Assembly: GCF_029227915.1 (NCBI RefSeq) | Contig: NC_079886.1 | Span: 17,336,501 to 17,400,500 of the forward strand | Direction: 5' to 3' | DNA length: 64,000 bases | Source of the DNA: Hydractinia symbiolongicarpus | Taxonomy: Eukaryota > Cnidaria > Hydrozoa > Anthoathecata > Hydractiniidae | In this document: positions 1 through 64,000 of the stretch, in pieces | Numbering within the stretch: the stretch's first letter is position 1 | Layout of the letters: every line of letters begins with the position of its first letter | Program-made: the position numbers and the translations under genes | Notes under the pieces: generated by a model | What the model was told of the DNA's origin: nothing | The model's database searches: none | The model's input: only the letters and a program-made list of their open reading frames with translations

Positions 1-458
1 CAGAGTTTTAAACACAAATTTTTTCTTGGTTTCAAGAGTGACTTAGAAATTAAAGGAGTATCAAAAGGGAAAAATCAGATTTAATTTTTCTATCCTACAC
101 TAAATATTCACATGATCTCCTTGTCTTTTAGAGAGACAGGGTAGCCATTTTGACAGTTGACAGTTCGTAAAATAAATTTACCATACACAGGAACCTTGGA
201 AAATAATTGGGAATGGTCTAAGGCAAAAAATGTGTATGATCAAGCCTCTGACATAAACCACGAAGAGAACCAATAACTTTAGCTCCATTTATTAGAAAAA
301 CATTAACAAAATGGCAAAGAACACAGTATAATAAATGAGGGTGCACATCGCATTTTTTATGTCAAATTTAGTGATTATTATACCCCACGAAACACATAAT
401 ACCTGGAACTAGTTCTAGTTCATCAACTGATAAACTCCAAGTAAATTTAAATACCTAC

Positions 459-3398
459 CATTGATTTCAAAGCAAGAAGTTGTTGCTCTTCATTTAGAAT
501 GTCACGAACAGTTGCCACAAACAGTTCTGGTTTTCCACCATAAGTATCCTACAGTACAAAGAGTTGCTACACTCTCCCCCAAACCTATTCTAAACTGCTT
601 CAGCGTTGGTGGAGAAAAACACTTACTACAAATTGTTTTCTTATATCGTACAGTCTCATCTGATTCATTAGATCATCGTGAGGCTGAAATGAGACGAGTT
701 TAATGCTTCATCGATATATGTAATATGGGCGTGTGGCTAGATGGTTTTGGGGGTTGCTTGGTAAAGCACGAGGTTCTTGCTCCAGTCTGCATGATGAGCA
801 AGTGCAAAGTATAAAAAACCTAATTTTGACCTTGATCTTCAAGGTAAAATAGTTTAACTAATGTTCTTGCAAGATCGCATCAGTACTCTGTTAATTGTTT
901 AGGCTCAGTGTAGTGCAGTAAGAATTTTCGACCATAGACAATATCCGATTAATTTTATTTTATGTAAAAAACATAAACATTCGAATTTATATTTATTTGA
1001 GAGACAGTTCTTGAAAAAGGTGCAAATATGCACCGTCGCAATCTTTGTAATTTCTATGTTTATTCTTAGCTAAGTAAATAATTCTTAGAAATTGCAGAAT
1101 ATATCAACTTAGAGATGTATTCTCAGGAATTTTATTCGATTCGATGTTCCGGCTTCGTAAAAGACAGTATTCCAATAATCTACACCCGGCAACAGCGTTA
1201 TGAATAATTTCTGCTGGAATATTTATTAAAAATAAGTTGTTTGGGTGGTTTTTAGTGCTATGTTTAGGCTCCTTAAAAAAGTCCAAAACTATATGATGTA
1301 ACAAATATATTTAACGTCATATAGAAAAATTACAAAAATTATATTCAGTTTCTTAGTAGCAGATACCATTTTCTTCCTTTTAAAGACCAATCTACTGTAT
1401 TAAAAAACGCAAAAAATATTTTTAATTTTTTTAAATATCGTTCAAATTTATGTGCCAATTTATGAGCAAAAATGCTATTTTTGCATTATTCTTTGGGGAA
1501 TATCGAATATTTTTAATATTTTTATCATCCGTATTTTGTATATTCTAAACATTTTTAAAAGTTTTAAATAAAACCAAACTATAATCCTCTACAAACAAGA
1601 CAGCACTTACACGAGTGTTACATTTTTCCCAAAGGGAAGCGAAATTGCCTCCATTGACTGTTTACATAATATACCCCCCCCCCCCCCCCCCTCCCGACAT
1701 AACAAAAGGAATAGCCAACAATCGTTTTTATAAATATTTTAAAGAAGCTCAATGTAGGGAAGTAATTTTACATAGATATATTTCGCGGAACTCATTTTTG
1801 CTATTTGTAAATTAGGTACTGCAAAGCGCAAATTGCAATAATACGTCTAAAAAAGTAGGCAAGGTACGGACTTACAGTGAACGAGGAATATAATTAAAAG
1901 AATTTACCTTTGCGCATAGATCATCTAGCTTTTTCAGCAAGGTGTCAAGAAGCTCCTGTGTTCGTATTACATTGGTGTGGCTTTTTTCATCAAAATTCCT
2001 TGGAAAACAAAAAAGGCATCTTTCAGAGTTTCAATTTTATTCGCACTGGCATGATTTTAAACTGTCGACAATATGGCAACAAAACAATACAATACATTTT
2101 TGGTGAATGAAGAAGATTTGTTATCTGAAAGTATTTTATACTGTCATGCTTTAGAAAATAATTTCAGTAAAATCGTTGATAAGAAAGCAAGTTCAACAGA
2201 AAGAAAAGGACAAGTATGATTGTAATTTTGTTTGAAGAATGGAAGGTGAATCCACCAAGTGAAAAAGGGATTAAACTACTGAAACATATGATAGCATGAG
2301 GAAAAAATCAGACATTGATGTACTACAGTTTGGATTAACATCTAGTAGTGACATTGGATAGAGTCTCAATTTATTAGGTACCATGATAAAATGTAGATTT
2401 TACCAGTTGCTAATGAAAGTGGTTAGCTATTTGCAAGAACAGATACACTGCGGTAACAATAACGTACGAGTTTACAATTATTCTGAAAGGATCACCAATA
2501 AAATAGAGAGAGACGTAATCTTCTTTCAATAATATTGTGCAAATTTGTAGGCTATGTACCTGCTTGGAAGAACAACTTAGATGGGTAAAACAAAAGAAAT
2601 AGTGAGTGGAGGTAACAAGAGACATATATATGCAGAAAACGAACACCTGTGAACTTTATTTTCAGTAATGAGCTTTTTTGCAGTAACTGGGGTACACAAA
2701 CAGTGTTATTGGATTAAGAATAGGGCATGGGATGTACCTCGTTTAAGTGTAGGTGTACTAAATTTCTACTATCATATAAAAAGTATCTAAAAAAACTGAT
2801 GATACTGATTGTGATATTGTACATTATTTTTCAGTAAAAGGATCTTCTTAGGTAGTAAAAGAACAAAGATTACAATTCTGATTGTAAACCTGGTTCATCT
2901 TTGAAAGTAAGAATGTGCTATTCTTAAAGCTATACGAGTTACAGTCACACTATCAACATTCCTGTGACTAGATAACACCGTCCTAATCCTACAATCAGTA
3001 AAGCATTGGTGGAAAATTTCCTCACCAACATTACTTACTTTCACAGATCAAAGACGTTTTAGCATACTAACTTGCAAAGTACGGAAGAATTTGCAAAAGT
3101 TTTCGACCGAAACATCCACTTAAATAAATTCAAGCAATTGTTTCTCAAAATGTGTCGCTTACTTAATATTGTTGAAATATTAAAAAGAATTTAAGTGCCA
3201 TGAAAAAATATGCACGTGCACTCACACAAATCTTGTATTAAAGGCAGTGAAATATGAACTACATTACCAGTTTTGTTCTTCAAACCAATCAGCGAAATTT
3301 CCCCTGACTTCCCATGGGAAATTCCTTTTCATATACAACTCTTGTAACTTAGAAAGATAATCTTCGCCAAGAGATCGTAGATCATTCCAGATACCCAT
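459..3398 (-). CDS. STAT: Second STAT (STAT-B), first four exons, truncated by window edge
   Basis: Tandem paralogue of STAT-A, same strand, starting 2.2 kb beyond its stop. Exons: 3268-3398, 1908-1998, 627-683, 459-548; lengths 131, 91, 57 and 90 nt equal STAT-A exons 1-4, with identical phases. The start reads [20 protein letters not shown]. Hand identity to STAT-A is about 39/44 in exon 1, 16/30 in exon 2, 12/19 in exon 3 and 22/30 in exon 4. All splice sites are intact and no stop is seen, so it is probably live; DNA-binding and SH2 exons would lie left of base 1. I found no exon 5 in bases 1-458. Confidence 0.9.
1674..1692. repeat. Poly-C run in STAT-B intron 2
   Basis: About 19 nearly uninterrupted C residues in a strongly AT-rich intron. 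Confidence 0.9.
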
Positions 3399-5631
3399 TT
3401 TTTAGCAGCTTTTGTTACCTGCAAAACTAATATTTATATGCTAGAAATATAAGAAGTAAAATAACATTTATTCGATATGTAACCATGAAGACCCTACAGG
3501 CTTTTTCAGGAAGATTCAGCTGTAGACGATTTTTTTTACATAGGCAACTCGTTTATACACAACTGAACTGGATTTGAAAAATTATTAAGCAATTCAGTTT
3601 TGTATAAATATATAAGCACAAATAATTTATTTATTGCGGAAATAGAGAAACGCTTTCAAAACAAACCAAATACAACTGCAAGAAAAGAAAACTACAAAAA
3701 TTTATTTGCTTCATACTTTTAACAAAAATATGACTTCATTTCCCTTCTTACGTAGATTACGAAAACTAGTTGAATAACTTTGGACCTAGATATTAACTAA
3801 AAAATAAGCAACTTGACATCTGACCTAAATCCGAAGTTGCTTTTAAAAAAACAGGTTTATTCAACAACTTCCTATGAAACTTTTGTACGCCATCAAAAGC
3901 ATCAACTCCTAAGTCATTCTTTCTCCCTTTCACAATTTGGATGATTTTTTTTTGGAATTCATTTATTGCAATTGCTTTTGTTAAAAAGTTTCGAGAAATG
4001 AAAAAAGTTTTATCATATTTGTTTATTTTAATGTAATTTTTTTAAAAAAACAAAAAACTGCATCGTTGCTGTGTGATCTCTGAGCAGGATGGATAACTTT
4101 AATAAACACTAACTTACAATAATGGATCGTACTGAATATAAAGAACATTTTTTGTATAAACTCTGGCAACGAGCTTGTTATTAAGTTACAATAATAACAA
4201 AAAATAACTTAACTAATAGCGCTTATGGCTGTATGTATGCACACAATATAGCTTGCATACAAATTTTCAAGTGTGATTCTCAGGCAACGCAAATGTATAA
4301 AGGTGAGAGTTATAAAAGATGCAAATATGAGAGAAAAATGAGGTCACAAAAAAATGTTAAAATTTACAAAAGTTGATCAAAACAGCGAATATATAATTTG
4401 GTTTTGCTATTAATACACATTATTTCTAAAATATATAAAATAATGTAAAATTGAAAAGATCATAGAAAAATTAGAAAAAGAAACATTTACACAAACACTT
4501 GAGTAATTTTATTTTGATAAAATTGATTTTTAATTCGAAAACCACCGAGCAGCTTTTAAAGGAAGAAAAAATATCATGCTTGCTATGGTTGAAAAAGGTT
4601 AGAGAATGAAGAAAAGTGTGAATTAAAACACATGAATCCTACAAGCATTGTATAGATTTACAAAGACAATAAGAGTAACATGTACATCTATTTCGTTCCT
4701 GTTAAGACCACCAAAGAAAAAAAAAAATTCTTGCCAAAACACAAAGTTTGAAAGACTAAATAAATTGAAAGACTGGATAACTTTAAAATAAGTACACTTT
4801 CCTGAATTTTAATTTCAGCTTCATTGACCTTAAAATAGGATCTAGGTAGGCCACCAGTTAAATATAATTTAATTTTAAGTTGAACACATGAAAATTCTTT
4901 GAACCAAATTTTAAACAAGGTGCTACAGATTTTAAAAATCGTAGCATAGCATAAAGGACTATTTAATTAAAAAGTAGTTAAAAAATCAAATGGTTCCATT
5001 CACAGGAGCAAAAGCTACAAAAACTTGGGGTTAATTCCATCACATTGATACAGCATGTTGATTGGATCTTTTAAGGTGCCAAGTCTAATGCTAATTCATC
5101 AGGTCCATTAACTTAAAAACACATTAGTTTCATAGTTCATATAAAATTTCTACGTAAAGTAATGTTAAATATTGCACTATGGTACGGTATGCTAAAATTC
5201 CAGTCAACAACAAAACAAAACGGAACAAAACAAGGAAATTACTTAAATTTGATTGTTTATTTTTTCCCGTTCCTGTTGCAAGAAAAGTTAAATGATTTCA
5301 CCTTTCAGTTCTGATCGGAACGGCAAAATTCATCAACCAACAAAATTACAGAAATCCCAATTGTCTGTTCCGATCCGTTCCATTTCATTTTTGCGTGGAA
5401 ATTTACTTTTCAATGCAAATAATATTTAACTTTACGAGCATTTATATTGAAGATAGAAAAGTTCAACATATAGTGATAAAAACTTGACATATATAACAAG
5501 TGTGTATACAAACTTTCAAATTATTGTGTTTTTTTTTATCTCAATGAGAAAATAGTTTGATAACAATCACATGCCTGATAACAATCACATGCCTCTACGG
5601 ACACGACAGTACTACCAAAGAATCCTTGTTG
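3399..5631. other. Intergenic between STAT-A stop and STAT-B start
   Basis: About 2.2 kb of AT-rich sequence without a credible ORF. It should contain the STAT-A 3' UTR (AATAAA on the minus strand at 5256-5261) and the STAT-B promoter. No transposon was recognised. Confidence 0.6.
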
Positions 5632-6186
5632 CTAACCCTGTTGATTTGTTTGAAGAAAATTATCGTCAAACTCTCCAGTTCTATTTACGTTTCCATCATT
5701 CGTAAGATCTTCAAGCATCTCTTGGTAAGGTGCTCCTAAAGGAATGTTCTGTTCAACTGATTTTGCCATGGCCTGTCCAGGTGCATGTGGAGTATGGTGT
5801 GATAATCTTACACCAGATGATGAAAAGTTAAAGCTTTCTGTTGACTGTGGCACATACTATAATAAGAAGTGCCATGACAGAATATATATATTGTAGAAAG
5901 ATGCACACATTCCTTCCAAAAACATGCACCAAAGACAAACGCAGAGATGGTCAAACAGACCACACTTACAGGCATCGAATCCATATGCAATGGAGAACCA
6001 ATAGCACATCCATTGTGCATTGAATAGGCTGATTGTTGAACCGGATAAGACATGGCGTGCATATCAGTATGCCCATAGAGAGGTGAAGGTACGTTCCGGT
6101 CTTGAACAGAAAGCGGAGAACTTGGATAAGAACACGGGGAAGGTGTTGGTTGATTAAATGAGGACTGAGGGTCATTATTGGCAGCA
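5632..6186 (-). other. STAT: STAT-A exons 27-28: C-terminal tail
   Basis: Exons 5970-6186 and 5632-5856 encode residues 709-855. The tail is low-complexity (Ser, Pro, Gln, Met, His) and then acidic near the end ([18 protein letters not shown]). That composition suits a transactivation domain, but this is inference. The protein ends NQQG-stop. Confidence 0.88.
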
Positions 6187-9100
6187 CTAAATAAAAACAT
6201 TACATTTAAATTCTACGAAAATTAAAAAAATAACATGTTTCATTATTGGGTGGTCACTAGCTAAAAATATAAAACAATAAGCCTAACTCCATATCTTTTA
6301 TCGTTCCGCGAAATACGTATGCAAAAATGCAGAATAACATTAAAACATTAATAGTTAAAAGCAAATTTCAGAATGCTAGTTGTTTACATTCAAGTTTTAA
6401 GAATGTGTGAACAAAATGTTGGCTTTGACAACTTTTAACCAGCAGTTTTACGAAATCGTAATTAGCACAGTTATGAAGACGGCATTGGCAAGCATTTTTA
6501 TCGGCAAAATTTTCTTGTGGAATTTTCTACATTTTAGGCAAAATGTCAGAACAGTTCGAGTAACCATGCATGGAAAAGCACTTGCCTTGTAGCACTTTAC
6601 TACTAAGAACGAGGCTTTAAAGTCCAATTTGGTGGGGACTCCAATGAGAAATTCAATTTTATATCCTAATTCTAAAACATCACTAATTTTGAAAAAAGCT
6701 TGAAATTTCATAATTGTTTGGAATGAAACAACTAGCTATGTGTCAAGAACAATAAACAAATCATTATACCAGCCTAGTGTCTGGCAGATATTTGCTATTA
6801 TCCCATATTACCGAATGTTAATAATTAGACTGTATCACAAATTAACCATATGTGCACAACTTTACTGCAAACTAAAAATTTGAAAATAATTAATATTGTT
6901 CTCATGTTATTCTGAGTTTTCGTATGTGTATATCGTGGATATCGAAAAAGGATTTTCTACCAGCATTTGGGCAGAGAGATAAACCAATCATATTCTACGC
7001 TACGATAAAAAGCTTAAGCACTCGTTTTCATGTCAAATTTGTACATTTAGTTCCTGAAATGTCAATAATGTCATGTCCCGAAACGACAACAAAATGTGCA
7101 GTATTTCACAACAGTGTCAATTTGAATATGAGACTAAAAAACAGCAGACACAATACAACAATTAAGTCACTCTCTCTGCGTACTTATCAATTTATACAAT
7201 CAAAAAATTTAAGCTTTACCACAAAATGCACACTTACACAACTATCAAGCTCGTTTCAATGTAACTGGATGGATCTCCCTTTAGTGGTAGCACTGTAAAA
7301 AACCCACTAACAATTAATAATTTAGCAAATATAACAATGCTAAATACAAAATAGAACTAAGTTATTAATTCGAGATTCAAAGTATTAACTCACAAACTCT
7401 AATATGCACACAAAAGATAATTATTCAAATTTGAAGCTTACAATCTTATAAATTATGAATATGTGCCACATGACAATGTAAACAGTTTTTAAAACAAATG
7501 GCAGGCCTTTAGGTTCTGTATCATATTCGAACTACGAATTTTCATTATGCAGTTGTTTGAACTAAAATTTGTTGCAGACCATATATAACTGCCTTAGATC
7601 ATTTATTTATTGTTATGAAAATTGAGTTACCATCAGTTGACCGGTATTGACCAAAAGCTTGTTCTTTGGGTATTTCCGGATACAAGTAAGTCAAAATCGG
7701 CAGATCGAATATTCTAGAAAGTTTAGAACTCAATAAGATTTCATATGGTATAATGTAAAACATTTTTAAGTATGAAAAAATAAGGTTTCTGTCCTAAACT
7801 CATAGAAAGACTTAATGCACACTCGTCCCATATATATTTGTACTTGAAATAGGGCTTCACACCAGTGCTTTAGGTAGGCGCAGAACAACATTAAAACAAC
7901 AATCCATTTTACCTATCAGCTAGGCCTCGAATAACGAAATCCTTTGTACTCCATGGTTGTAGGAATTGAATTTCTTTATAACCTATAACACAAAATGTCT
8001 AGTAACACAACATCCATGCTAAGTAACTTCTGACAAGTTCCAAATACAATCAAATTTGGTACAATTGTATCATATCATAAAAAGCACAGAATGACTTTTT
8101 GTGTAACGTCATAACATTCGGTTTTATAGATGTAGAAAGGTAATAATGTCCAAAATCCATTTTCTTACAAACTTAGGGTAAAATCTACACCCCCCAACTC
8201 CCCCCCCCAAAAAAAAAACCCCCATATTCTATAAATATCCGCGATTCCCCATGATGCAATAAAGTTACACAAAGGGTAGGTTCTAGTAATACTCAATATC
8301 AATGTGAAAAAATAGCAAAAATCAAAAATACGAAAAACCAGCAAGTATCATAGTTAATGCAACATAACAGAAAATAGTTATCCTAAAAAAATTTGAAAAT
8401 TACTCTGATATATATTTGTGTGTTTTGTTCACAATCAGGCATTATAGTTTTGGCTGATTTCTGCTGGTGTTGCTGCCATTAATTTATTTTTTTTGCTTTT
8501 AAGGGCATAGCCTAAGATCATTTGTGCCATCACTAGTTAAAGATGCTAGGTCTATGTTTGTCTTCCTTTCCTTCCCCTCAAAATATTGTTTTTTGTTGCA
8601 TATGCTAACTGCTTCTTACGATCTGGAACATTTCATTACTTAGAGCAAATCTGTTTTTCCGCAAGGCACAAATTTAAATATATATGTCTTCTTTTAATAA
8701 GACACGGCTAAGAAACATAAAGAAAGCATAAGAAAACATAACACCATTATAAAACATATCCAAAGTTAAGAATGTTCGTATAAAAATGGCCTATTCTGCT
8801 TCAGTAGGACCCTCTTCAATGTTTCTTTAAGTTAAAAATCTGAACAGCTTCTTGTTTGTCATGCCAACCCCCTTCAGCAATATTTGTAAAATAAAGTCCC
8901 GCAACTACTGTTACAGTCTCTGTACCCGACACAGAATAATGTTCGCCTGGCTAGTGTTGCAATAATATTGTTGATAGTAAGCCTGTTTTACGCTAATTGT
9001 GAGTAATAATATACCTAGATAAAAAATGGGAAAACTGTTCTTTACACAGGCCAACATTAGTAAGTCCAAAGCCCAAAAATTACCTCTTTGTTCACTACAA

Positions 9101-12100
9101 TAAGCTATTGTAACTGCTCCAAGTTCTCCATCGCTGAAGCGGATTAAAAATGTTCCAGCTGGCATGTTAAGTAGTCTCTCAAGTGCCGTTTGGCGTGACA
9201 AAAACTCTAGGTACCTGAAAATAAAAATGTAATACCTTTCTTGTGAACAGATGTAATAATACAACTTTTTTGATTTTTTTAAAATCCAAACACCTAACTG
9301 GTAAATTAGCACACTGGAATGTTTAAACATATAAAACTCAGACTTTTTCAGTATTGCGTAAAAACCAGGGCGAGGCATAAAGTGTCTGCACGTCATTATT
9401 CTGAGGAACTTTTGTGGTGAATCTTAGCACAACGTCTTAACATGAACACAGTCCAGGTAATTAATTTAATGACGCCATAAGGATATATCAAAAATAGGCC
9501 ATTTTCACTATTTTTTCAGTAAAATTTTAACTTCTCATATGTTACTAATACTATGGCCTTGATTCTTTGTTGACTTGTGAAGAGTGTAATAAAATTGTGA
9601 CAAAAACCATCCTTACCCCTCCTTCCATTGCTCTTTCAAGTTTTTCTTCACAACATCCATAGCATTATAAAACCAGTCCCAAAAAGAAAAGTTACGTTGC
9701 CTTAAGGGTTCCTAAATTAAATTTTTTTAAAAAAAAAAACAAGAAAAATTTAAAAGAGAAAATCGAGTATGCTTCACATATTATATGGATTAAACAGAAA
9801 ACGGTAGGTGTTTGCTAGAATACCTTCTTACAGAAAATGTAGAGTAAACTCTGGGCACAGTATTAACAAGTCAACAAATTAGTAAATTACAGATAAAATA
9901 AGTCACCTTATTGAATAACGTCCAAGGTATTTTTGTGTCAGCTCTGATTTCATGATCTGTAAACACGTAAAAAAATCTTACACAACAGAAGAAAGAATAT
10001 ATCATAAAAACAATGATACTGAATTTAGTGTGGCTTTCGTGATGATGTTAGCAGTGGGATCACGCACTGAAGGATATGCGTTGTGACCATGTGAAATAAG
10101 AAAATAGTGGCATGGCATATACAGAAAAAGGACTGGAAAAGTAAGAAAAATTTTATTCCTTTCATAACAAGGCAGTAATGCATCCGAATAAGAAGAAAAT
10201 ATAACGTTACTATATTATATAGCAATCAAATAATTTTATTGATAACAAAGAAGGTATAGAATGGGCACATGAGTGTCATTTTTAAAAATCTATTTCCTAA
10301 TTAATTCACCTTTATAAGTTTTATAAAAAAGCTTAAATGCACATCCATCAAAAAGTCTAAAATTACTGATGACAGAAAATGTCAAAGTTTGCTATTCCTT
10401 AAATATGACATAATAATTTATGCAGCATAATTAAATCCTCTAAATACGAACGTTTTCAGTTCTATGATATAATTTCAATTTCCATCAATTTATATCCCTA
10501 TTATATCGCTTTAAGGAAGTACAAATTACATATTCGGTATACCACTAATAAAAATAATATATGTAAAATAAAAATTTAATATGTTGCATCATTAACTGAT
10601 AGTTATTTTCAACTGGTTAATGCAAGTAATCTTTTGCTTTCATTTGTATAAATTTTAATCTTGGAGCAACCATATGAAATACTGTCTGAGAATCGTAAAA
10701 GCATACATGCACATAAATTCTTAAATTAAGAATTTTATTTAAAGTTATTGTCCCATACTTCTACAAAACAGCTTTTCAAAAAACTACAGAAAACTCTTCT
10801 AATGTTCATCCATTTAAGTCTGTAAATTTAAGTTTCTCAAAAACATGAAAACCCTAAAATCACATTACAGCATATCAGATCTAATCAGTTGGAATAACTC
10901 TAATACAAAACGTCTTTTACAACAGATCTCAAACAGTACACCCATAAACATTTAACAGATTCCCACTGCATCTTTAAAACAAACAATGATTACAGTGCAC
11001 AGTCTGCAAAGACGCAGCCACAATTCATCAAAAACATGAGAGAAGATACCTGCAATATTTGTAAAAATTTTTTCCTTTAGGTACATTAAATGTTCTGGTC
11101 GCAGGTCGCGCTCAGTTGTTAATCTCCAACGAGCATTCAGTGCTTCTGACATCTCCTGCCAAGTAACTTCGTCTGGCACATCAAATGGTTCTCGATCCTG
11201 ATAGGTGAATAAAAACGAAAAAATTGAAACGTTTAAAATTCCACTGAAGTTTTTTGTTGCCTCATTATGTCTGCATGGTTAAAACAATTTACATTATATT
11301 GATAGTTTTTTTTAAGCATTGACAGAATATTTTTGGTGGCGTACTTTGATCAGTTAATGTAGTTAAAAATAGTCAGCTTGCTTTTCCGCTCTTAACAGTG
11401 GCCAATATTGTAATTAACAAACTAAAAATCATGCTTGTTTTAATCCACTAAAACTTACTGAAAAATTATGTGTTTCATCATCTGAGAAGATGAGAAATCA
11501 AAAGGTAAAGAATTGATTTTTTTTTTTCTTCTCGTTGTACTTTTCATTGTAGAACTTAACTTATATTTAAGTTGGCTCAAGTGATTAAAAAATATTTATT
11601 TTATTTGTGGACTTAAATAGCCATAGTGCCTTAAAAGGTATTAGGCAAAGTTTGACGAAACTAATTTCACTTTTAATTCTAACCATAAGCAGGAAAATTA
11701 ACTCACAGGACTTGAAAACATGTTATCCCAAATAATTGTCGCTTCGGAGTTAGGAGCTTGATTGCCATGAACAACAACAACAACAGGAACGGACATGCAC
11801 TATGGTAAAAATTTCATATAATTGAAACAGTTAAGCATTTTTAAAAGTAAAAAATGTAAGTAAGTCTTTTGTCTTTAATTTTTTTAAACAAAACACTTTG
11901 ACATTTTTAAAAACATTTATAAAAAAATGTTCAGCTACAAAAAGTTATCCATAACTTTAGATGAAATATTACTTTAGAACAACATCGAAATATAGCAAGA
12001 CACTTGAGTCAGTAACACTGGATATCAATAACAATAGGAAATGATTGACGCAACATTTCCAAACTCAACTTACCATTACAGGTAATTCATCCCCACTGAT

Positions 12101-15100
12101 GTTAAGCTTAGCAGAAAACACCAAAGCGCTTTTGGCTTCTAAAACTGACTATAGAAAATATAATAAGAGATGTAAATTCAACACGTATTTGGAAAAACAT
12201 TTTTGTTTATTTTTGGTGCAATGTTGACTTTTTTACTATTACCTTTTTGTTTTACATTATTTTTACAGGGATTAAGGTAAAAATTTAGATAGAATTTGCT
12301 GGATTCACTCTTAGACACGTGCCTGAAGTGAATAGAAAAGTCTAAGATTCAGACTTCTGGTGTCAGCCCTCAACCACTGCTACCTTTACCCTAATATTTT
12401 TTAACAGTTAAATTTTACATGCATTTTGGAGGCGTTTAGCGTAAAAGTTAAGTGTTGTTTGCTGGATCTTGTACAAACTAGTAAAATAAAAGCTATGAAA
12501 TATTTTCTCTCGAAGTTGCAAAAATTGCAAAAATAAAATTGTGGATCTTGTACAAACTAGAAGTTAATAATAAAAAGTAATGTAAATTAATAAAAGTAGT
12601 TGTATTGTGTCAGGTTTTGTTATTTATTCTAAACCGTCATTACAACCAGGGAAATTGAACAAATTTTCACTGTACCATAATCGTTAGATTCCGTTGAAAT
12701 CAGCAAAAGATGGAAAAAAGTGATCATAAGGCAAATCAAAAATTATGCATACCTCTTGTCCTCGTCTATCTTCTCTTTTAATCTTTTTTAGTTGCTAAAA
12801 ATATAATGTTATCATTGAGCACCCAAATAATTTAAATTTTAACTTTGGAGGTAATAACAATTTCTAAAAATATAACAGTTAATGAATAAAAAGTAAGAGG
12901 CAGACAAATGTAAACAAGTTTAGCCTGGTCGCACAAGCTCAATTAAAACATAGCACTACATTTGAATATAAATTCATTTACATATGATCATGTTTTTCTG
13001 TTTTTAAAAAAATGTTTCTTTTTATTGAATAATAGTCTACGTTTCGACAGTTATAGCTGTCATCGATGGGCAATGATCGTAATCATCTTTGGCTATTTAT
13101 TATTTGAAGAGATAACCAGAGGATCATTATATTTTGTTGGTTGTGAATTTTAGAAAATTTCCAAACAATAGCCTTACATTTACATTTTTAAGATATCCAA
13201 ATTATACTGCGATAAGCGTTAAAATCGCGGAGGTGAAAAAGGGGCATCTAAAGTAGATCTAAGAGTCAATTTAACAAGGTTACTTTTTTTTAAAAATCTC
13301 ATATATTTATCTCGTTAAAAAATGCCGGTTATTGAAAGATCCACTCAGGCAAAAGAATTAAAAAGATAGGATTTTATAAACAATGTATAGGATCATGTAC
13401 TTTCAACAACAACAGACATATTTTTATAATAAATAAAAGCCATACTAGATTTTTAAACTCAGCATGTAATGTAGTGTTGTCTTTGCTATGCTCCATAACC
13501 TGTAAAAGTTAAAAAAAAAATCAAACACAAATTAATCTCATGGGTGAAACAAACATATCACACAATAAAATGCATCTACACAAAACAGTAAAAACATCTT
13601 CATCCCACTAATTTAATGTTGATTGAATTTTTAAGCTTCTCTACTCAAAAATAAACCATATTTTTAGTTATGTAAGTAAACAAACACGAAATTGTATAAA
13701 GCCACCATCATAAAAACAACAAATTCTTTAAACGCTTTATCAACTGTTAATGCTTAAGATGTGTTAACGGATCGACTGCGACACCAAACTGTATTGTTTG
13801 AAGACTAATAGAATTAAAATAACCTACACATTTTTGATTTAAAATGTCTCCACAAGTACCAATTTCTCTACAATAGATAAACAAATATGAGATTGAAAAT
13901 TGTAACATTTCACTTATACAACAAGTTTTATGGCATGCTTGTTTTTGCACAGTTTGAGCTCATTTAGTCAACTTAGACATCATTATACTGATTTTGAGGA
14001 CATCTGATTTGGGCACCGAAAATAAAGAGACATGTTTTTAAGCAGTGTAAAAAATGCTTTGTTTCTTTCTCTTCTCAGGGTTTCAGCTAGAAAAATCCAT
14101 AATGTATATTTCAATTCATGGATTTTTGCATACTTTTCCAAAGACTTTGTACAAACATAACAGCCAAATACATGCCAAAAACGAACAAGACAGCTGATTA
14201 TCATTTGAAAAATTTGTCAGGAGTGCTCCCTGCCAAGGCTACTGACAGCGAAAATAATTTAGGACATCAACTCCTCGCCTGTAGTGGTACAAAATCTCTT
14301 TTGTTAGGAAATTCAATCAGACTTTGTCCTTTCATTGTGAATATCATCAGACCTTAGGTCATACATATACACTGCATCAGGCAATTTTCTTGGTTTATTT
14401 TATACAAGATTTTTTAATTTTAAATAGTATTTAATTATAAATAGTATTTAATTAAAAATAGTACTAATTATAAATAGTTACTCATTGTTTGACAATATGT
14501 CTGTGATAGGGCGAATAAGGTTCACCCTATTGCAGAGATACTATCAGTCATCAGGATAAACAACAAACTGATATTAAATTTGGTGCACTTGTAAAATTGT
14601 TTCTTTATAATTTCTTTATAATAAGCTATGTGCATGGTTGACTATTTCTTTTCATTTTACAAGGTCGTTATCTACACCATAGAAGAAAACCTGGTGATGT
14701 TAAAGGTGATTGCTTAATGAAAAATAAAACTTTTAAAGCAACGTTATAAAACTAGTCTTTATAAAACTAATCCCGAAGTCATGATATTTACTTGGACAAG
14801 TTTACTACTATAATTATAGGTGCGATTATGATGGGGTTTTCAATTAAAAAAAATCAGTTTTTAAATTGGCTCACAGAAAGACAGAGAGAGACATGTTAAG
14901 TTAAAAAAATTCCATGCAGTTAAATTTTTAACAATGAGTTTGGTGTTAAACTTCTATTATTCTTATAGTATAATATAACTCACTCTAATTTCTTTCCTGA
15001 TACCAGTTCCTTGCACTGTTTCTCACTAAAAAAACACAGTTCATTAAAAGTCGAAATCCAAAAACACAAAGAACCTGAACTTGCAATAGTGTTAACTGAA

Positions 15101-18100
15101 TTTCATAGGTTTAAGTGGAGTTATGGTAGAGACAATAAAATTGTGAATTGATCCCTACTACTTAAGGTTTGGCATGACAACAGGATTGAAGTTTTAGGCA
15201 ATTACTTAGTTGAATTATTGTGGTGGAACACACTCTAAGACACAAATGACAGCTTAAATACACTAGGATCTCTTTTGCAGGAAAATCATGAGATCCTGGG
15301 TTAAAAAACCAGTAATTATAAAAACTTCACATTTTTAATGCAAACCTTTTCTTACAATTGTGTTTACATTTTAAAAAACAGCAACACAAAAGAATTACCT
15401 TAAAATGGATACGGTAACTTCTGGACAGTTCATTTGCAGATTTAGTTTTGAGCCAACTAAGAGTCTAAATATTTATTATAAAAAAAAATAATTAAAGCTT
15501 TTATTCACAGAGCATTGCCAGTGTTGTATCAACATCATACCTAACTGAGGCTTGGAATTTTGTTTGCGTTTTTAAAACTTGTGGTGGCTGCTTTTCTACT
15601 ATAAAGGATCTAAATAGAGATGTTAAGATAAAGAGATGGAAATGCTTAATTTTGTTGCCATTAAAACATTCCTTTAAGTTTGATAAAATTGTTGGAGAAA
15701 GAGAGTTGTGTACACAAAATTAGGGGGAAAAAGGGGCTTTTTAGAGGGGGCAGTTATTGTTTACAATTGTCTGCTAAAAAATGTAAATCAAATTTCAAAA
15801 AAGATCACAAAATTTAAATCTTTTTGAAATTGCCGACCAATGGTACAAGGTTGCGTTAAAACGTTCACAATTATAAATGATGGGCATATATTGTATGACC
15901 ACCAATACAAGATATTGAACAAAACATGCTAACACACCTCAAAATTAATGTTGTTAATTTACTAACAATATCTTTCAACAACTTCTCAATTTGGTCCTTC
16001 TCCATTCCATTTTTGCTAATTGGCAGGGACTCATAGAGATGTTTGTACTGGAAACAAAAAATTGATAAGTAGATAAAATGTTGACGCTGGTTGCAAAATT
16101 CTTCATTCAAAATGACACTGCATTAAATGGTTTAGAAGTATGACAAAAGATTTTTTCTGATTGTCATACAATGCAAACCATTTTTTTTAAAAAAATTTTT
16201 AATTCTTTTTCCTTTATTTTAGGGCATTGAGAATTGTTTGAAAAAAGAAATAAAATATGTTATGACACAATTTCTGATTGTCTAACAGATCCTGAAATAA
16301 TTTCAACAAAGTTACATCTGGTTTATAAATTCTGAAGCTATTGGACGATGTAAATTATTGCAGCATGTAAATTAATTAAAAGATTTTACCTGCGATGTAA
16401 TTGAATAGAAGCGCCAAATAATCTCAATTAAATTCTCAAACCTGTAAACAAGTAATACAAAATTAAAGTTTTACATCTTTAATTCAAATTTACACTGCCT
16501 TTATCTTTAAATTAGACAGCAGTAAATTCGTGAAAACAATTATTTAAAACAAAATACTCCCTAACAAAGAAAAAGCCTTCTTACCTAACAAAATTACATT
16601 CCAAAAAAAGTATATTAAGGCATTTTCATGATAGTAAACCTCCATCAAATGAACAAAAATAACTACTTGTATACTTAGAGAAAGTACATAACAGGGAACA
16701 AAGTCAAGGATTGGCAATGTTCTTGCTGATTTGTGGTACAACCCATGAAAGTGTGTGCAGAAAATTTATTCAAGTCAAATGGTTTTAGGCTCTTGAACTG
16801 TTCAAAGTTAAAAGCGAAAAAGAAGCAAACAATAGCGGATTGGGTTATGGTTCTAAACAGTATGTTGTTGTTTTTTTGGCAACTTTTTATTTGATGTAAT
16901 GCATATTTACACTGAGGCTGCAGCATATTGACTTTGCAGCCCTAGTCTGTGATGTATTTTGGTCCAGATTTTAACAAAATTGTAAGATGCAAAAATATTT
17001 ATGCAGGATGGAGAGGACAGACCGTTTTGTGCTTTCATAAGAAGGCTTGTAGTGCTTTTAGTGACAAAACCTATTTTAGAAAAGCACAAGAAAAGTATGC
17101 TTTATTATTTTTTTTACGATAGGTGCAGAACAGCATTTTCTTGGTATTACAACCTTGTTGACATAATAAACCTTAATACACCACAGACCAGGGCTTGGCT
17201 GTGATAACGATGTTCAAAAAGAAAAAATCAAGATGATTGTTGAAAATACTTGCAAAAATTCTTAGAGTACAAACAAAATGTAAATTTTAGCCCTGGGTCA
17301 ATTAGAAATTACAAAATAAATCCCTACCATTCTTGAATTTCATCCAAAGAACCCAAATTTTTGGCACCACTTAGTGCCTTCTGTTGCATCATTCTCCAGC
17401 ATAGCAATTCATCAACAATACGAGAACCAACCATGTGTATAGATTGTTGTATATTTACCAAATTTGACATGATGTTCTAAGTGAATTTTAGCCAGCAGTT
17501 AATTTTTTAATCAATCTGACATGATAAACCATTTTTTAGCCAGAATTTCGGTAAAAAAGGTTTGTTAACATTTATAAATACATATAGCTCATAAAAAGTG
17601 GCAGTATCAGGAATACAGAATGTATAAGGCTGGACTTAAAACAAAAAAAAATAAAATTTATGTAAATTTTTACCTCTCCAGGGTTTTGCACTAAAGACCG
17701 TGAAACCCTTATAGGAGTACTGAATAAGATATATATACTAGTCGGTGGCCCATGAAAAAATCCACGGGATTGCCTGTTCTTTTTATACCGCAATTTGCAC
17801 GTCTCGCTACTTGCGGTACCATTTTGCGTGACAGACAGACGCATACAGGTATTATAATATAGATAAAGCAATTTGATCATGTCCAAAAAAAATAACGATA
17901 CATTTAAGTTAAAAAAAAGTACCATAAGGTTACATACTTACTTGATATGGCACTTATATTAATGTTCATCAGGAGGCTTTTTTATTAAATACACTCCCCT
18001 TTTGTTAAGTCCAGCCTTACTACCAATTATGAAAATTTACCCCTCTATCTTTGATTAGTTGTTCAGCTTGACCACGTAAGTTAGTTTCCAGAGCATTCTT

Positions 18101-21100
18101 TCTCTCTTCCATCAACTTTAACTAAATGTAAAATAAGGTTGTTTCCAAAAATTTGTTACGGTTAAAAGAACCAAATTTTTAAACAGGGTATCAACATGCA
18201 AGTGACACAAAATAAACATAACCTGTTGCTCCCTTTGGGAAGGATTTGCTATACTTTTGGCCTGCTGGATGTTTCCTATCACATAAAAAACATGACGTAG
18301 TAAGATTTATCCACAGCACATGCAGGCTTAGTAAATATCATTGCCACAATTACAGTTCAACCCTTGCCATGTGGGGTATATGGTCAGGCAATATCTATGT
18401 ATATCTAGTCTGTACATTGGGAAGGAGAACTACTTTAAGAAAGTGTTTTAAACATTGAAGTGGCTATCTTGTTATATTATTTTGACTGCTGATAAACCAA
18501 TTGGCATTTACCTTCCACCTTACAGACATCTTGATATTGAAGTATAAAATCTTCCTGACGGTTTCGGTATTCTTTTATAAATACATCCACTTCCTAACAA
18601 GATAAAAATGTTGCATGTTTTTTAATTGATAACATTTAGTTATTCAGCATATTATTTCTAGGAAAAGGAAAAAAAATGACTAGGCAGATTTACCACTTTA
18701 ACAGATTATTAAAACTAAAGCCTCAGAAAATCATTGCACATGGATAAATGTGCTGGTGTCTACTAATGGCGGGGCCTGAGTAGTAAATTTATTTTAGCAT
18801 TTAATCATCTATGGCAGCCAGATACATGGACAAAATATTAAGTTGCTTGCCATAAAATAAAACACAAGACAGTGGTAAATAACTTCTATACATACCATTA
18901 CTTTACCCTTTAACTCGTTCAATGACTGGTTGATGTCTGGAAGAACGGTAATTGGTTGCATTCCTACATTATCCATCATAACGGGATTCGCAGGACTTAG
19001 TGTTACGGAGTTCTCAGTTAAAAAGAAAAAGCTTGCTTAAGACAACATAATAATTTCCTACTAACAAAATAATTGCTAACAACTTTACAAGTAAATTTCA
19101 GTTTACTTGATTTTGTTATGTCACAAGACAGCACACACAATAAAACAATTATTGAACAAAAATATCAAAAGTGAAATCGAAACTTTGAGGAGCTTGTAAA
19201 CATGAAAGCCCTTAAATAACAAATCATAGTTTTCCTTTATAAGTGTGTTGTTAAAAACACTTCATTATAATCATAACAATTACCATTGACTTCATTGCTA
19301 ATAATTGCTGTTCTTCTATTAGAATGTCACGTACGGTTGCAACAAATTTACATGGCTCACCACCAAAAACGGTCTAAAATATCCCCCAAAAGGTGTTTAA
19401 TATAAGATTTAAACAATCAAGGCACCTTCCTACTTCACAGTGCAACTTTATTAAGTAAAATACAAGTATTATAATTTGTTTAAAAAAATATCATAATATA
19501 AAGATCAATGGTGATTTTTGTGGAGTACAGTTTTTTTTTTCATAAAAAATTTTTTTTAAAGCCTAATTTTGTTTTATGTAAACTTATAGACAACTAAAAA
19601 TTCTTACCATGAATTGCTTCTTCAAATTGTATAGCCTCATTTGACTCATAAGATCCTCATGAGACTAAACACAAGTCAGACATAAGCGAAACGTTTAGGT
19701 ACTAGTGCATTATATCCAAAGAAGAAACATACATTTACCAGTTAATTCTTTGCTAAAAAACCTCGTCAACTTTTATTTATACTTATTATTTAAAGAAATA
19801 AAATCAAAATTAAAGCTTACCCCACGATAAACAAAGAGTTATAATTTCATATGAAAGATGTTCAAAAGTTGTCGAGAAATTTGTATACTTTACGGAAAAA
19901 TCTTGATTGATTCTTAAGATTTTGGACTTGTTTACGTCTAATTACATATGATATCATGACTTTTCAGACATCTTTTTTTAAACATACATATAGATGTGTA
20001 GCTTTTTTAAAAAAATAATGATTCCAAGATAACTTTCAAAGGTCTTTCATATGAGCTCAATTTCTTTTTTCATGGGAGGTGATCTTAAATAATATTAAAA
20101 ATTATCAATTTTACCTCTGAGCACAAATCATCCAACTTTTTTAGAAGTTCCTGTAACAACTTGCTGGCATGTACTTTATTGTTAGGAATTGTTTCATCAA
20201 AATTCCTGCAAGAACACAAAATATTTTTTTAGTCCAATGAGATTTCTTATGTAATTGTGTAGATACTTGCACTGAATTTTTATATACAAGACAATTTTCA
20301 AAAATTTCGACAAATTTTTTTTATTGGAAATAAGACTTCATAGAAGCAAACATTATTTAATTAGCTTTTGTGTAGTTTGTTAAAAGAGATAAAAAAAATT
20401 GTTGATGTCAAACAAGACGACTTAGATTCAGGTCAAGATAACAACTTTGGCATAAAATGGCATTTTTGTGGTCATGTCTGGGGAGTTTTATAATGAAGCA
20501 TAATTATCCACAAAGATTTTGTAATAATTTGGGTAAAAGCAACATAATTATTGCTATAATTATACATTAGGACTAAGAGGTTGTTAAATTCTTTTTTTCT
20601 GTGTCAATTTTTGCTCAAGCTTGTGTATTGTTTAAACGAACATATTTCATAGCCTAGGTGGTGTTCTCAGCATAATTACTTACATTTTCGCCACATTATT
20701 ATCCATTGTACTTTATAAAAGTCACATCACATTTACACAGTGATTTTGTGTGGTATAGCGAGGATGTTCAAAACTGTTTTATATCATAAGCATGATAGAG
20801 AACGTTGGCATATGTACTTTATACGATTTAAATATAGCTTATAAAGAAAGTATTGACATTATTGTTTTCATAAACTCTGATCTATATATATATATATATA
20901 TTTAAAAGATTATGGTTAAGTCTATTATTTCTTCCTGGCAGAAGCTCACTGGAATGTGTGTTTAGAATCACAGGCTTTTTTTCACTATTTTTACTCTGCA
21001 GCAAATAAAAACAACCAAACCTAGCAAATTAAATTCCAGGCTAAAATCAAATCTTTGGTCCTGTAAAAAATGTTTGTTTGCTTTTTCGTATACTTAATAT

Positions 21101-21667
21101 GTCATGAAAGGTGAGCACGGCACAGAAACTTAAACAAAGCAACCTTCTAAGTCTTCTTAGAAATCTGTTTCAGGGAAAAGGAGTTTATCCTGTACCAAAT
21201 AGAAGCCTTGTGGTTGAGCGTTGGCTTCTCAGAGTCATGTCATAGGCTATAAAAGAGTGAATCTGTCTGTTCTGCTTAGCGTTAAGCATGAAACTAAAAT
21301 TGATAACTTAGGCTGTTGTCTCGTTGAGAAATTGCTGTGCTTGAACAACTTTTGTAGTTTAAATGGGACCTTTAAATGCAGTTCAACAATTTAATAAGAA
21401 TTAACAATAATAATAATAATAATTCCTAGTTCCTACAACTACAATATAACAAAGATAATGTTTATATATACAAGTTGCTTATTAAACAACATTTATATTA
21501 TAGATAATAACACCAAGTAATTAAACAAAAACATACCAATTCTGTTCTTCAAACCAGTCTGCAAAATGTCCCCTTACTTCCCAGGGAAAGTTTTTACTTG
21601 TATACAAGTCCTGCAGTTTGGACAAATAATCTTCACCAAGGGATCGTAGATCATTCCAAATACCCAT
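5632..21667 (-). CDS. STAT: STAT transcription factor (STAT-A), 28 exons, complete
   Basis: Latent cytoplasmic transcription factor of the JAK/STAT pathway: receptor-linked kinases phosphorylate a C-terminal tyrosine, SH2 domains swap between partners, and the dimer binds DNA in the nucleus. I assembled 28 exons by hand from GT-AG boundaries. They sum to 2568 nt, giving 855 residues plus TAG, with every phase agreeing. Domain order: N-terminal interaction (1-125), coiled coil (about 135-330), DNA-binding (about 338-498), linker (about 499-590), SH2 (about 591-690, FLIRFSD with Arg621), phosphotyrosine Y701 in SSYIET, then a Ser/Pro/Gln-rich tail. [12 protein letters not shown] and VVVVVHGNQ look most like the STAT5/6 branch. 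The start MGIWNDL is shared with the neighbouring paralogue. Exon coordinates are in the domain entries below. A possible poly(A) signal (AATAAA, minus) is at 5256-5261. Family assignment is firm; vertebrate subclass is inference. Confidence 0.95.
7238..9214 (-). other. STAT: STAT-A exons 23-26: SH2 domain and phosphotyrosine site
   Basis: Exons: 9084-9214, 7913-7982, 7631-7713, 7238-7292 (residues 596-709). Exon 23 carries [20 protein letters not shown], with Arg621 in the phosphotyrosine pocket. Exon 24 carries [17 protein letters not shown] and exon 25 [14 protein letters not shown]. Exon 26 carries [13 protein letters not shown], where Y701 sits in the position and local context of the activating tyrosine (Tyr, hydrophobic, x, Thr). 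All catalytically relevant landmarks are present, so the gene looks functional. Confidence 0.93.
9617..11197 (-). other. STAT: STAT-A exons 20-22: linker domain
   Basis: Exons: 11050-11197, 9907-9956, 9617-9711 (residues 499-595). The translation begins [20 protein letters not shown] and continues with [14 protein letters not shown], then [20 protein letters not shown], all conserved STAT linker positions. Exon 22 ends in GG, which completes the glycine codon opening the SH2 exon. Confidence 0.93.
11707..15609 (-). other. STAT: STAT-A exons 12-19: DNA-binding domain
   Basis: Exons: 15541-15609, 15399-15464, 14984-15025, 13828-13867, 13446-13499, 12753-12794, 12074-12148, 11707-11799 (residues 338-498). 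Hallmarks are [40 protein letters not shown] and [10 protein letters not shown]. In exon 15 the donor must be TGT|gtaggt; using the GT seven bases downstream breaks the frame. The five-valine run is encoded by a perfect (GTT)5 run, so that strand could be length-variable. Confidence 0.92.
15938..18593 (-). other. STAT: STAT-A exons 6-11: coiled-coil domain
   Basis: Exons: 18512-18593, 18223-18275, 18041-18121, 17328-17476, 16390-16441, 15938-16047, covering residues 163-337. The translation is Gln/Glu/Lys-rich helix (for example [20 protein letters not shown]) followed by LDEIQEWFENL, the conserved end of a STAT four-helix bundle. Exon 6 has two possible donors. The distal one (GGAAG|gtaaat) is the only one that keeps the frame open into exon 7. 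The intron between exons 8 and 9 carries a copy of a dispersed repeat (17737-17864). Confidence 0.9.
17737..17864 (+). repeat. Dispersed repeat copy 1 (ACTAGTCG... family)
   Basis: Begins ACTAGTCGGTGGCCC, contains a short hairpin-like GTGGC/CCACGGGATTGCC segment and a TTTTTATACCGCA block, and ends in ATTATAATATAG. A related copy starts at 38697. Lies in a STAT-A intron. Confidence 0.6.
18896..21667 (-). other. STAT: STAT-A exons 1-5: N-terminal interaction domain
   Basis: Exons in transcript order: 21537-21667, 20115-20205, 19608-19664, 19284-19373, 18896-19012. They encode residues 1-162: [15 protein letters not shown] at the start, then helices ending in [19 protein letters not shown], then a linker with several Asn, Pro and Met. 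Phases are 2,0,0,0,0. The first four exons have exact length partners in STAT-B (131, 91, 57 and 90 nt). Confidence 0.92.
20883..20901. repeat. Short (TA)n microsatellite in STAT-A intron 1
   Basis: About nine TA units. Confidence 0.9.
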
Positions 21668-23362
21668 CTTCTTTTTTTTTTTAAGCAAAAAAATTACAAT
21701 TTTATTAAAACTCTGCTAAAAAAGCTTGTTTTTATTATTGTTTACCTATGAACACAAAATAAAAATTAACATTAAACTACAGTACAATTCATTACATCTT
21801 TCATGATCAACACACAATAAGGCTATGATAGTCTTTATAAGTAGGCAATTACATAATTAACTTAATAAGTCGAAATTGCAAAGGTATTTAACATTTGCTT
21901 TATTACATATTTCTCAGAACATTGCAATTAATAGTACAAAAATGAAAACAAAAAATGGTTAAAACTAAATGACTCTCCCCTGCATTTCCAAATGATGAAA
22001 CCTGTTTACTTTTAGTATATGTTAATGATACAGACATAATATCATTTTCCACATTTAACTATTTCAGATATTCAAATTGTAGTTACACCTTTACTTGGTG
22101 TAACTACAATTTGACAAATAATCTTCACCAAAATCTTCTTTTTCTTTTTAAGCAAAAAAATTACAATTTTATTAAAACTCTGCTAAAAAAGCTTGTTTTT
22201 ATTATTATGAAATATGAAAGTTTATGGATAAACCCAACTAGTATAACTTTAATTCTTAATTCTTTCCAATTTCCATCAAAAAAATTTAATTACTAATAAA
22301 TTAATAAAAATAATTAACAAAATTGAAATTAGACAATCCCGCAATTATCCTTATGGAAATACTACTGCATATAGCCAGAAAAAAACTTTCCAAGTGACAA
22401 ATACAAATAAATCAAGAAAATTTACTTAGGTTAGGTTTCACTCTAGTATAAGACAGCTTCTTTCTGAAATGTGTGTTAGTAATCAGTGCATATTTCTTTT
22501 TCTTTTTACAGTCTTTAGAAGGTAATTTAATGAACAAGGTGCGTGATTTTTATATTCATCTTTAACCTGCTAAAAAACACTGATTTTTATCATGCATAAA
22601 ATTTTCCTAAAACTAACTAGTTTTGTATAGGAAAAGTTAAGTGACTTATCAAAAAAATTTTATCAACCCCTGTGACTTTAAATCACTTGATGCAGTCAAA
22701 TACAAGTTGGGCAGAAAATTGTCATCGGTATGACTTTTTTTCTTAACGAAATAATGAAGTGTCCATAATAAAATGTTTTGATTTTAAAAAAAGGGTTCAA
22801 AATTTTGCAGTGCTAAAGTTAAAAACAATGTGATGCAACACTGACACCTATCCATCCACATTGCAGCAAGCATTATAGAAGTTAATAATAACAATCAATT
22901 TACTTTCCAACAATGATCAAAATTAAACTATGTCTAGCACCTTGGATAAAAGATAAAACATATTGCGCATGGATTTTGTTTGCTGTGCACATTCTAACCA
23001 CACATGTCAACACATAATCAGTGATGAAATCTTGCAATTTAGAGCTATTTGCAGGTACACCTTAGCATAATTTGTTTTTACAAAGAGTCCAGGTGTGCTA
23101 TTTATGTAACATTTAACATTATATGTAACACTTCAAACAGGTCGTTCTTGTCACGCAAACCTAAACATTAACGCTGAAACATTTTTTTTTCTTTATCCTT
23201 CAGGAATTTATATTAAAAAGACTTAATTATAATATTTTTAGACCCTAAATTTATTGTTCAGTCTTTTTCACTTAGTGCTATGTATTAAAAAAAATTTTTA
23301 AAGAAGTAAAGGTTTGATGTGGATAGCTTGTGAGAAGAAAACAATGAATTATGTCAATTACT
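21668..23362. other. STAT-A upstream region
   Basis: Promoter-side DNA of STAT-A. Apart from the duplicated patch at 22112-22207, I see no gene or recognisable repeat. A transposon is inserted 1.7 kb upstream of the start codon. Confidence 0.5.
22112..22207. repeat. Local duplication of STAT-A exon 1 start region
   Basis: Near-exact copy of 21629-21740. It holds 19 bases of exon 1 (GACAAATAATCTTCACCAA on the plus strand), then skips about 30 bases including the start codon, then repeats the adjoining upstream DNA (AAGCAAAAAAATTACAATTT and onward). It is a non-coding remnant 450 bp upstream of the intact start. Confidence 0.8.
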
Positions 23363-23365
23363 TTA

Positions 23366-26300
23366 GGGATCGTCTCAAAATGTTCGTACGTTTTTTTCGT
23401 ATAATTATACGAACGCTACGAAGTACTTCGTTTCGTGAAACGAATGTCATACGAAGTGCTTCGTTTAAAATAAAAAATATAAACGAAGTTTATACGAACT
23501 TTTTTAATACATGATACGAACTTAAACGAAGTTTTTTTATCATACAAAATAAAATGATACGAACTTTGAACGAAGTAAATTGCTATACGATCTTGAAACG
23601 AACTTCAAAAGTACCGGCGTAATAGCGCGTAATTATTTCAATACAAAATCAGAAACAAAAGAATTAAACGAAGTTTTTTTGACATAGGAAAAGAAATGAT
23701 ACGAACTTTAAACGAAGTAAATTGCTATACGAACTTAAAACGAACTTCAAAAGTACCGGCGTAATTGCGCATAATTATTTCAATACGAAACCAGAAATAA
23801 AAGAAGTAAAATATACGATTTATTTTAATAGTTTCAACCAAACTTAAATTTAATATCAAGCATTTGTATTTCCTTTTTAAAATATCGAATTTAATTAAAT
23901 TAAACAGTTTTTTTTAAAACTAGCTACTTTCATAGCATGTCTAAAAATTACGACAGTGATATCGATTGGATATATGACACAGCCAGTTCCGACGACGAGA
24001 CTGATTTGTTGCAAAGTATATATTTTTTTATTTTTTTCTCCCCTTTTTTTAAACTCTTAAATTTATTAATGTAGTTAAAATTCAATTTACTTATTTTTTT
24101 AGATAAAAATAAAAGACGAGGAAGACCAAGCATACACGAGAAATATCCGGAAATAATTACTTGTGTCAAGACGTTGATAGAACAGGGTTCTGCTGAAGCT
24201 CACTTACGTCGGAGAGACAGTGTTATGTACACAAATGGGCTTTCTTTGAATGATATCGTTATGCACGTCAAAAAAACCTTGGGTATAACTGTTAGTCGCC
24301 ACACCATTCACAGATTAATGCTTCCACCCCGAAAAAAAAACACAGCGAGTAAAAACTACAAATGTCTGATAGACGCACGTGTTCCTCCATAAAGAAATAC
24401 AAAAGAAAAAAAAACACACGACGACTTTCATTTCACTTGCGGTCAAGTTCGCATAGTTAACGAAATGGGATATCTTTGCAAAGAAAACACACTTATGCTG
24501 TCCGTAGACAATAAAAATAAAGTTGATGTGGGTATTCCAGCGAACAGCAGACGAACGAAAATACGCACTTTTCATTTGGTTAACGAAGCACCAAATTATA
24601 ATGATCACGATTTTCCAAATCCAAACTCAAAGCTTGTGCCTGCTGGCTACCAAATACTAAAGGACCGAATACAGCGGAGTCGTTCTCTTTCTCCTGCAAA
24701 GAAAATTACTTTTCGACGCAAGCGATCTTTATCCGAAGGATCAAACATTGACAACCAACTCAAACGATTTGTAAGAATATCGAAAGACAAGTTGAATCGT
24801 TCAATAATAAACTGGCCGCGTTCTGGAAAACTTCTGGTGCAGTTGTATCCATCGCGTCTTATTGAAAGCACCAACGTGATGCACGTCAATCATATGATAA
24901 ATTTGATTGAAAAAGAAAGAAAAATAAAAGAAATCGTTAATGTTGTTGCGATTGCTGACGGAGGCCCTGACTGGTCAGTTAAGGGCATTATTAATTTCAT
25001 GTCTATGGGTTTGCTGTGGAGAAATCTTGAGCTCGACACATTTGTTGTACAATCATACGCACCTGGTCACTCAAGATTTAATCCCATTGAGAGATGCTGG
25101 TCTTACCTGACTAACAGGATCTCAACAGTAACTTTGCCAGACGATATTGAAGGAGTAACACCACATCAAAATGACGTTGAGGGGTGGATGAAAGTTCTGG
25201 ACAGAGCTGTCGATTTGTGTGCTCGATTTTGGCATAATAAGACCTATTGTGGATTCCCCATAGCTGTGGAAACATTAATGTTAATGTCGCGCCCGAAGAA
25301 ATGCAACCTCCGCAAATTTCCTACATGCATTTACTGGAAAATCCCATGACTACTGACCCAACCACATTTCAGCTTTTTACTGAAATGAATGATCCAGTTA
25401 ACTCGACGCCACTTCCAAAAAAAAGAAAAATAAATTCTTGTGCTTGTTATATAAAACAGCAACTGCAAGCGTTGTATACCGAGGAAGAGCTAGCGGTAGG
25501 AAGAATACAAGGTGGTGTTCGAAATTACCAAACAGGAGCGTTAAACACTTCTTCCCTCTCTCCGAATCGTATGAGTGTTATAGTGCGTCAAGCAAAAAAA
25601 CGGTACAGCGATGAATTTATGGAAATGAAAAATTTAAATGAAATTGTGAACTCAAAATGCAGACAAGTAAAACGAAAATTAATCGCCAAACAAAAAGCCA
25701 GAGACAATGTTTAATGTTTTTAAAAGTATTTTATCGTTGCGTTTTTAGAAAAATTTGTATATATTTTAACCACTGTTTGTATATATTTTAGCATATTTTA
25801 GCACAGTTGGTATATATATTTTTATTGCAAAAAAAGCAAAAAAACAATAAAAAAAATAGCAACTGAAATTATTTTTACCTATTCACCAATAAAATTGTGC
25901 CGTGACAAGATAAACAAACATAAAAAAACATGCATGCAACCTGAAAGCATATTGCAACGCGTAACGAAGCCAAAGTTGTTATTATTAAAAGGATAAAAAG
26001 TTTACACTTCATACAAAATTTAAAATCTATATTTAAAGTTGGAGCCTGGTTTATTCTTATGATATTCTTAACTTTTGACCCGTTTTGCATCCTCGATATT
26101 CCTACAGAAAATTCTTGTAGAAAAACGTGAAATAATACGCAATGATAGGGCGAGCAATATTATTTAAACTTATTTTATCTAATTCAAGTGGAAGCAATAT
26201 TTTAAAACATATTATTTAATTCTAACTAAATAAAGTTTTTTTTTTTTTCGAAATAAGATGCAGTAAAGATAGCGCAATAAACTTAGTAAACAAAACAAAG

Positions 26301-26755
26301 TTTTTTTTGAAAGTTTTTTTTATGATATAAGACGCGTAATAACGTGAATAATATTTGTTAAACGAATTTCGTTAATGAAACGAATTTTGTCATTGTTAAA
26401 AAATATTTAAATAATAAAGACCTTAGATAATAAGTCCAATTAAAATAAACGAAGTTCGTATAACGAAACGAACTTTATAATTGTTGAAAAAAATTAAATA
26501 TAAAGACTATAGATAATAGTCCAATTACAATAAACGAACTTCCTATAAGCAAATTTTTATACGAACTTCTTTAAAAATGATACGAACTACATACGAACTT
26601 TATTTTAAATGATACGAACTTTATACGAACTTTTAATTTTGATGATACGAAAAAGTTCGTATTAAAAATAAAATGATACGAAAGATTTAATAAATCGATA
26701 CGAAGTTTTTTATACGAATTATACGAACTACGTACGAACATTTTGAGACGGTCCC
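23366..26755 (+). mobile_element. TIR DNA transposon with DDE transposase (Zator-like, tentative)
   Basis: 3390-bp element with 25-bp terminal inverted repeats starting GGGATCGTCTCAAAATG (23366-23390 and 26731-26755, one mismatch), flanked by TTA on both sides (23363-23365, 26756-26758). The outer several hundred bases on each side are packed with ACGAAC/ACGAAG motifs in both orientations, including a repeat of about 75 bp present twice (about 23556-23640 and 23695-23775). The 3-bp target duplication, TIR style and transposase remind me of Zator, but that superfamily name is from memory. Insertion looks fairly recent because TIRs and target duplication are preserved. Confidence 0.85.
23937..25714 (+). 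pseudogene. Transposase of the 23.4-26.8 kb element (one stop, one frameshift)
   Basis: Exon 1 is 23937-24015 (MSKNYDSDIDWIYD, acidic). An intron (gtatat...tttttag) joins to 24103. The reading frame then gives an AT-hook-like KRRGRPSIHEKYPEI, a helix-turn-helix-like region (LSLNDIVMHV, VSRHTIHRLM) and three acidic landmarks of a DDE nuclease: SVDNKNKVDVG (about 24504), ADGGPDW (about 24955) and FNPIERCWSYL (about 25077). An in-frame TAA at 24390-24392 interrupts it, and a frameshift between 25247 and 25349 moves the C-terminal part (Lys-rich, to 25714) into another frame. The protein as it stands would be inactive unless these are sequencing errors. Confidence 0.8.
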
Positions 26756-27339
26756 TTAAAGCTTATACCTCCCCCAAAAAAACAAGTTGGCCTATAAAAG
26801 AGCTTTAAAAGTTGTCTACGAATCTTTTTTAAAAATCTTAAGCAGTTCTCAAGATTTTTGACTTTGAAGTTGTATATAATTATTATGCTTACTTATTCAT
26901 GCCATAATGAGATAGAAAAAACTGAGGTTCTATTTTAAGGGTTTATTAAGGTATATGGTGATGTATATATGTTTTTACCTATTAGCTAAACTTTCAATAC
27001 TTGTTCATAGACAATTTTTTGTGAGCTCTTTCATATGAAATTAACTTGTTTTTCACGTTGGTAAGCTTTATCCCTATTAACCATAGCAATAGGGGGAGGG
27101 GGATTAGTAAATTCAAATATACTTATGCTTATGTGATAAACCTGGCATAGTAGAAAGTCTTAATACAAACAGATTCCAAGAGAAATTAATTTGATGATGT
27201 CATGGGGATCAAAAATGACTTCTAACATTCGATCAGTAATGACTTCATTCCTCTGAATCGATATTTTCTTTAAATCTGGTCTGCATTTTATCCCTAGGAC
27301 CATATATGTAATAAAATATTTTTATAACCAATACAGTGT

Positions 27340-27873
27340 TGGAAAAAGTGTTACTTGCAGGATAGGTTCTGCTTGGAAAAAGTTCAGAGAGTTACTTCCT
27401 TTGTTGACTAGCAGAGTCTTGTCAATTGAGGTAAAAGGTAGGTTGTATGAGGCCTGTGTAAGAAGTGTTATGTTGTATGGCAGTGAGACATGGGCAGTGA
27501 AGCAGGATGATCTTGACTGTTTAGAAAGGGATGATATGAGAATGGTTAGGTGGTTGTGTAACGCCAGTCTGAGAGACAGAAAGAGTTCAGATGAGCTAAG
27601 AAGCAGGCTAAGTATCCGTAGAATTAAAGATGTTATCCAGATAAGAAGATTGAATTGGCTGGGGCACTTGGATATTGATAGTTCCTGGGGCAAAGCCCAG
27701 AGGCAGACCGAGAAAGACTTGGCAGGAGGTTATAAGGACAGAGGAAGTTGAGTTTAGATCTAACACACTCTAGATCAGATTGGAAGAGGGTCATTAATAT
27801 ACCCCGTCCAACCCATGCTAGCATGGAAAATGGATGTTAAGCCGAGAAGGATGATGATGATGATGATGAATAC
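27340..27873 (+). pseudogene. LINE 3' fragment: reverse transcriptase C-terminus plus tail
   Basis: Translation AWKKFRELLPLLTSR, then VRSVMLYGSETWAVK, MRMVRWLCNASLRDRKSS and LNWLGHL. This is the recognisable end of the reverse transcriptase region of a non-LTR retrotransposon. It is followed by the conserved 3' end CCCATGCTAGCATGGAAAAT and a (GAT)n tail at about 27850-27867. The 5' part is missing, as expected of a 5'-truncated copy. Confidence 0.8.
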
Positions 27874-27984
27874 AACATTCGCAACACTTATACATGCATG
27901 TCAGCACTTCAAAACAATGTATCTTTACTTTACACACAAACATAATTGCTTTCTATTGTTATTATTGTGCGCAAGCATTAGATG

Positions 27985-28165
27985 CATTAGATATTGAAAG
28001 TTATTGAAAGAGTAATTGATAAGCTACTTAGAGAAAGAATTGATATATATGTATATATAAGATGCAATTTGGTTTTGTTGCAGGCCATGGCACTACAAAT
28101 GCAATACCAAACAGCTTCAGAAAAAGTATTTAGGAGAAAGAAAAATTCTCTCAATTCTCTGTTAT
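27985..28165 (+). pseudogene. Second LINE fragment: reverse transcriptase core piece
   Basis: Just beyond the (GAT)n tail of the previous LINE. KVIERVIDKLLRERI, then in another frame MQFGFVAGHGTTNAI: the conserved early motifs of the same class of non-LTR reverse transcriptase. The two motifs are in different frames and a stop follows, so it is dead. Confidence 0.7.
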
Positions 28166-28374
28166 TAAATTTTTTTGATGGCTTTGTTTTTAAAATACAG
28201 CAACTTTTAAGCTTCAGCTAAACATTTTCTCCTTTTAAAAAGAAATAGGTGATTTTTAAGTTTCGTGGGGACATTTTCTAGTTATTACAAAACCAATACA
28301 GCGATTTATAACAGTCATAATTTGTTTTCTCAACAGTCACTCATTATCTCAGAATTAAAAACAGCGATTATTTT

Positions 28375-28900
28375 AAAGGATAACTAACGATTGATAACAA
28401 GTTGTGCTTATAATGTTCATTATAGTGTGAATATGTGTTAATTTTTTTATATTTGTGAGCTTCATTTCTCAAAGTATTTAGGGTCAAAGGTTCCATGGTC
28501 GCCACCATGACAGTGTTAGTACATTTTGTTAGTACATTAGTACATTTTGTTCGGTAAAATACTAACTTGTGTGACGTCAGTCTGCAGCAATGTAAACAAA
28601 GACATTATGAATTAACGAAATGTGGGAAAGCTAAACTGTGCCTCTGTTGATTGTCTAGAGTAATTTTATTTATCATGTTTTGAAATAAATATATTCTGCA
28701 GAATAGAATAATGTTTCACCATTATAAATATAGTTTTAGAGTTTTAGACACGAGTCTGTTGAGCGATGCACGCCGTGTCACAAATCAACAAAATATGTAA
28801 GAACCAATTGGGCTTTTGTTCGATAATGATGGCGACCATTAATGTAATTATCGTTTTTGGGGGACAAGATTTGGATATAAAAAAATTTACTAAAAAAATT
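28375..28900 (+). repeat. MITE-family copy, right end lost
   Basis: Starts TTA-AAGGATAACTAACGATTGA and matches 43068-43440 and then 43785-43900 almost throughout (shared TTCGGT(A/G)AA(A/G)TACTAACT and TTATAAATATAGTTTTAGAG blocks). The right inverted repeat seen in the 43-kb copy is absent. A 98-codon ORF starting at 28766 overlaps the repeat and I do not accept it as a gene. Confidence 0.75.
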
Positions 28901-28949
28901 AATGACTTATTGCATTATGAGGCCGTCCATGAAAAATTCTTTGGTTGCC

Positions 28950-30890
28950 ATAACCCGACCGATAGCGTGAAAATGGCACAGACTGAAAAAATTTTGGGTC
29001 GAGAGGACATGAAAATTCTTTTTTGCAGACCTTTTTCACCAACCCGAGTCGATTTTATGTAAATCGCCAACTGAATTTTTTTTTTGCTGTTGTTGCTATG
29101 CTTAAGGTATATTCACCCAAAATATCTTCATTTGTTTACAGATGTCTTGTGCACTACTCAGTCTTTTTCAGGAATATTTGAGTAGGTGTGTGATGATTCG
29201 CACGTGTAAATTAAGTAACGCGTGTGATGTGAAACGTACGTGCAAAGGATGTGCAATGGATGTTATGTGTTCCAAGGATCTTTGTCGCACAATGATTTTG
29301 TAGTAGAAAAGTGGGGATACGTTTTAAATCGTGAACCCCAAACACAATGATCGAGCGTCTACGTATAGCGACTCTCTCAATCTTAACTTCCTTTTTTACA
29401 TGTATGCAATAGTATGCATGACTATACTGTCATTTTCATAAATTAATTGTTTATTTTTCAGGTCATCCAAGCAAATAGGCAAAAATATGCTTCGTTTTCA
29501 AATTTAAAAAAATCTTTATTTACGTGGCTTAAATAAAACTTTAAAATTAATTCAGAAAGTTCACCTACATTTTAACAAAATTTATACAAAAAAAAACTAT
29601 ACCGCACATGGGTTTGAGAACCAAAAAATTTGTGCGAGCGATTTATCTACTAAAATTTTTAAGTAGATAAAATTTGGTGGTGCTTATATTTAGTAGAGAA
29701 TCTACTAAATAAGCACCACCAAAAACACAAAGTTTATGAAGAACGATCGTGTTATTATGAAGAACATGAGCTAAAGAGAACATTAAAGTCGGCCCCTTTC
29801 CTGCATGCTGACACTCTTATGCTCGGCTGGTGCATTACACTGAGACAGAAGACCATTTCGAACCATGCCACAAGTCATTCGGACCTTTATCGTCACAGAT
29901 AGAGAAGAGTGTACACCCACACAAGTTAAATATAACCAGAACATGGGAGAGGTTAGGTGCCCTGTACCTTAATACAGCTTTCGGACGAATGTTCTCGTGA
30001 TGTAATACCAAAGAAAAAACATGTTAAATAAAGTTTTAAAATTATAGCAAATCTGCCAAAACATCATCACGTTTAACTTTGCACTTGTGGTTAATACGTT
30101 TTACGAAATTCATTTTTATTCATTTAAGGCTGGCATTCCTACATCTGCAGAAAAAAAATTTTTTTATAAAAAAAAAAACTTTAAAAAATAATTTCAATCC
30201 GCGCTATGGTACTGACCCGGTCAGGCGACGGCAAACACAAATATTGTAAATCCAGCATTATCACTAACTAAAATAATTCAGGCTACAGAAATACTATGGT
30301 GCTATTCAATTCGTAATTATAATCGAAAAAATTGTGTATTATATTAAAAAGAAGTCTAGAAGTTCTTTCTCCCACACAACACAGCAGGGAATAAGTCAGC
30401 CCTGCCCTCGGTTTTGTGAGGAGAGATGTTCTGCATAGACTCTAACAATTAAGTCTTCTGTACAGTTTTTCTTCATGTTAAACTGTGCTGGTAAATTTTC
30501 CCGACTGTGCAAGAAACTGCACAAGAAAATAAAAAGATCAGGGAATGTATTGTTCAATAACAATAACCTGTGTGTGATGATGTTGAGAATACTTGTGCGA
30601 AATCTATATAATTTGTGTATAGAAAAAAAATTTACCGTACTATGATTTAATTAAAAAAATGTTAATTTTTATCTGAAACAATATTTTTTCTTATATAATA
30701 ATATCATAAATTTTAAGAACATGATATACATACATAGTTCATTCCATAATACACATTGCTTTAATTATTTTTGTTAACCTTAATTAGCGAAAGTAATCAA
30801 CATACCAATTCAAAGAAGACTCACATATTTGCTGCAAGAAATTTTTTTGTTGTTGTGCTAGAGATGAACTTTTGTAGCACTAAAACGTTG
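28950..30890. other. Gene-free stretch
   Basis: Apart from the hairpin at 29673-29723, I find no ORF, exon pair or recognisable repeat. 29790-30000 is somewhat less AT-rich but has no coding frame. Confidence 0.5.
29673..29723. repeat. Near-perfect hairpin, 23-bp stem
   Basis: Arms TTTGGTGGTGCTTA...TTTAGTAGA and TCTACTAAATAAGCACCACC with a 2-base bulge and a GAA loop. It could be a tiny foldback element or a miRNA-like stem; nothing here decides. Confidence 0.8.
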
Positions 30891-31455
30891 TTGTAGTAGT
30901 TAGTGTGAAAACTTTTAAAACAGGACCGTGTAATGCTAAAAAATCGCTATAGTTTGCATGAAAACCATTAAAACGGAACCACAGAGAACTAATATAGTTT
31001 CGTAGTTCACTTGAAAACTGTTAAAGCAGGGTCGTAGAAGGCTGAAATGGTGATGTACTTCGCTTGCAAACTGACAAAACGCTAATGTAGAAGGATAAAA
31101 CATGGTGCTGTAGGTTGCTTGCAAACTGTAAAAATGGTGCTGTGGAAGCCTAATAGAAGGCTACGCTTCGCTTGAAAACTGTGAAAAGAGTACTGTAGAA
31201 GGTTAGTGCATAGTTTGCTTGAAAACTGTCAAAATGGGACCATAAAGGGCTAATACGAAGATGTAGGTTGCTTTAAAAATTATCAAAACAGTACAGCAGA
31301 AGGCTAAAAAAGTGTTAAAAAAACTTGCTTAAAATGATCAAAACAGGGTCATGGAAGGCTAAACTTAAAAGCTGTCAAAACGGTACTGCATATAGAAGGT
31401 TAACATGGCGTCGTAGGTTGCTTGAAAATTATCAAAACGGTACTGCAGGCTGTTG
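30890..31455 (+). repeat. Diverged minisatellite, roughly 55-60 bp unit
   Basis: About ten degenerate tandem copies of a unit resembling AAAACTGTCAAAACGGTACTG-TAGAAGGCTAA...GTAGGTTGCTTG. Anchor words recur in order: CTTGAAAACTGT, CAAAACGGTACTG, AGAAGG(C/T)TAA and GTAGGTTGCTT. Copies differ by substitutions and small indels, so the array is old. Confidence 0.8.
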
Positions 31456-32390
31456 GAGTGAAAAGGGATTTTTCCAGCTGAAAATACTTCCATCCACAAA
31501 CACCTGTTATTAAACTTCTACTGGAAAATTTATTATTTTATAATCTTTCATGTAATGTTTTGTTGAAAAGAAAAGTATAGAATAACATGTTGAAAAAAGA
31601 CAGTGTTCGTTTTAAAACACTCTAATACTCTAAAACACTTTAATAAAAATAGTTTCGCTCACCCTTTATTGTATTCTCTATCGTAGTTAACAAGCTGTTA
31701 AATTTTATTACTTAGGGCTAATACCAAGGCTTTTTTTAATTTCAATAAGTTTTAACAATGAAACTTGCAGTTAAGAGAAAATAATTACTGCATTTTTTTA
31801 CCACAAAGCTTTTGGCAAAGCACTTTTATTTGCTCTGGTTGTAAAGCAACAACAAAGATGACCACAAATTATGTATAAAAGTTAAACTTTTAATTTAATA
31901 ATAAAGAATTTCTCTTGTTTCACCATGTTAACTAGACTCTTCAGACATCTCTCGTGGAAACACCTGTGTGTCTTGTGGAAAGGCTCATTAAGTAGCATAT
32001 ATGCAAGATGAACCACAACAACATATAGATAAAAGGTCAAAACAGAACCGTCTCAAATTGTCCCCCACCAAACAATGTTGCATTCAGGATTAGGTAAAGT
32101 GGGATAAAACAAAACTTATTTTGTATTTGTCGTCTTCTTCCTATTAATGGTCAGTCCTTCTGAACTACTTTTGGCAAAGATTGTAGGTGGGTGCTAGTTA
32201 CATATATAGCTATATATATAGCTAGCGACCACGGAATATATGCTAACTAGCTAGCTAGATATACCAATAAAGTTTCGTCCAGTAATTGCTATAACTTTTA
32301 AAAAAATAACTGTACCTGCAAGCTCAAACTTTGATAAAAAAGACAACGATATCTTTAGAAAACTTGTTTGGCTGGTTTAAAAACAACAAA

Positions 32391-32487
32391 ATGCCAAGAA
32401 TCAGACAAAAAAGCCAGCTGTTAGGAAAAGCGTTGGACTTCCCGGAATTACCCTTTCGATGGAACAAGCCTATCGAAAATGATATAG
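32391..32487 (+). CDS. Possible orphan first exon (weak)
   Basis: ATG with A at -3, 32 codons (MPRIRQKSQLLGKALDFPEL and on), then a plausible donor ATATAG|gtagcc. No downstream exon could be paired with it and I do not recognise the product. It may be chance. Confidence 0.2.
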
Positions 32488-34522
32488 GTAGCCTGTTGCT
32501 TTAGCCTCGATTGTGACACGTTCTGCCCAATGAAAGCACAGAGTCGAAAGTGAATAATTAAATTCAGTAATAATTAAACGCTAATTCATGATAGTCTTTT
32601 CTCAGAAATATCAACTCTACCACCCGGGGTAGCTTTACATCCCCGTGTCTCAAACCTGGATTCCAGGGCCACAGTTTTTCAAAAGGTGTATAAAATACAT
32701 CGTCCGCAAATACATCATAATATATCATAATAAACGTATAATACACTGTGTTTACAATTGAGCACTTGTTCAAAGTCAAAGGAGGTGAAAGCGCAAAGCA
32801 GTTTAAAAAAAACACAAAAATGTTTAATTCATTTCTCAACCTAGATCCAGGGCCTGTAGGGTTTTTTGATATGAGGATCAAATAAAAAAACGCTACAGGT
32901 CCTGGGATCGGGGGTTATATTTATTTGTTTTTATCTGTTGTTAACACTCATATACTTACCATATACCACTGGGCATCTTTTCTGACATCGGGCCGCGGTA
33001 CTTATTGTTTATCCCTTTTCAGGGCAACCTTGTCCCCAGGACTATAGCTTTAACTGCGCAGTCAAAGTAACAGGGTTAGGGGGGGGGGGGGTCAATGCAA
33101 GCGCCCTTCGATGAAAAAAAGAAAACAAGAGGCGTTGTTGAAGAATGTGAATGCAATTGCAGCGGTTAAGGCGGAAGAGGGCGTTCTTTTCCGCACCTTT
33201 CCCTAGCTCGTCCACACCGTCTCGTGGGCCCTCGTGTGTCATTACATCAAAGGAAAAAATGTCCTGGAAACCAGGTTCTACCCAATATAAAAAAGCGAAT
33301 AGGGTCTCTTGGGACGAGGTTGGCCAATTTTAAAAAATGAAAAGTACATGACTTTTCGTAATTCCATACCAAATAGTAATTTTTAAAATTCAGGATAAAC
33401 AAGTTAGCTTAGGGGTTACTATGGAAATATAAGGGGTTGTTTCAAGGGGTATGTTGATTTTAAAAGAGGAAATAGACTACGGTGGATGGTTGATCAACAA
33501 GTTGTGACTATAAGGAAGTAGTTCATGAAACATGACACTAGTTACCTCTGAGGTTTTAATTTTTTAAATATCCGTATGTGTATTTTATGCTGACTGCAAA
33601 ATTTATGCTGACCCTTTAAAAAAACAAAACAAAACATGTTGTTGTTTTTGACGTTACGTGACATTTAGAAAGACATTTTAATAAAATGGATTAAAGGGGT
33701 TTCGAAACTATTCAATATGGTCAGCCCTAGCACATTCCGAAGAATGGCGTGTAATAAACGGACCCCTGAAGAGGTCAGCGTGCAAGAAATTATACACATA
33801 TAACCTAGACGTCGAGATGACCTGTTTATGAATAATTACTTTTTTAATGAATGAACTTTTTTAATGAATAATTACTTTTTTAAGATGAATTTGATACGTT
33901 TTTATTTTTATTTTTTTAAAAAAACAAAATTCCTTAACGGTCTGTAAAATATTTTAAATATCAGTAAATCGAAATTTTGTTTTAACGAGGAAACAGAGAC
34001 AACACGAGGAGCTGTATTTTTTTAAAACATGCTATGTTACTAGCCTAAAGAAGGTAATTAATACCTCTAAAAAGATTCTAAAGTCATTGTTGTTGCTTTG
34101 ACTGGCTTTATGTGCAATAAACTTGTATGCTTCTAATTTCGAAGGATAAAGTTAGAAAAGTTTAAAGTTTAATTTATTAAAAAGTTTATTTTAAAAACAG
34201 GGTAAGTGCTCACCCTCGTCCCCAGGGTTTTTTGTATTTTTGATATGAGAGTTTCACGAAACCAATTCGCCGACGCAATGTATTTTAGCATGCTTAACTT
34301 CGTTCTTTTTAAATTTTCTTTCTAGACATTCGCTTCGCCGAAAAATAGAAACAGCTCCTACTTTTGTACACATTAATCAATCAGAACGCAATCATCAGTA
34401 GAAAAACTTAGTACTGGAAAGAATTAGATATCTGCTTTGAAATACATATCTACAAAAGAGTGCTTACATTCAGCATTTTAATTTCGCGCCACTTTTTTTT
34501 ACTTGTGGAAATCAAAAAAAAT

Positions 34523-34592
34523 ATTTTGCAGTTAATTGGTCACCATTTTCCATTCTTGTGAATGGCAAATGGCGACCAATTAACTGCAAAAT
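34523..34592. repeat. Hairpin with 26-bp arms
   Basis: Arms 34523-34548 and 34567-34592 (starting ATTTTGCAGTTAATTGGTC) with a single mismatch and an 18-base loop that itself holds a short CCATT/AATGG pairing. Likely a small foldback element. Confidence 0.8.
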
Positions 34593-35059
34593 AGTCGACT
34601 CGTAGAAGTCCGCCTTAAGGTATCCTGACCAACCCTTCGTACCTTTTAAGTACAAGTCGATAAATAGCATCATGTCTGTCTCATCATAATGTCCCATGAA
34701 ATTTTAACAAGTAGAAATCGTCTGCATAAATATCAAAAGTAAGCACTACAAAAAATAATAGCATCACATTATTACTGCATAGATACTTCCTAATTTCACG
34801 GTATACGAGAAAAAGGTGCTATTCGTCAGTTGATGTAGTTACTGCGACATACAAACGAAACACTGCTGCACCATTTTTGTCTGATTATTAAGAATTTCCA
34901 TTTTTACCAACCTTATCTACAGGACATCTTGTATCTTATCTGATATCGAGACGGCGAGTTCATATCACCGTCTCGATAATTGAAGAGACAGTAGGCACTG
35001 GGAACGAGGTTGCATTTTCCAAATTTTTCCAATCAGAAACACCAATTTTGTTAACATGG

Positions 35060-35228
35060 GCGCCGGGCGCTCATACATATCCCCGACCGGTTCAAAACGC
35101 AAGATATGTTCAACGGGCTTGTTGAAAAAGATCCCTATCTATTGAAGCACGTGCCGAATCAATTCAACACCCAAGACATGTGCAACAAACCCGTTGAAAA
35201 GAACCCTAAGGTACACAAATATGTGTAA
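35060..35228 (+). pseudogene. Remnant of a TQDM-type ~35-residue repeat protein
   Basis: An open stretch ending in TAA at 35226 encodes two successive repeats, IPDRFKTQDMFNGLVEKDP and VPNQFNTQDMCNKPVEKNP, about 26-35 residues apart. I recognise this as resembling the KTQ(E/D)MC(D/N)KAVEK repeats of uncharacterised proteins; the resemblance is from memory and no function is known to me. No start codon is visible, so it is a fragment. It is the left edge of the compact island at 35.06-38.66 kb. Confidence 0.55.
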
Positions 35229-35284
35229 TATATAATAATAAAATGTGCATTAACTGTCAATATAGCTTAAAAAGTATTTTATTC

Positions 35285-35419
35285 ATGACCTTCTTGACCG
35301 CCATTGGTCTCTCCCTACCACTTATAACCCTGGCATGCGTACAGGAGGAGAGGGAGGGGTCAAATGAGCGGAGGATTAAGGACTTTGAGGACCGCCTTGA
35401 TGTCATAACAAATGAATGA
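35285..35419 (+). CDS. Small membrane protein, 44 residues (island ORF 1)
   Basis: MTFLTAIGLSLPLITLACVQ followed by a charged tail (EEREGSNERRIKDFEDR). One hydrophobic segment at residues 2-18 suggests a single-pass membrane or signal-anchored protein. Its TGA overlaps the ATG of the next ORF by 8 bases (ATGAATGA), which argues that both are real and co-transcribed. Intronless; function unknown. Confidence 0.5.
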   Translation: MTFLTAIGLSLPLITLACVQEEREGSNERRIKDFEDRLDVITNE

Positions 35420-35621
35420 GCATTGTAACGACTGTGAACGTATATTGGATGAGTATGATAGATGTACCTGCGGGCGTAGGTTTGTGGTAAGTGGTAAAAT
35501 GTTACATTGGTACTGCTACCATGAACGTATCACATATAACGGGGGAGGCTGCGTATGTACAATGACACGCAATTCTCTGCAGTCGTTCGAAATATACAAT
35601 AAAGAAGATGCTACAATTTGA
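35412..35621 (+). CDS. Cys-rich putative zinc-binding protein, 69 residues (island ORF 2)
   Basis: Cysteines are arranged CNDC near the start, CTC at about residues 18-20, a single C in WYCYH and CVC near residue 48. This pattern suits one or two small zinc-binding folds. Overlaps ORF 1 by 8 bases and ORF 3 by 14 bases. The frame is intact. I do not recognise the family; a transcriptional or nucleic-acid-binding role would be a guess. Confidence 0.6.
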   Translation: MNEHCNDCERILDEYDRCTCGRRFVVSGKMLHWYCYHERITYNGGGCVCTMTRNSLQSFEIYNKEDATI

Positions 35622-36186
35622 AAATGCGCTTGTCAATCCGAAATTATTCTACAATTTTGCCGCTACGTTTACAGATATTAATAATATCAACGTGGAATAC
35701 CTAACGGCATCAGATGCCATTCCTGCTAACGGAGGTAAGGACAAACAATATATAGTAGGGTACCATACACAAGATCTCGTGGTTGCCTTGACGGCGACAA
35801 CGCCGAAAATCTGGTCCGCACATGGGGTGACAAGGTATAACGCCAATGCAGTACCGGCAATGAGCCTTGATTTTGAGGAATACCCCGATTGGGTTGTAAA
35901 GTATCGAAAAATATGGCAAAAAATTGAAGATCTAATATCCTAGGAATTGACGACAGAGCCTGTTAAAAAAGACCGTTATGTGAATGCTAAACTCCAATAT
36001 TACAAGGATACAATTACCACCAAGTTCCAGGGTATGTCGGTACCCTGCGATGAGCCTTGTCAAGTCAGTGAAATTCTGGGTATTTCATCGGTATACATTC
36101 AAGGCGAAAACCACTACCCCCAGCTACATATCACGGAATGCTGATACGAAGACTTCAAAAAGGAATGGTTGTTAAGTGAGGATTAA
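35608..36186 (+). pseudogene. Island ORF 3, 192 codons with two in-frame stops
   Basis: Starts MLQFENALVNPKLFYN, 14 bases inside ORF 2. The same frame runs to TAA at 36184-36186 but is interrupted by TAG at 35941-35943 and TGA at 36142-36144. Sequence on both sides of each stop looks coding (YPDWVVKYRKIWQKIED before the first; VKKDRYVNAKLQYYKDT after it), and there is no frameshift. Either it is a recently decayed gene or the stops are read through; decay is simpler because neighbours are also broken. Soluble, mixed composition, no motif recognised. Confidence 0.65.
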
Positions 36187-36193
36187 AAAACCA

Positions 36194-36230
36194 TATATTT
36201 TATAGGGTCCGTATGACCCTATAAAATATA
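36194..36230. terminator. Perfect 16-bp-stem hairpin between convergent island genes
   Basis: TATATTTTATAGGGTC, loop CGTAT, then the exact complement. It sits 8 bases after the stop of rightward ORF 3 and about 70 bases before the end of leftward ORF 4, so it is placed like a bidirectional terminator or 3'-end element. The function is inferred from position and symmetry only. Confidence 0.6.
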
Positions 36231-36302
36231 ATACAAATTAAGGGTTGTAAACAGGAGGTGTCTCTACATAGTGCTTGCATACTGCACAGACTGAAGTTTT
36301 TT

Positions 36303-36905
36303 TTAAATTTCGTCTTTCCCCTCTTTCCAGCTTTTAGCAACCAACTGGGCTCTCTCCTGTTCGTTGATGGCATTCACGATCCTGTTAAAGCGCTGCCGTA
36401 TTTGCTCCTTAAGCAGCATATACCTCTCCTTTTCTCTACTGATCAAGCTGTACTCGTGGTCACTGATAATGCCGTTTTTCATTGCCTTGCTGATCAGATT
36501 TACAATCGAGTTTAGTTTCGCCTCCGCGAGTAGCCTTATACTATCATGTTTTTTGGACTTAACACGCAACCATTAAGAGGCGTTCCGGAGACCGGCCTGC
36601 CCTATTCCGGCGGCAATCGCAAGTCCCCCATGGCACAAGCTAGGGGTATCCCCAAACCTGAGGCCATGGCTCCAATCCTAATCCCTGACGTAATCACACT
36701 TTCGCCAAGCATACCAAGGTTGCGAAAGCGTACCCACGTATTGCGCATTTTAAATTTTCTTCCAAGTCTGCTCCTTTATTTCATCCCGGAGATATTGTTC
36801 AATTTCCTCGATTTTCCCGAGTCTGAAGACCTGTCCCTCATCCTGATCAGAGCCTTGCGCAGGTGCACTCGGTAAATTTTGGTACAGCTTAAATATATCG
36901 CTCAT
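36303..36905 (-). pseudogene. Island ORF 4, broken membrane-type protein
   Basis: The ATG at 36903-36905 overlaps the TGA of ORF 5 by 4 bases (ATGA). The N-terminal frame (MSDIFKLYQNLPSAPAQ; later FRLGKIEEIEQYL) stops near 36750. A middle frame gives a small-residue hydrophobic stretch (GIRIGAMASGLGIPLACAMG), and a third frame gives a charged helical C-terminus (KKHDSIRLLAEAKLNSI) to 36303. At least two frameshifts are needed. The overall plan, short N-tail, Gly/Ala-rich membrane segment and coiled C-terminus, resembles uncharacterised membrane proteins I associate with viral or transposon gene blocks in cnidarian genomes (from memory). Confidence 0.6.
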
Positions 36906-37552
36906 TTATTCGATGAGAATGCACATCGTAAGGCCGCTGAACGTAACATTTTTTCATGGTGGAAGACGTCTGGTAAAAGGAACTCCAAACGGTCCGTGGA
37001 GCCTTTTAGTGGAAGGTATACAGGGGTATCAAAAGTCCAGGTCAACATATCCCCCCAGGCGTTCAATTCTTTGGTGGAAAGCAGGGCCAGAACCTTTAAT
37101 TTTTTGCCATCCAATAGACAGTCGTCTCCATCCAATTGTGGACAAATAAGTCTCAATTTCTGATATGTATCGGTCCTGTATAAACTGTCGTAGTTACCCT
37201 TCATATAATACTTTTTTGCAGGGTCATAGGGTAGGCCTAGGAGCTCCTGAAATGGTTGATGAATCACCACCGAGTACCCCTCGTTGACACGGAGCCTACA
37301 GTAGCCATTTTTCAATAAGAAAAGCTTGATCTTGTCCTCTGCCTGGCTGTTGACAGCAGCCGCGATATCCTCAATCCTATACAAACCATTCACAATAGAA
37401 ATGCATCCTCTGATCAGGTCCCTGATACTGATCGATTTCAAGTCAATGCGAGTGTCCTGTCCCAGGTAGTCATCGAAAATCGTAGGTTTATCGATATCAG
37501 TGATGTACAGTTGTTTTATTCCCTTTCTTTTAACAAGAAAAGGAATGAACAT
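36902..37552 (-). CDS. Island ORF 5, intact 216-residue protein of unknown function
   Basis: The only long intact frame in the island. It starts MFIPFLVKRKGIKQLYITDID. Later segments include RDLIRGCISIVNGLYRIEDI, YDPAKKYYMKGNYDSLYRT and LLSTKELNAWGDMLTWTFD. It is mostly soluble alpha/beta-looking with no signal peptide or membrane helix, and has no catalytic motif I can name. It is divergent from ORF 6 across only 47 bases (37553-37599) and overlaps ORF 4 by ATGA. Base composition is visibly less AT-rich than the surrounding DNA, in line with a foreign origin. Confidence 0.7.
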   Translation of the reverse strand: MFIPFLVKRKGIKQLYITDIDKPTIFDDYLGQDTRIDLKSISIRDLIRGCISIVNGLYRIEDIAAAVNSQAEDKIKLFLLKNGYCRLRVNEGYSVVIHQPFQELLGLPYDPAKKYYMKGNYDSLYRTDTYQKLRLICPQLDGDDCLLDGKKLKVLALLSTKELNAWGDMLTWTFDTPVYLPLKGSTDRLEFLLPDVFHHEKMLRSAALRCAFSSNK

Positions 37553-37599
37553 TTACCAATACAATCACTCGGCAAAGTATAAAAGTAACAGAGGGGAGA
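37553..37599. promoter_or_regulatory. 47-bp divergent spacer between island ORFs 5 and 6
   Basis: Only 47 bases separate two divergent starts, so it must contain, or be close to, any start signals for both if they are autonomous genes. It contains AAGTATAAAAGTAAC, a TATA-like word for the rightward gene. Confidence 0.4.
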
Positions 37600-38657
37600 A
37601 TGGCCACTTGGTGTTACAAATTTGGAGCACCAGGACCTCTACGTGAGTACGGAGTCCCATATTTCTGTGGCATTTCCGGAGTTCACGAAGTACGCCATCA
37701 AGGTCCCAACGACCTATCTCAATGACCCTGTTAGTGTGGGGTGGAAAGGGCAAGCGTTGGATTACTGGAATATTCAGGTAAATTTCTCCACCCATTGCAC
37801 AACAGCCCTAGGCATCTTTACCAAGCACATGACGGGCTCGGTACCCCTTATCAACTCGATTTTTAAATTCCATGCCTGTTACCATATGCGTCGCATCCTG
37901 GCAAGGATAAAGGTACCCATGCCGTAAGACGATGGGTTCAAACAGTATAAAAATCCCTAATCCACATCTGGATACATCCAAGTATGCCGCGAATATGGTG
38001 CGGATCCCAATTGCATGTACAAGTTTAAAGCAGTCATGTCGTCACTCACGAATGGTAGATGGTGGCGAAGGTTGACGGTGATTGGGGCAAATTTGTCATG
38101 CCGACAAGCCAAGGTCTAACATCGGAGGGTCTGAATAAGCTGAGTGAGAGTATCAGGGTTTACGTGGTCTTGTTTCTGGGATCACAAGCAAGGGTCAGAC
38201 ATCCTTAATAAGCCATGACATCACAGAATTCCAGAAGGTATTGCAATATAGTAGAACTCCGGTGAACTTTGCCGTCATGCACCATGTGTACATGCTATCA
38301 TCCGATAGGAACCTGCGAAAAGGCAAAATCGTGGGGTACAACAACAATATTTTGATCGCACCCGCAAATGCAATGATCAGTATACGACTTGACCTGAATA
38401 ACAAGCCTTTTGTGCAGCATGCCACGCCTCCTATACATACCATACCACCTACACCTGGAAAGCATGCCACCAGACATTTGGCATCTGCCAAATCACCCCC
38501 TAGTCATACAACACCTATTACACCTACCATGCATACCCCAGATATACATGTACATTTCACGCCCCATATAACTGAACAACCCCCACAATATCAACACGAA
38601 GATACCAAGGTCTCATTAATCACCATAGGAGCATTGTGCATTTCTTTGGCGAGATAA
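37600..38657 (+). pseudogene. Island ORF 6, about 350-codon protein, several breaks
   Basis: Starts MATWCYKFGAPGP at 37600, then shifts frame near 37635 into YVSTESHISVAFPEFTKYAI. In-frame TAA codons occur just after KVPMP (37926) and after DDGFKQYKNP; further shifts lie between about 38040 and 38200. The last frame carries VNFAVMHHVYMLSSD and KIVGYNNNILIAP, then a Pro/Thr/His-rich tail and a short hydrophobic C-terminus. The body is rich in beta-type sequence with no enzymatic motif; a structural (capsid-like) role is conceivable but unproven. I describe the pieces only and do not reconstruct the protein. Confidence 0.6.
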
Positions 38658-38692
38658 TTATGTTGAGCATCCTTAATACAAAGTAGCTATTA

Positions 38693-38885
38693 TTATAGAC
38701 TAGTCGTTAACCCGTGGAAAAATCCATGGGGTTGCCCTCCTTTAAATTTACTCGTCGCAAAATATATCGCATTTGATATTCGTGTTGCCGAGTGTGACAA
38801 AATTTGGCTATTATTAAAGAGATATAGGTAGCTCGTGGATAAACCCACGTTTTGGCCAGTTCTTTTTATATCACATTTCGTGTGT
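38693..38885 (+). repeat. Dispersed repeat copy 2 (ACTAGTCG... family)
   Basis: Begins ACTAGTCGTTAACCCGTGGA with a CCCGTGGAAAAATCCATGGG hairpin, and is followed at about 38823 by a second, related half (AGCTCGTGGATAAACCCACG...TTCTTTTTATATCACA). Related to 17737-17864. It abuts the right edge of the compact island. Confidence 0.6.
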
Positions 38886-39542
38886 TTGTAGCAAGAACAT
38901 TTTCTTTTCTTTTCTGGAGAAACAGAATACGGCTTTTATTAACATAGAGTTACTTTCAAACTTTTATTAGCACAAAAATCTTCTTTTTTCAAAAAGGTAT
39001 TTCAGTAAATGCGATCGTTTCATCCTATTATCAAAACGAGCAGCGGTTACAGCTCTTTTTGATTATGTTTAGGAATTATAAAACCTTTTGGATATATAAA
39101 AAGAATTTGTTTTTTTAATTATATATTGATATAAAAAAGATTATAGTTATAATGTATGGTGTTGTTATAAACTATTACATATAAAAAATTATACATTTTT
39201 TTTGGATTTATATTTACCATAAGGAATTAAAAAACTTAGTAGAGAATTAAAGGAATGTAATTTTTAAATCTCACTATTTTTCCAATAAACACCACAAAAA
39301 AAATAATAAAATTAAGATGCTTACAAACACAAAATCCTATAAAGTTTTACAAATTACAATGCCCTTTAATAGTTTCTCATTACAATTTTTAAAGCGCATA
39401 CCATTTTCTTGTTAGTGTCTAATAACCGTCAGGTGTTACGAAAGACAAGATGCTCAGGCCTGAATAAGGAGGTACTTAAATTTGCTAAGAAGTGAATTGA
39501 AGCGACCATTACCTTGAGTTCAAAACGTGCTCAAAAAATGCT
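38886..39542. other. AT-rich spacer downstream of the membrane protein gene
   Basis: No gene seen. It probably includes the 3' UTR of the leftward gene ending at 39543. Confidence 0.5.
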
Positions 39543-42500
39543 TTACCTCCTTATGCACCGTCCTATACATGTTTTTATTGCGAAAACTGTCATCCTCAAA
39601 ATAGTAACAACAACAATGACAATAATAATTAAGAACGGTGCTGTTAAAATGATATGTTGAATCCAAACACAAACTTTTGTGATTGCATTGATTCCTGGTA
39701 CACTTGATTGATCGTTCATGTAAACAAAAGCAAAAAACAAGTTCTCCACATTGATTATCAACAAAAATGACAATGAAATAGTTTCTAAGTGATTTAAAAA
39801 CTTGCTACGATATGGCGACACGTAAAGATGATGAACAAGGTAAGATAACAGCAAAGGTATCGTTAACATCATTCGTGCAACTGGATTCATCACAAAATTG
39901 CAAATGACGGCAATCAGTAACCGCCGAACAATTACTACCGACTCCCAATTTATTTGGCCAAATGTGCTCGATCTAAATGCACCTGTAAAGATTTCACATA
40001 TGCTTCGTATTTTTGTAAGTTCGTCGCTGGTGATATTCAATTTCACAGAATGACAAACACTGCGAAAATAAAAATAGAAGGAGGAGAGCGGAAAAGCCAA
40101 CGAAAAATAAAATCCTTTAACGCTTAGTTGTTTCCTTTGCAGCATTTTTATTGAAAGGTAAACTGAAACTCCAAATGGAAAAACCCATAACAGTGTTATG
40201 ATCAGAATGCAATATTGCCACCATGTGTAACATATAACGTCACCCTGGATAAACAAGTGCTTCTGGTTATTTATTTTTACACAATGGAGCAAGGTAAAAC
40301 AAAATGTGCTCACGCTCGTATAACCAAGTAAAGCGACTTGTATGAAGCAGTTTCGTATTTTGTCAATGACTTGACATTGGCTAAGATGTTCGAAACATTT
40401 TGATTTTGTCTTTCGTCTTATTTGACGAATGAAAAAAATGAGACCAACAGCAATAAGGAGCACCAACATAAGCATAAATACGTTGTTTACTTTGATTACT
40501 CGTTTAGAAACAGCATCAAGATTCTTGACGAAACAAATTTTCGATAGGTGTAATTGAATCAACTGAAGATTAAAAATGTTGGAGATTGTGGTTTTAAGTT
40601 GATGTAAATAACCGTAACTGTCTTGTTCTGTGGCTGGTATGTGTATTAAAAGTTCCATTTGGTAGAAAAAGAATACAATTGTTTTGATACCATAACCAAT
40701 CGCCTTAATTTCAGAACCAATAAATTTATTTATTTCGTTTATTTCCTCAGTTTTCTCCATTCTTTCCATGATCCTGTCTGAGAGAACTTCAAGACCGTAT
40801 TCATTATTAGCAATGGCTTCGTTCTCACTTTCTTCCTCGCTTTCGTCAAAAAGAGCATAGCTAAATGGATCTTCCCTGTAATTAAATATTTTTGTTTTGA
40901 ACAAAAAGAAAATTTTGTCTCTTTTGACAAAATATTTAGATATGATATTCACTAATAATGTTAACAGAGTCTTATAATACATCAGAAAAAGCACATAACA
41001 TGCGCTATAAAATGTGAGTAACAACCAAGATAAAACCATGTGGCAATCATTGTTCTTAATGCAATCTTCATTATAAAAATTCAGTCGAAACCCTTTTTTA
41101 CACGTTCCACATAAAATCCCTTCCCTGTGTTTGTTGCAGTCATTATAGGATTCACATTGATGTGAACAGCAATAATACGAAGGACATGGGAGAAAATATA
41201 CCTGAGACTCTGTACCCACATAGCCCCAAAAATTTGCTCGACTTCGAACTTTCTCCTCACATTTGCCTCCAGCAGGGCATTTAAAGCATGTAAAGTTGGA
41301 TTTCGTTGTAAGAAAAATATTTCTTTTTAGTCTAGATTTTCCTACAATCATGACTATACCTTTGTTTATGTTGTACATTCCTCTCGAGCATCGATGACAC
41401 TGAGCAGATGTTATTGATTCAGTGGTACTTAGAAGAAAAGAATCATAATTATTTGGACAGTAGAAACTCACATTCTGAAAGCCATTATGATGTCTATTCA
41501 AACCTTTTTCAAAACTAAAACCTTCAAGTATAGATGGCGCGTCTATTAATGAGTTTAATATCAAGAACTTTACATTTTTCAGAAGCGTAATAACGTTAGA
41601 TCGCAATAATAATCCGGTGATAAAAGTATTTGTAGCCGTGGCGTACATCACAGAATTATATATTTGCAGGTCCACATTATGAATGTTATATGAGCTGACA
41701 TATATGGCTCCACCAGAGTTGTTAGCGGCGTTGTAAAAAAATGTGCACTGTGTTATATATGTTTTGCTGAGTAAACTGTGAATGGCTCCTCCGTTACTAG
41801 CTGTATTGTTCGAAAAACTAGATTGTTGAACGTAAAGTTGACTGCGTCGACTTCTTATTGCACCTCCGTAAAAGCCTTGGTTATTTTTAAAAGAACACTT
41901 TATCACTTTGGCATTCTTAACATAGTTAAAATAAATGGAAGACTGTCTGTAATTTGATAAAGCTGATTCTGAAACTAGAACTGTTACGCAAAAGTTAATT
42001 AGCAACCCATACATCACAGAACGTTTTCTCAATTTATTTCCATAAAAAGTTGTATTAAAGATGTTAACCGATGAAACACAATTTTTATCAAAACTAATTA
42101 ATGGTCCTACTCCGGTTGAAATAGTGCTTTTCGTAATGCTAACGATTCCTGTTTTTGAAATATGTGTGATACTCATTATTGCCTTTTTTTCATCTCCTTC
42201 AAAAACACATTTATATATAACTAATCTAATGTGAACAGCTCGAGATAAAGAGATAGCTGTGACATTTTTAAAAGTAGTGTACGATATCCGAAGTTTAACG
42301 AATTTTGACCACCTTTTATATCTAACAGCGTACCGACGAATAACGGTAGTTGATGTACCGTTAAAGCTGCAATTAGAAATAGCTACGTCACAGCTTGTGT
42401 TGAACATCAGCAAAGGTGTGGATTGAAAGTCGATGTTTTCCACGCGGAGTGTTATTTTCTTTTTCCCAACACTTAAGAACATGTACTCTTTTATTGTTTG

Positions 42501-42905
42501 GTTTTGTTTTACCATGAATATAATAGGGCGAAAGAAACTGTTTTGGTAACTTTTAATAGAAATTTCATTTGCGATATGAATTGGTTTGTTTACAACATAC
42601 ACGTATGGTTTCTTTTCTCCTCCATCCAACCGAATGTGTTCTTCTGGTTTTATTTTGTAGGCAAATGTATATTGGAGAGATAAGCATGGAAGGAGGATTG
42701 TTCCACAGGACGCATCATCTTTTCCATTTCGTTGTGAAACGAAAGTATCGGCATCCACTGAAAATATTCAATAATTATCAAATAAAAATGTTAACTGAAA
42801 AGGCTTTAGTTAAAAAAATATATATTGACCTGAATATTTGCATAAAAATGTTAACGGAATAATGATATGGAAAAGCATTGCATAATGTTTCATCTCGACT
42901 GCCAT
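39543..42905 (-). CDS. Beta-helix/Cys-rich multi-pass membrane protein, two exons, about 1096 residues
   Basis: Exon 1 (42830-42905) starts MAVEMKHYAMLFHIIIPLTF, a clear signal peptide. A 72-base intron (gtcaat...ttttcag) joins it to one large exon (39543-42757) and restores the frame as YS-VDADTFVSQRNG. The ectodomain (to about residue 450) has repeated short strands with NNxGxxGGAI motifs, typical of right-handed parallel beta-helix proteins. Next comes a Cys-rich module (about 470-590: CPAGGKC, NFWGY, CPSYYCC, GILCGTCKKGF). The C-terminal part has roughly eight to nine hydrophobic helices, with a charged, Glu-rich loop (DESEEESENE) after the first. This architecture occurs in uncharacterised receptor-like proteins; ligand and signalling are unknown. 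The frame is fully intact. Confidence 0.85.
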
Positions 42906-43067
42906 TTCAACATCCTTCGCTCTAAACTCCAGAGTTACAAAAAATGGAAACAAATAAGTAAATGACTTTTCACTATTTGTTAGTAATAGATAAAAAAGTA
43001 ATCAAGTTTCATTTACTCTATCACTTTCTGATTAAATTTCATTTCACAAAAGTTTCACAAACTTAAA

Positions 43068-44015
43068 GGAGAACTAACGATTGATAACAACTTGTGCTTA
43101 AAATGTTCATGATAGTGTGAATATGAACTAAGTTAAATTTTTTGTATTTGTGAGCTTTGGTTTTCGAGATATTTAAGGTCGAAGTAGTCCCACGATCGCC
43201 GCCATGACAGTGTCGATTAGTACATTCTGTTCGGTGAAGTACTAACTCGTATGACGTAAGTCCGCGGATTGTAAACAAACTCATCTGAATTAACGAAGCG
43301 GGGTAATACTAAGCTGTGCCTTTAGCGTTTGTCTAAAAGTAATTTTATTTACATGTTTTGAAATAAATATCTACTGCAAAATAAAATGATAATTGAGGTT
43401 ATAAATATAGTTTTAGAGTTTTAGACATGAGTTTTTATTTGGAAAAAAATAAATCTTCGCTACGTGCATTCAGATCTATTAAGAATTTTTTCTTGTGTTA
43501 TTTTTGTATCAAAACATTTCGAAAGACAACAGTGCTTAGTTTAATTTGATAATTTGGAAAACAAAACTTCAAATGATTGTGTGCAATTAAGTGTACTGAA
43601 AGTAATTGTGCAATAACAAACAAAACAGAAACAGTCTCAAAGTTTTTCTCTGTTTACCTTCTTTCACATGTTGCTAAATTCTTTGATTTTTTCTTTTACG
43701 ATGGATTTACCTTGTCTTCTTCACCGCCCGAACGTTACGATTAATTTTAATGACTCTAGGAAAGAATGAGTGAATCTTCAAAAGTCCTGTTGAGCTATGT
43801 GCGCCGTCAAAAAGAAACAAAATATGCATGAACCAAGTTAGACACTGTTCGATAATGGCGATGATCTTTATGTTATTAATATTTTGGGGGGATAAAATTT
43901 GGACAAAAAAAATGAAAGAAATGAAAAATTTTATTCCACGTTGTTTTCGTGATATGTAAGAATGTTCTTATTACAAAAAAACATATATGTAGCCTTTTCG
44001 GTAGTTCTCCTTTTA
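43068..44015. mobile_element. PIF/Harbinger-like MITE with later insertion
   Basis: Terminal inverted repeats AAGGAGAACTAACGA (left, 43070) and its near-complement CGGTAGTTCTCCTT (right, about 44000), flanked by TTA on both sides; a 3-bp TWA duplication is typical of PIF/Harbinger. No transposase. Compared with the 28.4-kb copy, it carries about 340 extra bases (43440-43785). Confidence 0.65.
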
Positions 44016-44275
44016 GTAACATTTTATTTGATATGTTACTTTATTATCAGATCACACTCGAGATTGAATTTATTAATGTTTGAGAAAACAAATTGTAAGG
44101 TGCTTTGTCAAAACAATTTTATCAATATTTTACTTTCGCCTGTCAAAACGGAGAGTTTAGTAAAAGTACAGCAGATATTGTATTATGTTTGGGTTGTAAA
44201 AACCTAACATATGCACAAAAACGGTAAATACTTTATACATTAAAATTTTTGAACCGGAATAAAATGACATTTTGT

Positions 44276-44768
44276 TTATTATACTGCACTTTTTGTAGCT
44301 TACTGCCAATATATTTTGACCGGGATTGTAGCTACGAGTTTTCTTCGAACAATGCTGGAGGACTGATTTAGAGATGAATATCGGAAATTAATATCGAATA
44401 TCGGAAATTAATATCGAGAAATATAATTTATTGAACAGGAAGGTTCAAGAAAATGGGTGCGACGTAAAATAGACCCTAAAATGACTTTTCATTTTGCGCG
44501 AATTCATGTAAAACTTCGGTTTGCCGCTGTCATAGAACTAGGCAAATAGCCTCTTGAAATTAGTTCTTAAACGTCGATTACCACATATTAATTATCATTT
44601 ACCCATTTTCTTGAACCTTCCTGTTCAATAAATTATATTTCTCGATATTAATTTCCGATATTCATCTCTAAATCAGTCCTCCAGCATTGTTCGAAGAAAA
44701 CTCGTAGCTACAATCCCGGTCAAAATATATTGGCAGTAAGCTACAAAAAGTGCAGTATAATCCTACCC
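44276..44768. repeat. Large palindrome, arms about 170-180 bp
   Basis: 44280-44457 and 44600-44764 are inverted copies (both contain TTCGAACAATGCTGGAGGAC or its complement and a TTATTGAACAGGAAGGTTCA block), separated by about 140 bases. The outer part of each arm is a piece of the 199-bp MITE described next. The left arm has a small internal tandem (TATCGGAAATTAATATCGA, twice). Confidence 0.85.
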
Positions 44769-44908
44769 CCTCTCCCCCATTATCAAGGTTTGGAAACGTG
44801 TTAGCACAGCTTTTGAACATTGATACTGGGGGAAAGGGGGCTTTGTACTATCTTGCTCTTGCTCGCGTGTAAAAAGGGTTTACTGCCATTATTTTTGACC
44901 GGGATTGT
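44710..44908 (+). mobile_element. 199-bp MITE, copy 1
   Basis: Inverted ends ACAATCCCGGTCAAAATA and TTTTTGACCGGGATTGT extended by TTGGCAGTAA/TTACTGCC. Almost identical over its full 199 bp to 49296-49494. Flanking dinucleotide CT on both sides. Non-coding. Confidence 0.85.
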
Positions 44909-45493
44909 CTGAATTTCAAGAAAAAAAATTGAAAAGAGTTGTGGCCTTTTTTTTCCCAGAGAAAGTCAAAACGGCCTCTGTAACTCGAATTTGTTACACA
45001 CACACGTGGACTAGAGCCTAGCTTCTATGAAACTACCATTCTGTAACAAATGCAGTGAAATGATAAGAAAAATTAGCCGCCAAAATTCGAAGAAAACGAA
45101 AGTGAAATCAAATGATATTCAACACAAGAAATAAGCTCTCATCTTAGCCTAAAATAACGTATAAAATAAGGTATAAAATACCTGCCAAGGCCTAAAAACC
45201 AGTTTGCCATTGACATGGTTATAGGCAGGGACAATTCCATGCTAATTTTGGCTACAAGCAAAGGTTCAATTAAACATGTTGAAAAATATAACCAGAGATC
45301 AACGCGAAACAGATATGATGAGTTCAAGAGGACGAGAATTTAAATTCATTGAACAAATCCTAAAGGAATCGATGAAAGACTTAGAACCTTGCCCGCACTG
45401 TTTTTGCACCCCCGGTTCTCAAAGGCATGGATGCCTAAAATGTATAATATATATAAAAAAACTATGTTCGTATTTAAAAGTTCTTATATTCCA

Positions 45494-45679
45494 TGCGTCA
45501 CAAGTGCGTCACATATGCGTCACAAGCTATATAGTACTACGCTGTGAAGGAATTTAATGCGTCACATCCAAAGTTTTAAAAGAATAGTACATATTTCTTA
45601 AACAAATGTTGTGACGCATGTGACGCATACATTTAACAGTTAAACACATGCAAAAAACGATTGACGCATTAGTGACGCA
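45494..45679. promoter_or_regulatory. Cluster of eight TGACGCA / TGCGTCA motifs
   Basis: Four TGCGTCA copies (45494, 45505, 45516, 45558) are followed by four TGACGCA copies (45612, 45621, 45662, 45673), so the cluster is arranged as an inverted repeat. The motif resembles ATF/CREB- or AP-1-type bZIP sites. It may instead be the repeated termini of an old foldback element. Confidence 0.5.
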
Positions 45680-45977
45680 CTGAGGCGCATGGAAATTACA
45701 GCTAAATATCTTTAAAAACTTAATATTTTGTTCTGGCACCTTTGTGCTTTTGCACAAGTGCCAACCTTACATGCAAAACAAACATAACCAAGGTCTTTTT
45801 TCAGTTTGATCTTCCCTTACAGAGCTAAGCACTACCTTATTTATTTGACACAGTATAAAACCAAATCTTTCCAGTTAGGTCAAAACTCCAATGTAAAATA
45901 ATATTAACACACAGGAATGCTGGAAATGATGAACGACTGCATTTGTAATTGAGTGATAAAATTATATTTATTTAAAT

Positions 45978-46006
45978 TTTCGTCTGTCTACAACAGACTT
46001 CATCAG
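45978..46006 (-). ncRNA. Hammerhead-ribozyme-like core downstream of the Penelope-like element
   Basis: On the minus strand: CTGATGA, then a helix (GTCTG/CAGAC) and GAAA, the order of a hammerhead core. Penelope-like elements are known to carry hammerhead motifs in their terminal repeats. Stems I and III are not convincing here, so activity is doubtful. Confidence 0.35.
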
Positions 46007-46224
46007 AAAATGACAATGATAAAAGAATCTGCTAAAAAAGTTGTTATGAAGGTAGATATAATTACTGTAATTAAAAGATATAATTGCTGTAATAAAAAGC
46101 TAATAAAAAATGTTAAAAACAACAGCGATGGAGATGAAAGAACTTTGATGGAGATCAAAGAAAGCTAGAAACTACGATGGAGTGTAAAAGGTAAAAGGAG
46201 AGCAGGTTTAAAATTTATTAAAAG

Positions 46225-48635
46225 TCACCAATCGCCAATTAAATGTTTCTGTATACGTTTCGTACGTCGCCAATCGTGGAATCCATTCAAGCCTTGATGA
46301 ATCGCGCACACCGTACCGATCCAAAACTTCTCCTTTTCGAGCAGGATTTCTCCGATCTTTTCGTTCGAAAGTTGATCAGTATTGTCCACATAATCGATCA
46401 GAATGAAGCGAAGAAATTTCGTTGGATTTTCGGCATCGTTGCAACATTCGATGAAGTGCTTGACAATTTGACAAGATTTAACTTGGTTCTTGATGTGGCT
46501 TTTGTAATTGGCCAAACGATGTTTCCAGCTGTTTGTGGAGCCAATGCCTTGTTTTTTGCATTTAAGACAATAGCACATGTATACGACGTGTTTGGTAGTA
46601 CAAGTGAGCTGTTTACGGATTTTGAAATGCTTCTTTGTAGCGTTGCAGGTAAAAGAGTCGACGTGATCAACAAAGTTGCTGCAAGAATCGCATTTCTTCT
46701 CACATGGTACGTATCCAGGATTTTCGTCGTCTTTTGTGGATCTCGTAGTATAAGGATCAGCTCGAACCATTAGTTGTTGCAGGTTTTTCAACGTTTTGTT
46801 GGCAACCATGATCGATCCACGTTGAAGCAAGCGTCGGTGAGTCGTATATCAAGTCAACGTGTTTCTTGACGATACTTTTGATATTCGGACCGCATGGATT
46901 GTATTCCGTAGAGAATATGGTCATTTTCGATTTGCTCTTGGTAGTTTTCTTGCCAGCTTCGGATCTTGTTTTTTGTTCAATCGCATTGAAGTTTTTTTTG
47001 ATGGCCTTCGGATCGTGATTACGAGCAGCAAGGTAAGCTTTGTATTCTTTCGCTTTTAGGTTGAATTCGTCATCTGAAGAGCAAATCCGACGCAATCGTG
47101 TAGCAACGCCAAGCGATATGCCATCTTTTAAGCGTTTTGGATGGCACGAGTTGCCGTGGAGATACATAAGACTACTTGTTGGTTTGCAGTATACTGATGT
47201 AGAAAGTTTTTTCTCCTTTATTTCGATCCGCAAATCAAGAAAACATATGGATTTCCCGCCGACTTCCATTGTGAACTCGATTCCAGGTGCTAAGGTGTTG
47301 ATGAAATCGAGAAATGTTCGTAAACGATTCGGATCGCCACACCAAAGGGACAAACAATCGTCGCGGTATCGACCAAAGTATTTGATCTCTGGAAATTCGT
47401 TATCCATTGTCGCAAGAACAGCATCATCAACGCATTTGATGGCGATGTCAGCGTATGAACAAGAGTTGGCAGCTCCCATGGCAGTTCCATTCGTTTGCAT
47501 GAGATGCTTTCCATCGAATGTAGAGTTGTTGTGCGTGAGGCAAATCTTCAGTGCTTCAACAAGGCAAACAGTTGAAGGTGATTGTTCTGCTCTGGTTTCA
47601 AGACAGCTACGTACAGCATTTATTCCTAAAGTGTTGTCGATGCTAGGGAACATGTTTACGATATCGAATGAGACAAGTATGGTGTTGTCGGTAATCGTTT
47701 TCGAATTCAAGTTGTCAATTATTTGCAAGAGATGTTGGGTATCTTTGATCCTTGTAGTAATCGATTCGGCCATTGGAGCACAATGTTTCTCAACAAAGAT
47801 TGCAAGATTCTCAATGGCGGTGTTGCATCCTGTAGTGAGGAGACGAACAGGTGTACCAGCTTTGTGTGTCTTGTAAAGGGTTGAATTTTTACCAGGTTGG
47901 GCGTTATCGTTGACAATGAAGTTAGCCCATTTGTAGGATAAATCGCCTTTGTTTTTCCATTTTGTAACAAAACGATCTACCACTTCAATGTGATTTTGTG
48001 TTGGATCGTTGTCAATCTCGATGAAGTTACTTCTTTCAATTTGTTGACGTGCCTTTTCACGATCTGTTGTTTTATTGACTAAGACGAAACGATTTCCCTT
48101 ATCTTGAATACGAAGGATAGTTTGGTTTTCGGGATCGTGCATGTGTTTAAAGCTTGTTTTTTCTCTCTTGTCAAATTTGATTGGTGTGGTTTTCTAGTCG
48201 TATCAGAAAAAAGATCATTTTCAAACCGACTCAAAAATGTCTCAAGTTCGTAGAAATTCGAACGAGGTGCGATGCTTGATACCGTTTTCTTTACGTAAGG
48301 TGGCAATATGGTATCTTTGGTCTGGTGTGGTTCATCTGTAGGTGTGTGGTTATGGTCTCAGAATGGAAGAAAGCTCGACTTCTTAATCTATGTTTGAAGT
48401 TATCGAAATCTTTAAGAAGCTGTAACCAATTCATACTGGACAGCGATGGAATGAGGGAAGGTCCTTTGCTGCAAAGAGATGACAAATTTGGATCGATGGG
48501 CTCATCAGTAAGGTTGATGGGTTCATGCGATGGTATTGGAATATCAGAAATAAGATTCTCTTTAGCGTTGGTTTTCCTTTTCCTTTCTTTTGCAACGATG
48601 TATAAATCAACGTTTGTAATTTGCTCGATCAACAT
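46225..48635 (-). pseudogene. Penelope-like retroelement: reverse transcriptase plus GIY-YIG endonuclease, frameshifted
   Basis: Four consecutive frames on the minus strand make one polyprotein with three frameshifts (near 48300, 48120 and 46800). N-terminus (to 48291): [14 protein letters not shown] and [12 protein letters not shown]. Middle (46757-48142): fingers/palm motifs LVSFDIVNMFPSIDN, GTAMGAANSCSYADI, GRYRDDCLSLW (catalytic Asp pair) and CFLDLRIEI. C-terminus (46225-46830): CxxC-rich then VYMCYCLKCKKQGIGST and WKHRLANYKSH, a GIY-YIG endonuclease. This domain pairing is diagnostic of Penelope-like elements. Inactive as read. The right end abuts a long (TA)n tract. Confidence 0.88.
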
Positions 48636-48710
48636 TAATTTATCTCTTCTATACTTTTTAATACGTCTGTTTTTGAAGATTGATGACAGTTTGTTTTTTC
48701 TTGTATCAAG

Positions 48711-48893
<183 letters not shown>

Positions 48894-49295
48894 TTATATA
48901 GACTTAACCATCGAATTTAGTTCATTTTTTTTGCACGTAGTACTTTTCACGCAAAACATTTTGCGCGTTCCTTCTGTATATACTAAATTTTGCGCGCAAA
49001 AAAATTTTTTTGGCACAAGTGCGTTAAAATTAATACCCACAAAAATTAGTAACAATAACGTATTCATTAACTACAACTTTTCACGGAATATTATAATATC
49101 TCGCGATTATCGAGAACTGCCCCATTGTTTTAGCATTTCTATTGTTTCCAATTTTAGCATAGCACAAAAGAAACAATGCTGGTACATACTTCAAAACATA
49201 TATATAGTATCCACCTTTAGAATTAATTTAAAAATTGAGTCAAAAAAATTACTCCAAAAAATTGACAAAAAAATTCTAAGTCGAAAATTTCAGAG

Positions 49296-49494
49296 ACAAT
49301 CCCGGTCAAAATATATTGGCAGTAAGCTACAAAAAGTGCAGTATAATCCTACCCCCTCTCCCCCATTATCAATGTTTGGAAACGTGTTAGCACAGCTTTT
49401 GAACATTGATACTGGGGGAAAGGGGATTTGTACTATCTTGCTCTTGCTACACGTGTAAAAAGGGTTTACTGCCATTATTTTTGACCGGGATTGT
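49296..49494 (+). mobile_element. 199-bp MITE, copy 2
   Basis: Same length and nearly the same sequence as 44710-44908, including a C-rich CCTACCCCCTCTCCCCC block. Flanked by AG on both sides. Confidence 0.85.
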
Positions 49495-50170
49495 AGCTAC
49501 TTGCCAAGAAAATGTTTTCAAGATATAAAATGGCATTGAATATATCTTTCTTTGCATCAATGTAATGTGCAATATTTTCTCGATATTCTTAATGTATGAA
49601 AACTTTAGTTTTGGAAAAGGTTGCGTATTGTCAGTATGACAGGGTGAATTTAACTGTGTTCTTGCAATGCAATTGAAGGACTAGGCCAAAAACAATTCAG
49701 TGGAGAAGGTACAATTTGCTGCATATGATTTGTTTTCTATCTTTTGAAAATTTTATTTGTAGCAGTTATTTGTTCATCGTGTTTTGTTTAGCATATATCT
49801 TGTACAATGAAGCAAGTAGAGGCGTATAGTTGCAGTGAAATATAATATTCAAATCACAAAGGAAACGCAACTATACAAGATATACAAGATATATTGTATA
49901 CTATAGTGATGTACTATACATGTATATTATACTATATATCACGCGGACGAATAATTAATTCGAAAAAATAATATACACCAAACAATTTGATGTCCGATTT
50001 TGTTCAGTGTATTATTGCCAATAAGCCAGCTTTCCACTAAAAAACGCTGTAAGAAAAAACGCCAGATCAAAGCTATAAACAGATTATAGAATTTTTCAAG
50101 CAAATCAATTATCAAAAAACATTTTCTTTTCTACAAAAACAATATTTAGCATCTCGAGTTGGTAAGCATA
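49495..50170. other. Spacer between MITE and ephrin gene end
   Basis: No ORF or exon seen. 49800-49905 contains an imperfect inverted repeat (ATATCTTGTACAATGAAG...GTATAGTTG and CAACTATACAAGATATAC). Confidence 0.5.
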
Positions 50171-53100
50171 TCATGTTGAATTCTGGTCGGTTATGTGCAC
50201 AGTTACTTGTGTTGCTTGCAATCTTTTAATGGCATCTAAACAAGAATGTAGTTTATTCTGTTTTAGGTTACGCTCTGGAGAGATGTATTTTATAAATTTA
50301 TTGACGATGAAGTGTAAAGATTAAGTATAAAGAGCAATGTTTTAATAAATAGAATATTGGTGAATAAAGTTTTGAAAACATTTCGAGAATTTCCAATGAT
50401 AAACTTAAGTAAGTTTATATTTTAAATTGAAAATAAAATCTTAGGAAAAGAAGACTAGCGGCTATATTGTTAAATTGTAGCTATTAAAAAGAAGAAAATA
50501 AACGACCTAATGTTGCTTTCCTTGAGGAAATGAGGACATGGACCATTTAGATAAAGTCATTTGACATCAAAAATCAATGCTGACGTTATTATTTTTCCCC
50601 AAAAAAGGCTTTCAATTTTTTCATTATTTTAATTTATATATTACCTATTTTTCTTTTTATTTGTTAAACACAAGTATAATTATGTCAGAGTAGATAAAAA
50701 TCTATGTTACAGGTATTATACTGAAAAAAGGTTAAGTACAGCATATTAGTGCAAAAACAGTACGCAAATTCCTCAGTTAAAACATTAATAATGGCAACTT
50801 ACTTTTTTTGTGACAAAAATACAAAAAGGCTGCAACGATACCAAGGAAAAAACCAAGAACCAAAACAAGACATATAACGAGGATGTAGAGAGTTATTTTC
50901 GTACACTTTGGAAGATATTTCGGTTGCACAGTTAAAGGCGACATCGTGGTTAGTTGGCTGGGACACACTAAAATAGAAAAAGAATAATTTTTTTAATACA
51001 TACTACTGTTACTACTGGGTTTTGTATTTCCATGTTTATTACCATTTAAGCGTTCTCTTCCAGGACATAACTTTGCAGTGCTGTTGCATATAAACAATTG
51101 AAACCGCATATCCTTAGTGACGTTCACTCCTTCTGTGGAGTTCACACTCTCTATCGTTCCATCTGAAGTCGCTGCAAAAAAATATCTCTAGTAGCAAGCA
51201 TTCCACATAACACAATAAGAATATTTATAGCTAAAACTCGCAAAAAAATGTGGCCGTTTCGTGGGAAGCAACGAAAAACCAATGCTTGCACCGGAGGGAG
51301 GTTTTGAAATAGGACTTCTGGCCGGAAAACGAATATGAATTTAAAAAAATAGGTGCAAAGGTTTGGTTTTAAAGGGACAAGGAAGCGTTATTGTCAGTTT
51401 ATAAATACAATATAAACTGTTTTATCTATCCCTTCCGAAAAGTACTACCTTCGGTCAGCGTTTCGATCTCGAAAGGTCGGTCTATACTTTTGACCTCGGA
51501 TATGTTTCTAGATAAAACAGTTTATATTGCATTGTGAAACATAATATTGTTCCAAAAGTGAAAGGCTGATATATCGAATATGTATAACGCTTATACGATG
51601 TCAGGTAGATGAAGAGAATTGAAAAGATTGATTTGTCGCACCACTTTGTTAGGGTTTTCAGTGCATTAAAATATTTTTTTTAAGTAAAAAGAAATAAAAG
51701 AAAGAAATGAACTTACTGAAAAAATAAAAAGTCTTTCCATACTTATTTTCCCACTCATTGATATCTCCTCTAAATTTTGACATAAGCGAAAATGAAACCA
51801 ACATCAAATGGGCTTCGTTATTTTCCACAACTTGTTTCACTTGACATGTGTAAATTTTTTTGGATTTTCGTCCATCTCTTTTAACATATGTTTGAATATC
51901 CGACGTAACAAACATGTTGTAATAAAATTTTTCCGGATTTATTATTTTATCAGTGAATGTATTCAAAATTCTTGGACTTCCACACACAACTGTGACTGTG
52001 TCGTCAATATAAGCACTGAACTTTCTTGATGTATATCCACATTTAGTATTGTTAAATCTAAAGGTAAGAAATGCTAAACAACACACGAATAGAAAAATAA
52101 TGACTAAATGAATGACACTCTTTCACTTCCGTTCGTCTCAAGGTAGTTTCCTTGAAAAAAGATCTTAAAGGACTGTGTTCTAAGAAGGTAATTGACAAGA
52201 ATATCATAGTATGCGAAAGCACGACAAAATTAGGCCAAAAATTCATTCGATTGATTTCCACGGTTACCTGTTGCTAGACAAAATATGACAATTTAAACCC
52301 CAAAGCTAAACTAAATAAATACCGCAGCGACTTCAAGCGCGTTTTATTTATTATTTATTATTAGAACTTTATTTGCAGTTGACAAATACTGCAAATATAT
52401 ACATTCATGTACATTTTACATAGCTGTACTCAGTAAGTGCGCTAATTTACGTCAACTATATATATATACATCATAGAAAAGTAAATATTAGACATAAAAA
52501 TTTAAATGCAAAAAGAAAAGTTAAAACAAATTTTTTTTTGTTTTCTGTTTTTTCCACTCTGGTTTAAATACTAAGAAACAAAAACAGAGAGAGCGACTCA
52601 GTTACGTAATCCAAATAGAACAAATTAAAGGACACCAACACCCTCTACGAATTTTAAATTCGCTAACTGTTCGGAAATTATTGGCCGATGCAGATCTTAA
52701 TTCAAAGACTTGACTTACGAGAACTGGTGCCAAATTATTTTTTACTTTATATAGTTCTACCATTAGAGCCTGGATGTTCCTAACATGGATAGAGACAGGT
52801 GTGTCTTTTATGAGCAATTCACTAAAAGATGACTCCTCATCATTGTGCACCATGCAAAGGGAACGTTCATGTAGTCGATTTATTCGATTATTATAGCTTC
52901 TATTACAACACATCCACACTAGTGGACAATAATTGAACAAGGACTTAAAGAAAGCATTTACGAGTGTTTTTCTTTTTTCAACACTCATTACAGGTATCCT
53001 TGCAACTGCGTTTAGTTTTTGAGAAGCTTTTTTGCTCTTCTAAGAGAAATTCGTATCTAAATTAATTCCAAGTAGTCTCTCAGATTGACTACTTTCAACG

Positions 53101-56100
53101 AGAGAATTATCGACAGTCATAACAGTCGTTTCTTTACTCCTGAGTGAAAGACGGCTTTAATTTGGGTTCGCCTTCATTTTGTTGTTGCTAAACCACTGAA
53201 AAAGGAGCTTTTGACGCTATGTGTAGTAAAACTAGCACAGAATTGATAGTTTCAGCAGTTGTATACGGGGTATTATCGTCCGCATAACTTACAAAACAAT
53301 GTCACTAATAATAAGAAACATATGGCACAAAAAGATGTTAAATAACAAAGGTCCCAATATGATACCCTGTGGTACGTCGAAAATTATTTCAAGCCAAGAA
53401 CTGAAAGTTGAACTAGCCCCCGTTCTCTGTTTAAAATTTGATAAATAGTCATGGATAAGTCTAACGGATAGTAGACTAAATCCATAAGCATTTAATTTAG
53501 CAACCAAAAGTTCGTGTGAGAGACACACAAAAGCCTTTGATAAGTTAGTAAGCAGAGCTCCGAAGTGATCTCCTTTGTCAGCAGCCTTTTTCCATTTCTC
53601 GAGCATAACAAGGGGGCATTGCTGGGCACTATAGCCTTTTCTGAAACCATATTGAAATTTAGACAAAATGTTGTCAAAAAACGTAGACATTTGATTATAA
53701 AGACACTTCTCAAATAATTTAGAGGTATTTGGAAGCACACTTACTGGCCTAAACTTTTCTTTTTCGTGCTTTGAGCCTTTCTTATGGACTGGTGTTACAT
53801 TTGCTAACTTACTCATCAGGAAACTTAGCGGTATCCACCGTGTTATTAAAGTATCTTGTCAAGTATTCTGAAAATATCTTCATTTTCTTTTTTTAGTTTC
53901 GTTGGAACATCTGATTTCTGTGTAGTTTTTCATGGATTGAGATTTCTTATTTCTCTTTGCATTTTCTCTTTTTCTACGTGAGAAAAGGAGAAATGTGAAA
54001 CCTTAACTTTCTTCTGTATTGCAAGAATGCTGGGATCATTTCAGAACTTGATGATTGCTTTTATTGTTTTATCACCTACATTTTAAAAAAAATCATCTTC
54101 GAGGGAATTGATGCGTACTTTCTAGGAAGAAAATAAGGTTAAAACAGGGAAAAACTTAACTCAGGTCTCAAAATTGACGAGTTCACATTTTAGGTCACAC
54201 CACTGCTTTGTAGTTACTTGTGGGTAAATTCAATTTAGTATTTCTAAGCATAATTTTGTGCTTAAAGCTAGCGGAAATGCCATGTATGGATCGAAACAAG
54301 CTTACGTATATTATAAGAAAATAATTTACAAAGCTAGCCACCGCAATGATGAACTCAACCTGTGAGGTCTTTGGAAACAAGACTACGGTCGTGAAATAGC
54401 AAGCTTGTTGCTCATGTCATAATCACTGATTTTTGAGGTCAACATCTAGTTCCAATTTCAACATTACAACGATTTCAGGTTTTATTTCTTACGTTATACG
54501 TTTTCGTTTCAACTGTTGAATTGTTTAAATTTTGTTTTTCTATTTGTGTTCTAAATTGATAAAAAACTTTCATCAACTTTGAAAACTCAACTTTTATGAC
54601 AGGAACGTATTTTTTTGAAGATAAAACTGGACTTATCTGTCTCGTACTCATCTGCAATAACATAATGTTTGTATGTAAGAATATCACCCAACAGAATCAA
54701 AAACATCATAACAATAAAAATGGAAATCATTTTCTTTCTCATTGAGATACGTCATATCGAACATTGGGTTGCTGATCGGAAACAAACTGGCACATTCATG
54801 GTTTCTTCATGCTAACATTAGGCGGCGCATTCAAAATTTAATCCAACATCGTAAACGTTCGATCTAATATGAAATGTTGGATGCATTTGACTCACAAATT
54901 TTGAAAATTAAAAAAGAAGAAAATAATCGTGTTAAATGATGAACTTTGAGATCGATCAAACTTAGGATGAACGATAATCGGTTTGGGGACACAGATAGGA
55001 CGAGAGATGACAAAAAAGAAGGCAACCAAGAAACGACAAGGTACTGATGAATTATCGAAAAGCAATTGGATTCATTACGACCAAATATCCTTTTCAGTTG
55101 CAGTTGCAAAAGCTAAGAGTATAGACACTTAAAAAAATTAGTTTACCAGAAGAGGATAGAGAAAGAGGTGTCAACTACAACAGCAGTACCTCAAAAACGT
55201 CGATTGCAGAAAAAACCCCGTAACAGCAAGAGCAGTTACTTCAGAAAAGAATAAATCGCCGCCACAAAAAAAAATTATTTTGCAATGTATGTGGACGAAA
55301 AATTATTGATTTTGAAAAAAAGCAGCAAACAAATTACGAAAAAACGCATATCTGACGGTCTATTTGAAGCTGAGATTTCATCGTACATATCAGAAGCAGG
55401 TGAAAGAAACCATTTTGAATATTATTATCGACCTGTGCAACAATTCATCGGCGCTCATCAGTCCCAACATCGGGCAGTTTTTTACTCCGAAATCTCATCA
55501 ACGTACAGAAACCCCAAGTAAAAATAGCTTTCAATATTCACCCCACAAGGCCAAGGTCAAGCATCATTCAGCCCGAACAAGGAGCACAAACTTACACGAT
55601 CATGATAAACAATAATTAGATATATTTTTGTTCTTATAGTTTCGATTACATTTTTCTTTAAAAGACCGGATAACAAAACAGTAATAGATAAACAAAATTA
55701 AACACATCTATTTTATTACTTCCAATTAGCAATACTTCCATTGCGATTTTCCCATTATTTATAAAAAAGTCTCTAACGGATTTGATATGCTAATTTGCAT
55801 TGTGTCTCCTTCAAGGAACTTCCAGGGAATAAAACGATTCAGTGGGGTTGTCAGAACGCCATCCGCCATCCGCAATTTCTCTGTCTCCCAAAATACTATT
55901 AGCAAAAAAAGTTAGGCTGAATTAGGGCTTTTGCTCAACATGTTGTGTAGCGTGAGTGTCAAAGGTTGACATCTTGAACATATTTTGGTTAAGATTAATA
56001 ATACTAAAAAAAATTCTGCATCTGTTTAGCCAAAATCTCAAACATAGTTTCAAAAATTCTACAAGCCCTACTATGTCTGCAGTTATAAACTCGCCTTTCT

Positions 56101-58301
56101 TCGTTTAAACCCTATCGAGAAAAATACTTTCAGCGCGAAAGGATCATCCCTCAAAAAAATATAGGGAATAATGTTTCGTCAGCTTGCACCTCGGCTGATT
56201 CAGTCTGGATCCCTTGGAGAAAAGTGGTTCTGTTCCAGCATCAGCAGACAAACATTCGAATTCTGTAGCTGCAATAACCATCAAAATTATAAAGTGTGTA
56301 TGCTTATAATTGTAATAGAGTCGCCATTTTTCTGACTTCTAGATTCTTACGCGGTTTTTGTTGATCGCAGCAAGAGCATGCCGGTAACTCCAACGAAGTC
56401 ATCCCTCTTTCGTTAATGAAGTCAGGCGCCTAACTACAGCTTTACAACACCCTCCACAATGTATCATTACTGCATTCGCCGGGATTCTATACTGAAAGCT
56501 CAGCGATTGGAACGATGTAAGTGTGGCTAAATACGGGAGAGTTTAGAAAATTATTTTTTCTATTGGTCTTGTTCCACCGAGTCTTTTCTTAGAAGAGATT
56601 ATTCTTGCTAAGAACAAACTCGAAATACATCTATCTAGAACATTTCTCGGAATCCTTGTTTACCTTCGATCATAAGTGTACGGATGATATTTGTAAAATA
56701 TCCCCTTTCTCTTCATCATTTTCTGCAGTTTCTTTTTTCCCAATATTCGAATAAGAATGTTGGATTAAAAGAGTGGATGCATTTGCGCCCGTCTGCATAG
56801 GTATTTTCTCTGTTATAATTTACATAAGAATTGCGTCTATTGCAGTGTTTTATTGCTAATAAGGTAACACACTTATAGCAGGAGAGCATAAAGAGCCAAC
56901 CGTTAGGTAAGTAAGATTTTCCCCAATGACGGTAAACTTTGTGCACATCTCTTTAGTGAGCTAAAGTAATGTAAAAACCTAGCAATAGAAATGTCGCTTG
57001 TTAAAATTGATCTCTATTTATCTAAACTGTAAATTGAAAAGACAAAGCTGTAATGGCGAGATAATTATGTAGCCTTTACATAATTTTGTTATAGTTGTTG
57101 TCATAGCTTGAATTTATAAAATTTCCTCTCTCTTTTTTGCTTGCTTTGTTCCCAACTACTATAAATAAATTTATGTTATTTTGTGTGTTATTAACCGTCT
57201 GGATTTTTCAAGCAGGCAATACGGGTTTTTAGGCATTCTGATTGGCTTAGCGCTCTTGACGACGTGCCGATATTTTGCGGTATTGCCCGTCGTCAAGAAA
57301 AATGGTAGCTTAAAATGTAAACAAGCACGAAAAAAATATTTAAGAAGCATTAGAAATGATTATATATCTAACTCCTACAATAAATTTATCGATAAAAACA
57401 TTTTCATAAAACAAAACAATGTCAAGTTTAACAGTTAAAATAACCAGATTCACCAACATTTGTCTGGATGCTTCTTTTACATGGCTAGTTAACTAGGTAC
57501 ATTGTCCATAAAGAAACGATGATCTGATATCCAGTTTTATCAAAAATACTAAATGCAGGGCGACGGAATCATAAAAAATACATCTCCTCTCAATTCCTGA
57601 TTCGTTCCTTCAGCTTTGTGGTTACCGAGTCAATATAGAATTCGTTGAAGCCCATGTTATACTTGGCTAGCTAGCTAGTTAAAAAAATTACTGCAGTATT
57701 CGTTGTAACTATATTTTAGCTGCGCATTCAACTTTACACATTATTCTGTACGTGTCGAACATTGTAATGTTTTGTTTACAAAGTTTTATTCTATAGGGAC
57801 TTTCGAATTCTAAATGGATTGTTTGTTTTTAGACAGGACTCTTTCGAATTTTGACCTCGAGTGTTAACAAAAGTAGTGCTAGTGAATTATATTATTATAA
57901 GAACACTAAACTAAAATTCTGATTTTCTATTTTTATCTAACTTAGACGGTTAACAAATACAATAATAACCAATTACCCTGTGCTGTACCGAAAATATCGC
58001 CCTCAGTCATTGCACCGACCTTGCAAGCTCGGTAGGCACTTAGACCCCGGGGGATATTTTGCGGTACAGCCCGGGGTAATCATTTATTATTGTATTATGA
58101 ACACACTTTTATAATGTCAACTGTGACCCTTTCTGTGTAAAGCTATTATTTTCGTACATGAAAACTTCAATAATAATTAAAATTTACTCACATTGGATTC
58201 CTTGGATCCCAAAGTATGTTTGGATGCATATATGCTTGGCACTTCTTCACCATTAACAACGGAAGCAGTATAACAGTGATCGCAAAATGTTTTCCCTTCA
58301 T
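50171..58301 (-). CDS. Ephrin-B-like transmembrane ligand
   Basis: Membrane-bound ligand for Eph receptor tyrosine kinases in contact-dependent signalling. Exons: 58192-58301 (signal peptide MKGKHFAITVILLPLLM, then NILWDPRNP), 51717-52057, 51043-51171, 50803-50967 and a tentative 50171-50235. Phases agree and give 269 residues. Ephrin hallmarks: WDPRNP|IF split at the first junction; YIDDTVTVVCGSP; KIYTCQV; KTFYFFSTTSDGTIES; RFQLFICNST. A transmembrane helix (about 217-244, YILVICLVLVLGFFLGIVAAF) followed by KK makes it B-type. Only one of the two usual ephrin disulfides appears possible. The 65-nt last exon gives a short tail (NAIKRLQATQVTVHITDQNS) and is the weakest part. Intron 1 (6.1 kb) contains a LINE fragment and foldback repeats. 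Confidence 0.85.
51408..51529. repeat. Foldback repeat with perfect 20-bp arms in ephrin intron 2
   Basis: Arms 51408-51427 and 51510-51529 (CAATATAAACTGTTTTATCT and complement) around an 82-base loop rich in short TTCGAAA-type words. No coding capacity; MITE-like. Confidence 0.8.
52602..53880 (-). pseudogene. LINE reverse transcriptase fragment inside ephrin intron 1
   Basis: Non-LTR reverse transcriptase pieces in order on the minus strand: SKLANVTPVHKKGSKHEKEKF, FRPVSVLPNTSKLFEK, FQYGFRKGYSAQQCPL and FDVPQGIILGPLLFNIF (53816-53289); the catalytic YADD in another frame (near 53275-53290); then FNYCPLVWMCCNRSYNNRINRLHERS (52988-52602) with an in-between frame carrying SNNKMKANPN. Frameshifts and stops make it dead. 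CR1/Jockey-type by resemblance. Confidence 0.8.
53900..57200. other. Inside ephrin intron 1: no supported gene
   Basis: Several short ORFs occur. One at 54742 (minus) begins with a signal-peptide-like hydrophobic run but lacks a good donor. Nothing else is gene-like. Confidence 0.5.
54318..54395 (+). repeat. Dispersed repeat, copy 1
   Basis: AAGAAAATAATTTACAAAG then CCACCGCAATGATGAACTCA, matching 61484-61555 with a 7-base insertion in the latter. Identity unknown. Confidence 0.7.
57255..57297. repeat. Small inverted repeat
   Basis: CTTGACGACG (57255-57264) and CGTCGTCAAG (57288-57297) around GATATTTTGCGGTATTGCC, a core shared with the foldback at 57957-58095. Confidence 0.6.
57957..58095. 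repeat. Foldback element with nested palindrome
   Basis: Imperfect arms of about 46 bases (57957-58002, 58049-58095: AATACAATAATAACCAATTA... and complement). The centre holds the 18-bp palindrome CCGACCTTGCAAGCTCGG (58016-58033). GC-rich inside an AT-rich intron. Confidence 0.8.
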
Positions 58302-58733
58302 TTCACACGTACCGTCAAGTCATTAAGTTGATTTATAACACTTAAAGGACCTTTTTAGCTATTCCTTGGTATGATTCAAGCTAACTAAAATGTAATTACG
58401 TTTTTTACATTGAAAGATCACACCTTCTTTTCTGTCGATTCTAGCAAACATTAGTTGATATGAAACAGCAAAGAAATGAGATTTATAATGATGCCACACC
58501 TTTGTAATTGTCATCTAGCTGGCAACTTGATAAAATTATAATTTTCAGCTGTCTACATTTTACATTAATGTAAACTAAATTTTTTATTAGTCAGCTTTGA
58601 CATGACGCGAGTTAAAACAAAAACGTGATCTCGTTTTGCAATCATTAACTAGCCTTTAATTGCTTTTATGAAAATAATAGAATGTGTACACACAATAAAT
58701 GAAAATAGTTAATCTTTTTTAACTGGTTGAATG
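58302..58733. promoter_or_regulatory. Ephrin upstream region
   Basis: About 430 bases between the ephrin start codon and the left end of the hAT remnant. It must hold the proximal promoter; no specific element recognised. Confidence 0.4.
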
Positions 58734-58736
58734 TCA

Positions 58737-61391
58737 GGCCCGGCGGAAGCACCACGGCAACGCCGGTTTTGGCCGCAGGACTTTTTTACTGCCAAGGAAA
58801 TTTGTTTTCAATATTTTTCTTTTACACATCACATAAAATGCGCGTTATTTGAACAAATCACAAGGGGTTGTTAGGGGTTTGTCGGAATATCAAGAATTTT
58901 GTTTCAAAAAGATATACGAGCAAGAAATTGAATAATGGTGAAATTATCATCTGCTTCAGAAATAAGAAATATACAAAAGTTTAAAACAATAAATTTATAA
59001 AGGCTATTTATTTGAGGCCAGAGCATATTGTAAACAAAATAATAAAACAAAAGGATAAATGGGAAATCATTGCATTGCATTCGAAAAAAACACTTTCGTT
59101 TGTTTTGTTCGTGGACGTTTGTTCGCTTGTTGATGGTGAAGTAAAAACTAAATTATGTGAATGTGAATTTAATTTTTTAGTCATGGCGAAAATAAAGTTT
59201 GAAGGCGTTCCAGAAATTGGTGAAAGTCCAAATCAACCTAAACAGTTTCGTTTTCCAGATCGTAAATTTGGAAGTTCGAAAATCGTTACAAGACTTTTCT
59301 TGAAGACATGGTTCGAAAAATTCCCTTGGCTACATTTCGATGAGTCCAATGATCGTGCATTTTGTCACACATGTATCACTGCATATAACAAGGGACATAT
59401 GATAACAGCTGATGACACAACTAAATCTGCATTTATATCTTCTGGCTACACTAACTGGAAGGACGCTCTCACTAAAAAACGAGGTTTTGCTCTGAACAGT
59501 CGAAATGCCATATATGCAGTCACGTGTGTAGTTATCATACCTTCAATTACAGTGGATGTCGGTGAACTGATTAGCGAAAAACACTCAGATGAAAAATCAG
59601 CCGCTCGTCAAGCCTTGCTAAAGATCCTGTCAAGGATACAATTTATGCACGTCAAGCGTTACCAATCTGTGGAGACAGTAATGGAGAACTTAAATCTAAC
59701 GCGATTCAATTTTATCGGCTACGCGGAGAAGACGAACATTCCTTGTTGGAGCGGGTTAAACGTAAAGGGAGTAACCATACAAGTCCCGATATGCAGGAAG
59801 AGATGCTAAAGGTTATGGGACTAAAGATCTTACGGGATATTGCAAGTAAGATCATCAACGTAGAGTTTTTTGCAGTTATGGTCGATGAAACAGCGAATGT
59901 ATCGAACACTGAACAACTTGTTTTATGCATAAGGTTGGTAGATGACAATTCGAATGCCCATAAGGAATTCATTGGGCTGCATTCATTAGAGGTCACCAAT
60001 GCTGATACTATCGTTGCCGTGATTAAAGATATATGGCTGAGTATGAACATTTCTTTGAACAAATGTCGTAGCCAATGGTATGATGGATGTTCGACAATGA
60101 AGGGACAGAAATCGGGAGTCGCAAAGCAGATCAAAGACATCGAGGAGAAAGCTTTATTTACTCAATGCTACACACACTCACTCAACGTGGCAGTAGGTGA
60201 CGCAATAAAGAACAGTAACGTGATGAAGGATGCTCTCGAAACGACATTTGAAATTACAAAGCTGATTAAAAAATCACCAAAGAGAGACGCCATACTTGAT
60301 GCCATCAAGAAGGAAGCTGCAACCATCAACTCCAACGAGAATCGAATTGAAACTATAACGTTGTTATGTCCAACTCGCTGGACAGTTCGTGCCAAATCCT
60401 TAGGAACCATATTGAGAAATTACACATATCTAAAGGAACTTTGGGAGTGGGTTGTTAATAATTGTTCAGATACCGAAATGAAAGCTCGCATCCGGGGTGT
60501 TGATGCTTGTATAAGATCATTTGACTATGTTTTTAGTGTTTATTTGGGAGAACTTATCTTGTCTCATAGTGACAATTTAAGTAAAACGCTTCAAAGTTCT
60601 ACTCTATCAGCTGTACAGGGCCAAGATTGTGCCAATTTGACTATCAAAGTATTGGAAAAATTGAGAAGCGAGTAAAATTTCGATCTTTTCTGGGAGAATG
60701 TCAGCTCAAAAGCCAAATCATTGGACGTGGATGAACCGAAACTTCCAAGAAAACGCGGTACTCCGAAGAGGTTAGAAGATTTCCATGGTTATGGACCTGC
60801 CAAGCCAATTCAACTTGATAAACCAAAAGATCTCTACCGCAAGCACTATTACGAAGCCCTGGATCATGTTGTGAATTGCATCAAAGAAAGATTCAATCAA
60901 GAAGATTATCGAAAATATGCTGCGTTTCAAGAGCTTATTCTCAAAGCTGCCAGAAAACAGCCGTTCTCTACCGAGTTGGAGGAGGTGCTACAGTTTTACA
61001 ACAGCGATTTCGATGGATCTCTTTTGAAGTCAAAGTTAACAATGTTCGAGGAAGACTTTCCCAAAATTAATTCAGATGTAAATTTCACTGATGTGGTGAA
61101 GTATTTAAAAGGTCTTCATGTTGGCAAAAAACACTTTTCTCTGAAGTATTTTGACTCGCAAAATTAATTCTGGTTTTCCCAGCGACAAATGCCACAAGTG
61201 AACGGTCGTTTAGTGCACTGTGCCGTGCAAAAATGTACCTGCACAGTACAATGACCCAAAAACGTCTGAATCATATCATGATGTTACACGTACATAAAGA
61301 TCGAACTGATGCGTTAGACCTCGTTGATGTTGCTAATATTTTTGTGAGTGGATCCGAGCACCGTATTTCAATTTTCAGTAAATTTCAATAA
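58737..61391 (+). mobile_element. hAT-type transposon remnant (left end and coding region)
   Basis: CAGGCCCGGCGGAAGC at 58737 looks like a hAT terminus (CAG start). No matching right terminus was found in the window, so the element is truncated or its right end has decayed. Confidence 0.5.
59183..61391 (+). pseudogene. hAT transposase (ZMYM1/TTF-finger type), four breaks
   Basis: ATG at 59183 (MAKIKFEGVPEIG). Order of parts: TTF-like zinc finger (LFLKTWFEKFPWLHF, DRAFCHTC, FISSGYTNWKDAL); frameshift near 59640; RLRGEDE then the RNase H-like core (VMVDETANVSNTEQLVLC, WYDGCSTMKG, FTQCYTHSLNVAV, LCPTRWTVRA); a TAA after VLEKLRSE (60673-60675); a helical region to 61167; a second frameshift; then the hAT dimerisation segment FPATNATSERSFSAL to TAA at 61389. 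The DDE-like core residues are preserved but the frame is not. Confidence 0.85.
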
Positions 61392-61483
61392 ACTGCCAAA
61401 TTAAAAGGAAACGTTCTTGTAAAAACAAAAGGAACACAAGTATCTTTTTAGCAATTATGTTAGTTTTTAGTTTATAGAAAAGA

Positions 61484-61555
61484 AAATAATTTACAAAGAG
61501 GTTCCAAGCCACCGCAATGATGAACTCAACCTGTTGGGTCTTTGGAAATAAGCTA
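61484..61555 (+). repeat. Dispersed repeat, copy 2
   Basis: Matches 54318-54395 (AATAATTTACAAAG; CCACCGCAATGATGAACTCA; GTCTTTGGAAA). Lies just outside the hAT coding region. Confidence 0.7.
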
Positions 61556-61856
61556 GAGGTTGTACTCCACTAGAGAACATGCCTCTAAAAGCACAATTCT
61601 GCCTTTTTACAAGGAATTAATTAAAAAAATATAAAAAAAATAAAAAGGACACAACACATTTGAAAAGATGAACAGAACTTTAACCAAGGGCAGGTAGGTT
61701 TCGACCCATATTTCTGAACCTAAGTACCCTGGATGTCTAGCTGCGTCACCTCGAAAAGGTCTGCGGGTGGTCATCAGCAGAAACTAGACATCCCTATCTT
61801 CCTAACATAAACTTTTACCACTTTCTGTTCAACTCTGCTATTCTTTGTTTTTAACT

Positions 61857-62125
61857 CAGGTAATAAGTGGAGTCGTTACTCTCCAAAGACAAGATCATGT
61901 GTGATCACCCCCCCCCCTACTAATATTTTTTTTATTTTTTTCAACTGGGTAATAAGTGGAGTCGTCACTCTCCAAAGACAAGACCTAGTATGATCAAACC
62001 CCCTTGCTAACTTAATTTTTATTTGATTCTGTCTTTATTTTTAATTTTGACTTGGGTAATAAGTTGAGTCGTCACTCTCCAAAGACAAGACTGAGTGTAG
62101 CCAAGCCCCCCTGCTGACTCATTCT
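61857..62125 (+). repeat. Three-copy tandem repeat
   Basis: A 36-base core beginning GGTAATAAGTGGAGTCG recurs at about 61859, 61948 and 62055 (spacing 89 and 107 bases). Each core is followed by a C-rich run and then a T-rich spacer of variable length. Each core holds GAGTCGT(C/T)ACTC, a near-palindrome. Confidence 0.85.
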
Positions 62126-62129
62126 GGTT

Positions 62130-63255
62130 AAAGTATTCTTACCTCAGCTCTTCTAAAAAGAAAACATATGACTCGTGACTGTTAATAAGGCGGTCATCAC
62201 AGAAAATTACTGCTCTATCGTTGCAATGTATCCACCTGAAAAAAGGGTGTCCGGAATAAAGCGGAACCATATGAGTTACTCGAAAGTGTTAACATGTGCC
62301 ACAGTTCAAAATTAAAAAACCTGTCTGGTCACAAAGTTTGATACTCAAAGACGTGCAATTGTTAATTTAATCACTTTTCAATGTCAAATTGAATTGCAAA
62401 TTCTTTCATAAAAGAAAATAAAGTTGTATAGATTAGGCGATGTTTTCGATCAACTCAAAACATTCCGCTTTTTTACAGACAATCTGTACGGTAGTTTTGT
62501 ATTTTCATTTTCAAAATAGAAATTTCAATTAAAAATAGCTTGCTATCTATGCATAAATTGAGTGAATTCGCATGTATTTGAAATATAAGCAATGATGCTT
62601 TTGTATCTCAAACTTTAACCGTATTTAGGCAGGCATTCGTCAAATTTCAAAATTATAGTTTCATCTGAAGTCTCTTCTTTATGCGCAATGTAATATACAC
62701 TATATGTAATCGTTACATTTTAAACCAAGCCTCGTAAATAGACTAAAATATTGTAGAGTGAGAAAAAACTTGTAATTATATAATAGTAATTAATTGAGGC
62801 ACAGACAAATTTAAAACACTTTTTCACACGTTGCAAGCTTTTTATGCCTGTAAATGAAGTATAGATAATGTCCTGCGTGGCGTATTTGTTTACATACTTT
62901 TCGTTTGAGGTTTTAAAATATCAAGTGTTGATTTATGCATTCTGATTTATTTAAATTCATTTAAATGCCTACATGTAACGAAATGGACTGATAATTACTT
63001 TGCTTCACCTAGAATCCCTATCTTTTATCCCATCAAAACAGTTTACCGCTGAGGAAGTAAACAACGGAATTCATCTATATAGCAATACTTACCATGCACT
63101 ACAAAAAGCAACTGTAATTTCTAGATTAATTAGTAGATAATTAGTGTGTTCATACTTTGTGCACACCATGTAGCTAGTCTGTGAAATTAATTAGTTAGCA
63201 AAACAAGTCTTTCCTCACTGCCATATATCTTTGTTCAAATTTATTTTGTTTTAAC
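62130..63255. other. Gene-free stretch
   Basis: AT-rich, no ORF of note and no repeat recognised. Confidence 0.5.
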
Positions 63256-63261
63256 TAGAGC

Positions 63262-63966
63262 CATGGCTGATCGAGCTCGAAAGTGGAGAAAAAGAAAAAA
63301 ATGTACTAGCTTATATTAACGAAAATACTTCATCAAAAGATGAAATATCTTGTAACTTCTCAAGATTTCAATCACTAAAACCAATTTGGTAACGAAGCGT
63401 ACAATGCTGATATAAATAAAATATTATCATCAGATGTGGAATGTACATCTAGCAGTAATAATGAGGATTTCGTGCTGTCCGATATGGATATTAGTGATGA
63501 CATCGGGTTACAGAATACTGAGGAATGCAATAAGGAGCCAAGTTTATCGCGATCGTTAGCAAAATGTGCACTTGATGATAGCTGGACACATCAATCAGTG
63601 GACCACCTTATATCAGTTTAAAGATTGCATGGACATGAGGATCTCCTATTAACTGCAAGAACTCTGCTGCACACTCCAACATCAATTCAAGTTGAAAAGA
63701 AAAGTGGTGGTGACTACGTGTATGTTCGTTTGGAGAGTAAAATTCGAAGAATTTTGCTTTCTAATAATCCAGGAGAATGTGACATAATCCAACTTTCTTT
63801 GAACAATGATGGTTTGCCACTTTACAAGTCAAGCCCAAAGTCTGTTTGGCCCATTCTATGCGCTTTTAATAACTGTGAAATATTTACTGTTGGTCTCTAT
63901 TTTGGTGCTAATAAACCTGAACCTGTTGGAGATTTTTTGGAATACTTTCCTGAATGGGAGATTTAA
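63262..63966 (+). pseudogene. Broken transposon-associated protein fragment near the right edge
   Basis: ATG at 63262 (MADRARKWRKRKK), a frameshift near 63300, a second near 63390, then an acidic Ser-rich segment (SNNEDFVLSDMDISDD), a TAA at 63619-63621 in the same frame as RLHGHEDLLLTARTLLHTP, and a well-kept stretch CDIIQLSLNNDGLPLYKSS and SVWPILCAFNNC, ending at TAA 63964. I recognise the LxxTARTLL...NxDGLPLYKSS...WPIL pattern from cnidarian transposon-type proteins but cannot name the superfamily. Confidence 0.55.
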
Positions 63967-64000
63967 AAAAAAAAGCAAATTTCTCCACTTATCAATGCAG

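Follow-up and report, generated by a model that had tools for sequence, protein, structure and literature searches.

A gene island in Hydractinia symbiolongicarpus is very probably an internal fragment of a repeated Polinton/Maverick element

Results

The compact gene island found in a window of the Hydractinia symbiolongicarpus genome (the whole stretch of DNA analysed, 64 kb) is, with a probability of about 0.94, a dead internal fragment of 3.6 kb from a highly repeated endogenous virus-like element of the Polinton/Maverick kind. The fragment, which has no strand of its own, is truncated at both sides and covers about 35065–38642. These limits are drawn from DNA matches to other copies (35065–38632), from the protein match of gene c1, which continues to 38642, and from the contrast in GC. 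The fragment is assigned to the Polintons through its relatives, which are recognised by their gene content and ends.

GC content is 0.439 in 35065–38632 against 0.346 and 0.312 in the two flanks, and the maximum among 267 further 3568-bp segments of the window is only 0.384. The preliminary description was thus correct in calling the island less AT-rich than its surroundings. The compact layout that it reported is also confirmed, with ORF overlaps of 8 bases (35412–35419), 14 bases (35608–35621) and 4 bases (36902–36905), a hairpin with 16-bp arms, and a 47-bp spacer (37553–37599) between the start of a 216-aa ORF and an ATG at 37600. The ORFs as drawn need correction. Searches by tblastn with relatives identify several of them as pieces of longer damaged genes, and four genes, c15, c4, c3 and c1, are damaged in the window copy.

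A GC content unlike the flanks and compact, overlapping ORFs could also suggest that viral or prokaryotic contaminant DNA had entered the assembly. This is extremely improbable, being contradicted already by the copy number. The 216-aa ORF (c3) has 267 genome matches distributed on all 15 large contigs (C1–C15), and therefore the island cannot be put down to one contaminant or to one spliced host gene. The island DNA itself has 139 genome matches which, apart from short pieces, are 68–88% identical, and the many copies are diverged; those at C1:18993289 and C3:21170371 are examples of the copies nearest to that in the window. The preliminary viral interpretation depended on homologues with a conserved gene order; the order is conserved over eight copies, and the window matches them gene by gene in tblastn. 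The proposal of a virus-derived, mobile and decayed fragment is borne out by these repeated copies, which keep this gene order at other places in the genome.

Longer copies with replication or capsid genes, which had been suggested as a check, were found. An rve integrase (c7; Pfam E 2.2e-11, 44.3 bits against a cut-off of 32.6) and an A32-type packaging ATPase (c11; Pfam Pox_A32 E 6.3e-8, 32.8 bits against a cut-off of 22.8) are encoded in the longer copies, each cluster being present in six of the eight copies. BRO-N proteins are also encoded there (Pfam E 1.5e-14, above the cut-off). The polymerase was sought only where the copy pieces extended far enough. One ORF, in L037, carries motifs that we take to be the palm motifs of a type-B DNA polymerase, and a second polymerase, lying in pieces in L022, gives sub-threshold DNA_pol_B_2 matches. 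The polymerase ORF of the copy on C9 matched neither Pfam nor PDB entries. The candidate major capsid protein, c0, matches Pfam Capsid_N at E 0.047, which is under the cut-off, and a PDB sequence search with it returned zero matches. No gene for an Ulp1-type (adenovirus-like) cysteine protease could be recognised in those ORFs of the copies that were read or scanned.

The C9 copy measures 18,079 bp end to end between inverted repeats of 407 bp that are 92.6% identical, and a 5-bp repeat, GAACA, lies outside both of them. Terminal inverted repeats were not found in the piece pairs of seven other copies, whose pieces mostly do not extend to both ends. In the window fragment, tblastn with relatives detected no integrase; the replication and packaging genes are lacking too, and both element ends are missing. 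The hallmark genes are absent because this copy is truncated, since longer copies carry the integrase, the ATPase, the polymerase and the candidate capsid gene; the earlier label of an unknown type or unfamiliar group is accordingly dropped.

On the left side of the fragment, the plus strand holds the remnant of a DUF4116-like repeat protein (35070–35225), the left part of which is cut by the fragment edge. It is 42–46% identical by tblastn to a relative in L030, which itself matches Pfam DUF4116 at E 7e-4, under the curated cut-off. Two small open ORFs follow on the same strand, one hydrophobic (35243–35419) and one Cys-rich (35412–35621). Both have tblastn relatives in L022, L023, L031 and L034, at 50–72% and 66–81% identity, respectively, and the second has a further weak relative in L028. 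Its Cys-rich sequence makes zinc binding possible. Gene c15 (35608–36183, plus strand) contains two in-frame stops and is 68% identical by tblastn to a relative in L022, where the gene is open. Between c15 and the convergent c4 lies the hairpin (36194–36230, no strand), with two fully complementary arms of 16 nt; it recurs in 7 of the 21 distinct other copies that were compared and is probably a two-way transcription-end signal.

Gene c4 (36273–36905, minus strand) encodes a helical protein with a hydrophobic stretch and is 45% identical by tblastn to an open relative in L036; comparison with relatives reveals stops and lost material in the window copy. Gene c1 (37509–38657, plus strand) is broken over several frames, at 49–78% tblastn identity to L026. 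Open relatives of c1 encode about 390 aa with a hydrophobic C-terminal end. The protein match in the window ends at 38642, and the stop of the last piece lies at 38655–38657. The DNA matches are split within c1 at 38205/38209, where other copies carry extra sequence. The ORF beginning at ATG 37600 is out of frame with c1, and the tblastn alignment places the probable start of the gene near 37545, within the presumed 47-bp spacer.

Gene c3 (36902–37552, minus strand), the 216-aa ORF, is probably the minor capsid (penton) gene of the element, as judged from a structural match. Confidence in its structure model is low (pLDDT 51.6). The best match of this model among predicted viral structures is a putative minor capsid protein of Klosneuvirus (BFVD A0A1V0SJI8; E 9.6e-4, probability 0.98), with a TM-score of only 0.29 by query length and 15% identity. 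The dN/dS of c3 is 0.07–0.20 in five of the eight window pairs, those that were computable. Such values, together with a reading frame that has stayed open next to the broken genes c15, c4 and c1, might indicate a domesticated gene kept by the host. Domestication is nevertheless very improbable. An internal block carried by its relatives is missing from the ORF, its end also differs from theirs in the alignment, and first-order Markov resampling of the island gave an ORF of at least 216 aa in 3 of 1000 runs. The constraint on c3 can date from the active life of the element, because dN/dS is similarly low among other copies. No host function at present is indicated for the window fragment.

Discussion

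The Polinton gene set comprises an rve integrase, a type-B polymerase, an FtsK/A32 ATPase and a double jelly-roll major capsid protein, together with a single jelly-roll minor capsid (penton) protein, an Ulp1-type protease and terminal inverted repeats, in elements of 15–20 kb with a target duplication of usually 6 bp. The Hydractinia element resembles Polintons/Mavericks (Polintoviricetes) in its rve integrase, packaging ATPase, type-B motifs, inverted repeats, length of about 18 kb and occurrence as a repeat in an animal genome, and in the probable minor capsid gene predicted for c3. It differs in its accessory genes, which encode BRO-N/DUF3627 proteins and DUF4116-like or ankyrin repeats, in the protease gene, of which none was seen in the ORFs that were read or scanned, and in a flanking repeat of 5 bp in the C9 copy instead of the usual 6 bp. 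The element family is new, yet of the known Polinton/Maverick kind. The three proteins that had looked like families of their own (ORFs 3, 5 and 6) are accessory and virion products of this Polinton family. The fragment is an ordinary genomic fossil and not an unknown kind of virus.

A relative of polinton-like viruses or virophages, devoid of a type-B polymerase and rve integrase of its own, would agree with the lack of a visible protease and with an unproven capsid fold, and the polinton-like virus TvV-S1 appears among the lower-ranked, insignificant structural matches of c3. Polinton-like viruses mostly lack a type-B polymerase and an rve integrase, according to PMC11071308. However, both an rve integrase and a polymerase with type-B motifs are present in the longer copies, and this origin is therefore very improbable.

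By analogy with known Polintons, the element would have been copied by its own protein-primed polymerase, packaged as DNA in a capsid, and inserted by the integrase, with a short duplication of the target as the trace. Of all this, the window copy has retained the DUF4116-like remnant, the small hydrophobic and Cys-rich ORFs and c15, then c4, c3 and c1; it has lost both ends and everything past c1, most likely through deletion or recombination after insertion.

The left block of the C9 copy differs from that of the window copy. Two left accessory blocks are seen, one with ankyrin repeats and a 118-aa ORF, the other with the DUF4116-like, small hydrophobic, Cys-rich and c15 genes. A tentative reading, which we hold to be rather less likely than its alternatives, is that at least two Polinton lineages shared a common virion block, swapped left accessory blocks and long spread as real particle-forming hydrozoan viruses. 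The long spread is suggested by strong purifying selection on c3, the probable minor capsid gene, in comparisons of copies with nearly saturated silent sites.

Polintons of Hydra and Nematostella are named in PMC4028283 and PMC11071308. Maverick repeats make up 0.75% of the genome of a related hydrozoan, Podocoryna americana, according to PMC13119343, and by that description they are elements of the same type in a closely related animal. In the Hydractinia genome paper, unclassified repeats account for 48.11% of the assembly, and the words Polinton and Maverick are absent from its main text. The window fragment alone is not of special importance. The result names a repeat family in the genome of a stem-cell model animal, and the many diverged copies with their conserved virion block make hydrozoan Polinton evolution traceable within one genome.

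The window copy, gene by gene

The genes of the island were mapped by tblastn with relatives from longer copies of the element. The island carries a DUF4116-like remnant (nt 35070–35225), a small hydrophobic ORF (nt 35243–35419) and a Cys-rich ORF (nt 35412–35621), the latter two open, followed by c15 (nt 35608–36183), which is interrupted by two in-frame stops. On the minus strand c4 (nt 36905–36273) contains stops and has lost material, and next to it lies c3, the 216-aa ORF (nt 36902–37552, minus strand); c1 (nt 37509–38642) is spread over several frames. Many DNA matches to other copies break or restart near nt 37423, and a break point at nt 38205/38209 is common in the long ones. The other copies carry extra sequence at both positions, and alignment of the copies shows that the break at 37423 is a block missing from the window c3. 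The right edge of the island is the point where c2 comes after c1 in other copies, and the left edge falls inside the DUF4116-like repeats. A tblastn search with 19 proteins of the longer copies (E 0.001) found no element genes in the window outside the island. The window copy is an ordinary, decayed Polinton/Maverick fragment.

The ORFs, overlaps, 47-bp spacer and hairpin of the preliminary description were all confirmed in the window sequence, and so was the GC contrast: GC is 0.439 in nt 35065–38632 vs 0.346 directly to the left and 0.312 directly to the right, with a maximum of 0.384 among 267 other stretches of equal size in the window. First-order Markov resampling attained a 216-aa ORF in 3 of 1000 trials. 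The earlier reading of a foreign, virus-derived island was right, while the idea of an unfamiliar virus group was not supported.

Two small features adjoin the island. Just to its left, nt 34522–34593 hold an inverted repeat of 34 bp around a 4-bp loop, perhaps a small foldback element. At its right edge, short stretches of nt 38678–38780 recur in three of the pieces carrying other copies (L023, L030, L034), outside the mapped Polinton genes, and are a small dispersed repeat.

The whole element in longer copies

Eight genomic copies, each taken as a pair of separate pieces some 10 kb long, and one further piece were read, and their ORFs were clustered. The conserved gene order is left block, c4, c3, c1, c2, c0, c8, c7, BRO-N and related genes (c17, c24), c11, c35, c16. 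Pfam identifies c7 as an rve integrase (2.2e-11) and c11 as an A32-type ATPase (6.3e-8), each cluster being present in six of the eight copies, and c17 as a BRO-N/DUF3627 protein (1.5e-14). The capsid candidate is c0: its capsid match in Pfam is sub-threshold (0.047), PDB sequence searches gave no confirmation of a major capsid fold, and the gene is damaged in all copies read (one open frame in 0 of 9 instances). Past c16, the copy on contig C9 has a 605-aa ORF bearing DANMLYPS, KLKGNSFYG and YMDTDS, which we take for type-B DNA polymerase palm motifs; the ORF matches nothing in Pfam or PDB. A second polymerase, 24% identical and with sub-threshold DNA_pol_B_2 matches in Pfam, adjoins the C2 copy. 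The C9 copy measures 18,079 bp end to end, with 407-bp inverted repeats at 92.6% identity, starts with AG, ends with CT, and has GAACA outside both termini. No protease gene was found among the element ORFs read or scanned. The layout of the longer copies is that of Polintons as set out in PMC4028283 and PMC11071308, except that no protease was seen and the major capsid protein is a candidate.

Two types of left block occur among the eight copies. Six carry one or more genes of the window type (c15, Cys-rich, small hydrophobic, DUF4116-like), the C8 copy through a single weak match; in the other two (C9 and C6:7.44 Mb) the block has ankyrin-type repeats together with a 118-aa ORF for which Pfam gives no match. 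In the C2 region (C2:20693200–20712500), two oppositely oriented virion blocks face each other head to head, followed by an additional element gene set with a different polymerase, and this arrangement represents nested or rearranged Polintons.

The hairpin separates the convergent genes c15 and c4. Of 21 distinct other copies inspected, 7 have it too, and it is a conserved feature of the window's subfamily. Across these eight sequences, the window's included, 92.3% of cells retain pairing vs 31–70% with the partner slid, and two pairs have changes on both sides; no measure was distinct from shuffled columns. The hairpin probably serves as a two-way transcription-end signal. A different hairpin, with arms TTTTGTGACT and near matches, lies past c4 in three pieces (L002, L007 and L012, near positions 419–493). 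It is found in copies without the window's hairpin and may be an equivalent signal belonging to a different subfamily.

Abundance, age and constraint

The genome searched comprises 480.9 Mb in 76 contigs. The c3 protein has at least 267 matches at E ≤ 0.001, a lower bound from scoring 150 of 1646 first-look candidates, and these are spread over all of the 15 large contigs (C1–C15). The DNA of nt 34900–38900 has at least 139 matches (40 of 3026 candidates scored); with the window's own match and a single short one set aside, they are confined to nt 35065–38632. The top-scoring DNA paralogues are 79–81% identical across 2.6–3.0 kb, with one 0.4-kb stretch at 88%, and the window copy is therefore old.

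Folded alone, the window c3 gave no usable model (pLDDT 34). A relative modelled with 13 aligned copies is rich in beta-strands at a pLDDT of 51.6, and in a search of predicted viral structures it matched best a putative Klosneuvirus minor capsid protein (E 9.6e-4, probability 0.98), followed by an unnamed protein (E 2.9e-3, probability 0.96); Bodo saltans virus (third), MELD virus (fourth) and polinton-like virus TvV-S1 (sixth) matched without significance. Pairwise dN/dS of c3 is 0.07–0.20 in the five of eight window pairs with computable dS (0.57 to 2.58), the other three being saturated. Six pairs of other copies with the L034 copy gave 0.04 and 0.09, three saturated values and one comparison of the same locus against itself. 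The gene therefore spent a long time evolving as a functional protein before the window copy died.

Other features of the window

Exons with SH2 (5.1e-7) and STAT_linker (4e-12) domains at nt 8911–11278 (minus strand) belong to a probable host STAT gene. A 1074-aa open frame adjoining the island (nt 39543–42767, minus strand), with weak Chlam_PMP repeats (2.5e-5), is probably a long host exon. Mobile-element sequences include DDE transposase ORFs at nt 24075–25714 (plus strand; DDE_Tnp_ISAZ013, E 4.4e-8), remains of a non-LTR-type reverse transcriptase at nt 52602–53858 (minus strand; RVT_1, E 1.5e-15), and a relic transposase gene bearing a DUF4371 domain at nt 58985–61167 (plus strand; E 9.1e-16), presumably hAT-related. 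Two adjoining ORFs at nt 46225–48193 (minus strand), for which Pfam shows no family at E 0.001, resemble, in our estimation, a Penelope-like retroelement with a GIY-YIG-type end.

Relation to known Polintons

No paper on Hydractinia Polintons was among the matches listed in the literature search. The words "Polinton" and "Maverick" are absent from the consulted portion of the main text of the Hydractinia genome paper (PMC10411563), which gives unclassified repeats as 48.11% of the H. symbiolongicarpus assembly. Mavericks are put at 0.75% for Podocoryna americana in PMC13119343, and polintons of Hydra and Nematostella are named in PMC4028283 and PMC11071308. Since cnidarian Polintons/Mavericks have already been reported, the kind is known, and the Hydractinia family adds at most one new member to it.
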